Origin: Betaproteobacteria bacterium
GTDB taxonomy: Bacteria > Pseudomonadota > Gammaproteobacteria > Burkholderiales > Rhodocyclaceae
Length of the DNA stretch: 51,367 bases
Direction: 5' to 3'
Assembly: GCA_004295105.1 (NCBI GenBank)
Contig: SHNC01000256.1
Coordinates: forward strand, 1 to 51,367
Shown: positions 1-51,367 of the stretch, one piece after another
How the letters are laid out: each line of letters opens with the position of its first letter
Numbering within the stretch: position 1 is the first letter of the stretch
The notes under the pieces: model-generated
Seen by the model: only the letters and a program-made list of their open reading frames with translations
What the model was told of the DNA's origin: nothing
The model's database searches: none
Position numbers and translations under genes: made by a program

Positions 1-1
1 C

Positions 2-1909
2 AAGTTCATCGCCGAGAAGGTGTTCGAGCTCGACGACCGGCGCCTGACGCCGGCCGAGCGCTACAACGACGGCCTGGACTACGTGCCGACCAACAAGTGG
101 GTGCTGTTCGGCCACCACTTCGCCGCCATCGCCGGCGCCGGTCCGCTGGTCGGCCCCATCCTGGCGGCGCAGATGGGTTTCCTGCCGGGCACGATCTGGA
201 TCCTTGTCGGCGTGATGCTGGCCGGCGCGGTGCAGGACTTCCTCGTGCTGTTCATCTCGACGCGCCGCGACGGGCGTTCGCTGGGCGAGATGGCCAAGCA
301 GGAGCTGGGGCCGCGCGCCGGGGTGATCGTGATGCTGGGCGCGCTCGGCGTGATGGTCATCATCCTGTCGGCACTGGCGCTGATCGTGGTGAAGGCGCTG
401 GCCGAGAGCCCGTGGGGCACCTTCACGATCGCGATGACGATCCCCATCGCGCTGTTCATGGGCATCTACATGCGCTTCATCCGTCCGGGGCGGATCGCCG
501 AAATCTCGGTGATCGGCTTCGTGCTGATGATGGCCGCCATCATCTACGGCGAGGACATCGCCCGCAGCGAATACTGGGGCCCGCTGTTCACGCTCACCGG
601 CCCGCAGCTCACGCTGGCCCTGGTGGCGTACGGTTTCGTCGCCTCGGTGCTGCCGGTGTGGCTGCTGCTGGCGCCGCGCGACTACCTGTCGACCTTCCTC
701 AAGCTCGGCGTCATCGTCGGCCTGGCGATCGGCATCGTCTTCGCCCTGCCCGACCTGAAGATGCCGGCGGTGTCGCGCTTCATCGACGGCAGCGGCCCGG
801 TGTTCTCCGGCAGCCTGTTCCCCTTCCTGTTCATCACCATCGCCTGCGGCGCCTGCTCGGGCTTCCATGCGCTGGTGGCCTCGGGCACCACGCCCAAGCT
901 GGTCGAGCGCGAAAGCCAGATGCGCTTCATCGGCTACGGCGGCATGCTGGGCGAATCGCTGGTGGCGATCATGGCGCTGGTGTGCGCCTCCATCCTCGAT
1001 CCGGGCGTGTATTTCGCGCTCAACTCGCCGGCGGCGTTGATCGGCAAGACGGTGGAAGCCGCCTCGCAGGTGATCTCCGGCTGGGGCTTCATGATCACCC
1101 CCGAGATGCTGACGCAGATCGCGAAGGACGTCGGCGAGCACAGCATCCTGTCGCGCGCCGGCGGTGCGCCGACCTTCGCGGTGGGCATGGCGGTGATCGT
1201 CACCGACCTGTTCAACAGCAAGGCGATGATGGCCTTCTGGTACCACTTCGCGATCCTGTTCGAGGCGCTGTTCATCCTCACCGCGGTCGACGCCGGCACC
1301 CGAGCCTGCCGCTTCATGGTGCAGGACCTCGCCGGCACCTTCATCCCCGGCCTGCACCAGACGCGCAGCCTGGTCGGCAACCTGATCGGCACGTCGGCGG
1401 CCGTCGCCGGCTGGGGCTACTTCGTGTACCAGGGCGTCACCGACCCGCTGGGCGGCATCAACACGCTGTGGCCGCTGTTCGGCATCGGCAACCAGATGCT
1501 GGCGTCGATGGCGCTGATCCTGGGCACCGTGGTGCTGTTCAAGATGAAGAAGGAACGCTATGCCTGGGTCACGCTGCTGCCCACCGTCTGGCTGTTCATC
1601 ACCTCGATGAGCGCGGGCTGGGAGAAGATCTTCAGCGACAACCCGAAGATCGGCTTCCTCGCGCTGGCGAAGAAGTTCAACGACGCCGCGGCACAGGGCA
1701 CCGTGCTGGCACCGGCGAAGTCGATCGAGGAGATGAGCCGCGTCGCCTTCAACAACCAGATCGATGCGGTGCTGTGCGGCTTCTTCATGCTCGTTGCGGT
1801 GACGATGGTGTTCGCGGCCTTCGGCGTGATCCGCGAGGCGCTCGCCAGCCGCACGCCGACCGCAGTCGAGGCGCCGGTGGAATTCCGCCCGGCGAGCGCA
1901 CATGCTTGA
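2..1909 (+). CDS. cstA: Carbon starvation protein CstA (5' truncated)
   Basis: Polytopic inner-membrane transporter of the CstA/BtsT family, which takes up pyruvate and/or peptides under carbon limitation. The reading frame is already open at base 2 (KFIAEKVFELDDRR, then YVPTNKWVLFGHHFAAIAGAGPLVGP, quoted here in family-typical pieces) so the true start lies upstream of the window; the GTG at 20 is internal. The stretches around FGHHFAAIAGAGP and GACSGFHALVASGTTPK are family hallmarks, followed by many hydrophobic helices and the GNQMLA segment. The gene overlaps the downstream small gene by 8 bp, the usual CstA-YbdD pairing. Only the first part of the N-terminus is missing. Substrate cannot be told from sequence alone. 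Confidence 0.93.
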   Translation, partial: KFIAEKVFELDDRRLTPAERYNDGLDYVPTNKWVLFGHHFAAIAGAGPLVGPILAAQMGFLPGTIWILVGVMLAGAVQDFLVLFISTRRDGRSLGEMAKQELGPRAGVIVMLGALGVMVIILSALALIVVKALAESPWGTFTIAMTIPIALFMGIYMRFIRPGRIAEISVIGFVLMMAAIIYGEDIARSEYWGPLFTLTGPQLTLALVAYGFVASVLPVWLLLAPRDYLSTFLKLGVIVGLAIGIVFALPDLKMPAVSRFIDGSGPVFSGSLFPFLFITIACGACSGFHALVASGTTPKLVERESQMRFIGYGGMLGESLVAIMALVCASILDPGVYFALNSPAALIGKTVEAASQVISGWGFMITPEMLTQIAKDVGEHSILSRAGGAPTFAVGMAVIVTDLFNSKAMMAFWYHFAILFEALFILTAVDAGTRACRFMVQDLAGTFIPGLHQTRSLVGNLIGTSAAVAGWGYFVYQGVTDPLGGINTLWPLFGIGNQMLASMALILGTVVLFKMKKERYAWVTLLPTVWLFITSMSAGWEKIFSDNPKIGFLALAKKFNDAAAQGTVLAPAKSIEEMSRVAFNNQIDAVLCGFFMLVAVTMVFAAFGVIREALASRTPTAVEAPVEFRPASAHA

Positions 1910-2291
1910 TCTTTCGTACCTGACCGGCCGGGGCAAGGCGTCCGCCCTCCCGGCGGCCCCGCCCAAGTCGGACGCGGACCTCGACGACGCCTATGCTCGC
2001 TACCTGGCCGAGACGCGCGTACGCGATCCGAACGCGGTACCGATGCCGGAGGCCGAATTCGAGCGCTACAGCCTGGGCTCGAGCTGGCTCCACGGGCTGC
2101 GCGACGTGGCGAAGAAGGTGGTGCAGACCTGTCGCCTGGTGGTCGGCATCCACGACTACGAGTACTACCTCGACCACATGCGTTCGCGTCACCCCGAGGC
2201 GACGCCCTTCACGCGCGAGGACTTCTACCGCTACTGCCTGGAAGCGCGATTCCCGAGTGCAGAACGCAGCGGCAGCCGCTGCCCCTGCTGA
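1902..2291 (+). CDS. YbdD/YjiX-family (DUF466) CstA partner with duplicated motif
   Basis: Small protein of 129 residues. Its C-terminal half (about residues 62-129) matches the YbdD/YjiX family, the small partner needed by CstA/BtsT-type pyruvate transporters in E. coli: helix with QTCRLVVG, then HDYEYYLDHMRSRHPE, EDFYRYCLEARF and a Cys-rich end (RCPC). Family members are usually about 65-70 residues, so this one is nearly twice as long. The extra N-terminal part (residues 29-58) resembles the core of the C-terminal half (84-113), with 12 of 30 positions identical by eye, suggesting an internal duplication. It starts inside the end of cstA (8-bp overlap), so translation is probably coupled. 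Confidence 0.85.
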   Translation: MLDLSYLTGRGKASALPAAPPKSDADLDDAYARYLAETRVRDPNAVPMPEAEFERYSLGSSWLHGLRDVAKKVVQTCRLVVGIHDYEYYLDHMRSRHPEATPFTREDFYRYCLEARFPSAERSGSRCPC

Positions 2292-2315
2292 ACACCGGCC
2301 GCGACAGATCGCAAG

Positions 2316-2355
2316 AAAGGCGGCTCCGGAAGCCATCCCGGAGCCGCCTTTCCTT
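2316..2355. terminator. Bidirectional intrinsic terminator
   Basis: Perfect 14-bp inverted repeat (2316-2329 with 2338-2351, arms AAAGGCGGCTCCGG and its complement) with an 8-nt loop, and runs of A on the left and T on the right. It lies between the convergent ends of the ybdD-like gene and the thioredoxin gene and can serve both. Confidence 0.85.
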
Positions 2356-2396
2356 TGCCTCGCGACAGGCGCGCGACCCGCCCGCCCGGCCTTCGC

Positions 2397-2774
2397 TTAT
2401 TGCTGTTGCTGTTCTTGCTGCTGCCTGGCGATGTCGGTGCGCACCGCCTCCATGTCGAGGGCACGCACGCCGTCGATGACCTGGTTCAATGCGCTCGCGG
2501 GCAGCGCGCCGGACTCGCGGAACACCATGATGCCCTCGCGGATCACCGCGATGGTCGGAATCGAGCGGATCTGGAAGCTGGCCGCCAGTTCCTGCTGCGC
2601 CTCGGTGTCGATCTTGCCGAACACGATGTCGGGGTGGGCATCGGACGCCGCCTCGTAGGTCGGCGCGAAGTTGCGGCAGGGCCCGCACCAGGCGGCCCAG
2701 AAGTCGAGGAAGACGATGTCGTTGTTGGCGACGACGTCGTTGAAGTTGTCGGTGGTGATCTCGACGCTGCTCAT
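2397..2774 (-). CDS. Thioredoxin-family protein
   Basis: Cytoplasmic thioredoxin of 125 residues (no signal peptide). The active site WCGPC is preceded by FLDFWAA, and the conserved cis-proline loop SIPTIAVIREG follows, so the fold and the redox centre are intact. Compared with E. coli TrxA (about 108 residues) it has a short C-terminal extension ending in a glutamine-rich tail (QQQEQQQQ). It is a stand-alone gene with its own upstream region (2775-2938, no clear promoter found by eye) and GGAG upstream of the ATG. It is probably a general disulfide reductase or a co-chaperone-like thioredoxin; the exact partner is unknown. Confidence 0.88.
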   Translation of the reverse strand: MSSVEITTDNFNDVVANNDIVFLDFWAAWCGPCRNFAPTYEAASDAHPDIVFGKIDTEAQQELAASFQIRSIPTIAVIREGIMVFRESGALPASALNQVIDGVRALDMEAVRTDIARQQQEQQQQ

Positions 2775-2938
2775 TGTCCGGGCTCCGGTTCGTGGTCAGC
2801 CTGCAGCTTAACCCAATGCGCAAGACTGCCGCCGAGATCCGCGCAGTGGGGGCTGCGCGGCCGGCGGTTCATCGAAGGCCATGCTGCGCCGCGGGCGGCG
2901 CGAGGCAGGTGTGGAGCGGGGCACACTCATGAGGCGCC

Positions 2939-6637
<3,699 letters not shown>

Positions 6638-6690
6638 GGGATCTACCTCGGTCGTTCGACGGTCGCCGGGCAACGCCACGCACGAATGCG

Positions 6691-6730
6691 AACGGCGCCA
6701 CAAACCGGCTGAAGGTTTGTGAGCGCCGTT
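6691..6730 (-). promoter_or_regulatory. Expression-platform hairpin of the metH riboswitch
   Basis: In the metH mRNA the arm AACGGCGCTCACAAACC (read from 6730 down) pairs with GGTTTGTGGCGCCGTT, about 16 bp with one bulged U and a 7-nt loop. The first arm contains the 3' strand of the SAH aptamer, so aptamer folding and this hairpin exclude each other. No U-tract follows, so whether it ends transcription or acts on translation is not settled by the sequence. Confidence 0.7.
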
Positions 6731-6790
6731 GATCGGTTGCCGAGCCTGGCCCTGGTCGTGTTGCAGCGGGGGTCGCAGCGCTCCTCGGCA
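6718..6790 (-). promoter_or_regulatory. S-adenosylhomocysteine (SAH) riboswitch
   Basis: Read on the minus strand from 6790, the RNA contains the three conserved blocks of the SAH aptamer in order: CCGAGGAGCGCTGCGACC, then after a variable hairpin CCAGGCTCGG, then CAACGGCGCTCAC. These match the published ahcY-motif consensus almost base for base and form the P1 stem and pseudoknot. SAH riboswitches switch genes on when SAH is high; here the controlled gene is metH, which consumes the homocysteine made from SAH. Confidence 0.93.
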
Positions 6791-6799
6791 GATCGCCGG

Positions 6800-6829
6800 A
6801 TTCTATCGGCTCAGGCCCGGAATTGCCAA
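6800..6829 (-). promoter_or_regulatory. Sigma-70 promoter of metH
   Basis: On the minus strand TTGGCA (6829-6824) and TAGAAT (6805-6800) are separated by 18 nt. Transcription would begin near 6793, just before the first conserved base of the SAH aptamer, which supports both calls. Confidence 0.7.
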
Positions 6830-6857
6830 TATCGGCGCGGACTTGCCCGCCGCGGAC

Positions 6858-7469
6858 TCACCACCAGTAGGGCCACGGTCCGTAACCGGGAAAGCGCGGG
6901 TGCAGCGGATAGGGATAACCGAAAGGGCCGGGATAGCCCCAGGGGCCGAACATCGCCCCGTCGCGCGGATACACGTAGGTCTGGCTGGTGCGCACCACCT
7001 TGCCGTCGATGAAATGCACGTTGAACAGCGTGGCGATCGACGCGCCGTACTCGTTGCGGATGTTCCAGTCCCACACCTCCTCGCCCGACAGCTTGAAGAA
7101 CTGCTCGGAGCGGTGCTGGCCCAGCAGGCGCGACACTTCCTCGCGCGTCATGCCCTTCTTCACCCGCGCCAGGTTGTCGTCGTCGAGCGCGTCCCATTGG
7201 CGCAGCACGATCCCGCCGGCGTCGACCTGCACCATCAGGCAGGTGTGACCGTAGGGCTGAGTGGCGTACTCGAGCGTGGTGGTGCCGTCCTCGTTGTGCC
7301 AGCGCCGGGTAGGCTCGCCGCGCGCGGCCAGCGCCTCGGCCTCGGTGGTGAAGGGCCGTGGCGGTGCGAACGCGGCACAGCCGCCAAGCACCATGGCGAC
7401 GGCAAGCAGCAGCAGGACGAAGATCGATCCGCGACCGCCGCGCAAGGCGGCATGAACCGCAGCAGACAT
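6858..7469 (-). CDS. BamE/OmlA-like lipoprotein
   Basis: Predicted outer-membrane-associated lipoprotein of 203 residues. After a hydrophobic stretch (IFVLLLLAVAMVLGGC) the lipobox ends in Cys. The middle part (KKGMTREEVSRLLGQHRSEQFFKLSGEEVWDW) has the SmpA/OmlA-type pattern, and the tail is rich in Pro, Gly, Tyr and Trp (for example GPWGYPGPFGYPYPLHP). The ATG at 7469 is chosen because GGGAGG lies 6 nt upstream. It follows the related gene at 7483-7974 after 13 bp, and both share the phrases FxRVKxGM and QFFxLxxExVWxWxI, so they are tandem paralogs in one operon. Role unknown; envelope stability is a guess. Confidence 0.8.
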   Translation of the reverse strand: MSAAVHAALRGGRGSIFVLLLLAVAMVLGGCAAFAPPRPFTTEAEALAARGEPTRRWHNEDGTTTLEYATQPYGHTCLMVQVDAGGIVLRQWDALDDDNLARVKKGMTREEVSRLLGQHRSEQFFKLSGEEVWDWNIRNEYGASIATLFNVHFIDGKVVRTSQTYVYPRDGAMFGPWGYPGPFGYPYPLHPRFPGYGPWPYWW

Positions 7470-7482
7470 GATGACCTCCCGG

Positions 7483-7974
7483 TCAATTCCTGTGCTTCGT
7501 GTAGCGGCCGGTGCCGACCACGCGGCCGTCGGGGTTGAACGACACGGTGAAATAGGTGGCTTCGCCGCCGGTGGCCTGGCCATGGTCGATCTTCCATTCC
7601 CACACGGTTTCCTGCTTGAGCTGGAAGAACTGGCTGGACGCCGGCTTGCCCAGCAGGCGCCGCACCTGGTCGCCGTTCATGCCGTTTTCGACCCGCGCAA
7701 AAGTCCGCTCGTTCAACACCTGATCGATGCTGCGCAGGATCTGGTCGCTGCCGATCGTGATCATGAAGCACTCGATGCCCTCGGGCTGGCGCGAATACTC
7801 CCAGGTGACCGAGCCGTCGTCATTGCGCCACTCCATGTGCGGCGGGCCGAAGCGGTCGCGCACCTCCTGCGCAGTGGACACACCCGGCTTCAGTTCTCGC
7901 ACGTTGATGTAGTCGCACGCCGTGAGGCCGATCGCCGTCAGCAGTGAGCACAGCCAGGTGAGGAAACGCTTCAT
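7483..7974 (-). CDS. BamE/OmlA-like lipoprotein
   Basis: Lipoprotein of 163 residues with a short signal peptide (MKRFLTWLCSLLTAIGLTAC) ending in a lipobox Cys. It carries two outer-membrane lipoprotein (SmpA/OmlA) style segments: LKPGVSTAQEVRDRFGPPHMEW near the N-terminus and VENGMNGDQVRRLLGKPAS in the middle. Upstream in-frame starts (ATG at 7995, TTG at 8007) are possible; 7974 gives the best signal peptide, though no strong ribosome site is seen for any of them. First gene of a two-gene operon with the paralog at 6858-7469 and divergent from the liv genes. Exact function not known. Confidence 0.8.
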   Translation of the reverse strand: MKRFLTWLCSLLTAIGLTACDYINVRELKPGVSTAQEVRDRFGPPHMEWRNDDGSVTWEYSRQPEGIECFMITIGSDQILRSIDQVLNERTFARVENGMNGDQVRRLLGKPASSQFFQLKQETVWEWKIDHGQATGGEATYFTVSFNPDGRVVGTGRYTKHRN

Positions 7975-8142
7975 CGGAAAGCTCGCAATCTTCATGTCGT
8001 TCGCCAAAGGGCACCGCGCCTGCGGACATGCATTGCTGCCAAAGCTGGGAGCCCGTCACCGGTGCCTGGGCTAGAATCGGCGAACACCGGGCGATTTGCA
8101 ATGCCGGCGCGGTGACTGTTCGCATTCTTTCGGAGGTTACAC

Positions 8143-9261
8143 ATGCTCAAGAAAACCCTGGTTACCCTCGCCCTTGCAGGCCTGGGTCTGACCACAGCGC
8201 ATGCTCAGACGGTGGTCAAGATCGGCCATGCCGGCCCGCTGACCGGCCCGGTCGCACACTTCGGCAAGGACGGCGAGAACGGCGCACGGCTGGCGCTCGA
8301 GGAAATCAACGCCAAGAATCCCAAGATTGGCGGCCAGGCAGTGAAGTTCGAACTCGTCGGCGAGGACGATCAGTCGGACCCGCGCACCGCCACCACCGTT
8401 GCCCAGCGCCTGACCGACCTCGGCGTGAAGGGCGTGGTGGGCCACGTCACTTCCGGCGCGGCGATCCCGGCCTCGCGCATCTACGAGCAGGCCGGCATCC
8501 CGGTGATCACCGAGTCGGCAACCAGCCCCAAGCTCACCCAGCAGGGATTCAAGACGACCTATCGCGTCATCGCCAACGACCTGCAGCAGGGTGAGGCGAT
8601 GGCGCAATACGCCGTGAACACCCTGAAGCTGAAGAAGGTCGCGATCATCGACGACCGCACGGCCTATGGCCAGGGCCTCGCCGACGCCTTCGCCGAGAGC
8701 CTCAAGAAGGCGGGCGGCGAACTGGTCGGACGCGAATTCACCACCGACAAGGCCACCGACTTCACCGCCATCCTCACCAAGATCAAGGCCAAGGCACCGG
8801 AAGCGGTGTTCTACGGCGGCATGGATTCGCAAGGTGCCCCGCTGCTGCGTCAGCTCCGCCAGCTCGGCATCGGCGCCACCTATCTCGGCGGCGACGGCAG
8901 TTGCACCTCCGAGATGATCAAGCTCGCCGCCGGCGCCATCGACGACAAGGTGCTGTGCACCCAGGCCGGCATTCCGCCGGCGAAGATGCCCGGCGGAACC
9001 GACTTCCTCGCCCGCTTCAAGGCCCGCTTCAAGAGCGACGTGCTGCTCTACGCGCCCTACAGCTACGACGCCGCCACTGCCCTGGTGGAGGCGATGAAGC
9101 TTGCCGACTCGACCGACCCGGCCAAGTACCTGCCGGCGCTGCAGAAAGTCTCCTTCCGCGGCGTCACCGGCAACATCGCCTTCGACGCCAAGGGTGACAT
9201 CAAGGAGGGCGGCGTCACGATGTACCACTTCGCCAACGGCAAGTGGGAACCCTTCAACTGA
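8143..9261 (+). CDS. livJ: Branched-chain amino-acid ABC transporter binding protein (copy 1)
   Basis: Periplasmic leucine/isoleucine/valine-type binding protein (Peripla_BP_6), 372 residues. A Sec signal peptide (MLKKTLVTLALAGLGLTTAHAQ) is followed by VVKIGHAGPLTGPVAHFGKDGENG and VGHVTSGAAIPASRIYE, typical of LivJ/LivK. The ATG has GGAGG 7 nt upstream. A second, closely similar binding protein lies 261 bp downstream, followed by the permease and ATPase genes, so this is the first gene of the liv cluster. The precise ligand cannot be read from sequence; Leu/Ile/Val or a related compound is expected. Confidence 0.92.
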   Translation: MLKKTLVTLALAGLGLTTAHAQTVVKIGHAGPLTGPVAHFGKDGENGARLALEEINAKNPKIGGQAVKFELVGEDDQSDPRTATTVAQRLTDLGVKGVVGHVTSGAAIPASRIYEQAGIPVITESATSPKLTQQGFKTTYRVIANDLQQGEAMAQYAVNTLKLKKVAIIDDRTAYGQGLADAFAESLKKAGGELVGREFTTDKATDFTAILTKIKAKAPEAVFYGGMDSQGAPLLRQLRQLGIGATYLGGDGSCTSEMIKLAAGAIDDKVLCTQAGIPPAKMPGGTDFLARFKARFKSDVLLYAPYSYDAATALVEAMKLADSTDPAKYLPALQKVSFRGVTGNIAFDAKGDIKEGGVTMYHFANGKWEPFN

Positions 9262-9277
9262 ACCAGCTCTGAGCTCT

Positions 9278-9312
9278 GCTGCGTGCGCGCTCCGCAAAGG
9301 TGCGCACGCAGC
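9278..9312. other. Stem-loop between the two binding-protein genes
   Basis: Perfect 11-bp inverted repeat (GCTGCGTGCGC 9278-9288 with 9302-9312) and a 13-nt loop directly after the first livJ. There is no T-run, so it is more likely an mRNA-stabilising or partial-termination structure than a strong terminator. The rest of 9262-9522 shows nothing else clear. Confidence 0.55.
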
Positions 9313-9522
9313 GCCTGAACCGCACCGGCACGGGGCAGACGCCGCTGTCGGCCCCCGATCCACGCATGGCACGGTTTGTGCATCGCACCATCGCCTGCGT
9401 CGCGCAACATCTCCGCGCCTGCCCGCGCACAGGCCGTTTTTTGGGCACAATACCGCCGCGTTTCGGCCTCATCCCACAAGAACGACAACCTCACTCGACC
9501 ATCTCCTGCTGGAGGAGCAAGC

Positions 9523-10638
9523 ATGAAGCAAACCGTCGTCGCAGTCGCAGTCATGAGCATCGGCCTGGGCGCCGCCCAGGCGCAGGAAACCGTCGTCAAG
9601 CTGGGCAGCGCCGCGCCGCTGACCGGCACCATCGCCCACCTCGGCAAGGACCTCGAGAACGGCACGCGGCTGGCCATCGAAACGATCAACGCGCAGGGCG
9701 TCAGCATCGGTGGCAAGAAGGTCAAGCTCGAACTGGTCGGCGAAGACGACCAGGCCGACCCGCGCACCGGCACCACCGTGGCGCAGCGACTGGTCGACGC
9801 CGGCGTCAAGGGCGTCGTCGGCCACCTTAACTCCGGCACCTCGATCCCCGCCTCGCGCATCTACGACCAGGGCGGCATCCCGCAGATTTCTCCGGCTTCG
9901 ACCAACCCGAAGCTGACGCTGCAGAACTTCAAGGGCGTGTTCCGCACCATCGCCAACGACGTGCAGCAGGGCGGCGCGCTGGGCAACTTCGCGGTGAAGT
10001 CGCTGGGCGCGAAGAAGGTCGCCATCATCGACGACCGCACCGCCTATGGCCAGGGCCTGGCCGACGAGACGGAGAAGGCGGTGAAGGCTGCCGGTGCCCA
10101 GGTCGTGGCGCGCGAATTCACTACCGACAAGGCCACCGACTTCAACGCCATCCTGACCAAGATCCGCGCCGCCAGCCCGGACGTGATCTTCTTCGGCGGC
10201 ATGGACGCGCAGGCCGGACCGATGCTGCGCCAGTTGAAGCAGCTCGGCGTGAACGCCAAGTTCCTGACCGGCGACGGCGGCTGCAGCCCCGAGATGATCA
10301 AGCTCGCCGGCGACGCGATGACCGCCACCACCTACTGCTCGATGGCCGGCCTGCCGCTCGACAAGATGCCCGGCGGCGCTGCGTTCCGCGACCAGTACAA
10401 GAAGCGTTTCGGCGGCGAGGTGCAGCTCTACGCACCTTACGCCTACGACGCGACGATGGCGATCGTGAAGGCGATGGAAAAGGCCGGCTCGCCCGAGCCG
10501 TCCAAATACCTGCCCGAGCTGAAGAAGAGCAACTTCGCCGGGGTGACCGGCAACGTGTCCTTCGACGACAAGGGCGACATCAAGGAAGGCGCGGTGACGA
10601 TCTACAGCTTCAAGGACGGCAACTGGGTTCCGATGTGA
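9523..10638 (+). CDS. livJ: Branched-chain amino-acid ABC transporter binding protein (copy 2)
   Basis: Second periplasmic LivJ/LivK-type binding protein, 371 residues, very similar to copy 1 along its length (VVKLGSAAPLTGTIAHLGKD, KKVAIIDDRTAYGQGLAD, GVTGNVSFDDKGDIKEGAV). Signal peptide MKQTVVAVAVMSIGLGAAQAQ. The ATG at 9523 follows GGAGGAG at 9511; an earlier in-frame start at 9376 would add an unlikely leader. The two copies probably arose by tandem duplication and feed the same permease with different ligand preferences. A perfect hairpin separates this gene from livH. Confidence 0.93.
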   Translation: MKQTVVAVAVMSIGLGAAQAQETVVKLGSAAPLTGTIAHLGKDLENGTRLAIETINAQGVSIGGKKVKLELVGEDDQADPRTGTTVAQRLVDAGVKGVVGHLNSGTSIPASRIYDQGGIPQISPASTNPKLTLQNFKGVFRTIANDVQQGGALGNFAVKSLGAKKVAIIDDRTAYGQGLADETEKAVKAAGAQVVAREFTTDKATDFNAILTKIRAASPDVIFFGGMDAQAGPMLRQLKQLGVNAKFLTGDGGCSPEMIKLAGDAMTATTYCSMAGLPLDKMPGGAAFRDQYKKRFGGEVQLYAPYAYDATMAIVKAMEKAGSPEPSKYLPELKKSNFAGVTGNVSFDDKGDIKEGAVTIYSFKDGNWVPM

Positions 10639-10672
10639 TCCCACGCCTTCGCGCCTGACACGGCGCGAGGGG

Positions 10673-10708
10673 CCCGGCCGGCGCACCGCGTTCGGTGCGC
10701 CGGCCGGG
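10673..10708. other. Strong intercistronic hairpin between livJ and livH
   Basis: Perfect 16-bp stem (10673-10688 with 10693-10708; right arm CGGTGCGCCGGCCGGG) and a 4-nt loop, without a following T-run. Such structures after binding-protein genes usually protect the upstream mRNA and lower the expression of the membrane components relative to the binding protein. Confidence 0.75.
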
Positions 10709-10766
10709 CGACCCCGATTCACCGGCCGCGCCCGCCTGGCGGCCCGTCAGACCCGGCAGAGGCATC

Positions 10767-11699
10767 ATGGAAACCCTCATCCAGCAATTCATCAACGGCC
10801 TCGTGATCGGCAGCGTGTATGCGCTGATCGCGCTCGGCTACACGATGGTCTACGGCATCCTCGGCCTGATCAACTTCGCCCATGGCGACGTGCTGATGGT
10901 TGGCGCGCTGGTGGCGCTGCAGACCATGATGTTTCTGATGGGCATGGCGCCCGGCATGTCGCCGCTGGTCATGCTGGCGATCGCGCTGCTGGTGGCCATC
11001 GTCGTGTGCATGCTGCTCGGTTTCACCATGGAACGGCTCGCCTACCGAAGACTGCGCAACGCGCCGCGCCTGGCGCCGCTGATCACCGCGATCGGCGTGT
11101 CCTTTCTGCTGCAGACGATCGCGATGATCATCTGGGGCCGCAATTACCACACTTACCCGCAACTGATTTCGACCACGCCGCTGCAGCCCATCGAGGGCGT
11201 GTTCGTGACGCCGGTGCAGATCACCATCGTGATCGCCTCGGCCGCGCTGATGATCGGCCTGCTGCTGCTGGTCAATCGCACCAAGATCGGCCGCGCGATG
11301 CGCGCCACCGCCGAGAACCACCGCGTCGCCAGCCTGATGGGCGTGGACACCAACGCGGTGATCGCCTTCACCTTCGTCGTCGGCGCCGCGCTGGCCGCCG
11401 TCGCCGGCGTGATGTTCGCCAGCAACTACGGCATCGCCCACTACGGCATGGGCTTCATGCCCGGCCTGAAGGCCTTCACCGCCGCGGTGCTGGGCGGCAT
11501 CGGCAACCTCGGCGGCGCCATGCTCGGTGGCGTCATGCTCGGCCTGGTCGAATCCTTCGGCGCGGGCTACATCGAACACCTCACCTTCGGCTTCCTGAAC
11601 TCCTCGTATCAGGACATCTTCGCCTTCATCATCCTCGGCCTCGTGCTGATCTTCCGCCCCACCGGACTGCTGGGCGAACGTGTGTCGGACCGCGCATAA
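10767..11699 (+). CDS. livH: Branched-chain amino-acid ABC transporter permease LivH
   Basis: Inner-membrane permease of 310 residues. It begins METLIQQFINGLVIGSVYALIALG and has YGILGLINFAHGDVLMVGA, the typical LivH start, with the EAA-like loop region TAENHRVASLMGVDTN and the Gly-rich GGIGNLGGAMLGG helix near the C-terminus. The ATG at 10767 is chosen by homology and AGAGG just upstream. It pairs with LivM and precedes it by 15 bp. Confidence 0.95.
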   Translation: METLIQQFINGLVIGSVYALIALGYTMVYGILGLINFAHGDVLMVGALVALQTMMFLMGMAPGMSPLVMLAIALLVAIVVCMLLGFTMERLAYRRLRNAPRLAPLITAIGVSFLLQTIAMIIWGRNYHTYPQLISTTPLQPIEGVFVTPVQITIVIASAALMIGLLLLVNRTKIGRAMRATAENHRVASLMGVDTNAVIAFTFVVGAALAAVAGVMFASNYGIAHYGMGFMPGLKAFTAAVLGGIGNLGGAMLGGVMLGLVESFGAGYIEHLTFGFLNSSYQDIFAFIILGLVLIFRPTGLLGERVSDRA

Positions 11700-11714
11700 G
11701 GGAGCGCATACACC

Positions 11715-12824
11715 ATGAACGAACTCGCCGCCGCCGTTCCCTGGCTGGGCAAGCGCAACCCGATGGCCGCGCGCTGGCTGATCCTGATCATCGCGATCGT
11801 CGCGCCCTTCATCGCCTGGCAGTTCGGCAAGAGCTGGGTGCGCATCCTCGATTTCGCGCTGCTGTACATGATGCTGGCGCTGGGCCTGAACCTGGTGGTG
11901 GGCTTCGCCGGCCTGCTCGACCTCGGTTACATCGCCTTCTACGCGGTGGGCGCCTACACCTTCGCCTTCCTCGCCTCGCCGCATTTCGACGTGCATCTGC
12001 CGTTCTGGGTGATCCTGCCGCTGGGGGCGGGTTTCGCCGCACTGGCCGGCATCATGCTCGGCTTTCCGGTACTGCGGTTGCGAGGGGATTACCTTGCGAT
12101 CGTGACCCTGGGCTTCGGCGAGATCGTGCGCATCTTCATGCTGAACCTGAACTACCCGGTGAACATCACCAACGGGCCGCAGGGCATCAACATGATCGAC
12201 CCGATCAACCTGTTCGGCTGGGATCTGTCGCGCAACATCCAGGTCACCGAGAACTTCACGATCAACTCGCTGTTCCTGTACTACTACTTCTTCCTGCTGG
12301 CGGTGGCCGCCTCCATCGTGTTCATCCAGCGCCTGCAGATCTCGCGCGTCGGCCGCGCGTGGGCAGCGATGCGCGACGACGAACTCGCCGCCAAGGCGAT
12401 CGGCATCAACACGCGCAACATGAAGCTGCTCGCGTTCTCACTCGGCGCCACCTTCGGCGGCGTGTCGGGCTGCCTGTTCGGTGCCTTCCAGGGCTTCGTC
12501 AGCCCGGAGAGCTTCAGCCTGATGGAATCGATCGCGGTGCTGACGATGGTGGTGTTCGGCGGCATGGGCAACATCGCCGGCGCAGTGGTGGGCGCCTTCG
12601 TGCTCGCGCTGCTGCCGGAAGTCCTGCGCGACGTCGCGGTGCCTTTGCAGCAGACGCTGTTCGGTCACGTGCTGCTCGACCCCGAGGTGCTGCGCATGCT
12701 GCTGCTGTCACTGGCCATGATCCTGATGATGCTGCTGCGCCCGGCAGGCATGATTCCGGCCCGCGCGCGCTACTCCCACGACCATCACCTGAGCAACAAG
12801 CTGAAGCAGGGGGGCGCGAAGTGA
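11715..12824 (+). CDS. livM: Branched-chain amino-acid ABC transporter permease LivM
   Basis: Second inner-membrane permease, 369 residues, with the LivM hallmarks LALGLNLVVGFAGLLDLGYIAFYAVGAY, FPVLRLRGDYLAIVTLGFGEI and NGPQGI (quoted in part). The cytoplasmic coupling loop RVGRAWAAMRDDELAAKAIG is intact and would contact the LivG/LivF ATPases. A GGGAGCG ribosome site lies upstream. The stop codon overlaps the GTG start of livG, so the two are translationally coupled. Confidence 0.94.
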   Translation: MNELAAAVPWLGKRNPMAARWLILIIAIVAPFIAWQFGKSWVRILDFALLYMMLALGLNLVVGFAGLLDLGYIAFYAVGAYTFAFLASPHFDVHLPFWVILPLGAGFAALAGIMLGFPVLRLRGDYLAIVTLGFGEIVRIFMLNLNYPVNITNGPQGINMIDPINLFGWDLSRNIQVTENFTINSLFLYYYFFLLAVAASIVFIQRLQISRVGRAWAAMRDDELAAKAIGINTRNMKLLAFSLGATFGGVSGCLFGAFQGFVSPESFSLMESIAVLTMVVFGGMGNIAGAVVGAFVLALLPEVLRDVAVPLQQTLFGHVLLDPEVLRMLLLSLAMILMMLLRPAGMIPARARYSHDHHLSNKLKQGGAK

Positions 12825-13594
12825 TCACGCTGCTCGAAGCCCGCAACATCGGCAAGCGCTTCGGCGGCCTGCAGGCGCTGTCCGACGTGTCGCTGACCAT
12901 CCGCAAGGGCGAGGTGTATGGCCTGATCGGCCCCAACGGCGCCGGCAAGACGACCTTCTTCAACGTGCTCACCGGCGCCTACACGCCCGACGGCGGCGAA
13001 TTCGTGTTCAACGGCAGCGAACTGCCGGTCGGCAAGCCGCACAAGGTGGTGGGGCGCGGCATCGCCCGCACCTTCCAGAACATCCGCCTGTTCCGCGAGC
13101 TCACGGCGCTCGAGAACGTCATGGCCGGCCACCACATCCGCACCAAGGCCGGCGTGTGGGGCGTGCTGACGCAGAACCGGTTCACCCGCGAGGAAGAACG
13201 CCTGACCACCGAGCGCGCCTACGAGCTGCTCAAGTACGTCGGCATCGAGCGCTTCGCCGAGGTGGTGTCGAAGAACCTGTCCTACGGCGACCAGCGCCGG
13301 CTCGAGATCGCCCGCGCCCTGGCCACCGAGCCGCAACTGCTGGCGCTGGACGAACCCGCCGCCGGCATGAACGCCACCGAAACCGCCCAGTTGAAGCTGC
13401 TGATCGAGCAGATCCGGCGCGACGGCATCACCGTGATGCTGATCGAACACGACGTCAAGCTGGTGATGGGCCTGTGCGACCGCGTCGCGGTACTCGACTT
13501 CGGCAAGAAGATCGCCGAGGACGTGCCGGCGGTGGTGCAGAGGAACGACGCGGTGATCGCCGCCTACCTGGGCGGAGGCAAGCATGCACACTAA
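12821..13594 (+). CDS. livG: Branched-chain amino-acid ABC transporter ATPase LivG
   Basis: ABC ATPase of 257 residues. Walker A GPNGAGKTT, the Q-loop region RTFQNIRLF, the signature LSYGDQRRLEIARAL and Walker B LLALDEP with switch His in IEHDVK are all present. The start is taken as the GTG at 12821, which overlaps the livM stop (GTGA); the reading frame is open far upstream but only this start gives the family N-terminus (ITLLEARNIGKRFGGLQAL). It ends inside the start of livF. Confidence 0.94.
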   Translation: MITLLEARNIGKRFGGLQALSDVSLTIRKGEVYGLIGPNGAGKTTFFNVLTGAYTPDGGEFVFNGSELPVGKPHKVVGRGIARTFQNIRLFRELTALENVMAGHHIRTKAGVWGVLTQNRFTREEERLTTERAYELLKYVGIERFAEVVSKNLSYGDQRRLEIARALATEPQLLALDEPAAGMNATETAQLKLLIEQIRRDGITVMLIEHDVKLVMGLCDRVAVLDFGKKIAEDVPAVVQRNDAVIAAYLGGGKHAH

Positions 13595-14318
13595 TCCGGT
13601 ATCGCCGCTGCTGCAGTTGCAGAACCTGCAGATTTCCTACGGCGGCATCCAGGCGGTGAAGGGGATCGATCTCGAGCTCTACGCCGGCGAACTCGTCTGC
13701 CTGATCGGCGCCAACGGCGCCGGCAAGACCACGACGCTGAACGCCATCGCCGGCGTGCTGCCGATCGCCGGCGGCGACATCCACTACGGCGGCGACCGCA
13801 TGAACACGGTGCCCGCGCACAAGCGACTGCGCCGCGGCATCGCGCTGGTGCCGGAAGGGCGCGGCATCTTTACCCGCCTGACGGTGGAAGAGAACCTGCG
13901 CATGGGCGCCTACACGCGCAACGACAAGGCCGGCATCGATGCCGACCTCGAACGCGTCTACAGCATGTTGCCACGGGTGAAGGAGCGCCTGTTCCAGGTG
14001 GCGGGCACGCTGTCCGGCGGCGAGCAGCAGATGGTGGCCATCGGCCGCGCGCTGCTGTCGCGCCCCAAGCTGCTGCTGCTCGACGAACCGTCGATGGGCC
14101 TGGCGCCGCTGGTGGTGGAGAAGATCTTCGAGGTCGTGCAGTCGGTGGCCAAGGAAGGCGTCACCATCCTGCTCGTCGAGCAGAACGCCAACCTCGCGCT
14201 GGAGTTCGCCCAGCGCGGCTATGTGATGGAGTCGGGCAAGATCACCCTCACCGGCAGCGGCGCGGCGCTGCTCGCCGACCCGAAGGTACGCGCCGCCTAT
14301 CTGGGCGAAGCGGCCTGA
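13584..14318 (+). CDS. livF: Branched-chain amino-acid ABC transporter ATPase LivF
   Basis: Second ABC ATPase of the transporter, 244 residues. Walker A GANGAGKTT, LVPEGRGIFTRLTVEENLRMGAY, signature LSGGEQQMVAIGRAL and Walker B LLLLDEPSMGLAP are intact; LVEQNANLAL contains the LivF-type switch region in which Gln replaces the usual His. It overlaps livG by 11 bp. Last gene of the liv operon, followed by inverted repeats. Confidence 0.95.
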   Translation: MHTNPVSPLLQLQNLQISYGGIQAVKGIDLELYAGELVCLIGANGAGKTTTLNAIAGVLPIAGGDIHYGGDRMNTVPAHKRLRRGIALVPEGRGIFTRLTVEENLRMGAYTRNDKAGIDADLERVYSMLPRVKERLFQVAGTLSGGEQQMVAIGRALLSRPKLLLLDEPSMGLAPLVVEKIFEVVQSVAKEGVTILLVEQNANLALEFAQRGYVMESGKITLTGSGAALLADPKVRAAYLGEAA

Positions 14319-14328
14319 AACGCGCCGC

Positions 14329-14411
14329 CGCCCCGCGTAGGGGCGGGCTTGACCGGGATCGGGGCGCAGAACCGCGACAGGGCTGCCGAAGCTCAGGTCG
14401 CGGTCAAGCCC
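14329..14411. terminator. Nested inverted repeats after livF
   Basis: A short GC hairpin (GCCCC-GCGTA-GGGGC) is followed by a larger nested structure: GGGCTTGACCG at 14345-14355 pairs with CGGTCAAGCCC at 14401-14411, and inside it ACCGCGAC at 14371 pairs with GTCGCGGT at 14397. It sits between the convergent livF and porin genes and is probably the shared transcription end, although no T-run is present. Confidence 0.5.
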
Positions 14412-14471
14412 TACGGCCGGCCCCGGCTTTCTCCGCGGCCCGTGTCTGCCGTCGATGCCCGGGCGGGCGGC

Positions 14472-15587
14472 TCAGAAGCGGTGCAGCACACCCAGGTTCG
14501 CACCACGCTGGTAGCCGTCGCCACCCGCCGTGCCATTGCTCATCGCGTCGCCGATCGACGAGAACAGCGTGCTCTCGCGCGCGGCGCGGTTGTTGTTGAT
14601 GTCGGCATACACCGCATACAGGCTGGTGCGCTTGGACAGCGCGTGCTCGTAGCCGAGCGCCCACTGGCTCGCCTTCGCATCGGCGCCGCCGGCGGCGACT
14701 TCGGTCGTGCGCTGCACGTAGGACGCCCTCACAGTGCCGGCGGTGCTGACCGGCACGGTCACGCCGACGAACCACTGCCTGGTGTCCTTGCCCGCGCTCG
14801 CCGCGGTGTCGGGGCTGAAGTCGGCAGCGCTGGCGCGGCGCAGGCCGTAGGAAGCCGCGAGCTTGGCGAGACCGAAGTCGTAGGTGCCGGCCAGGTCATA
14901 CACGCGGACCTTTTCGCCGTCGAACACGCCGGTGGATTTGGCGCGCATTTCCTGCAGGTTCAGGCCGATCAGCAACGGGCCATTGACGTACTGCGGCACG
15001 ATGGACCACGCGCGGATGTCGCCAGCGTCGCCATCCCCGCGATTGCCGGCCGACTCGTTGGCGTAGTTGGCATTCATGGTGAACGAAGCCGCGACCGAGA
15101 ACCCGGCCCAGCTCGGCGACACATAGGTCACCGCGTTGTCCCAGCGGTATTCGGTGAGGTAGACGCTGTTGTACTGTCCGGCGGTGCCACTGCCGAAGGG
15201 ATCCACGGTGGCGGTGAGGTTGTAGCCAGCCGGATACTGGCGGCCGAGGCCGACGCTGCCGAAGCCGCCGGACAGGCTGACGAAGGCCTGGCGACCGTAA
15301 CTGCGTCGCCCCTGCCCCGACTCGCCGGTATCGGCGGCAATGCCCTGCTCGAGCACGAAGCCCGCCTTCAGGCCGTTGCCCAGATCCTCCGTGCCCTTGA
15401 AGCCGAGGCGGCTGCCCGCCGCCATGCCGGAGTCGACGGCGGATCGGTTCGCCACCCCCTCGTCGATGTTGTCGCCGGTCCATTTGTAGCCCATGTCCAC
15501 CAGGCCGTAGATGGTGACGTTGGATTGCGCGAACGCGGGCGCCGCAACCAGGCTGGTGATCGCCAGGGTGATCAGCTTCTTGTGCAT
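14472..15587 (-). CDS. Outer-membrane porin (Gram-negative porin, Neisserial/Burkholderia type)
   Basis: General diffusion porin of 371 residues forming a trimeric 16-strand beta barrel in related proteins. The signal peptide MHKKLITLAITSLVAAPAFA is followed by QSNVTIYGLVDMGY, the standard first strand of betaproteobacterial porins. Internal features include GSRLGFKGTEDLGNGLKAGF and a C-terminal end with Phe (GANLGVLHRF), the outer-membrane insertion signal. The ATG at 15587 has AAAGGAG upstream; longer in-frame starts would destroy the signal peptide. Monocistronic and convergent with the liv operon. Solute preference unknown. Confidence 0.92.
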   Translation of the reverse strand: MHKKLITLAITSLVAAPAFAQSNVTIYGLVDMGYKWTGDNIDEGVANRSAVDSGMAAGSRLGFKGTEDLGNGLKAGFVLEQGIAADTGESGQGRRSYGRQAFVSLSGGFGSVGLGRQYPAGYNLTATVDPFGSGTAGQYNSVYLTEYRWDNAVTYVSPSWAGFSVAASFTMNANYANESAGNRGDGDAGDIRAWSIVPQYVNGPLLIGLNLQEMRAKSTGVFDGEKVRVYDLAGTYDFGLAKLAASYGLRRASAADFSPDTAASAGKDTRQWFVGVTVPVSTAGTVRASYVQRTTEVAAGGADAKASQWALGYEHALSKRTSLYAVYADINNNRAARESTLFSSIGDAMSNGTAGGDGYQRGANLGVLHRF

Positions 15588-15924
15588 GACAGCTCCTTTC
15601 ACTTGGGTCGTAAGACTCGGTCCGGGCAGGGGAACGCCCGCTGTGTGAAGGGATGATGCGCAGCCGCGATGAACGGCGGGCACAGAAAGGTGAATGGGGC
15701 AGCGTTGATGCCCCGCCCAGGCTGGCGTGATTTCCATTTTTGATTCAACGCCTTGCATTTCGCCCGCCGCCTCGCGGGCGGCGTGCCGTGGCAACCCTGT
15801 CAATCGCCATTAACAAACGGCGCAAGGAATCCAACAAACCCGATCAGTCTGTTCATCGTCGGCCCCTAGCATGGCATCAGGTCAAGAAATCCTTACGAAC
15901 CGGATTGCTGCGGAGAGCCACATC
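15588..15924 (+). promoter_or_regulatory. Porin-torA intergenic region with TorR-box-like sites
   Basis: 337 bp between the divergent porin and torA genes. Two decamers resemble the E. coli TorR box (CTGTTCATAT): CTGTCAATCG at 15797-15806 and CTGTTCATCG at 15849-15858, 52 bp apart in the same orientation. The second would overlap the -35 position of a weak TAGCAT -10 at 15867-15872. Activation of torA by the TorR encoded at 22941-23675 is the natural reading. No other feature is visible in this stretch. Confidence 0.55.
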
Positions 15925-18585
15925 ATGAACATGACGAGAAGAAGTTTCCTGAAGGCGTCGGTCGCTTCTGCGATTGCGGCCAATGGCCTGACCTGGTTCA
16001 GTGCCAACGAAGTCTTCGGCGCCGACACGGTGCTCATTCCCAGCGCCAGCCACTGGGGCCCGTTCAAGGCGGTGGTGAAGAAGGGCGTGCTGGTCGGCAT
16101 CCAGCCACTGACCGACGTCGATGCGATGCCGACGACGATGCTGACGAAAGGCCTGATCAGCCGCGTGTATCACAAGACCCGCGTCAAGTACCCGATGGTG
16201 CGCAAGTCCTACCTTGCCAATCCGGGCGGTGACACCAAGCGCCACCTGCGCGGCAAGGAACCCTTCGTGCGCGTGAGCTGGGACGAGGCGCTGGCGCTCA
16301 CTGCCAATGCGATCCTCACCACCGCGGAAAAGTACGGCAACGAGGCGCTGTTCAGCAGTTCCTACGGTGGCTGGTCACATGCCGGCCTGCTGCGGCCGCA
16401 AGTGCTGCAGGGCCGCCTGTTCGGCCTCATCGGCGGCCATTCCGTGACCACCGGCGACTATTCGGGCGGCGCCTCGCAGGTCAGCCTGCCGCACATCATC
16501 GGCGACATGGAAGTGTATTCGCCGCAGACGGCGTGGGAAGTGATGGCGGATCACACCGAGGTGATGGTGTGGATCGGCTGCGACCCCTTCAAGAACAACC
16601 GCATCGAATACACGGTGGCCGACCACCAGATGTTCCCGCGCTGGCAGCTCATCAAGGAGCGCGGCGTCAAGTTCATCTCGATCAACCCGCAATACACTCC
16701 CACCGACGTCGCGCTGGGCTCGGAGTGGGTCAAGATCGTGCCCAACACCGACACCGCGCTGTTCATGGCCATGGCCTACCACGTGTATACGACGGGCAGG
16801 CATGACAAGGCCTATCTGGACAAATACACGGTCGGCTTCGACAAGTTCCTGCCCTACCTGCTGGGCAAGGACGCCGACGGCACGCCGCCGAAGACGCCTG
16901 AATGGGCGGCGAAGATCACCGGCATCCCGGCGAAGAAGATCGTCGAGCTGGCCGAGCTGTTCGCCAGCAAGCGCACGCAATTCGCCGGCGCGTGGGCGCT
17001 GCAGCGCGCCCACCACGGCGAGATGACGCACTGGGCGATCATCAACTTCGCGGCGATGCTGGGCAAGATCGGCAAGCCGGGCGAAGGCGTGGGCTTCTCC
17101 TGGCACTACGGCGGCGGCGGCATGCCGCAATCCGGCGCGGTAATGCCGGTCGGCCTGTCGCAGGGGCGCAATCCGGTGAAAACCCGCTGCCCGGCCTCGC
17201 GCATCAGCGAGATGCTGCTGAACCCCGGCAAGCAATACACCCGCGACGGCGCGACCCACACCTACCCGAACGTCAAACTCATCTACAACGCCGGCAACAA
17301 CTTCATGTCGCACCAGCAGGACACCAACGAGCTGCTGCGGGCGATGAACCAGCAGGTCGACACGGTGATCTGCCAGGATCCGTGGTGGTGCGCGTCGTCG
17401 CGCTTCGCCGACATCGTGCTGCCGGCCACCTCGGCGCTCGAGCGTGACGACATGAGCACCGGCGGCACCTACAGCAACGACAAGATCTACGCGATGCGCA
17501 AGGTCATCGAGCCTTATGGCGAGAGCCTGGACGACTTCGAGATCTTCCGCCGCCTGGGCGAGCTGATGGGTGTGGGCTACCAGTTCACCGAAGGCCTCAC
17601 GGTGATGCAGATCCTCGAGAATTCCTACAAGGCGACCAACCAGACGGTGCCGTTCGCGGAGTTCTGGGAAAAGGGCATGGTGAAGATCGACGTGCCCGAC
17701 AAGATGCGGCGCTGGGTGCGCCATGGCGACTTCTACACCGACCCGGTGAAGCATCCGCTGCACACCAAGTCGGGCAGGATCGAGCTGTACTGCGCCGAGA
17801 TCGACAGCTTCAAGATCCCCGACTGCCCGCCGATCCCGAAATACCTGGAACCGATCGAATTCCTCGGCAATGCCAGGCCGGGCCAGGTCCATGTCGTCAG
17901 CCCCCACCCGTACAACCGCGTGCATTCGCAGATGGCGCAGGCCGACGTGCGCTTCGAACAGAACGTGAAGGGCCGCCAGCACCTGCGCATCAGCATCGAG
18001 GATGCGAAGGCGAAGGGCATCCGCAACGGCGACCTGGTCGAGCTCTACAACGACCGCGGCGCGCTGATCGCCGGCGCGGAAGTCACCGACCAGATCATGA
18101 AGGGCGTGGTCAGCCTCGAGGAAGGCAACTGGATCCAGCTCGACTCGCGCGGACGCTGCAACAGCGGGGCGATCAACATCATCACCACCAGCGTCGCCTC
18201 GAGCGGACTCAGCCAGGCGACGAGCGCCAACACCTGCATCGCCAATCTGCGCAAGTGCACCGATGCCGAGTCGGAGAACCTCGCCTACGAGCCCCCGGCC
18301 GTAGAAACGGCCGACAAGCTGGCACTCGACATCGCGGGCATGAAGCTGATGGAACGCGCCGCCGCAATCAAGGGCTCGACCATGGCCAGCATGACACCGG
18401 GCGAAAAGCTGTTCTACGAACGCTGCACGCTATGCCACGTGCCGCGCGAACCGGGCGACTTCACCAAGAACCAGTGGCACGGCATCACGCAGAGCATGTT
18501 CCCGCGCGCCGGCCTGGATGACGCGCAGCGCAAGCTGGTGCTGGAGTTCCTCGAGAAGAACGCGAAGGACGCGGCGGCGATGTAA
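15925..18585 (+). CDS. torA: TMAO/DMSO-reductase-type molybdoenzyme with C-terminal haem c site
   Basis: Periplasmic molybdopterin oxidoreductase of 886 residues in the TorA/BisC/DMSO reductase group, reducing TMAO or related N-/S-oxides in anaerobic respiration. A Tat signal (TRRSFLKA) starts the protein; GDYSGG carries the predicted Mo-ligand serine (S180). No N-terminal Fe-S Cys motif is seen, as expected for this group. Unusually, the C-terminus carries a haem-binding CTLCH (C834-H838) within a small cytochrome-like tail of about 70 residues. The ATG at 15925 has GGAGAG upstream. Neighbouring torT, torS and torR support the substrate call, but the exact oxide is not proven, and no torC or torD is nearby. 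Confidence 0.85.
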   Translation: MNMTRRSFLKASVASAIAANGLTWFSANEVFGADTVLIPSASHWGPFKAVVKKGVLVGIQPLTDVDAMPTTMLTKGLISRVYHKTRVKYPMVRKSYLANPGGDTKRHLRGKEPFVRVSWDEALALTANAILTTAEKYGNEALFSSSYGGWSHAGLLRPQVLQGRLFGLIGGHSVTTGDYSGGASQVSLPHIIGDMEVYSPQTAWEVMADHTEVMVWIGCDPFKNNRIEYTVADHQMFPRWQLIKERGVKFISINPQYTPTDVALGSEWVKIVPNTDTALFMAMAYHVYTTGRHDKAYLDKYTVGFDKFLPYLLGKDADGTPPKTPEWAAKITGIPAKKIVELAELFASKRTQFAGAWALQRAHHGEMTHWAIINFAAMLGKIGKPGEGVGFSWHYGGGGMPQSGAVMPVGLSQGRNPVKTRCPASRISEMLLNPGKQYTRDGATHTYPNVKLIYNAGNNFMSHQQDTNELLRAMNQQVDTVICQDPWWCASSRFADIVLPATSALERDDMSTGGTYSNDKIYAMRKVIEPYGESLDDFEIFRRLGELMGVGYQFTEGLTVMQILENSYKATNQTVPFAEFWEKGMVKIDVPDKMRRWVRHGDFYTDPVKHPLHTKSGRIELYCAEIDSFKIPDCPPIPKYLEPIEFLGNARPGQVHVVSPHPYNRVHSQMAQADVRFEQNVKGRQHLRISIEDAKAKGIRNGDLVELYNDRGALIAGAEVTDQIMKGVVSLEEGNWIQLDSRGRCNSGAINIITTSVASSGLSQATSANTCIANLRKCTDAESENLAYEPPAVETADKLALDIAGMKLMERAAAIKGSTMASMTPGEKLFYERCTLCHVPREPGDFTKNQWHGITQSMFPRAGLDDAQRKLVLEFLEKNAKDAAAM

Positions 18586-18613
18586 TGCCGGCCCTCCCCT
18601 GAGTGGCGCGCGC

Positions 18614-18644
18614 GACGGACCTGGCCGCCGAGGCCGGGTCCGTC
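18614..18644. terminator. Shared terminator of torA and torT
   Basis: Thirteen-bp stem (GACGGACCTGGCC, 5-nt loop, GGCCGGGTCCGTC, one G-T pair) between the convergent torA and torT genes; on the plus strand it is followed by ATCGTTT. It just touches the torT stop codon. Confidence 0.65.
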
Positions 18645-19731
18645 ATCGTTTCAGCGACGAGGGCGGCAGGTAATGGAGCGTCGGCACGAAACGGCTGGGC
18701 GGGATCGATTCGTCCAGATCGATCCCCTTCAACGTGGCGCGATCGACGACCCTGATGGCCGGCCCGAAGTCGCGCGGAAAGGGGCGCTTCTCGAGCAGAT
18801 CGACGGCCTGCCCCACCGACAGCCGCCCCTGCAGCACCGGGAAATCGGTCGGTGCGGCAAGTATCCGGCCGCGCACGATGCCGCGCAGCACGGCCGGCGT
18901 CAGATAGGTCGACACGATCTGCACCCGCTGCTGCAGATCGCGCTCTCGCACCACGCTGACGGCCGCCTCCGCCATCAGTCCGTTGCCGACGAGGTAGCGC
19001 ACATCCGGATGCGCATCGAGCGCCGCCTGCACGAGGTTGCGCTGAATGCTCTTGCCGGTGTCGCCCCAGGCGGTCAGCCTGACCACGACACGGCTGCCGG
19101 CGATGGCATCGCGAAACCCCTGGTCGACCACCGAGCTCACCGTGCGCGGGCCGGGAAACCAGGCCACCGGCACGGACTCACGCGCGGGCGGCAGGTGGGC
19201 AACGAGGTAGTCGCCGGCCGCGCGCCCCATCGCGTACCAATCCACGCCCACCCGCGCGGCGACACCGGCATCGGCGATCGCATTGACGGTGGCGAGGACC
19301 GGCATGCGCTGCGAAATCTCCTCCAGCAATGGCGACAGACCGTCGTGGGAGACGGCACCGACGATGAGCGCATCCACCTCGCGGTCCATCGCACAGGCGC
19401 GCACCTGCTCGCGCTGGATGTCGAGGTTGGGATAACCGCCGGCCTCGCGGAAACGGATCTCCACCCCCAGCCGGCGCGCCTCTTCGATCATGCCGAAGTT
19501 CACGCCCAGCCAGTAGGCGTCCTTGATGTGCGGAAAGACGGCGCACAGGGTCCATGCCTGCGTCGCCGGCTGCGTAGCGACATGCCGCACCAGGCGCGAC
19601 CCGGCGCCCGCAGATGCCGCCTCGCGCATCACCACGAAGGGCTCCGCCGCCGCGCCGCCGACCGGGCAATGCATCAGCACGATCGCGACACCGGTCAGCA
19701 GGAAGGACGACAGTCGGAAGCGGCTCTTCAT
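18643..19731 (-). CDS. torT: TMAO-sensing periplasmic binding protein TorT
   Basis: Periplasmic LacI-type ligand-binding protein of 362 residues that binds TMAO and presents it to the sensor kinase TorS. Family features seen: WTLCAVFPHIKDAYWLGVNFG near the mature N-terminus (quoted in part), GVDWYAMGRAAGDYL and YLTPAVLRGIVRGRILAAPTD. The signal peptide follows the ATG at 19731 (MKSRFRLSSFLLTGVAIVLM); an in-frame ATG at 19767 is also possible, and no strong ribosome site favours either. It is divergent from torS across about 200 bp, which probably holds both promoters. Confidence 0.88.
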   Translation of the reverse strand: MKSRFRLSSFLLTGVAIVLMHCPVGGAAAEPFVVMREAASAGAGSRLVRHVATQPATQAWTLCAVFPHIKDAYWLGVNFGMIEEARRLGVEIRFREAGGYPNLDIQREQVRACAMDREVDALIVGAVSHDGLSPLLEEISQRMPVLATVNAIADAGVAARVGVDWYAMGRAAGDYLVAHLPPARESVPVAWFPGPRTVSSVVDQGFRDAIAGSRVVVRLTAWGDTGKSIQRNLVQAALDAHPDVRYLVGNGLMAEAAVSVVRERDLQQRVQIVSTYLTPAVLRGIVRGRILAAPTDFPVLQGRLSVGQAVDLLEKRPFPRDFGPAIRVVDRATLKGIDLDESIPPSRFVPTLHYLPPSSLKR

Positions 19732-19933
19732 CGGCAGCGTGCACGCAGGGCGGAGGACGGGCGCCATCGCATGGAGCCGGCGTCACCGGCGCTGCGCGCG
19801 TTGCCCGCTCCATGCCGCAAAGGCAGAATGCTAGGCCAAGTGCAGGGCAGGGACAACGGATGCGGTCGCCTGCCGATGCCACCCGTCGGGGGCCCGGCCC
19901 CCGCCTTCTCCCAGGACCCATGCCCCTTCGCGA

Positions 19934-22900
19934 ATGGTGGCGCGCACGATGGCTAAATGGATCGGACGCCTCGACGCGCGTCTTGGCCTCATCGGCAAGA
20001 TCCTGCTCACCCTCGGCGCTTCCGCGCTGCTGACCTTGCTGGTCGCGAGCCTGGCATGGCTGAGCTTTCGTCAGGTCGTCGACACCCAGCGCGAGATCGT
20101 GGAGGACGCCGCGCCCGCCATGGAAGCGGTGCAGGCCATGGCCCGCCTCAATACCCGGACGGTGGCCCTGGTGGCGCAGATCGGGCGGGCGCAATCGGCG
20201 GAGGAACTGGACCGGCTGCTGCGCTCGGGAAAGGAGCAACTGGGGGAACTGCGTGCGCTGCTGCCGCGGCTCGACGCCCGACACGTCGACCCGCGCCTGA
20301 TGTCGATGATGTCATCGACGATGGACCAGATCGAACGCAACCTCGAACAGCAGGCGCACGACGCCAGCCAGTGGCTGCAACTTGGCCAGCAGGAGGCGTC
20401 CGCCTTCGCCGCCCAGCAGCGCGCGGTCGCCGCGCTGATGCGCCTCGCCGAATCGCTCGCCGCCAACGCGTCGACCGCCACCACCGCCACCGTCTCCAGC
20501 CTGTATCCGCTGCTCGAACGCGCCGCCGACCGCCAGGCGGTGCTCGACTCGCTCGACCGCCTGATCGAAGTGGACATCGACCGTGCGGAACGCATGTCCG
20601 AGCTGCAGTCGGTCTGCTTCAGCCTGAAGACGCAGCTCGAGCGGCTGGCGCTGGAGGACGACATCGACGCCGCGCACGGCCTGCGGCCGACCTTCGCCAC
20701 CGACCTCGAGGTGCTGCAGCGCCGCCTGCTGGACATTCGTGACGCGGGCCGCCGTGACGAGGGCCGCGCCCAGCACGCGCTGCTGGCGCAGAGTCTGGCG
20801 CCCGACGGCCTGTTCGACCTGCACGTGCAGCGCCTGGCGCTGGGTACCCGACTGCTGCAGTTGCGCGACGCCGGCGGCAAGCTTGCGCGCGAACTCAATG
20901 ATGCCGGCGACGCGCTGGTCGCCGCCAGCAGCCTTGCCATCCGCGAGGCGGGCGAGTCGGCCAATCGGGCGGTCGATCGCGGCACGCTGGGGTTCTTCGC
21001 CGTGGCGACGCTGCTGTTCTGTTCGCTGATGGGCACCTTGTGGGTGATCTTCCGCTTCGACGTGCTCGACCGCCTCAAGGACCTCGAGGCCGCGGTGCGC
21101 GCGCTCAACGCCGGGCACCTCGACATCGAGATCAGGCACGCCGGCCGCGGCGACCCGCTCGCCCCCCTTGTCCAGGCCCTCGAGCAGTTCACCGAGAACG
21201 CACGCGAACGGCAACGCCTGGAAGATGCGCTGTTGCGTCACCAGCAGGCGCTCGAGCAGCAGGTCGCGACCCGAACCGCCGAGTTGCAGCGGAGCAACGC
21301 CCTTCTCGAACGCGAGGCAGCCGACCACGCGCTGGCGCGGCAGAAGGCCGAGGAAGCCAGCCGCGCCAAGGACGAATTCCTCGGGACGCTGAGTCACGAG
21401 CTGCGCACGCCGTTGAGCGGCGTCAGCGGCATCGTGCAACTGCTGCAGGACACGCCACTCGATGACCGGCAGCGCGAATACCTGCACATGATTTCCTACG
21501 CCAGCGCGACGTTGCTGGAGATCCTGGAGGACATGCTCGGCTTCTCGCGCCTGGAGGCGGGCAAGATGGGCGTGGACAGCGAACCGTTCGTGCTGCACGC
21601 CGCAATCGACGACATGCTGGTGCTGCAGTCGGTTTCCGCAAGAAGGAAGGGCATTGCCCTGGTGCGCGACATCGCCGCGGATGTGCCGCGCTGCGTGGAG
21701 GGCGACCGCCGCAAGCTGAACCAGATCCTGCTCAACACCATCGGCAACGCGATCAAGTTCACCGACGAGGGCGAGGTGACGGTCGTCGTCCGTCGCCTCG
21801 GCGCAGCCGAAGAGGGGACGGCATGTCTGCGTTTCACCATCCGCGACACCGGCATCGGTATCCCCGAATCTCAGCAACAGACGGTGTTCATGCCCTTCGT
21901 GCAGGTCGAGGACACCGCGCGCCGCCGCCACGGCGGCACCGGGCTCGGGCTCGCCATCTGCCGCCGCCTGGTCGAACTGATGCATGGCCGCATCGGCCTC
22001 TCGAGCGTGCCGGGCGAGGGCACCGAAGTGTGGTTCGAGCTCCCGTTCAGGTGCATGCAGGACGCCGTGCGGCCGCAAGCGACGGCAGCGCAGCCCCCCG
22101 CCGCTGCCGCCCCGCAAACGGGCACACCGCTGTCGGTGCTGGTGGTGGAAGACGACGACATCAACCGTCTCGTCTGCATGCGTTACCTCGAAGCGCTCGG
22201 CCACACCGTGCTGGCGACCGCAGACGGCGAGGCCGCGCTGGCGCTGCTGCATCGCCCCGGCTTGCGCGTCGACGCGGTGCTGATGGACCTGAGCCTGCCG
22301 GGCAGGTCCGGCGTGGACGTCGCCCGCGAAGTCCGCAGCATCGACGGTGGACGCTGGCGCACGCTGCCCATCGTGGCCATGTCCGCCCACGCCTCGCCGA
22401 GCGTCGCCGCCGAGCTCGCGGCAGCCGGAATGAGCGCCTTCCTCGGCAAGCCGTTCGACCGCAGCACCCTCGCGCGGGCGCTGGCAACGGCATGTGGGGA
22501 GCCGTCAGGCGCTGCGCCCCCTGCGACGACGGTCGACGCGGCGGCGGCGCCGGCCATGCTCGCGCCGCTTGTGGACGAGGACTATCTTGCCGGCGAGCGC
22601 GACACGCTGGGCGACGGCACCCTGCTCGAGCTGCTCGCGCTGTTTCGCACGGACAGCGTCGACGCGCTGGCGGAGATGGAACGCAACATCGCCACGCAGG
22701 ACTGGCCGGCGCTTGGCAAGCGCGCCCATCGGCTGCGCAGCGCCGCCGGAAATCTGGGTTTCGTGCGCGTGATGGACGAGTCCCGCGAACTGGAACGGCG
22801 GATCGCCGGCGCCACCGAAGACATCGATCCGGAGCCGGTCCGGCGCCTCGTCGATGCGCTTGGCGAGGCCTGCCGGCTCAGCGGCGACACGCTCGCCGCC

Positions 22901-22960
22901 TGGCTCGACCGCCAGCCAGGCGCGGACCGCGCCCAAGCGCCTACGCCCCGCCCGGACTGA
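19934..22960 (+). CDS. torS: Hybrid sensor histidine kinase TorS
   Basis: Inner-membrane hybrid kinase of 1008 residues. Order: N-terminal TM helix, long periplasmic helical sensor (about residues 40-350), second TM, HAMP, coiled coil, HisKA with SHELRTP (H488), HATPase with [12 protein letters not shown], receiver domain with MDLSLPG (D785), and HPt domain with RAHRLRSAAGN (H932). This His-Asp-His phosphorelay is the TorS architecture, ending in transfer to TorR. With TorT it would sense TMAO. The last 20 bp overlap the end of torR on the opposite strand. An ATG five codons further in (19949) is an alternative start. Confidence 0.92.
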   Translation: MVARTMAKWIGRLDARLGLIGKILLTLGASALLTLLVASLAWLSFRQVVDTQREIVEDAAPAMEAVQAMARLNTRTVALVAQIGRAQSAEELDRLLRSGKEQLGELRALLPRLDARHVDPRLMSMMSSTMDQIERNLEQQAHDASQWLQLGQQEASAFAAQQRAVAALMRLAESLAANASTATTATVSSLYPLLERAADRQAVLDSLDRLIEVDIDRAERMSELQSVCFSLKTQLERLALEDDIDAAHGLRPTFATDLEVLQRRLLDIRDAGRRDEGRAQHALLAQSLAPDGLFDLHVQRLALGTRLLQLRDAGGKLARELNDAGDALVAASSLAIREAGESANRAVDRGTLGFFAVATLLFCSLMGTLWVIFRFDVLDRLKDLEAAVRALNAGHLDIEIRHAGRGDPLAPLVQALEQFTENARERQRLEDALLRHQQALEQQVATRTAELQRSNALLEREAADHALARQKAEEASRAKDEFLGTLSHELRTPLSGVSGIVQLLQDTPLDDRQREYLHMISYASATLLEILEDMLGFSRLEAGKMGVDSEPFVLHAAIDDMLVLQSVSARRKGIALVRDIAADVPRCVEGDRRKLNQILLNTIGNAIKFTDEGEVTVVVRRLGAAEEGTACLRFTIRDTGIGIPESQQQTVFMPFVQVEDTARRRHGGTGLGLAICRRLVELMHGRIGLSSVPGEGTEVWFELPFRCMQDAVRPQATAAQPPAAAAPQTGTPLSVLVVEDDDINRLVCMRYLEALGHTVLATADGEAALALLHRPGLRVDAVLMDLSLPGRSGVDVAREVRSIDGGRWRTLPIVAMSAHASPSVAAELAAAGMSAFLGKPFDRSTLARALATACGEPSGAAPPATTVDAAAAPAMLAPLVDEDYLAGERDTLGDGTLLELLALFRTDSVDALAEMERNIATQDWPALGKRAHRLRSAAGNLGFVRVMDESRELERRIAGATEDIDPEPVRRLVDALGEACRLSGDTLAAWLDRQPGADRAQAPTPRPD

Positions 22961-23675
22961 TGTCGCCCGCGAACAGGTAACCCTCGCCGCGCACGGTGAG
23001 GATCAGCTCGGGGTTCTTCGGATCGTCCTCGAGCTTGTCGCGCAGCCGCGAGATCAGCACGTCGATGGTGCGGTCGTTGGGATCCCAGGACCGATGGCTG
23101 ACGCCCTGCATCAGGCGTTCGCGGCTGAGGACCACCCCCGGGTAGCGCAGCAGGATGGACAGCAGGTCGAACTCGCCACGGGTCAGGTTCTCCTTGCGCC
23201 CCTGCGGCCCGGTCAGGCGGCGATGGGCCGTGTCGAGCATCCAGTTGCCGATCTGGCAGTCTGCCCGCTCCTGCCGTGCGGGGCGGTCGCGCACCCCGCG
23301 CAGGACGATCTTCACTCTGGCCAGCAACTCGCGCGAATTGAAGGGCTTGGTGACATAGTCGTCGGCGCCCGATTCGAGCCCGACGATCTTGTCGATGTCG
23401 TCACCGCGGCCGGAGACCAGAATGATGCCCAGGTGGGCATCGTGCGCGCGCAATTCCCGCGCGAGCTCCAGTCCGTCCTTGCCCGGCAGGCCGACGTCGA
23501 GCAGGACGACGTCGACCGCGTCGGAGCGGATCGCCCGCCACATGTCGCTGCCGTTGCTGACGGCAGCCACGGCGTAACCCTCGCCACCGAAGTAGGCCTT
23601 GAGCCTGGTACAGGTCAAGGGGTCATCGTCGACGACGAGCAGGCGGAACGGGCGGTTCTCGGCCAAGGCGGTCAA
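22941..23675 (-). CDS. torR: OmpR-family response regulator TorR
   Basis: Response regulator of about 244 residues: receiver domain with LVVDDDP, LLDVGLPGKDG and KPFNSRELLAR, then an OmpR-type winged helix (LTRGEFDLLSILLRYPG, DVLISRLRDKLEDDP, ILTVRGEGYLF). Expected to be phosphorylated by TorS and to activate torA. No ATG or GTG fits; the first possible start is a TTG at 23675, with a second TTG at 23666, and no clear ribosome site, so the start is uncertain by a few codons. Its 3' end overlaps torS tail-to-tail by 20 bp. Confidence 0.88.
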   Translation of the reverse strand: MTALAENRPFRLLVVDDDPLTCTRLKAYFGGEGYAVAAVSNGSDMWRAIRSDAVDVVLLDVGLPGKDGLELARELRAHDAHLGIILVSGRGDDIDKIVGLESGADDYVTKPFNSRELLARVKIVLRGVRDRPARQERADCQIGNWMLDTAHRRLTGPQGRKENLTRGEFDLLSILLRYPGVVLSRERLMQGVSHRSWDPNDRTIDVLISRLRDKLEDDPKNPELILTVRGEGYLFAGDISPGGA

Positions 23676-23736
23676 GGGTGCGGTGTAATCAGCGGAGGAA
23701 GGACGGAAGCTGAGCGATCAAGGCGAATCGGTCCGA

Positions 23737-23742
23737 ATTATA
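23737..23742 (-). promoter_or_regulatory. Candidate -10 box of torR
   Basis: A perfect TATAAT on the minus strand about 60 bp upstream of torR, in an otherwise GC-rich gap. No good -35 is seen 16-18 bp upstream, so the promoter may need an activator. Confidence 0.5.
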
Positions 23743-23842
23743 TCTTGGCGCCGACCGGCTTCGCTCCTGCACACCGGCGACCGCCTCGCTGGCGTCGGGC
23801 GAGAGCCGACATCAGGCCGCCGCACGGACAGCGGTACGGCTC

Positions 23843-25342
23843 TCATCGACCCTCCAGACTGCGTCGGTACTGGATCGCCTCAGCCACATGCACCATGTTG
23901 GGGCGCTCCGCATCGGCGAGGTCAGCCAGCGTGCGCGCGACCCGCAGCACGCGGTGATAGGCACGCGCCGACAGGTTCAGCCGGCTCATCGCCTGCTTCA
24001 ACAGCGCGGCACCGGACGCATCCGGCGCACAGATCGCCACCACCCGGCCAGGGTCCAGCCGGGCGTTCGGCCCCCCCTGGCGCTCGCGCTGGCGGAGGCG
24101 CGCCTGCGCCACGCGGGCGCGAACCGTCGCCGACGATTCGCCCTCCGGTGCGGAGACGAGATCCTCGTGGGCGAGCGCGGGCACCTCCACCGTGAGATCG
24201 ATGCGGTCCAGCAGCGGACCGGAAAGACGGCTGCGGTAGCGCGCCACCTGGTCCGGCGTGCAGGTGCAGGCGCGCAGCGGGTGGCCCGCAAAACCGCAGG
24301 GACAGGGGTTCATCGCCGCGACCAGTTGGAAGCGCGCCGGAAACTCGGCGCGGCGGCGGGCGCGCGATACGGTGACGATGCCCGACTCGAGCGGCTCGCG
24401 CAGCGACTCGAGCACGCGGCGATCGAACTCGGGCAACTCGTCGAGAAACAGCACGCCGTGGTGCGCCAGCGAGATTTCGCCCGGCCGCGGCAATGCGCCG
24501 CCTCCGACCAGCGCAGCGGCCGACGCGGAGTGGTGCGGCGCACGAAAGGGCCGCCGCGCCCACGCCGACGGCTCGAAGCCCCCGTCGAGCGAGATCACCG
24601 CGGCACTCTCGAGCGCCTCGGCCTCTTCCATGGCCGGCAACAGGCCGGGCAGGCGCTGCGCGAGCATGGATTTGCCGGTGCCGGGCGGCCCGAACATCAG
24701 CAGCGAGTGCCCACCGGCCGCCGCCACTTCGAGTGCGCGCCGCGCCTGCAACTGGCCGCGCACATCGGCCAGGTCCGGCGCCGACACCGCCTCGCCAATG
24801 GGCGACGCCGCACCGAGCCGCGCAAGGGCTTCGTGGCCGTTGAGATGGGCGCAGACCGCGAGCAGGCTGGCCGCGGGCAGAACCTGCGCCTCGCGCGCAA
24901 GCGCCGCCTCGGCACCGTTGTCGGCAGCCAGAATCAGGCCACGACCTGCCCGCGCCGCGGCAAGCGCCACCGCCAGCACGCCGCGTACTGCCCTCAGCCC
25001 GCCGGTCAGCGACAGCTCGGCGCAGAACTCCATGTCGCCGAGGCGTTCGGCGCTGACCTGTCCCGACGCCACCAGGATGCCGATGGCGATCGGCAGATCG
25101 AAGCGCCCGCCTTCCTTCGGCAGATCGGCCGGCGCCAGATTGACGGTGATGCGACGCTGCGGGAACTCGAACTGCGACGTCTGGATGGCCGCGCGCACGC
25201 GGTCGCGCGCCTCGCGCACCTCGGTGTCGGGCAGGCCGACCAGGTTGAAGGCGGGCAGGCCATTGGCGAGATGCACCTCGACCGTGACCTCGGGCGCATC
25301 CAGGCCATCGAGTGCGCGGGTGCGCACCAGCGCAAGAGACAT
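23843..25342 (-). CDS. comM: ComM / YifB-family Mg-chelatase-like AAA+ ATPase
   Basis: 499-residue protein of the YifB/ComM family. N-terminal LonC-like domain (LVRTRALDGLDAPEVTVEVHLANGLPAFNLVGLPD in part), AAA+ core with Walker A GPPGTGKSMLA and Walker B GVLFLDELPEF, a zinc-like Cys cluster (NPCPCGFAGHPLRACTC) and the C-terminal Mg-chelatase region (SARAYHRVLRVARTLADL). In naturally transformable bacteria ComM is a hexameric branch-migration helicase for integrating incoming DNA. It is not obviously part of a competence cluster here. Starts at ATG 25342, ending close to a small gap before torR. Confidence 0.93.
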   Translation of the reverse strand: MSLALVRTRALDGLDAPEVTVEVHLANGLPAFNLVGLPDTEVREARDRVRAAIQTSQFEFPQRRITVNLAPADLPKEGGRFDLPIAIGILVASGQVSAERLGDMEFCAELSLTGGLRAVRGVLAVALAAARAGRGLILAADNGAEAALAREAQVLPAASLLAVCAHLNGHEALARLGAASPIGEAVSAPDLADVRGQLQARRALEVAAAGGHSLLMFGPPGTGKSMLAQRLPGLLPAMEEAEALESAAVISLDGGFEPSAWARRPFRAPHHSASAAALVGGGALPRPGEISLAHHGVLFLDELPEFDRRVLESLREPLESGIVTVSRARRRAEFPARFQLVAAMNPCPCGFAGHPLRACTCTPDQVARYRSRLSGPLLDRIDLTVEVPALAHEDLVSAPEGESSATVRARVAQARLRQRERQGGPNARLDPGRVVAICAPDASGAALLKQAMSRLNLSARAYHRVLRVARTLADLADAERPNMVHVAEAIQYRRSLEGR

Positions 25343-25440
25343 GCGGATCTCCGGAGAGGGCGGACGCCCAGTCTAGCGGAGACACCCGGAAAATGACAAA
25401 AGAATGAAAGCCGCGCACGCGCGCGGCCGCCGGCGAGGTA

Positions 25441-25698
25441 TCAGGCGGACTTGCCGCCCGCCGCGGCGAGCTTCGCCTCGAGCTCGGCGACGCGCGCCTC
25501 GAGCTCGCCCAGCTTCTGCCGCGCCTGCACGAGCACCTCGCGCTGTACGTCGAACTCCTCGCGCGTCACCAGGTCGAGGCGGCTGAACGCGCTGCCCAGC
25601 ATGGCCTTGACGTTCTTCTCGATGTCGCGCGCGGGGCTGTTGGCAGCCAGTTCGGAAAGCCTGGAACCGATTTCGTCGAGAAAGCGGGGAGTGCTCAT
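25441..25698 (-). CDS. ubiK: Ubiquinone biosynthesis accessory factor UbiK (BMFP/YqiC family)
   Basis: 85-residue protein with an amphipathic N-terminal part (PRFLDEIGSRLSELA) and a C-terminal coiled coil (LGELEARVAELEAKLA), the standard UbiK/YqiC layout. In E. coli it helps assemble the aerobic ubiquinone synthesis complex with UbiJ. The phrase RLDLVTREEFDVQ is strongly conserved in the family. It often lies beside comM in betaproteobacteria, as here (98-bp gap, same strand), and is divergent from the nitrogen-regulated operon. Confidence 0.9.
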   Translation of the reverse strand: MSTPRFLDEIGSRLSELAANSPARDIEKNVKAMLGSAFSRLDLVTREEFDVQREVLVQARQKLGELEARVAELEAKLAAAGGKSA

Positions 25699-25813
25699 GG
25701 CGGCCTCTTCACTACCGAATGGGGAACGGGCTGCAGTCTATCACGCAGCCGAAGGGCCGATTTCGCGCCGGCGCGACCCCATGCCCTCCATTTGGTGCCG
25801 GCCGTCCCGTTCT

Positions 25814-25830
25814 CGCACCAAAGCAGTGCA
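25814..25830 (-). promoter_or_regulatory. NtrC-binding-site-like sequence
   Basis: Read on the minus strand TGCACTGCTTTGGTGCG fits the enteric NtrC consensus (TGCACY-A-NNN-TGGTGCA) at nearly all defined positions. Further half sites, TTTGGTGC at 25791 and TTTGCACCA at 25831, flank it. It lies about 130 bp upstream of the predicted sigma-54 start, a usual enhancer distance. Confidence 0.65.
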
Positions 25831-25937
25831 TTTGCACCAGGCCAGGGCGTAATTTCTTCTGCGACGCAACATGAAAAGGCCGCGACGGCCATCCCCGTAC
25901 ACGCCAAAACCGTTCAACCACGGGGATTTCACGCACA

Positions 25938-25953
25938 TGGCACGGAGCGTGCT
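25938..25953 (+). promoter_or_regulatory. Sigma-54 promoter of the torF-glnK-amtB operon
   Basis: TGGCACGGAGCGTGCT matches the -24/-12 consensus (TGGCACG-N4-TTGCA) with GG and GC exactly 12 apart. Transcription would start near 25964, leaving a short leader before the ATG at 25997. Confidence 0.75.
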
Positions 25954-25996
25954 AATCGACAGCCGTCAGCACCCTCACTCTTCCAAGGAGAAAATA

Positions 25997-27108
<1,112 letters not shown>

Positions 27109-27122
27109 GGGAGATTGAAAAA

Positions 27123-28556
27123 ATGAGCAAACTGCTTGCAATCCTGCTACCGGCCATCGGGCTGGGCCTGGCGGGCGGCGCGTGGGCCGAGGACGTCGCC
27201 GCCCCGGCAGCGCAGGCCGTCGCGGCGGCTGCCGCAGTCGCGGCACCGGTCGTCAACAAGGGCGACACCGCCTGGATGCTGGTATGCACCGCGCTCGTCG
27301 GGCTGATGAGCATTCCCGGCCTGGCGCTGTTCTACGGCGGCCTGGTGCGCGCCAAGAACATGCTGTCGGTGCTGATGCAGGTCTTCGTGATCTTCTCGCT
27401 GATGATGGTGCTGTGGTTCATCTACGGCTACTCCGTCGCCTTCACCGAGGGCAACGCCTTCTTCGGCGGCTTCTCCAAGCTGTTCCTGAACGGCGTCACG
27501 GTGGATTCGGTCGCGGCCACATTCAGCAAGGGCGTCGCCATTCCCGAGTACGTCTACATCATCTTCCAGGCCACCTTCGCCGCCATCACCCCGGCGCTGA
27601 TCGTCGGCGCCTTCGCCGAGCGCATGAAGTTCTCGGCGGTGCTGCTGTTCATGGTGATCTGGTTCACCTTCTCCTACCTGCCGATGGCGCACATGGTGTG
27701 GTACTGGGCCGGCCCGGACGCCTACACCGACGCCGCAGCGGGCGAAGCGGCCGCCGCCACCGCGGGCTTCCTGTTCCAGAAAGGCGCGCTCGACTTCGCC
27801 GGCGGCACCGTGGTGCACATCAACGCCGCGGTCGCCGGCCTGGTGGGTGCCTTCATGGTCGGCAAGCGCATCGGTTACGGCCGCGAGTCGATGACGCCGC
27901 ACAGCCTGACGCTGACCATGGTCGGAGCCTCGCTGCTGTGGATCGGCTGGTTCGGCTTCAACGCCGGCTCCAACCTCGAAGCCAACGGCCTCACCGCGCT
28001 CGCCTTCCTCAACACCATGGTCGCCACCGGCGCCGCGACGCTGTCCTGGATCTTCGTCGAAGGCCTGATCAAGGGTAAGCCCTCGCTGCTGGGTGCGGCC
28101 TCCGGTGCGGTGTCGGGCCTGGTCGCCATCACCCCGGCCTGCGGCTGGGTGGGCCCGATCGGCGCGCTCGTCATCGGCCTGCTCGCCGGCGTGATCTGCC
28201 TGTGGGGCGTGAATGGCCTCAAGCGCATGCTGGGCGCCGACGATGCGCTCGACGTGTTCGGCGTGCATGGCGTGGGCGGCATCCTCGGCGCCCTGCTGAC
28301 CGGCGTGTTCGCCAACCCCTCCCTCGGTGGCGTCGGCGTGTATGACTACGTCGCCAACGCGGTCGCGCCGTTCGACACCGTCGCCCAGGTCACCAGCCAG
28401 GCGTGGGGCGTGGTCGTCGCCATCGTGTGGTCGGGCGTCGTGTCCCTCATCGCCTACAAGATCGTCGATGTGCTGATCGGCCTGCGCGTGCCGGAAGACG
28501 AAGAGCGCGAAGGCCTGGACATCACGTCCCACGGCGAAACCGCGTACCACATGTAA
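27123..28556 (+). CDS. amtB: Ammonium transporter AmtB
   Basis: Inner-membrane ammonium channel of 477 residues with a cleavable signal peptide and an Ala-rich linker before the first helix (GDTAWMLVCTALVGLMSIPG). The pore histidines are present in LPMAHMVWYW and FGVHGVGGILGALLTGVF; the phenylalanine gate and GGTVVHINAAVAG segment are conserved. Coupled with glnK upstream. The C-terminal tail (VPEDEEREGLDITSHGE) is the GlnK docking end. Followed by a strong terminator. Confidence 0.96.
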   Translation: MSKLLAILLPAIGLGLAGGAWAEDVAAPAAQAVAAAAAVAAPVVNKGDTAWMLVCTALVGLMSIPGLALFYGGLVRAKNMLSVLMQVFVIFSLMMVLWFIYGYSVAFTEGNAFFGGFSKLFLNGVTVDSVAATFSKGVAIPEYVYIIFQATFAAITPALIVGAFAERMKFSAVLLFMVIWFTFSYLPMAHMVWYWAGPDAYTDAAAGEAAAATAGFLFQKGALDFAGGTVVHINAAVAGLVGAFMVGKRIGYGRESMTPHSLTLTMVGASLLWIGWFGFNAGSNLEANGLTALAFLNTMVATGAATLSWIFVEGLIKGKPSLLGAASGAVSGLVAITPACGWVGPIGALVIGLLAGVICLWGVNGLKRMLGADDALDVFGVHGVGGILGALLTGVFANPSLGGVGVYDYVANAVAPFDTVAQVTSQAWGVVVAIVWSGVVSLIAYKIVDVLIGLRVPEDEEREGLDITSHGETAYHM

Positions 28557-28581
28557 TCAGCCGGAAAGCTGCAATCCACTG

Positions 28582-28609
28582 ACGGGCGCCCTGCGGGGCG
28601 CCCGTTTTT
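28582..28609 (+). terminator. Intrinsic terminator of the glnK-amtB operon
   Basis: Perfect 10-bp stem ACGGGCGCCC / GGGCGCCCGT with a 4-nt loop, ending in a TTTTT run. Confidence 0.92.
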
Positions 28610-28677
28610 CGCTTGTGGCGCGCAGACGCCCGGGGAGCGTCGCCCGCGGGAAGATGTAAACGCGGCCTGCAACAGGC

Positions 28678-28706
28678 TTGCACAACATTGCACAAATTGC
28701 CGCAAC
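28678..28706. repeat. Three tandem TTGC-AA decamers upstream of nhaC
   Basis: TTGCACAACA (28678), TTGCACAAAT (28688) and an imperfect TTGCCGCAAC (28697) follow one another with helical-turn spacing, about 65-95 bp before the nhaC start. They lie between inverted half sites TGTAAA (28655) and TTTACA (28711). The layout resembles binding sites of OmpR-type regulators; no -10 box is obvious. Confidence 0.5.
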
Positions 28707-28771
28707 GGCATTTACACCCGGTTCCTAGTCTCCTCATCGACCGCAAGGTCACGATTACAAAGGAGACAACC

Positions 28772-30277
28772 ATGAGCACCAAAACGACTAGGCGGCCGAC
28801 CCTCGGCCTCGCCCTGCTGCCCATCGTCCTGACGCTGGGCGTGCTGGCAATCCAGCTTTTCTACTTCAAGGACTTCACCCCGCACATCCCGCTCGCCTTC
28901 GGTCTGGCCATCACCACCGCCCTGGGCTGGCTGCAGGGCCACCGCTGGCCGGACATGGAAGCCGGCGCCCTGCGCGTCGTCACCATCGGCCTGCAATCGG
29001 TCGCCATCCTGATGGTGGTCGGCATGATCATCGGTACCTGGATCGCCGCCGGCACCGTGCCCTACATGATCCACGCGGGGCTGCAACTGCTCACCCCGGC
29101 CTGGTTCCTGGCGGCCGGCATGCTGCTGTGCTCGGTCGTGTCCGTCTCGCTCGGCACCTCCTGGGGCACCACCGGCACGGTCGGGCTCGCGCTGATGGGC
29201 ATCGGCGCCGGCTTCGACATTCCCATGTACTGGACCGCGGGCGCGGTCGTCTCCGGCGCCTTCTTCGGCGACAAGGTCTCGCCGCTGTCCGACACCACCA
29301 ACCTCGCCCCGGCGGTGACCGGCACGAACCTGTTCGACCACATCCGCAACATGATGCCGACGACGATCCCGGCGATGCTGATTGCCCTCGTCGCCTACCT
29401 GATCGCCGGCTACAGCCTGATCGACGGCCGCCCGGTGGACTTCGCCAAGATCACCACCATCAGCCAGGGCATCGAGCAGCACTTCACCCTGTCATGGGTC
29501 GTGCTGCTGCCGGCCGTGCTGGTCCTGGTGCTGGCGATCAACAAGATGCCTGCCATTCCGTCGCTGTTCGCTGGCGCCGTGGCCGGTGGCGTGGTGGCCA
29601 TCGTCGTCCAGGGCGCCGACCTGCACGAGGTCTTCGCCAGCATGCAGGCCGGCTTCAAGCTCGACTCCGGCATCAAGGACATCGACAGCCTGCTGAACCG
29701 CGGCGGCATCCAATCCATGACCTGGGTCATCACGCTGGTCATGATCGCGCTCGGTTTCGGCGGAGCGCTCGAACACACCCGCTGCCTCGAAGTGATCGTC
29801 GAAGCCCTGCTCCGGCGCACGCGCCGCTTCGGGTCGATGCAGGCGGCCGCCACCGGCACGGCGATCGCCACCAACCTGGTGGCGGGCGACCCCTACCTTT
29901 CGATCGCGTTGCCCGGCCGCATGTTTTCGCCGGCATACCGTGGCAGGGGATATTCGACGCTGAACCTGTCGCGCGCCCTCGAGGAAGGCGGAACCCTGGT
30001 GTCGCCGCTGGTACCCTGGAACGCGGGGGGCGCCATCGTCATCACCGCGCTGGGCTTGGGCGTCGCCGATGGCCACTTCGAAAACCTGCTCTACATCCCG
30101 CTTTCGTTCGCCTGCTGGATATCGCCGGTGATCGGTATCGCCTATGCCTACCTCGGCTGGTTCTCTCCCAAGGCGAGCGCTGCTGAACGGCAGCGCTGGC
30201 ACGACATGGGCGAAGCCATCCAGGTCATCGAAGGACCCGCCGGCGCAAGGCTGCGACCCGCTTTCGCGGCTAGTTGA
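28772..30277 (+). CDS. nhaC: Na+/H+ antiporter NhaC family
   Basis: Inner-membrane antiporter of 501 residues with about a dozen hydrophobic segments. Family phrases include [39 protein letters not shown] and [20 protein letters not shown]. The ATG has AAGGAGAC upstream. It would exchange sodium for protons in pH or salt homeostasis, although some NhaC-like proteins exchange organic acids. The last 8 bp overlap the end of a sensor kinase on the other strand. Tandem decamers upstream may bind the response regulator encoded at 33417-34142 (inference). Confidence 0.88.
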
Positions 30278-32654
30278 TCCGCCGTTCCGCGGCTGCGACG
30301 AACTCGCGTGCCGCGGCGAGCTGCTGCGCAAAGCGGGCGTCGAACCGGTCCAGCAGCTCGCGACAGGTGGCCGCATCGTCGGCCGCTGCCTGCTTCTCGA
30401 GCGCGCGCAGGATGCGGCCGCATTCGTCCAGGCCGAGCAGCTCGCAACTGCCGGCCAGCTTGTGCGCGATCGCCTCGACCTCGTACAGGTCTTCCCGCAG
30501 CAGCGCCTCGGCCGCTTGGGCGCGCCCGCTGCCGGCCTGGTCGGCCATCTGCGCCAGCAAGGCCTGCAGGCGCGCCTTGCCGAAAACCGCAGCGTGAGTG
30601 GCCAACAGGCGCAAGTTGAGGTCGCCTGCCGGCGTCGGCCCGGCGGCCGGGCCGGGCACCGCGGCGGGCATGCGCAAGAGCTCAGCAAGCGTCTGGCGCA
30701 GATTTTCGAGGCGGATCGGTTTGGCGACCACCGCATCCATGCCGCTGTCGAGATAGTGGCGGATGTCCTCGGGAGAGACGCTCGCCGTCAGCGCCACGAT
30801 CGGCGTGGTCGCGTTCAGGCTGCCGGCGTCGCCGCGGATGCGGCGCCCGACTTCGGCGCCGCTCATGCCGGGCAGATGCATGTCCATCAGGATCGCATCG
30901 AAGCCCTGCTGGCGACACAGCGCGAGCGCCTGCAGCCCGTCCTCGGCGCTGAACACGAGATGGCCCGCGTTCTCCAGCAGCCCGACCAGCACCTGACGAT
31001 TGATGGCGACATCCTCCACCAGCAGCAGGCTCAGGCTGGGCCCGCCCGTCGCCACGCCACCGGCCGCCGCCACGCCCGCCACCGCCGGGGCCTGCCATTC
31101 GGCCGCCATCGCGGCAGGCGCGCACGGCAGCGGGACTTCGAACCAGAAACGGCTGCCGACGCCGACGGTGCTCGACACCGAGAGCATGCCGCCCATGCCC
31201 TCGACCAGTTTGCGGCAGATGGCGAGGCCGAGCCCGGTGCCACCGAACCGGCGCGTGATGCTTTCGTCGGCCTGGGTGAAGCGGTCGAAGATGCGCTCGA
31301 GTTGCGCCGCTTCGATGCCCATGCCCTGATCCTCGACTTCGAAGCGCAGACGCCCGGCGTCGCCGCCCGCGGCCGCCTGCACGCGGAGCATCACGCGCCC
31401 CGCCATCGCGAACTTGATCGCGTTGGACAACAGGTTGCCGATGACCTGGCGCAGGCTGCCGGCACTGCCGCAATACACATCGGGCAGCAGGTCCGCGATC
31501 TCCGCCCGCAGGGTCAGGCCCTTCTGCCGCGCGGCGGCATCGACCAGCCGGAGCTGGCCAAGGACGAGTTGCCGCAGCGAGAAGGCGACCGATTCGGGCA
31601 GATACGCGCCCTCTTCCAGGCGCGCATAGTCGAGCACCTGGTTCAAGGTGGCGAGCAGGGATTCGCCGGCGTCGTGCAGGACTTCGAGTTCGGCCGCGAT
31701 CGTGTCCGGAAGCGAACGCTGGCGCAACAACTGGATCATGCCGAGCATGCCGTTCATCGGCGTGCGGATCTCATGGCTCATGGTGGCGAGAAACTGCGAT
31801 TTCGCCCGGTTCGCTGCCTCGGCGGCCTCCTTGGCGGCGCGCAGGCTGCGGGTGCGCTTGTCGACCCGGTCCTTGAGCTTGTCGCGGCTGAGGGCAAGCT
31901 GCTCGTGGGCGCGCTGGCGGCGGCCGATCTCCTGGCGGATCGAGAGCCTCATGTCGTTGAGCGCGGCGACGACCGCGTCCAGTTCGTCCGCCGTCCCGGC
32001 CGGCGCCCGGGCCAGCCTCAGCGGCACCTCGAACTGCCCCGCGCCCAGTTGGCGGGCATGGCGCGCCATGCTCTCGAGATGGCGTGTGACGAGCCACTGG
32101 AAGAGCACCACCAGCACGCCCGCGATCATCAGGATGGTCAGCGTCTGTCCGAGGAAGATGGTCACGCCGCTCCAGGCCAGGCGCGTCAGCACGGCGTCCA
32201 TGTCGATCTGCACGACGAGCCGGCCGAGTTCGCGCAGACCCTCCGGCGCGGCGTGGGTCAGCGCAAACGCATGCTCGCGCGTCGCGGCGCGCGCCCCTTG
32301 CGCACCCAGGCTCATCTCGGTCACGCCAGGCGGCTCCGCGTGCTCCAGGCGCAGCGCGCTGACGTCCGGAAAATACAGAATGCCCTGCATCTGCAGGCGC
32401 AACTGCTCGTCATCGACGTCCCACAGGCTGCGCGACAGGCTGGCCAGATAGCCGCTGCGGATCAGCTCGAGGCGCTGGTCAATCAGGTGCATTTCGCGCC
32501 GGTATTCGATGCCCAATTGCAGCGCAGTCGATACCACGACAAAGCCCAGACTGCAGGCCAGCACGTACATCGTCAGGCGATGGGCGAGCGGGTGCTCCTG
32601 GCGATAGCTCGGCGAACGCCGGAGCCAGCGTTCAATCCAGCGTTTCATCGGCAT
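30270..32654 (-). CDS. Hybrid sensor histidine kinase with HPt domain
   Basis: Inner-membrane hybrid kinase of 794 residues. TM helix near residues 28-48, periplasmic sensor of roughly 120 residues ([20 protein letters not shown]), second TM, HAMP-like segment, HisKA with [10 protein letters not shown] near residue 290, HATPase with [12 protein letters not shown], receiver with [10 protein letters not shown] near residue 590, and HPt with [11 protein letters not shown] near residue 730. Start taken at ATG 32654, which overlaps the preceding binding-protein gene by 23 bp; ATG 32648 is equally possible. Third gene of an operon with a binding protein and a response regulator, so it probably reads a periplasmic ligand captured by that protein. 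Ligand unknown. Confidence 0.88.
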
Positions 32655-33420
32655 CGCGCGCCTCCGCGGGCTCGGCCAGGTAACGCCCGGCCTGCTCCTG
32701 CGCCCGGCGCGCAATGCTGCCGTCGGCGTGCATCGCGGCCAGGCGACGGTCGATCTCCGGCAGCAGCGCCTCGAGCGAGGAACCCTTGCGCACCGCGACG
32801 TGGTAATACTCCGTCACCAGCGGCCGCGGCAGTTCCACGACGAATTCGTCGTAATGCAGGCGCTGGCTCTGCAGCCGCCCGCTGTCGCGGCCGACGGGCA
32901 TGAAGTCGATGCGTCCGAATACCAGCTTGCGCACGTTCTGCCGCCCGCTGGAGACACGCTCGATCTTGAGCTCCGCCTCGGCGAAGCGGTCGAAGCGCTC
33001 GCCGAAGCTGTCGCCCAGCAGCAGGCCGACGGTGCGCCCGCGCAGATCCGCCCAGCCGGTGAATTCGAACTGGCGGTCACGGCGCACGAAGAGCACGATG
33101 GGGTCGGCAATGACATGTTCGGAGGAAAAGGCGAACTGCCGCTCGCGCTCGCGGTTGCGATAGGCCGCCACGACGATGTCGGCCCTGCCGGCCCGCACCT
33201 CGAGCAGGCAGCGCTTCCAGTTGCCGAAAGCCTGCAGGCGCACGCTCAGGCCGAGCGCAGCGAACAACTCCCGCACCAGCGCCGGCGCCAGGCCGCGCAG
33301 TTCGCCCTCGGCGACCCAGGACACGGGCGGGTACGCCGGGTGGCCACAGGCGATCAGCTCGCGCGCCAGCCCCGGCCCGGCACAGGCGCACAAGGCCAGC
33401 GCACACAGCGCGCGCCTCAT
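32632..33420 (-). CDS. Periplasmic extracellular solute-binding protein (family 3), sensor accessory
   Basis: 262-residue periplasmic protein of the SBP_bac_3 type. Signal peptide [19 protein letters not shown], then [15 protein letters not shown], the usual first strand and binding loop, [23 protein letters not shown], and [17 protein letters not shown]. No transporter genes are nearby; instead it lies between a response regulator (4-bp ATGA overlap upstream) and a hybrid kinase (23-bp overlap downstream). This suggests that it acts as the ligand receptor of the kinase rather than in uptake. Ligand unknown, probably a small polar molecule such as an amino acid. Confidence 0.83.
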
Positions 33421-34142
33421 GCGCGCGGACGCGGCGAGGGGCTGAAGCGGTAGCCCGCCCCATGCACCGTCAGGATGATTTTCGGACTGGCGGCGTCATC
33501 GCGCAGCTTGCGCCGCAAGCGGCCGACCAGCACATCGACGGTGCGATCGCTGGGCACCCACTCGCGGTTGCGGATATGGTCGAGCAGCGCATCGCGGCTC
33601 ATGGTCTGCCCCGGATGCGCGAGGAAAGCGCGCAGCAACTGGAATTCACCCTCGGTGAGCGCAGTCAGCACGCCATCGGAATGGCCGAGCTGGCGTCCGC
33701 ACTCGTGCAGCACGCAGCCCTCGTACACCGGAAGGGCCGCACGCCCCTCCGGCACGGAACCCGCCGCAGCCTGGCGCACGCGGCGGACCAGGTTCTTGGC
33801 CCGGGCCAGGATCTCGCGCGGATTGAAGGGCTTGGTCACGTACTCGTCGGCGCCGCACTCGAGGCCGACGATGCGCTCGACATCGTCCTGGCGCCCGGAG
33901 ACGAGGATGATCCCCACGTCCGAACGCACCCTCAGCTCGCGTGTCAGCGTCAGGCCGTCCTTGCGCGGCAGGCGGATGTCGAGCAACACCAGCTCGACCT
34001 CTTCGGCAGCCAGCAGCCGCTCCGCATCCTCGGCTGTCGACGCCTCGCGCACGTCATAACCCTCGGCGGCGAAGTAGCTCACCAGGCAGCCGCGGGTCAC
34101 GGCATCGTCATCGACAACGAGGACCTTCGCATCAGGGGGCAT
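33417..34142 (-). CDS. OmpR-family response regulator
   Basis: 241-residue response regulator: receiver domain with LVVDDDAVTRG, LLDIRLPRKDG and KPFNPREILARA, then an OmpR-type winged helix (LTEGEFQLLRAFLAHPG, DVLVGRLRRKLRDD, ILTVHGAGYRF). It resembles the TorR of this window but belongs to a separate binding-protein/kinase cluster. The ATG at 34142 is preferred over a GTG two codons earlier. First gene of the three-gene operon, divergent from the CRISPR island. A likely target is the nearby nhaC gene or the operon itself (inference). Confidence 0.88.
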   Translation of the reverse strand: MPPDAKVLVVDDDAVTRGCLVSYFAAEGYDVREASTAEDAERLLAAEEVELVLLDIRLPRKDGLTLTRELRVRSDVGIILVSGRQDDVERIVGLECGADEYVTKPFNPREILARAKNLVRRVRQAAAGSVPEGRAALPVYEGCVLHECGRQLGHSDGVLTALTEGEFQLLRAFLAHPGQTMSRDALLDHIRNREWVPSDRTVDVLVGRLRRKLRDDAASPKIILTVHGAGYRFSPSPRPRA

Positions 34143-34515
34143 GCACACTCACTCGCTCACGAGGCAATCTTCCCGCTCGTCCATGGCATGGCTGGGCGAA
34201 AGCCTCGGCGCCCGCCGCACCCCGAGCGGAGCACGCGTCAAGCTAGCACGCACGAAGAGGCGGAATGTGCCCGACCTGGACAGGAACTTATCTGAGCGCG
34301 ACAGGCAGGACGCACGGATCGCGAGCACTTCATCGTCAATGTCATATGCACGTAGTCCGCCGCTGCGCGGGAACCGGGCTCGCACAGCGCACAGGCACTT
34401 TCCCAAGGTACGAAGCAGAGCGGTCGACGCCAATGGCAAGCTTGCCGCCTGCCCATGCAAACGGGTTTGCGGCTATAAACGGGGCATACCTCGTCAGCCA
34501 CGCAAAGCCAAGCCC
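34143..34515 (+). promoter_or_regulatory. Control region of the CRISPR interference operon
   Basis: 373 bp without a convincing gene (open frames on both strands look like high-GC chance). At its right end are a 12-bp palindrome GGCAAGCTTGCC (34435-34446), a second palindrome GCAAACGGGTTTGC (34457-34470), and a TATAAA -10 (34474-34479), 37 bp before the first island gene. The -35 position is poor. The first palindrome recurs at the same distance from the candidate -10 of the cas2 promoter (47540-47551). Confidence 0.6.
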
Positions 34516-35661
34516 ATGCATGTCCTCCCGCCCGCCGCGCATCCCCGCCGCATCCTCCTCGCGGTCACCGGCCTGTCGCCGCAGATCGTCACCGAGACGC
34601 TGTACGCGCTCGCCGTCGGCAGCGACGAGCCCTTCATCCCGACCGAACTCCACCTCATCACCACGGCCGACGGCGCCGAGCGCGCAAAGTTGCTGCTGCT
34701 GTCCGACAAGCCTGGCTGGTTCCACCGCCTGTGTGCCGACTACCAGCTCCCCGACATCGCCTTCGACAGCAAGCACATTCACGTGCTGCACGATACGTCT
34801 GGCCAGCCCATGGCCGACATCCGCAGCCCCCAGGACAACCAGTCGTGTGCCGACTTCATCACCGAGAAGGTGCGCGAATTGAGCGCCGACCCCACGTCGG
34901 CGCTGCATGTATCGATTGCCGGCGGACGCAAGACGATGGGCTTCTTCCTCGGCTACGCGCTGTCGCTGTTCGGACGCCCGCAGGACAGGCTGTCTCACGT
35001 GCTGGTGTCCGAACCTTTCGAAAACAGCCTGAACTTCTTCTACCCGACGCCTTACGAGAACGTCATCGCCACGACGGCGAACAAGGTCGCCGACGCCCGC
35101 CAGGCCCGGGTGACTCTGGCCGAAATCCCCTTCGTCAGCCTGCGCCACGGCCTTCCCACCCATCTGCTGGACGGCAGGGCGAGCTTCAACGAAACCGTCG
35201 ACACCGCGCGCGCCACCCTGGGCCCCGCCCGGCTGGAAATCGACCTCGCCACGCGCGAAGTGCGCGCCGCGGGCCGCGGCTGCAGGCTCGCCCCAGCCGA
35301 ACTCGCCCTCCTCGCGGTTTTCGCGCGCCGCGCGCTGAACAATGAGCCCGCCCTGCCCGCCCCGATCAAGGACGTCGGCGACCCGGCCTGGGCCGAACGT
35401 TACCTGCGCGAACTGCGCCTCATCGCCGGCCCGCTCGGCGACCTTTCGTCCACCGAACATGCCTTGCTCCGCGGCATGGACGGCAGCTACTTCTCGTCGC
35501 GCCTGTCAAAGCTGCGCAGCGCGCTCAACAAGCACCTCGGGCCCGCCGCCGGCCCCTACCAGATCGACGACGGAGGCCGCAAGCCGCGCCGCTATCGCCT
35601 GGCACTGGATGGGGATGCGGTGCAACTGCTCGGACCGGGGGCACCCGCAAGCTTGCGATAG
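34516..35661 (+). CDS. CARF-domain CRISPR protein, NE0113 family (Csm6-like ring nuclease), with C-terminal winged helix
   Basis: 381-residue protein of the NE0113 family (TIGR02584/Cas_NE0113), accessory to type III systems. The N-terminal part is a CARF-like fold: RRILLAVTGLSPQIVTETLYAL, then LHVSIAGGRKTMGFFLGYALSL, the expected cyclic-oligoadenylate site. Family members are annotated as ring nucleases. The C-terminal part (about 255-375) looks like an OmpR-style winged helix: LAPAELALLAVFARRA, SRLSKLRSALNKHL and GGRKPRRYRLAL. So it may also bind DNA in response to the signal. The ATG at 34516 is chosen because it begins the CARF strand; upstream open frame lacks similarity. It is the first gene of the island, 104 bp before cas10. 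Confidence 0.82.
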   Translation: MHVLPPAAHPRRILLAVTGLSPQIVTETLYALAVGSDEPFIPTELHLITTADGAERAKLLLLSDKPGWFHRLCADYQLPDIAFDSKHIHVLHDTSGQPMADIRSPQDNQSCADFITEKVRELSADPTSALHVSIAGGRKTMGFFLGYALSLFGRPQDRLSHVLVSEPFENSLNFFYPTPYENVIATTANKVADARQARVTLAEIPFVSLRHGLPTHLLDGRASFNETVDTARATLGPARLEIDLATREVRAAGRGCRLAPAELALLAVFARRALNNEPALPAPIKDVGDPAWAERYLRELRLIAGPLGDLSSTEHALLRGMDGSYFSSRLSKLRSALNKHLGPAAGPYQIDDGGRKPRRYRLALDGDAVQLLGPGAPASLR

Positions 35662-35765
35662 CGTCGAGCGACATTCCACACGGTTAGACTGCGTAGGTCA
35701 TGCGAATATGTAGGTGCAAGATCGAAGGCGAAGATGATCCAACCATGTTGTCACGAGAAGACCGA

Positions 35766-38462
35766 ATGCCGAACCCATTGATGGATGCATCCACGCGAGT
35801 AGCGCTCGCCGCCTATCTGCACGACCTTGGCAAGTTTGCCGAGCGCGCGAAAGTCTTCAACGGCGACCCGCGGGTGGATGCGCATTTGACGCTCTATTGC
35901 CCGTTCCACAGCGAGGGGCGCTGGTTCAGCCACCAGCATGCAGCCCACACAGCACTTGCCTTCGGCGCAATCGAAGCCCATCTGCCCGACACTGTTCGCG
36001 GAGACGTCCTTCCTTTTGCCGGCCGCAAGTACGCAGGGGACTCAGACTCTGGTGAGGCGACGGACTCCCTGGTGAACGCTGCCGCCGCCCACCATAAACC
36101 TGACACCTTCCTGCAATGGATCATTGCCACCGCCGATCGTGTCGCCTCCGGCTTCGAACGCGAGGAGTTCGAGCAATACAACCACGCTGCGGAGAAGCGC
36201 GCCAACGGTCTCAATCACTACACCTCGCGCCAGTTGACCCTGTTCGAGCAGATCCGGCTGAACGACACGCAGGCGAGTGACGCGGCCCTTTCCCAACGCT
36301 ATCCGCTTCGAATGCTGTCGCCGCGCAGCATCTTCCCCGAGCCCGCGGCACTGTGCGAGGGGCGCGACGACCAAGCGGCCCAGGAGGAATACCGCGGACT
36401 ATGGGATCAGTTCATCGCCGGCCTGCGGCAGATTCCCGCCAGCCACCGCCACAACTGGCCGCTGTGGCTCGATCACTTCGACAGCCTGTGGCTCGCATGT
36501 ACGCACGCAATTCCTGCTGCTACCGCCTTCGGCGTGCGGCCTGAGGTCTCCCTCTACGACCACTCCCGCGCAGTAGCGTCGCTGGCCGTCGCCCTTTGGC
36601 GCTGGCATGAAGCCACGGCAAAAACCGGCAAGGACGCGGCACAAGCCCTGCGCACCCGATCCGACTTTGACGAAAAAAAATTCCTGTTGATTCAGGGAGA
36701 TTTCTTCGGCATCCAGGACTTCATTTTTGCAACGGGTGGCGAATCGCGAAAACACGCGGCAAAGCTGTTGCGCGGCCGCTCGTTCCAGGTATCGATCTTC
36801 ACCGAACTGGCGGCCCTGCGCGTCCTCGACGAACTCGGCCTGCCGCCGACGAGCCAGATCATCAATGCCGCCGGCAAGTTCATGATCGTCGCACCCAATA
36901 CGGCTGACGTTTGCGAGCGCCTGCAGAGCTTGCGCGCCGAGCTCGATGGCTGGTTCTCCGCGAATACCTTCGGCCAGGCTGGCGTCGGACTTGCCTGGAC
37001 GGCGGCGAGTTGCGCCGACTTCCTGCGCCGACACGGCGAGCGTAACGACAACACACCATTCAGCAAGCTGATGGCGCGTCTGCACCAGCAGCTCGACATC
37101 AGCAAACACCAGCGACTGAACTTGTGCGCGCGCGGCGGCACGGTGTTCAGCACCGCCGATTTCGCGCTCGGCCCCTGCGCCTATAACGGCCGCCTCCCTG
37201 CCGACCGAAAGTTCGGCGATGTAGCCTCGTGTGCACTTTCGCGCGACCAGATTGCGATCGGCGAGTCCCTGGTCAAACTCGACCGCATCCTCGTCCTCCG
37301 AAATGACGCGCGCGAAGTACTTCGCGAACATCGCAACCTGGCCCTGCTCGAGACCGATCTGTTCGGCCACGTTGTCGCATTTACCGCTGATGCCGACGCC
37401 ACCGGCCGTTTTGGCGAACTTGCAGGCAATGGCATGCTGCGCCGCTGCTGGGACTTCAGCCTGCCCAGTCCAGACGACGCAGAGGGCAGCGCTCCACTGT
37501 GGCATGGCTTCGCTCGCCGCTTCATCAGTGGTTACGTGCCCACCATGCGCTCGGACGATGTCGGCCCACTGCGCGACCGTTATGCGGGCCTGCTCGGCGA
37601 AGAGCCGATGCCCGACGTCGGCGACCTGAAGACACTCGATCTCCTCGCCTGCGAAGACCGCCAGCCTTCCGACACAGACAGCGCGCGCTGGCAGGGCGTT
37701 GCCTCGCTGGGCGTGCTGAAGGGCGACATCGACAATCTGGGCGAACTGTTCCGCACCGGCCTGAAGCAGCCGACCTTTGCCAAGATGGCTGCAATGTCTC
37801 GCCAGGTGAATGGCTTCTTCGCCATCTATCTGCCCTGGCTGCTCGCGCGCGACTTCCCCAATGTCTACACGGTCTTCGCCGGTGGAGATGATTTCTTTCT
37901 GATCGGCCCATGGCGCAGCGTGCAACGTCTGGCCTCGCGGCTACGCGACGATTTCAGGGTCTACGTCGCAGGGAATCCCGAGATCCACTTTTCAGCGGGC
38001 ATCGCCACGCAAAAGCCCGGCGCCCCCATCTTCAGCATCGCGGAACTGGCCGAAGACGCGCTGTCGGCGGCCAAGCAACACGATGGCAAGGACGCCGTCA
38101 CCTGCTTTGGCGAAACCGTGGCCTGGCAGACATGGCCAGAACTCGAGGCTGCGCTGACACGCCTCGAGGCCCTTCGCAGCGAGATGGATCTGTCGACCGG
38201 CTTCGTCTATGGCCTGCAGCAGTTCATCGACATGCGCAGGGAGGAGAAGAAGGGCACGGCCGAAGCCGCGATGTGGCGCTCGCGCCTGGCCTACCGCACC
38301 CGCCGTTTCGTCGTCGACCGACGCCGCGGCCTGAGTGAAGAGGAACGGCGGCGCCACACCACCCGCATCATCCAGGACATCGGCGGCACCGGGATCGAAA
38401 CGCTCGGCCCGGCCTACCGCATCGTCCTGTTCAACCATCTTTACCAGTTCAGGGATCGCTGA
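35766..38462 (+). CDS. cas10: Type III-A Cas10/Csm1
   Basis: Large subunit of the Csm effector, 898 residues from ATG 35766. N-terminal HD nuclease motif in AAYLHDLGKFAERA (H19-D20) for ssDNA cleavage, followed by HSEGRWFSHQHAAHTA; C-terminal palm with GGDD (706-709, in VFAGGDDFFLIG), so cyclic-oligoadenylate synthesis should be active. The second palm helix region LGVLKGDIDNLGELF is also typical of Csm1. In-frame ATGs at 35745 and 35700 are alternatives; 35766 has GAGAAG upstream and fits the family start. Its GC content looks somewhat lower than the flanking chromosome, in line with a mobile cassette. Confidence 0.95.
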   Translation: MPNPLMDASTRVALAAYLHDLGKFAERAKVFNGDPRVDAHLTLYCPFHSEGRWFSHQHAAHTALAFGAIEAHLPDTVRGDVLPFAGRKYAGDSDSGEATDSLVNAAAAHHKPDTFLQWIIATADRVASGFEREEFEQYNHAAEKRANGLNHYTSRQLTLFEQIRLNDTQASDAALSQRYPLRMLSPRSIFPEPAALCEGRDDQAAQEEYRGLWDQFIAGLRQIPASHRHNWPLWLDHFDSLWLACTHAIPAATAFGVRPEVSLYDHSRAVASLAVALWRWHEATAKTGKDAAQALRTRSDFDEKKFLLIQGDFFGIQDFIFATGGESRKHAAKLLRGRSFQVSIFTELAALRVLDELGLPPTSQIINAAGKFMIVAPNTADVCERLQSLRAELDGWFSANTFGQAGVGLAWTAASCADFLRRHGERNDNTPFSKLMARLHQQLDISKHQRLNLCARGGTVFSTADFALGPCAYNGRLPADRKFGDVASCALSRDQIAIGESLVKLDRILVLRNDAREVLREHRNLALLETDLFGHVVAFTADADATGRFGELAGNGMLRRCWDFSLPSPDDAEGSAPLWHGFARRFISGYVPTMRSDDVGPLRDRYAGLLGEEPMPDVGDLKTLDLLACEDRQPSDTDSARWQGVASLGVLKGDIDNLGELFRTGLKQPTFAKMAAMSRQVNGFFAIYLPWLLARDFPNVYTVFAGGDDFFLIGPWRSVQRLASRLRDDFRVYVAGNPEIHFSAGIATQKPGAPIFSIAELAEDALSAAKQHDGKDAVTCFGETVAWQTWPELEAALTRLEALRSEMDLSTGFVYGLQQFIDMRREEKKGTAEAAMWRSRLAYRTRRFVVDRRRGLSEEERRRHTTRIIQDIGGTGIETLGPAYRIVLFNHLYQFRDR

Positions 38463-38476
38463 AGGAGTCCACCCGC

Positions 38477-38971
38477 ATGGCAAACCATATCCCCGGCCGC
38501 GGCACATCCGCGCCCCGGCCAAACTCATCCAATCCCGGTTATCGCAGCAGCGACGAGCGTGCCAGGCGCGACGACGAACCTAACATCGATACGAGCCGGA
38601 TTCGTTTTGGCGATCAGATTGCACCGACGCTGTATTCGGATGTCGCCGAAGCGGCGGCACGCAGCATTGCCGACACAAGCATGCGCGACGCCAACAAGGC
38701 CACTCAGCTTCGCCGCTTCTATGACGAACTCGTCATGTTGCAGGGCAAGGTCGGCAACAGCGAAGACCGCTTTCATGCCCAGGCGCCTTACATCCAGATG
38801 CTCAAGGCAAAAGTGGCGTACGCCATGGGGCGGAAGAAGGTTGACGCGAATTTCGACCGGCTCCTGCGCCACATCGTCGATCAAGCCACCGACCACAGGT
38901 CGCTGGCGCAGGCCAAGCTGTTCATGGAGGCGTTCATGGCCTTCTACAAGGTCCATCGCCCGCAGGACTGA
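38477..38971 (+). CDS. csm2: Csm2, small subunit of the type III-A complex
   Basis: 164-residue all-helical small subunit. Recognised by TQLRRFYDELVMLQGKV and FHAQAPYIQMLKAKVAYAMGRKK (in part), the conserved Csm2 core. The first 45 residues are polar and probably disordered (PGRGTSAPRPNSSNPGYRSS). AAGGAG precedes the ATG; it starts 14 bp after cas10. Confidence 0.93.
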   Translation: MANHIPGRGTSAPRPNSSNPGYRSSDERARRDDEPNIDTSRIRFGDQIAPTLYSDVAEAAARSIADTSMRDANKATQLRRFYDELVMLQGKVGNSEDRFHAQAPYIQMLKAKVAYAMGRKKVDANFDRLLRHIVDQATDHRSLAQAKLFMEAFMAFYKVHRPQD

Positions 38972-39002
38972 GCGCTACACAACACATTCAAGGGAACATG
39001 AC

Positions 39003-39719
39003 ATGCAGCTCATCAAGATCCAGACCCTGGAAGGCACGCTCGAACTGCTCTCGGGCTTGCGTATCGGTGCCAGCGAGGGCGAGATCCGCATCGGCGGCGT
39101 CGACAACCAGGTGATTCGCAACCCGATCAACAACCAGCCCTACATCCCCGGTTCCAGCCTGAAGGGCAAGGTACGCAGCCTGCTGGAGTGGCGCAGCGGC
39201 GCAGTGAAGTCCGAGCCGCTCGGTATCGGTGATCTGTCGCCCAGGCACCCTGACGTGCGCCCCATCCTGCAGCTCTTCGGTGTAGGTGGCGGCGATCAAC
39301 TCAGCGACGAACAGGCGCGCGAACTTGGCCCGACGCGACTGGCGTTCTGGGATGCTGCACTTCAAGCCGAATGGGTCAGACAGGTCGAGGCTGACAATCT
39401 GCTACTGACCGAGGTCAAGACCGAAAACCGCATCGACCGGATCAAGGGCGTGGCAGAGCACCCACGGCAGACCGAGCGGGTTCCAGCCGGCTCGCGCTTC
39501 GATTTCCGCCTCTCGATCAAGGTGCTGGACATCGACGGTAATGGCACCACCTTGCTCCAGACCCTGTTCGCAGGCCTGCGCCTGCTCGAACTCGACAGCC
39601 TCGGCGGCTCCGGGTCGCGCGGCTACGGCAAGATCAAGCTCCGCGAACTGACGCTCGACGGCACCGACGTCCAGGCCGAGTTCGACTCCCTCGATCCCTT
39701 TGCCGCTCGCGCTGCCTGA
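39003..39719 (+). CDS. csm3: Csm3, target-RNA-cleaving backbone RAMP
   Basis: 238-residue RAMP that forms the filament backbone and cuts target RNA every 6 nt. The catalytic aspartate is kept (D34 in GGVDNQVIRNP), followed by the signature IPGSSLKGKVRSLLEW, and the Gly-rich RAMP loop SLGGSGSRGYGKI lies near the C-terminus. The ATG at 39003 has AGGGA upstream. The frame continues upstream in a long open stretch opposite csm2 that is not part of the gene. Confidence 0.96.
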   Translation: MQLIKIQTLEGTLELLSGLRIGASEGEIRIGGVDNQVIRNPINNQPYIPGSSLKGKVRSLLEWRSGAVKSEPLGIGDLSPRHPDVRPILQLFGVGGGDQLSDEQARELGPTRLAFWDAALQAEWVRQVEADNLLLTEVKTENRIDRIKGVAEHPRQTERVPAGSRFDFRLSIKVLDIDGNGTTLLQTLFAGLRLLELDSLGGSGSRGYGKIKLRELTLDGTDVQAEFDSLDPFAARAA

Positions 39720-39726
39720 AAAAGCG

Positions 39727-40656
39727 ATGGACAACTACCAAGTCACCCTGCAGCCGCTCTCGGCCTTTGGCACCCCGCTCGCCGGCGACACCCTGTTCGG
39801 GCAACTGTGCTGGGCAATCCGGGAGCGCTTCGGCGAGGCCAGGCTGACGAGTCTGCTCGATGGCTACACCGAGGGCAGGCCGTTTCTGGTCGTCTCCGAC
39901 GCCTTTCCGTCCGACTGGCTGCCGCGACCGCAGTTGCCCGACTTTCTGCTCGGTCTCGATAGCGACCCTGCTCAACGCAAGACAGCGAAGACTAGGGTCT
40001 GGCTCCCCCTGATCGACGCGGCGCTTCCGCTCGCCGAGTGGCTGGCTCGCGCTGCGGCATTGAAGACAACCGAACAACTGGTGCTGACCCAGAACACCAT
40101 CAACCGGCTCACCGGCACGACCGGCACCGGCCCCTTCGCACCGCGGCAGGTCGAGCGGTTGCAGCTATGCAGCGAGGGCGGCCTGCACGTCTATTGCTGC
40201 CTTGACTCGTCGCGCCTGATCAGTGCCGAACTCGGCCAGGTGCTTTCAGACGTGGGCATGAGCGGCTTCGGTCGCGACGCCAGCACCGGCCTCGGCAAGT
40301 TCTCGGTCAGCAATATCGTCGCCTGGCAATGGCCCGCTGCGGCAGGTCGCCACGCGCTCACGCTCGCCCCTTGCGCGCCTGCACCCCAGGCTCTGGACGC
40401 CAACGCCTGCTACTACCAGCCTCAGACCCGATTCGGTCGCCACGGCAACATCGCAGCAGTCGGGGGTCGCCCATTCAAGCGCCCGGTGCTTGGTTTGCGG
40501 ACCGCAGCCTTTCTCACCTTCCGGACGGGTCCGGTTCCCGACTTTCACGGCACAGGTCTTGGCGGGTCGCGCTCGCCAATTTCGGCAGCGATTCCCGCCA
40601 CCGTGCACCAGGGCTATGCGCCACTGGTGCCTCTCAATGCGGAGCTGCGCACATGA
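39727..40656 (+). CDS. csm4: Csm4, crRNA 5'-tag binding RAMP
   Basis: 309-residue RAMP that caps the 5' tag end of the crRNA next to Cas10. Features: YQVTLQPLSAFGTPLAGDTLFGQLCWAIRERFGE (in part), the first RAMP strand and helix, and the Gly-rich loop SDVGMSGFGRDASTGLGKF. The ATG at 39727 is preferred; an in-frame start at 39700 would overlap csm3. The stop overlaps the csm5 start (ATGA). Confidence 0.92.
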   Translation: MDNYQVTLQPLSAFGTPLAGDTLFGQLCWAIRERFGEARLTSLLDGYTEGRPFLVVSDAFPSDWLPRPQLPDFLLGLDSDPAQRKTAKTRVWLPLIDAALPLAEWLARAAALKTTEQLVLTQNTINRLTGTTGTGPFAPRQVERLQLCSEGGLHVYCCLDSSRLISAELGQVLSDVGMSGFGRDASTGLGKFSVSNIVAWQWPAAAGRHALTLAPCAPAPQALDANACYYQPQTRFGRHGNIAAVGGRPFKRPVLGLRTAAFLTFRTGPVPDFHGTGLGGSRSPISAAIPATVHQGYAPLVPLNAELRT

Positions 40657-42308
40657 GCGCTTTCTTCGATACCGTGGCTCTCGCAATCACGCCGCTGACG
40701 CCTGTCCACATCGGCTGCGGGCAGGATTTCGAACCGACCAACTATGTCATCGACGACGGCGTCCTGTACCACTTCGACCCGGCGCGAGTCCCCTTGTCCA
40801 AGTCAGATCGTGACGCACTGATCTCGGCGGTCAATCGCCGCGGCGATGAAGCGATTCGTGACCTGCAGAAGTTCTTTCATGCCCGCAAGGAGCGCTTTGC
40901 CGGGGTCGCCCACGGCGCAGTGGCTGTTGCAGCCGGCGTGGCCGAGCAGTACGGCCGGCGCATCGGCCAGGTCGCACAACACGAGAACGGCGGGCGCCGC
41001 GTAGCCAATCAGCTTGAGATCGAGCGCACCGCACATCACCCGCACACCGGCGCGCCCTACATCCCAGGCTCCAGCATCAAGGGCGCCATTCGCACCGCAT
41101 GGCTGGATCAGCTCAATGACGGCCAAGGGAAATCCCCCGGCGATCGCAACGCCCAGGATATCGAGAAGCGCCTCCTCGATTCGCGTGCCGGCTTCCATGC
41201 CGACCCGTTCCGCCTACTGCAGGTTGCCGACACCCGCTCAACCGAACTCGACAGCAAGGTCGTTTTCGCCACTAACCACAAGAAGCGCGAGGTCTATGAC
41301 AAGGACGGCCGGCTTGTTGAAGCCAAAGGGCCTGCAACCCGGCGCGAGGCAATCATGGGGGGGCAACATCGAGCATTGCGCGGCGAAATCCGCATCAGCA
41401 CGCTGCCCGGCATTGGCGCCGGCAGCCGCGCACCCGGCCCCGGACATCGCATCCCTGCATTCGCCGCCCTGGCGACCGCCTGCAACCGCTACTACCTGCG
41501 CCGCATGCGAGCACTGCTGGACGTCCTCGAAAGCCGTCGGCTTGCTGCTCCGCAGTGGCTATCCGAACTGAAGAAACTCCTGGCCGACCTCCAGCCCCAT
41601 CTCGACAGTGGCCACTTGATGCTACTTCGCGTCGGCCGTCATTCCGGTGCGGAGAGCGTCACGCTGGATGGGGTCCGCTCGATAAAGATCATGAAGGGCC
41701 GTGGGCAACCACCCGACTGGTCGCCGGAGGGCGCCAAGACGGTATGGCTGGCCGCCGAGCGCGACGGCGAACGCTCCGGCATGCTTCCCTTTGGCTGGCT
41801 CATCGTCGAAGCCGCCAACAGCGTACCGATCGAGTCGCTAGAGCACTGGTGCGCTGCCCAACCCCGGACGCAGATGGCCGAAATCCGCGCCCAACTCGCT
41901 GCGGCCCAACAGCGCGCAGCAGCCGAAACCCTGCGCCAGCACCAGCTTGAAGCTGAACGGCAAGCGCGGGCGGCAGCCGAGGCGGCTGCACAGGCAGCGC
42001 TCGAAGCAGCCCGCGCGCTGCTCTCCGCCGAAGGGAAGTTGATCGATGAGTTCGCCCGCAGTTGCCGGAGCAAAGCTGACAACGCGCGCAAGGACCCGCT
42101 CAACCCGGGTAGCGGCCTGTACGCGGAAGCCCTACGCCTGAGCAAGGCGGCTCTCCGCGCCGATAGCACCTGGAGCACTGAGGACCGTATGCAACTAGCC
42201 GAGATGTTGACCGAATGGTTGCCCAAGGTGGTCGACAAACTCGACCGCAAGGACGAATGGAAGGACGCCCGCAAGAAACTGCAGCTCGCGGCACTTCGTG
42301 GCGAATGA
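40653..42308 (+). CDS. csm5: Csm5 with long C-terminal helical extension
   Basis: 551-residue RAMP at the 3' end of the crRNA, which in other Csm systems recruits host nucleases for crRNA trimming. Core motifs: ITPLTPVHIGCGQDFEPTNYVID, the family start (in part), and YIPGSSIKGAIRTAWLDQL. Usual Csm5 proteins are about 350-400 residues. Here residues from about 410 on are extra: an Ala/Glu/Gln-rich coiled coil (about 415-470) and a terminal helical domain (ADNARKDPLNPGS, TEWLPKVVDKLDRKDEWKD). Coupled to csm4 by a 4-bp overlap. Confidence 0.9.
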   Translation: MSAFFDTVALAITPLTPVHIGCGQDFEPTNYVIDDGVLYHFDPARVPLSKSDRDALISAVNRRGDEAIRDLQKFFHARKERFAGVAHGAVAVAAGVAEQYGRRIGQVAQHENGGRRVANQLEIERTAHHPHTGAPYIPGSSIKGAIRTAWLDQLNDGQGKSPGDRNAQDIEKRLLDSRAGFHADPFRLLQVADTRSTELDSKVVFATNHKKREVYDKDGRLVEAKGPATRREAIMGGQHRALRGEIRISTLPGIGAGSRAPGPGHRIPAFAALATACNRYYLRRMRALLDVLESRRLAAPQWLSELKKLLADLQPHLDSGHLMLLRVGRHSGAESVTLDGVRSIKIMKGRGQPPDWSPEGAKTVWLAAERDGERSGMLPFGWLIVEAANSVPIESLEHWCAAQPRTQMAEIRAQLAAAQQRAAAETLRQHQLEAERQARAAAEAAAQAALEAARALLSAEGKLIDEFARSCRSKADNARKDPLNPGSGLYAEALRLSKAALRADSTWSTEDRMQLAEMLTEWLPKVVDKLDRKDEWKDARKKLQLAALRGE

Positions 42309-42312
42309 CTAC

Positions 42313-43296
42313 ATGACCGACATCGCCATCTTCGAAGCCCCCTCCGGCCAGATCGACGTACGTCTGGAAAGGGACAACGTCTGGCTCAGCCTCCCGCAGC
42401 TCGCTACCCTTTTTGGCCGCGACAAGTCGGTCATCTCCCGCCACATCCGTAACGTGTTCGCCGAAGCCGAACTCGAGCGCGCCGCAACCGTTGCAAATTT
42501 TGCAACGGTTCAGAATGAAGGCGGACGCGCGGTCGAGCGACAGCAGGAGCACTTCAACCTCGACCTCATCATCTCCGTCGGCTACCGCGTGAAGTCGCGC
42601 GAGGGCATCCGCTTCCGCCAATGGGCCACCCGCATCCTCAAGGACCACCTCACCCGCGGCTACACCCTCGACCGCCAGCGCCTCGAGCACAACGCGCGCG
42701 AGCTCGAAGCCGCGCTGCTGCTCGTCCGCCGCACCCTGTCCAACGCCGAACTCGCGCACGACGCCGGCAGCGGCCTGGCCGAGATCGTCGTGCGCTACAC
42801 GCAGACCTTCCTGTGGCTGCAGCGCTACGACGAGGGTCTGCTCACCGACCCACGCGGCCATCCAGGAGGCGACCTGCCGCCAGTGTCCGAAGCGCGTGCC
42901 GGCATCGCCACGCTGAAGGCCGACCTGATGGCCAAGGGCCAGGCCAGCGCGCTGTTCGGCAACGAGCGCGAGGACGGCCTCGCCGCCCTGCTCGGCAACC
43001 TCGACCAGACCGTGTTCGGCGAACCCGCCTACCCCACGCTGGAGTCCCGCGCCGCCCACCTGCTGTACTTCGCGGTCAAGAACCATCCGTTTTCCGACGG
43101 CAACAAGCGCATCGGCGCCTTCCTGTTCGCCGGCTTCCTGCACCGCAACGGCCGACTGTTCGGCGCGGACGGCGTCCCGGTGGTCAACGACGTCGGCCTC
43201 GCCGCGCTGTCGCTGCTCGTCGCGCAGTCACGCCCGGAGGAAAAGGACGTCCTGATTCGGCTGATCATGAACATGCTCGCCGGAGAGAACGCGTGA
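42313..43296 (+). CDS. RhuM-Fic fusion protein
   Basis: 327-residue protein. The N-terminal part is the RhuM/virulence-protein domain (VWLSLPQLATLFGRDKSVISRHIRNVF in part, then DLIISVGYRVKSREGIRFRQWATRIL), and the C-terminal part is a Fic domain with the full catalytic motif HPFSDGNKR (H258 onward). Fic enzymes usually transfer AMP to target proteins. It follows csm5 by 4 bp; a GTG start at 42298 would overlap csm5 by 11 bp. It may be a toxin-like guard or a passenger; no separate antitoxin is seen. Confidence 0.85.
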   Translation: MTDIAIFEAPSGQIDVRLERDNVWLSLPQLATLFGRDKSVISRHIRNVFAEAELERAATVANFATVQNEGGRAVERQQEHFNLDLIISVGYRVKSREGIRFRQWATRILKDHLTRGYTLDRQRLEHNARELEAALLLVRRTLSNAELAHDAGSGLAEIVVRYTQTFLWLQRYDEGLLTDPRGHPGGDLPPVSEARAGIATLKADLMAKGQASALFGNEREDGLAALLGNLDQTVFGEPAYPTLESRAAHLLYFAVKNHPFSDGNKRIGAFLFAGFLHRNGRLFGADGVPVVNDVGLAALSLLVAQSRPEEKDVLIRLIMNMLAGENA

Positions 43297-43413
43297 GCCG
43301 TTTCCGCCGTTCTCAGCCGATTGCGCCGCGCCTCGAAAGCGACGGACAGCCCGCCCGGAACATCACAAACCCAGTGCTACACTAAATTCGTGACGTACAT
43401 CCGGAGGTCCATC

Positions 43414-43665
43414 ATGCCCAACCTCACCATCACCGCCGACGAGGAAACGCTCCACCGGCTGCGCATCGAAGCGGCAACCCGCAACATCAGCGTGTCGCGC
43501 TTCGTCGGCGAAGTCCTGAAAGAGAAGTTCAGCGCCGACGACGCCTACGCGCGCGCAATGGCGGATTTCTTTTCGCGCGGCCCCTACCTGGAATCCGCCA
43601 CCCGCGACGACGGCCGCAGTTGGCCCGCCCGCGAAGAGCTGTACGACCGGTCGGTGCTGAAGTGA
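43414..43665 (+). CDS. Ribbon-helix-helix antitoxin (VapB-type)
   Basis: 83-residue antitoxin: short RHH N-terminus (MPNLTITADEETLHRLRIEA, then NISVSRFVGEVLKEKF) for DNA binding, and a C-terminal toxin-neutralising tail (SATRDDGRSWPAREEL). CCGGAGG precedes the ATG and a TACACT -10-like box lies at 43378. The stop overlaps the toxin start (GTGA), the standard VapBC arrangement. Confidence 0.8.
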   Translation: MPNLTITADEETLHRLRIEAATRNISVSRFVGEVLKEKFSADDAYARAMADFFSRGPYLESATRDDGRSWPAREELYDRSVLK

Positions 43666-44111
43666 GTCGCGTCTTCGTCGATACGAACATCCTGGCCTAT
43701 GCGCGCGACCGAAGGGACATGCACAAACAGCGCATCGCCACCGCCTGGCTGGCGATGCTCGCCCGCGAGCGCAGCGGCCGCCTTTCCTGGCAGGTGCTGA
43801 CCGAGTTCTACGCCGTCGCCATGCATCCGCGCAAACTGGCGATGGTCGAGGACGCGGCACGCGCCGACGTGCGCGCGCTGCAAGCCTGGAATCCCATCGG
43901 TCCTGATGCCGAACTGCTTGAGACCGCCTGGTCGCTCCAGACGCGGTATGGGTTCGCCTGGTGGGACGCGATGATCGTCGCTGCAGCGCAGAAGGCCGGC
44001 TGCGACACCCTGCTTTCCGAGGACATGCAGCACGGTCAGATCATCGACGGCAAGCTCACGGTCATCGATCCGTTCGCCACCGACGCGCCAAAAGTCACCC
44101 TGCCGCCATGA
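43662..44111 (+). CDS. vapC: PIN-domain toxin (VapC)
   Basis: 149-residue PIN ribonuclease. The acidic metal site is present: VFVDTNILAYA (D7), QVLTEFYAV, WWDAMIVAAA and LLSEDMQHGQ. The GTG start overlaps the antitoxin stop, and its own stop overlaps the csx16 start (ATGA). Related toxins cleave tRNA or rRNA. The tight coupling to both neighbours places it inside the cas operon rather than beside it. Confidence 0.88.
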   Translation: MSRVFVDTNILAYARDRRDMHKQRIATAWLAMLARERSGRLSWQVLTEFYAVAMHPRKLAMVEDAARADVRALQAWNPIGPDAELLETAWSLQTRYGFAWWDAMIVAAAQKAGCDTLLSEDMQHGQIIDGKLTVIDPFATDAPKVTLPP

Positions 44112-44542
44112 CCACGTTCTTCATCACCCGCCATCCCGGAGCCGTCGAATGGGCCACGCGTCGTGGTCTGCAGGTCGATCAGTTCCTCGCCCATCTCGAT
44201 CCTGCCGTCATCGCCCCCGGTGACACGGTGATCGGCGTCCTGCCTGTCAACCTGGCCGCGCGCGTATGCGTGCGCGGCGCCCGCTACTTCAACCTGTCGC
44301 TCGACCTGCCCGCAGAAGCGCGCGGACGGGAGCTTTCGGCGGACGAACTCGAAGCTTACGACGCGCGGCTCGAGGCCTATGACGTCAGCGCGATCGCCGG
44401 CAGCCCGAGCGACCCTCAGCCGTTGCGTCACGCAACGGACAACGCCGCTCGATGCAATGCCGACCCCGGGTTTGCTTCGCTGGCCGGCATCGCTCGCGGC
44501 GCAGACACCTCGAACGTCCGCGAGCGCGCGGAGCGCACCTGA
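44108..44542 (+). CDS. csx16: CRISPR-associated Csx16
   Basis: 144-residue protein whose first ~100 residues match Csx16 (VVA1548 family): TTFFITRHPGAVEWATRRGL, HLDPAVIAPGDTVIGVLPVNLAARVCVRG (in part) and YFNLSLDLPAEARGRELS. Csx16 is thought to be a ring nuclease that degrades cyclic oligoadenylate and ends the type III response. The last ~40 residues are low-complexity and not family-typical. It overlaps vapC by 4 bp and lies 76 bp before the CARF-HEPN gene. Confidence 0.88.
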   Translation: MTTFFITRHPGAVEWATRRGLQVDQFLAHLDPAVIAPGDTVIGVLPVNLAARVCVRGARYFNLSLDLPAEARGRELSADELEAYDARLEAYDVSAIAGSPSDPQPLRHATDNAARCNADPGFASLAGIARGADTSNVRERAERT

Positions 44543-44618
44543 TCCCGACGACGGCAACGCACGCCTCCGCCTTCGCTCGCTTTTTCTTGCCTCTCGTTCC
44601 TTACCCAACACTCAAACC

Positions 44619-45788
44619 ATGACCACTCTGATCAGTTTTCTCGGCAAAGGCCGCTACGAGAAAGACGGCTACCGCACGGCCAGGTATCGCTTCGACCCAT
44701 CTTTCGTCCGTGAAGTCCCGTTCTTCGGCATGGCGCTCGACGATTACCTGAAACCGGACCGACTCATCCTGGTAGGCACTTCGGGCAGTATGTGGGATGT
44801 GTTCTTCGAGCGCGAGGCGAGCCAGAACGATGAATCGTTGCTGGAACTGATAGACGCGGTCGAATCGAATGCAGTGGCCGCATCCATGCTTCGCACTCAC
44901 GCGACGCGCTTGGCCGAGCGCCTCGGGCACCCGGTTGACTGTGTCCTGATCGACTATGCCCGCGACGAGACCGGCCAAGCCGCTCTCTTGGGCCAACTGG
45001 CAGCGCACCTCAACGAAGGCGAACACATCGCCATCGACGTGACTCACGCATTTCGCCACCTGCCGATGCTGGCGCTGATCGCCGCCCGTTTTCTCGCCCG
45101 TGTCAGAAACGTCCGTATCGAAGATATTTACTACGGTGCCTACGACATGAAGGACGAGACCAGCGGCGACGTTCCCGTCCTCCGTCTGAAGGGCATGCTG
45201 CGCATGCTCGACTGGGTCGATGCGCTGTCGAGCTACGACAAGGACGGGGACTACAGCGTCTTCTCGACATTGCTGGCGGAAGACGGCATGCCCGAGGGAC
45301 GGGCTCGCATCCTGGAATCGGCCGCTTTCCAGGAGCGCGTCAATCACATCGAAGGTGCGCGGCAAAAACTCAGCGCTTCGCTCGATGCCATCGCCAATCA
45401 TGAAGGCCCTGTCGGACGCTTGTTCAGGCCCGAACTCGAAGCGCGTGTCGCGTGGGTTCGGAAGCCAGAGCGCAGCCAGCGCGAGTTGGCCCTTGCCGAC
45501 GCTTATCTCGCCCGGCGCGACTACCTGCGCAGCACGATATTCTTGCTCGAAGGGCTGATCACGCGCGAGGTCGACCGGCGCAGAGGAATCGCAAATAACT
45601 TCAAGGAACGCGAAGAAGCGTCCAAAGCATTGGGTCAGGACAACAAGCGATTCAAGAAGCTCGAATGGTTGCGGAATGCACTCGCCCACGGCCAACGCTC
45701 CCAAGACGATGAGACCGCAAAGCTGCTCGCTGAAGAAAGCGCCTTGCGCGACGCCTTGAAGCGCTTCATCAGAGAACTCGTGGCATGA
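44619..45788 (+). CDS. CARF-HEPN ribonuclease, TM1812/Csx2 family
   Basis: 389-residue type III accessory nuclease. The N-terminal CARF-like domain starts TTLISFLGKGRY and continues RLILVGTSGSMWDVFFE and HIAIDVTHAFRHLPMLALI (cyclic-oligoadenylate pocket). The C-terminal HEPN domain has the catalytic RX4H motif RNALAH (R352, H357). It should become a non-specific RNase when Cas10 makes the second messenger. No ribosome site is obvious before ATG 44619. Its stop overlaps cas6 by ATGA. Confidence 0.9.
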   Translation: MTTLISFLGKGRYEKDGYRTARYRFDPSFVREVPFFGMALDDYLKPDRLILVGTSGSMWDVFFEREASQNDESLLELIDAVESNAVAASMLRTHATRLAERLGHPVDCVLIDYARDETGQAALLGQLAAHLNEGEHIAIDVTHAFRHLPMLALIAARFLARVRNVRIEDIYYGAYDMKDETSGDVPVLRLKGMLRMLDWVDALSSYDKDGDYSVFSTLLAEDGMPEGRARILESAAFQERVNHIEGARQKLSASLDAIANHEGPVGRLFRPELEARVAWVRKPERSQRELALADAYLARRDYLRSTIFLLEGLITREVDRRRGIANNFKEREEASKALGQDNKRFKKLEWLRNALAHGQRSQDDETAKLLAEESALRDALKRFIRELVA

Positions 45789-46723
45789 CCCTCCCCCTCG
45801 CCCGCTACCGCTTCACCTTCCGCATGGCCGCCCCGCTGCGCCTGCCCGACTACGCCGGCTCGCTGCTGCGCGGCCAGTTCGGCGCCGCGCTGCGCCGCGT
45901 GTCGTGCATGACCGGCGAGAAAACCTGCGACGCCTGCCCGCTGCGCACCACCTGCCCCTACCCGGCGATCTTCGAGGCGCCCGCACCGGCCACGCACGCG
46001 ATGCAGCACTTCAGCCACGTGCCCAACCCCTATGTCATCGAACCGCCGCCGTTCGGCACGCGCTTCATCGACGCGGGTGGCACGCTGCAGTTCGCGATCG
46101 TCCTCGTCGGCCGGGCGGTCGCGCAGTTGCCGCTGATCAGCTTCGCCCTGCAGCGTGCCGTCGAGGGTGGGCTCGGCAAGGAGCGGGCGACCGGATCGCT
46201 CGACTCGATCGAATGGCAGGCGGGCGACGACGAAAGCAGCTTCGTCTCCGTCTGGCAGGCCGGCGAAGCCGCGATCGCGCCGCACGAAGCCCTGCTCGGG
46301 CGCACCGCGCCGGCCACCGCCACCTCGTCGATCCGCCTGCGCCTGCACACCCCGCTGCGCCTGCAGCAGCAGGGCCATCCGGTGCGCCCGCAGGCGCTCA
46401 CGCCGCGCAAGCTGGTGGCCGACCTGCTGCGTCGCATCACCCTGCTCGCCGAATTCCACGCCGACCGCCCCGGCCTCGTCACCGACGCGCCGGCCCTCGT
46501 CCGCCATGCCGAAACACTGGACCACCAGCCCGCGCTGCGCTGGCAGGACTGGTCGCGCTACTCCAGCCGCCAGCAGCAGGAGATGACGCTCGGCGGTGCG
46601 ATGGGCGAATGGACGCTGCATGGCGACGTCGCCCCGCTGCTGCCCTGGCTGCGGCTGGGACAATGGCTGCACGTGGGCAAGAACGCGACGATGGGCATGG
46701 GGCACTACGCACTTCACCACTGA
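45785..46723 (+). CDS. cas6: Cas6 pre-crRNA endoribonuclease
   Basis: 312-residue RAMP of the Cas6 family that has a Cys-rich N-terminal segment: LLRGQFGAALRRVSC, EKTCDACPLRTTCPYP, common in type III-linked Cas6. The C-terminal Gly-rich RAMP loop LHVGKNATMGMGHYAL is intact. It cuts repeat RNA to give crRNAs with an 8-nt 5' tag, here expected to be ATTAAGAC. Overlaps the CARF-HEPN gene by 4 bp. Confidence 0.92.
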   Translation: MTLPLARYRFTFRMAAPLRLPDYAGSLLRGQFGAALRRVSCMTGEKTCDACPLRTTCPYPAIFEAPAPATHAMQHFSHVPNPYVIEPPPFGTRFIDAGGTLQFAIVLVGRAVAQLPLISFALQRAVEGGLGKERATGSLDSIEWQAGDDESSFVSVWQAGEAAIAPHEALLGRTAPATATSSIRLRLHTPLRLQQQGHPVRPQALTPRKLVADLLRRITLLAEFHADRPGLVTDAPALVRHAETLDHQPALRWQDWSRYSSRQQQEMTLGGAMGEWTLHGDVAPLLPWLRLGQWLHVGKNATMGMGHYALHH

Positions 46724-46750
46724 CATGCGTTCCGCGACGAGGCCGCGGGA

Positions 46751-46786
46751 AGCTCGCTTGTCGAGCTACCGCCGCGCAACTACACT
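46751..46786 (+). promoter_or_regulatory. Promoter and operator-like repeat of the second vapBC pair
   Basis: TTGTCG (46758-46763) and TACACT (46781-46786) are 17 bp apart. A 6-bp inverted repeat, AGCTCG-CTTGT-CGAGCT (46751-46767), overlaps the -35 box and would suit autorepression by the RHH antitoxin. Confidence 0.6.
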
Positions 46787-46820
46787 GCGTCATACCACTC
46801 CGCAGCCGGTATTACCCGCG

Positions 46821-47069
46821 ATGAACACCCTCTCCATCAAGATCGATCCGGATCTGGAACGCGCCCTTGTACTGGCAAGTGAGCGCGAACACGTGAGCAA
46901 GTCCGAACTGATGCGCCGTGCGCTCGCGAGCTACCTGAACCAGCGCGCCGCAGCCGCGTCGGCGCCCTCGGCGCTCGACCTGGTCGGCGATCTTGCAGGC
47001 TGCTTCAGCGGCGGGCCTGCAGACCTGTCATCCAACCCCCGCCACCTGGACGATTTCGGCCGGCGATGA
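46821..47069 (+). CDS. CopG/RHH antitoxin (VapB-type)
   Basis: 82-residue ribbon-helix-helix protein: LSIKIDPDLERALVLASEREHVSKSELMRRAL (in part) is the DNA-binding domain and the tail (DLSSNPRHLDDFGRR) is the likely toxin-binding end. It overlaps the toxin gene by 4 bp and has its own promoter, so it can be expressed apart from the upstream cas genes. Confidence 0.85.
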   Translation: MNTLSIKIDPDLERALVLASEREHVSKSELMRRALASYLNQRAAAASAPSALDLVGDLAGCFSGGPADLSSNPRHLDDFGRR

Positions 47070-47485
47070 ACCACCGGCTGATCCTCGATACCGGCCCCTG
47101 GGTTGCACTGCTTTGCCGCGATGACGGTCATCACGAATGGGCCAAGGCACAGTTCGCGCAATTTCCCGGCCCTTTCCTGACTTGTGAGGCGGTGGTCGCC
47201 GAGACGTGCTTCCTGCTCGCTCGCGCCGGGTTCGACCCCGCCCGGGCGCTCATGCTGCTCGAGCGGGGCGCAGTTCGGATCGCCCTGTCGCTCGAAGAAC
47301 AGATTGCCCCGGTGCGCCGTCTGTTCGAACGCTACGACAACGTACCCGCCTCGCTGGCGGACGCGTGCCTGGTGCGCATGTCCGAGCTGTTCGAACCCTG
47401 CAGCATCCTGACCCTCGATAGCGATTTCGGCATTTACCGGCGCCACGGCCGCAAGACGATTCCCGTCATATCGCCTCAGGCGTAG
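47066..47485 (+). CDS. vapC: PIN-domain toxin (VapC)
   Basis: 139-residue PIN ribonuclease with its acidic residues in place: LILDTGPWVALL, VVAETCFLL, SLADACLVRM and TLDSDFGIYR. It differs clearly from the first PIN toxin (43662-44111), so the two pairs were gained separately. It ends 127 bp before cas2. Confidence 0.88.
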   Translation: MNHRLILDTGPWVALLCRDDGHHEWAKAQFAQFPGPFLTCEAVVAETCFLLARAGFDPARALMLLERGAVRIALSLEEQIAPVRRLFERYDNVPASLADACLVRMSELFEPCSILTLDSDFGIYRRHGRKTIPVISPQA

Positions 47486-47537
47486 CACGCCTCGCCCCGC
47501 CGCACGCTCGTCCGGCGAGCCCCCACCCGGGCGCACA

Positions 47538-47611
47538 GCGGCAAGCTTGCCGCACCAGACGCGACACCCGCCGCGCGCCACACTGCAGGCATCCCCTCAC
47601 CGGATGCCTGC
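47538..47611 (+). promoter_or_regulatory. Control region of the adaptation operon
   Basis: Upstream of cas2 lie a 16-bp palindrome GCGGCAAGCTTGCCGC (47538-47553), a candidate -10 CACACT (47579-47584), and directly after it a 10-bp perfect inverted repeat GCAGGCATCC (47585-47594) / GGATGCCTGC (47602-47611) with a 7-nt loop. The inverted repeat ends one base before the cas2 ATG and no ribosome site is visible, so it could be a repressor site or a translation-blocking hairpin. The palindrome core GGCAAGCTTGCC also stands before the interference operon. Confidence 0.6.
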
Positions 47612-47612
47612 C

Positions 47613-47897
47613 ATGTCCAACCGCGATTTCTACCTTGCCGCCTACGACGTCGCCCACCCGCGCCGGCTGGTTGCCGCGCTGGCGCTGGTGCGCGGCTACA
47701 CCACCGGCGGGCAGAAGTCGGTGCACGAGGTCTTCCTCACCCGCGCCGAGCGCTTCGAGCTGCTGCACGACATGGCGCTGCTGCTGGACGAGGACAAGGA
47801 CCGCTTCTTCCTGCTGCGGCTCGACCGCAGCGCCCGCAGCTACGCCCTGGGCGTGGCGGCGATGCCGACCGACCCCGACTACTTCTACGTGGGATGA
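47613..47897 (+). CDS. cas2: Cas2 (first copy, divergent type)
   Basis: 94-residue Cas2 with the ferredoxin-like start RDFYLAAYDVAHPRRL (metal-site Asp D12) and the ending DPDYFYVG, a variant seen with some type III/I Cas1 proteins. It differs strongly from the second Cas2 at 49685. ATG 47613 is chosen; ATG 47604 lies within the inverted repeat. Cas2 bridges two Cas1 dimers during spacer integration. First gene of the four-gene adaptation operon. Confidence 0.88.
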   Translation: MSNRDFYLAAYDVAHPRRLVAALALVRGYTTGGQKSVHEVFLTRAERFELLHDMALLLDEDKDRFFLLRLDRSARSYALGVAAMPTDPDYFYVG

Positions 47898-47901
47898 CGC
47901 C

Positions 47902-48888
47902 ATGGCCACGCTGCTGCTCGACCGCGCCGATCTCGAAGTCCGCATCGTCGATGGCGCCCTCGCCCTGTACGAGAACGGCAGCCGCAGCCAGACGGTGCCG
48001 CTGCGACTGATCGAGCGCGCCATCATCCAGGGCGCCCGCACCCGGCTCGACAGCAGCGTGCTGCTGAAGCTCGCCGAAGCGGGCGTCGCCACACTGCTGC
48101 TCAGCCCGCGCGCCGGCCGCCAGGTCGCGATCGTTCTCGGCCCGGCGCACAACGACGCCGCGGTGCGCCTCGCACAGGCCCGCCGCACGATGGATCACGA
48201 CTTCTGCAAGGCATGGGCGCGCGGGCTCGTCACCGCCAAACTGCGGCGCCAGCACCGCCTGCTGCAACACGCCGAAACCCGCCGTCCCGACGTGCGCAAG
48301 TCGCTGTTCGACGCCCGCAAGGGCATCGACGTCGCGCTGCGCCAGGCCACCGACGACCAGCAAGCCGACTGCCCGCGCCTGCGCGGACTCGAAGGCAGCG
48401 CCGCGCGCGCCTACTTTCACGGCTACACCGCGCTGTTCGCGCCGGAACTCGTGTTCACGGGCCGCAACCGCCGCCCGCCGCGCGACCCGGTCAATGCCTG
48501 CCTGTCGCTCGCCTACACGCTGCTGCACTTCGACGCCGTGCGCGCCGCCCATGGCGCAGGGCTCGACCCGCTGCTCGGCTTCTACCATCGCCCCGCCTTC
48601 GGCCGCGAGTCGCTCGCCTGCGACCTCATCGAACCCCTGCGGCCCGTCGCCGACGAATGGATCTGGCAGCAATTCAGCAGCGGCCAGTTGCGCCCGGAGC
48701 ATTTCGGCACCGACAAAGGCGCGTACCTGCTCGGCAAGGCCGGGCGCGGCCACTTCTACGCCGGCTGGGAAAAGTTCGCGCCGCTGCCGCGCCGCTGGCT
48801 GCGGCAGCGCTGCGCGCAGCTCGCCCGGCAGATGCGCACCGAAGGCGAACCCTGGCTCGAAGAGTTCGAAGACGACGAGGTGTTCTGA
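47902..48888 (+). CDS. cas1: Cas1 integrase
   Basis: 328-residue Cas1 with an intact active site: E164 in LEGSAARAYF, H229 in GFYHRP and D241 in SLACDLIEPLRP. The N-terminal beta domain (ADLEVRIVDGALALYENG) and VNACLSLAYTLLHF helix are typical. It inserts new spacers at the leader end of the array. No Cas4 or reverse transcriptase is attached or nearby. It follows cas2 by 4 bp and precedes the second cas1 by 2 bp. Confidence 0.95.
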   Translation: MATLLLDRADLEVRIVDGALALYENGSRSQTVPLRLIERAIIQGARTRLDSSVLLKLAEAGVATLLLSPRAGRQVAIVLGPAHNDAAVRLAQARRTMDHDFCKAWARGLVTAKLRRQHRLLQHAETRRPDVRKSLFDARKGIDVALRQATDDQQADCPRLRGLEGSAARAYFHGYTALFAPELVFTGRNRRPPRDPVNACLSLAYTLLHFDAVRAAHGAGLDPLLGFYHRPAFGRESLACDLIEPLRPVADEWIWQQFSSGQLRPEHFGTDKGAYLLGKAGRGHFYAGWEKFAPLPRRWLRQRCAQLARQMRTEGEPWLEEFEDDEVF

Positions 48889-48890
48889 TC

Positions 48891-49694
48891 ATGTCCACGA
48901 CCGCCAGCCGCAGCCGCGCCACCGTCACTGCCACCATTGCGCGCAAGCCGCTGTACCTGTTCAGCGACGTCCCCGCGCACATCGACGCCGGGCCGGACCA
49001 TCTGGTGCTGCGCCGCAACGGCATGCCGGTGCAGCGTTTTCCGCTGGCCCGCATCGCACGCATCATTTGCAACCGCAATGCGTCGTGGTCCGGCGCCGCA
49101 CTCGCACTCTGCCTTGCCGAAGGCGTGCCCGTCACCTGGCTGGACGGCCGCGGGCATGCACTGGGCAGCACGCAAAGCTGCCATCCGCATCCGTTTCCAT
49201 TTTCCACCCTGGTCGAGACCTATCTGGAACTGCCCGACTGGCCCAAGCGCTTCGCCAACTGGCTCGCGCGCCGGCGCCTGGAAACGCTCACCGCCTGCGC
49301 AAAGCGCGCCGCCGAATGCGGTCACGGCCTCGACCCGGTCGCCTTCGAGGAACTGAAACGGGAATACGTCTATAACGGCGTCCATCCGCTGGCCTTCGGC
49401 ACCGAAGGCGAAGGCTGGTGCCACGCCCTGGTGGTCGATCGACTGCAACGCGAGGGGCTTCAGGCCTGCTACTGGGGCTTCGATGCCACCCCGCTGGAGC
49501 TTGCCGCCGAGCTTGCGACGCTGCTGTGGGCCGAATTGAACCTGGACTGCGGCACCCTGCCCGCGAGCGCGGACCACGGCGTGGTGCTGGCGCGACTCTT
49601 CGAGGCCTGGGCCAGGCAGCGCGAGGCCCGCCTGCTGCTGCACCTTGGCGACCTCAAGCGCCACCTTGCGCGGGAGGTCGACGCATGGCACTGA
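48891..49694 (+). CDS. cas1: Second, divergent Cas1-like protein lacking the catalytic triad
   Basis: 267-residue protein. Its first ~95 residues look like the Cas1 beta domain (PLYLFSDVPAHIDAGPDHLVLRRNG in part, PLARIARIICNRNASWSG, VPVTWLDGRGHALGS). The helical C-terminal part (LVETYLELPDWPKRFANWLARR, YWGFDATPLELAAELATLLW) is shorter than in Cas1, and I find no counterpart of the LEG glutamate or the GFYH histidine. So it is probably inactive as an integrase and may serve as a structural partner. It sits between the active cas1 and the second cas2, overlapping the latter by 10 bp. Remote Cas1 homology is inferred by eye; a search is needed to confirm it. Confidence 0.7.
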   Translation: MSTTASRSRATVTATIARKPLYLFSDVPAHIDAGPDHLVLRRNGMPVQRFPLARIARIICNRNASWSGAALALCLAEGVPVTWLDGRGHALGSTQSCHPHPFPFSTLVETYLELPDWPKRFANWLARRRLETLTACAKRAAECGHGLDPVAFEELKREYVYNGVHPLAFGTEGEGWCHALVVDRLQREGLQACYWGFDATPLELAAELATLLWAELNLDCGTLPASADHGVVLARLFEAWARQREARLLLHLGDLKRHLAREVDAWH

Positions 49695-50014
49695 ATGCCC
49701 CGCGCGGCTGGCTCATCACCTACGACATCACGCAGCCAAAGCGGCTCGCGCGGCTGCATCGCTTCCTGGTGAAGCAGGCGACGCCGGTGCAATATTCCGT
49801 GTTCCACTTCGAGGGCAGTCCCGCGCAGATGGGCCGCCTGATGGCCGACATCGAGACGCGCATCGATCCGAAGTCGGACGACGTCCGGGCCTACCAGTTG
49901 CCGGAGCGCCTCTCCATCGACACGATCGGCCGCGGAAGCCTGCCCGGCGACACCTTCGTGCTGTCCAACACGTCGCCGTCGCTGCAGAAGCTGCTGCAGG
50001 CTGCAGGCCGGTGA
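49685..50014 (+). CDS. cas2: Cas2 (second copy, canonical type)
   Basis: 109-residue Cas2 of the common type: WLITYDITQPKRLARLHRFL (D14 at the metal site), PVQYSVFHFEGSPAQMGRLM and DDVRAYQLPE. A C-terminal tail of about 30 residues follows (GSLPGDTFVLSNTSPSLQ). It overlaps the second cas1 gene by 10 bp and is the last cas gene before the leader. Its coupling to the divergent Cas1 suggests these two act together. Confidence 0.9.
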   Translation: MALNAPRGWLITYDITQPKRLARLHRFLVKQATPVQYSVFHFEGSPAQMGRLMADIETRIDPKSDDVRAYQLPERLSIDTIGRGSLPGDTFVLSNTSPSLQKLLQAAGR

Positions 50015-50134
50015 TACGATGTCGCCACCACCCGCACTGCCCAGCCCGCGTGACAATCCGCTCCCGACATTGCCCCAACCAGTGTGAAGCCACCTTCCAG
50101 CGGCTTGAATCCAAAACGCTTTTCGAAGCGAGCC
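50015..50134 (+). promoter_or_regulatory. CRISPR leader
   Basis: 120 bp between cas2' and the first repeat. A TGATACGAT extended -10 overlaps the cas2' stop (50011-50019). A small hairpin CGCTT-TTCG-AAGCG (50117-50130) ends 4 bp before the first repeat. The leader is not AT-rich. Confidence 0.6.
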
Positions 50135-51367
50135 GTTCGAACTGATGCCCTGATGTGAAAGGGATTAAGACGCTGTGTTCGGATCAAAGCCACCTGCTTG
50201 AAGTGTTCGAACTGATGCCCTGATGTGAAAGGGATTAAGACGTTGAGGTACGCGACACTGAGATAGACCAGAGCCGTTCGAACTGATGCCCTGATGTGAA
50301 AGGGATTAAGACTTCTTCGGCGCAGCGCCCCGTTTTTCCATGGTTCGAACTGATGCCCTGATGTGAAAGGGATTAAGACGACTTTGCAGGCGAATAGCAC
50401 GTTCCGCAATCGGTTCGAACTGATGCCCTGATGTGAAAGGGATTAAGACAGCCGCTTCCGCGACCGGAGCCGGAGCCGCTTGTTCGAACTGATGCCCTGA
50501 TGTGAAAGGGATTAAGACCCCCCTTATCCGCCTTCGTCATCAGGCCGTGTTGTTCGAACTGATGCCCTGATGTGAAAGGGATTAAGACTGCCTCCGCCTT
50601 GGCCTTGTTGCTGGCCAAGGTTCGAACTGATGCCCTGATGTGAAAGGGATTAAGACAGCTACCAGTACACGGTGACGCGCCGCGGCAGCGGTTCGAACTG
50701 ATGCCCTGATGTGAAAGGGATTAAGACACCGCAGCGATGAGCGGCTTCGATTCCTTCACCGTTCGAACTGATGCCCTGATGTGAAAGGGATTAAGACGGA
50801 ATGTCGCCTCGATCCATCCCATTTCAGCGGTTCGAACTGATGCCCTGATGTGAAAGGGATTAAGACCCCCGTGACCGTCGCGGGGTGGTGAGTGCAGTTC
50901 AGTTCGAACTGATGCCCTGATGTGAAAGGGATTAAGACAGTCCAGATCGAGGCCGCTGCTGTTAGCAGCACGTTCGAACTGATGCCCTGATGTGAAAGGG
51001 ATTAAGACGAAGGTGGTTCTGAATGAACTGCACATCGTTATGTTCGAACTGATGCCCTGATGTGAAAGGGATTAAGACCTCATGGGGTGGTTCCTTGTGC
51101 CGCGGTGTGGTTCGAACTGATGCCCTGATGTGAAAGGGATTAAGACCAAGATTCTCGTGCCTTCAGCCAAACGCGGGCGTTCGAACTGATGCCCTGATGT
51201 GAAAGGGATTAAGACGCCACGTCGGGCACGCCTTCGAGATACCCTCAGTTCGAACTGATGCCCTGATGTGAAAGGGATTAAGACGCGCGCAAGGTGCGAA
51301 CCTTGCGCGCAAGGGCAAGGTTCGAACTGATGCCCTGATGTGAAAGGGATTAAGACTTCGCGGAGCA
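50135..51367 (+). CRISPR. Type III-A CRISPR array, 18 repeats visible, continuing past the window
   Basis: Eighteen repeats of 37 bp, starting GTTCGAACTGATGCCC and ending GAAAGGGATTAAGAC, all identical by eye, at 50135, 50205, 50276, 50343, 50413, 50482, 50552, 50620, 50691, 50761, 50830, 50902, 50972, 51042, 51110, 51179, 51248 and 51320. The 17 complete spacers are 30-35 bp; the 18th is cut by the window edge. The repeat end ATTAAGAC is the likely 8-nt crRNA tag, so transcription runs left to right from the leader. The repeat has an 8-bp palindrome (GTTCGAAC) at its 5' end and a short CCCT/AGGG stem as probable Cas6 site. No degenerate terminal repeat is seen, so the distal end lies outside. 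Confidence 0.98.

Follow-up and report, generated by a model that had tools for sequence, protein, structure and literature searches.

What does a type III-A locus do with two unlike Cas1 genes and two unlike Cas2 genes, when one of the Cas1 proteins has lost its catalytic residues? To our knowledge, characterised Cas1-Cas2 integrases use one kind of Cas1 to fill both the working and the idle positions of the complex, and type III systems have no PAM that marks one end. We examined this question in a 51,367-nucleotide stretch of DNA (the window), in which an adaptation set with the order cas2, cas1, cas1', cas2' (47613-50014) has III-A (Csm) genes on one side and a CRISPR array on the other.

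A four-gene adaptation set in a type III-A locus

All features described here are on the forward strand. The window contained a type III-A gene complement, with cas10 and csm2, csm3, csm4 and csm5 (35700-42308) identified by Pfam and PADLOC matches and cas6 (45785-46723) by PDLC01477 (341.2 bits). A Csx1-type CARF-HEPN effector (TIGR02221; 44620-45788) had a putative start within its frame. As the preliminary description had stated, the four adaptation genes were tightly packed: cas2 (47613-47897) and cas1 (47902-48888) were separated by 4 bp, cas1 and cas1' (48891-49694) by 2 bp, and cas1' and cas2' (49685-50014) overlapped by 10 bp. The leader (50015-50134), from cas2' to the first repeat, carried the family's positioned motif in its last ~55 bases. 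The array (50135-51367) reached the contig end with 18 detected copies of a 37-nt repeat and spacers of 30-35 nt.

Cas1. The first Cas1 (328 aa) exceeded the family cut-offs of PF01867 (Cas_Cas1; 219.8 bits, cut-off 22.3) and TIGR00287 (161.2 bits, cut-off 71.7), and its AF2 monomer model had a pLDDT of 96.0. The Glu-His-Asp triad attributed to it, E164/H229/D241, was present in all 78 module rows of the alignment, window included, and was also invariant in a smaller (11 rows) and a larger (79 rows) alignment. Its nearest solved relatives, 7mi4 (a Cas4/Cas1 fusion) and 8d3l (from the I-C entry series), both came from Cas4-containing systems.

Cas2. Both Cas2 proteins passed the Pfam CRISPR_Cas2 cut-off (23.8), the upstream Cas2 (94 aa) with 27.1 bits and Cas2' (109 aa) with 56.1 bits. 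Cas2' was of the ordinary type and also matched TIGR01573 (36.2 bits, cut-off 24.5). The upstream Cas2 had zero NCBIfam matches at E ≤ 1 and formed its own diverged subfamily in the Cas2 alignment, with a GGQKSVxE-like motif and a conserved C-terminal end (column conservation over 78 module rows). The two are therefore of different types, as had been proposed from the sequence. The set had also been described as mirror-ordered Cas1/Cas2 couples. The gene order fits this picture, but the pairing probably does not: because five ordinary loci run cas1 then cas2, the original couple was probably cas1-cas2', with cas2 and cas1' added later. The cas2 of these five loci had cas2' as its best profile in three and cas2 in two.

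Comparison with known systems. Canonical Cas1-Cas2 integrases (E. coli I-E; I-C; I-G Cas4/Cas1) likewise have a catalytic E/H/D Cas1, a Cas2 and a leader-adjacent array, but have one gene of each where this locus has two unlike genes of each. Cas4 was unseen around the set, with no Cas4 family among the Pfam families matched by at least two of 137 neighbouring ORFs (E ≤ 1e-5; a sample of at most three ORFs per locus). Reverse transcriptase was likewise absent from those families and from the 12 distinct window proteins scanned, a set that stops short of the Fic-like and first PIN genes, and we found no RT-Cas1 adaptation module in the window. The type III Cas6-RT-Cas1/Cas2 system (7kft) thus has type III adaptation in common with this locus, but contains a reverse transcriptase where none was found here in the ORFs scanned. 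RVT_1 occurred somewhere in the genomes of 18 of 37 relatives on contigs not tied to the module loci, so only the neighbour scan bears on reverse transcriptase at the locus.

A Cas1 fold without the catalytic Glu and His

The preliminary description had seen a Cas1-like N-terminal domain without a triad in the 48891-49694 product (267 aa), and had allowed that the protein might have no Cas1 fold at all. Pfam Cas_Cas1 matched Cas1' with 29.6 bits in the N-terminal stretch only, but profile-profile comparison with Cas1 (hhalign, 99.4%) gave homology over the whole length, and the AF2 monomer model (pLDDT 94.7) was a confident Cas1 fold with N-terminal beta and C-terminal helical domains, the latter shortened. 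Foldseek returned a best E of 4.3e-9 and a best TM of 0.68, with loose superpositions (rmsd mostly 5-9 Å). The matches listed (50 of 152 at E ≤ 0.001) are presumably all Cas1 or Cas1-complex entries; among them 2yzs is titled uncharacterized, yet is matched by the Cas1 profile. Cas1' therefore has the Cas1 fold over its full length.

The active site did not survive with the fold. In the hhalign pairing, E164 of Cas1 corresponded to H145 of the window Cas1', H229 to a gap and D241 to E207. Across 55 aligned Cas1' sequences the E164 column had no conserved acid (E in four), there was no conserved His near the place of H229, and the D241 column remained mostly acidic (D in 41, E in 3). With the triad lost, Cas1' is not classed as a catalytic Cas1. 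Its N-terminal domain was better conserved than its C-terminal domain (mean column entropy 2.36 vs 3.05 bits), while that of Cas1 was not (2.16 vs 2.01 bits).

Cas1' matched the PADLOC profile PDLC01185 at 246/246 positions (401.5 bits). Of 55 relatives, 54 matched the same family profile, and the profile missed the diverged Cas1' of locus L074. By this full-length match and its place as the second cas1 of the locus, Cas1' is the PDLC01185 family, described there as 'Cas1, diverged variant, second in the loci'. The entry is a single line that gives no function and includes neither the doubled Cas2 nor the sets lacking cas1'. Cas1' had zero matches in plasmids or phages, and a Cas1 profile run over viral contigs gave 62 pattern matches with no relative among them.

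The doubling itself is in print. A 2018 paper notes 'two copies of cas1/cas2' at the III-A locus of Methylobacter KS41 and refers the reader to Acidithiobacillus ferrivorans YL15 (PMC6119699). This is likely the same module; the text concerned is one passing sentence in which the second Cas1 is not analysed. The preliminary description knew of no functional account of such a set, and none was found in the literature searched, which left subscription journals mostly outside; the family had nonetheless been catalogued and its doubling mentioned.

Recurrence, loss and gene coupling

All four genes occurred in the same order in 62 of 92 sets examined, from several phyla, in a locus survey that kept a sample of 80 of 573 confirmed loci. 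This order is not chance, and since the same set recurs in so many bacteria, the catalytically dead Cas1' is probably a working part rather than a dead remnant. It is also dispensable: 17 of 92 sets consisted of cas2-cas1-cas2' with both Cas2 retained, as in Nitrosomonas halophila (L065), and the tree points to more than one loss of cas1'. A search of 20 genomes with PDLC01185 gave no match in 17, but one of those 17, that of L074, does hold a Cas1', so the search misses diverged copies. Profile A4 recovered the L074 protein (96-104 bits) and in 18 other genomes found nothing above 57 bits or past position 209/259. In L074, cas1' and cas2' lay in one frame, and we considered and rejected a Cas1'-Cas2' fusion: the near-identical L124 of the same genome has separate genes, differs from L074 by one base between cas1' and cas2', and its Cas1' matched to profile position 259. 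Given this one-base frame difference, L074 was counted as a four-gene set. Columns that might compensate for the loss of Cas1' numbered 2/326 in Cas1, 0/96 in Cas2 and 0/107 in Cas2' (0, 1 and 0 in a control grouping), making the two Cas1 columns a weak lead.

Gene coupling was tight across loci. In 56 of 58 loci cas1' started between -40 and +30 relative to the end of cas1, 26 of these overlapping by 4 bases, and in 57 of 59 loci cas2' started within the same interval after cas1', 19 of these overlapping by 4 bases; starts were placed at the nearest start codon, which favours small gaps. The partial correlation between protein distance matrices was highest for Cas1-Cas1' (0.36; 0.35 in another run), followed the upstream Cas2 for Cas1' at 0.29, and gave no special co-evolution of Cas1' with Cas2' (-0.003, 70% subsamples -0.11 to 0.10; -0.05 in another run). 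These values are modest and are not a test of interaction.

Possible roles of Cas1'

We consider it about an even bet (probability roughly 0.5) that the four genes encode one heteromeric integrase, as the preliminary description had suggested, with Cas1' as a protomer dedicated to a non-catalytic role alongside the catalytic Cas1. Each Cas1 dimer of the E. coli complex has a single catalysing subunit and a second one, Cas1b, that touches Cas2 (PMC10011333), and a non-catalytic Cas1b protomer has been described for Cas6-RT-Cas1/Cas2 (PMC8102632). In our proposal, Cas1 would be the sole catalytic subunit of the type III spacer integrase. Cas1', modelled like Cas1 as a single chain, would pair with it via the conserved N-terminal domain, take the place that Cas1b, the idle member of each Cas1 dimer, has in ordinary complexes and touch Cas2, and the two kinds of Cas2 would form or share the central bridge of this complex. 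Cas1' would thereby fix a division of labour that in ordinary Cas1 depends on position, and might make the two ends of the complex inherently different. If so, the working and idle Cas1 positions have been split into two genes, a natural separation-of-function experiment in which deleting or mutating the idle protomer leaves catalysis untouched, and for which the cas2-cas1-cas2' sets, nature's own cas1' deletion, are a ready comparison. It would also bear on the direction of new spacers in PAM-less type III systems. In favour of this reading are the conserved four-gene order, the Cas1 fold kept despite the loss of E and H, the better conserved N-terminal domain, purifying selection on cas1', the tight gene coupling and the Cas1-Cas1' partial correlation. 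Weighing against it are the dispensability of Cas1', the loose superpositions, the modest size of the correlations and the much diverged C-terminal domain of Cas1', which could do something else.

Alternatively, the genes may encode two complexes, Cas1-Cas2' for integration and Cas1' with the other Cas2 for capturing, protecting or selecting pre-spacers and handing them over, like Cas4 elsewhere. With Cas4 unseen and the solved relatives of Cas1 drawn from Cas4 systems, such a stand-in is possible, and Cas1' distances follow the upstream Cas2 and not Cas2'; yet the neighbour scan was a sample, and both Cas2 persist in sets without Cas1', which makes the second Cas2 independent of Cas1'. We regard this as a possibility with the odds clearly against it. 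Similarly tentative is an inherently asymmetric integrase, in which one catalytic and one dead Cas1 joined by two unlike Cas2 would give two gene-fixed ends; in type III systems, with no PAM to mark an end, this would decide which pre-spacer end enters at the leader or which pre-spacers are taken up.

It had also been suggested that Cas1'/Cas2' recognises the leader, the repeat or the pre-spacer. We compared loci in which a repeat of 36 or 37 nt was detected, setting L074 apart and dropping 27 of 59 four-gene and 5 of 17 cas1'-less loci, most of which had no array in the stretch. A positioned motif does lie beside the first repeat in 32 four-gene loci (0.355 bits per column vs 0.138 in the preceding 70 bases), but the signal was similar in 11 cas1'-less loci (0.435 vs 0.255), which had AA at -36 in 6/11 (16/32 in four-gene loci) and TGA at -29 in 5/11 (14/32). 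Both classes shared a repeat type. Repeats were 37 nt in 23/32 four-gene loci and 36 nt in 9/12 of those without cas1' (p 0.007 by a Fisher test that ignores kinship), a difference that is confounded by kinship, and 36-nt repeats also occurred in several four-gene loci, the deep L017 and L020 included. Per-locus median spacer length was 34 (range 29-36) in the 32 four-gene and 33 (range 31-34.5) in the 12 cas1'-less loci (Mann-Whitney p = 0.43), and a role for Cas1' as a spacer ruler was rejected. The same repeat type, similar leader motif and same spacer length without Cas1' argue against its reading the leader or measuring spacers; leader reading is disfavoured, and a recognition subunit as a whole is unlikely, though the 37 vs 36 nt difference speaks for its repeat part. 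Cas1' may act in the choice or handling of pre-spacers.

Cas1' might instead act as a brake, forming non-productive dimers with Cas1 that limit spacer uptake and so control self-immunity. A dead paralogue coupled to the active form could act in this way, and dispensability would fit; the long, strict order with cas2' and the mostly acidic D241 position suit a structural part equally, and we think a brake rather improbable.

Finally, the notion of a random degraded copy, absent from related loci, is effectively refuted: despite the lost E and H and the repeated absences, the order and the family profile are kept with a confident fold, the cas1' frame is open from end to end in all 62 four-gene sets (the L074 frame difference excepted), and omega is below 1 in all 12 computable pairs. 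These pairs, of 14 with both cas1', gave omega values of 0.135-0.619, share members and include many synonymous distances near saturation. The gene is under purifying selection, with omega above that of cas1 in 11 of 12 pairs and tied in one.

Two Cas1 proteins in one adaptation module

The window spans one complete contig. The module in it is formed by cas2 (47613-47897), cas1 (47902-48888), cas1' (48891-49694) and cas2' (49685-50014), and the gene coordinates reproduced exactly the gaps and overlap given in the preliminary description. Upstream of cas2 was a type III-A locus (cas10, csm2-csm5) with a CARF-HEPN Csx1 and cas6, and downstream of cas2' came a leader of 120 bases and an array whose 37-nt repeats reached the contig end. 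A Cas_Cas1 search of the window's genome recovered Cas1 and Cas1' and no further protein, and all 13 matches of a repeat search of that genome lay inside the window's array. The CRISPR-cas locus also contained a VapC-like PIN gene (47066-47485; TIGR00028, 20 bits, below its cut-off), a gene that we take to be Fic-like from its HPFxDGNKR motif (42298-43296), and, by eye, a second small toxin-antitoxin-like pair (43321-44111). The window carried a SAH riboswitch at 6714-6792 on the reverse strand (RF01057, 56.7 bits).

Cas1 was canonical (Pfam Cas_Cas1, 219.8 bits), and the E164/H229/D241 triad first read from its sequence was kept in 78/78 aligned rows. The same Pfam family matched only the N-terminal part of Cas1', the diverged second Cas1. 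The Cas1 fold suspected for the 48891-49694 product was borne out by whole-length alignment between profiles built from 55 Cas1' and 79 Cas1 (probability 99.4%), by an AlphaFold2 model with a mean pLDDT of 94.7, and by Foldseek, where the 50 matches listed were Cas1 or Cas1-complex entries. These included 2yzs, titled uncharacterized, and the superpositions were loose (TM ≤ 0.68 among the matches listed). Cas1' had also been described as having no visible triad, and in the alignment with Cas1, H145 indeed stood opposite E164 and a gap opposite H229. D241 fell on E207, in a column with D in 41/55 and E in 3/55 Cas1'. The RPPxDP motif occurred in 77/79 Cas1 versus 0/55 Cas1', and the helical domain of Cas1' was missing one segment; its N-domain was conserved.

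The preliminary description knew of no functional account of such a module, and our literature search also found none among the papers it listed. The protein itself is already in PADLOC as PDLC01185, and a 2018 paper mentions a III-A locus in which cas1/cas2 are present twice (PMC6119699). The second Cas1 is catalogued, conserved and uncharacterised.

Distribution and history of the four-gene set

In the order, PDLC01185 matched 5/399 genomes, and in the phylum 8/398, with the genome of the window included in both counts; one of the eight (L012/L023) turned out to have an ordinary single Cas1. A Cas1-profile scan confirmed at least 573 matches, from which 80 loci were taken. We tallied 92 sets (91 loci plus the window, with L021 and L069 as a single record) from a search seeded with the window's Cas1, so that the counts are not frequencies among all Cas1. 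All four genes occurred in order in 62/92 sets (the 59 in the class used for the Cas1 tree plus L049, L074 and L061, the last with cas1 in two frames), establishing the co-occurrence that the preliminary description had left to a survey. Another 17/92 were cas2-cas1-cas2' without cas1', 5/92 were ordinary single pairs, 3/92 were irregular (L027, L082, L098), 3/92 were cut by contig ends (L021/L069, L094), and 2/92 had cas1' but no cas2' nearby (L032, which lies at the end of a contig, and L066, where cas2' is 2.4 kb off). Beyond the 92 were further four-gene sets in L124, L126, L127, L128 (cas1 in two frames) and L130, and a three-gene set in L129; L125 was L062 again by coordinates. Most four-gene hosts were Pseudomonadota; the others were Acidobacteriota, Nitrospirota and one MAG each from Aminicenantes and, by assignment, Myxococcota. 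Many hosts being MAGs, single odd ones may be binning errors.

The module serves both III-A and III-B effectors, with Csm in the window and Cmr plus a CARF-PDDEXK protein in L034 (Rhodoferax antarcticus). Among 137 ORFs beside 49 four-gene loci, the commonest of the Pfam families matched at least twice was that of Card1-like CARF-PDDEXK nucleases (13 ORFs), followed by Cas6 (12), RAMPs (7), NE0113 (5) and Csm6 HEPN (5); these families included neither Cas4 nor reverse transcriptase. PADLOC neighbour families were listed down to those with 9 members.

Three-gene sets had one Cas1 flanked by two unlike Cas2. Both Cas2 kinds and no Cas1' were seen in L041, L051, L053, L054, L056, L057, L059, L063, L065, L070, L075, L078, L080, L085, L087 and L096. 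One of the 17, L103 (1-5553, Endozoicomonas), had the order cas2-cas1-cas2'-cas1, the last gene being another full-length Cas1 by profile. Searching 20 genomes from a set of 21 loci with PDLC01185 gave no match in 17 and weak partial matches in two, and L027's genome held a full four-gene set elsewhere (L130). This search overlooks diverged copies, because the unmatched genome of L074 holds a Cas1', which our 259-position Cas1' profile detected (96-104 bits). In 18 other genomes that profile gave ≤ 57 bits and nothing beyond position 209; where coordinates were compared (L057, L082), the matches were the module's own Cas1.

In a tree of 90 Cas1 rows, midpoint-rooted for drawing, with several weak forks and L074 still labelled cas1'-less, a 100/100 branch split 85 expanded-module rows from 5 ordinary rows, four-gene rows lay nearest that branch, 12 cas1'-less rows formed one group (96/93), and the four-gene label needed 13 changes. 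Given a root on the ordinary side, the tree suggests that the four-gene set arose once and that cas1' was lost several times. NG86 omega of cas1' was 0.135-0.619 and exceeded that of cas1 in 11/12 computable pairs, with one tie; the pairs overlap in membership, and many of the synonymous distances approach saturation. In nearly every locus, the start codons of cas1' and cas2' lay at, or overlapped, the stop codon of the gene before. L013 and L014 were mostly 94-100% identical, with a fall to 83%, across cas2 and the greater part of cas1, up to the 3' part of cas1, and 54-84% identical beyond; by this sequence pattern they are one case of module halves recombining apart. L074 (10951-11967) and L124 are near-identical module copies in one genome, in which a single base difference between the genes puts cas1' and cas2' in a single frame in one copy, the second copy having them as separate genes.

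Leader, repeat and spacer with and without Cas1'

Loci with and without cas1' shared the repeat type ...CCCTGA...AAGGGATTAAGAC and the same spacer length. In both four-gene and three-gene loci the leader had a conserved, positioned motif, AA....TTGA, some 27-36 bases upstream of the first repeat, a candidate integrase docking site. AA at -36 was found in 16/32 four-gene and 6/11 cas1'-less leaders, and TGA at -29 in 14/32 and 5/11; two of the 32 four-gene rows (L036, L044) were unusable, lowering the figures. At matching places 70 bases further up, AA and TGA numbered 2 and 0 (four-gene) and 2 and 1 (cas1'-less). The motif copy in the window's leader (50080-50134) deviates at AA. That Cas1' reads the leader, as had been suggested, is made less likely by the positioned motif in cas1'-less loci; as it is common to both kinds of locus, the leader is probably read by one of the parts that they share (Cas1, Cas2 and Cas2'). 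Repeats were 37 nt in 23/32 four-gene loci and 36 nt in 9/12 cas1'-less loci (Fisher p 0.007, kinship ignored), which counts against cleanly excluding a link of Cas1' to the repeat.

A proposed role for Cas1'

In the E. coli complex, catalysis falls to just one Cas1 of each dimer, and its partner (Cas1b) makes the contact with the Cas2 dimer (PMC10011333); a type III RT-Cas1 complex likewise has a 'non-catalytic Cas1b' (PMC8102632). By analogy, cas1' could be a gene dedicated to the Cas1b position, and a dead, co-oriented, overlapping cas1' with a conserved N-domain would fit this role. Partial correlations of distance matrices (Cas1-Cas1' 0.36, Cas1'-Cas2 0.29, Cas1'-Cas2' 0) point weakly the same way. 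Loss of Cas1' may be tolerated because Cas1 can presumably return to filling both positions. Two Cas1 columns changed in step with cas1' loss. One of them is H267 in the Cas1 of the window (48700-48702), where four-gene rows have H in 42/59 and D in 7/59, and cas1'-less rows D in 12/16; it may be a compensating site, with the pattern confounded by kinship.
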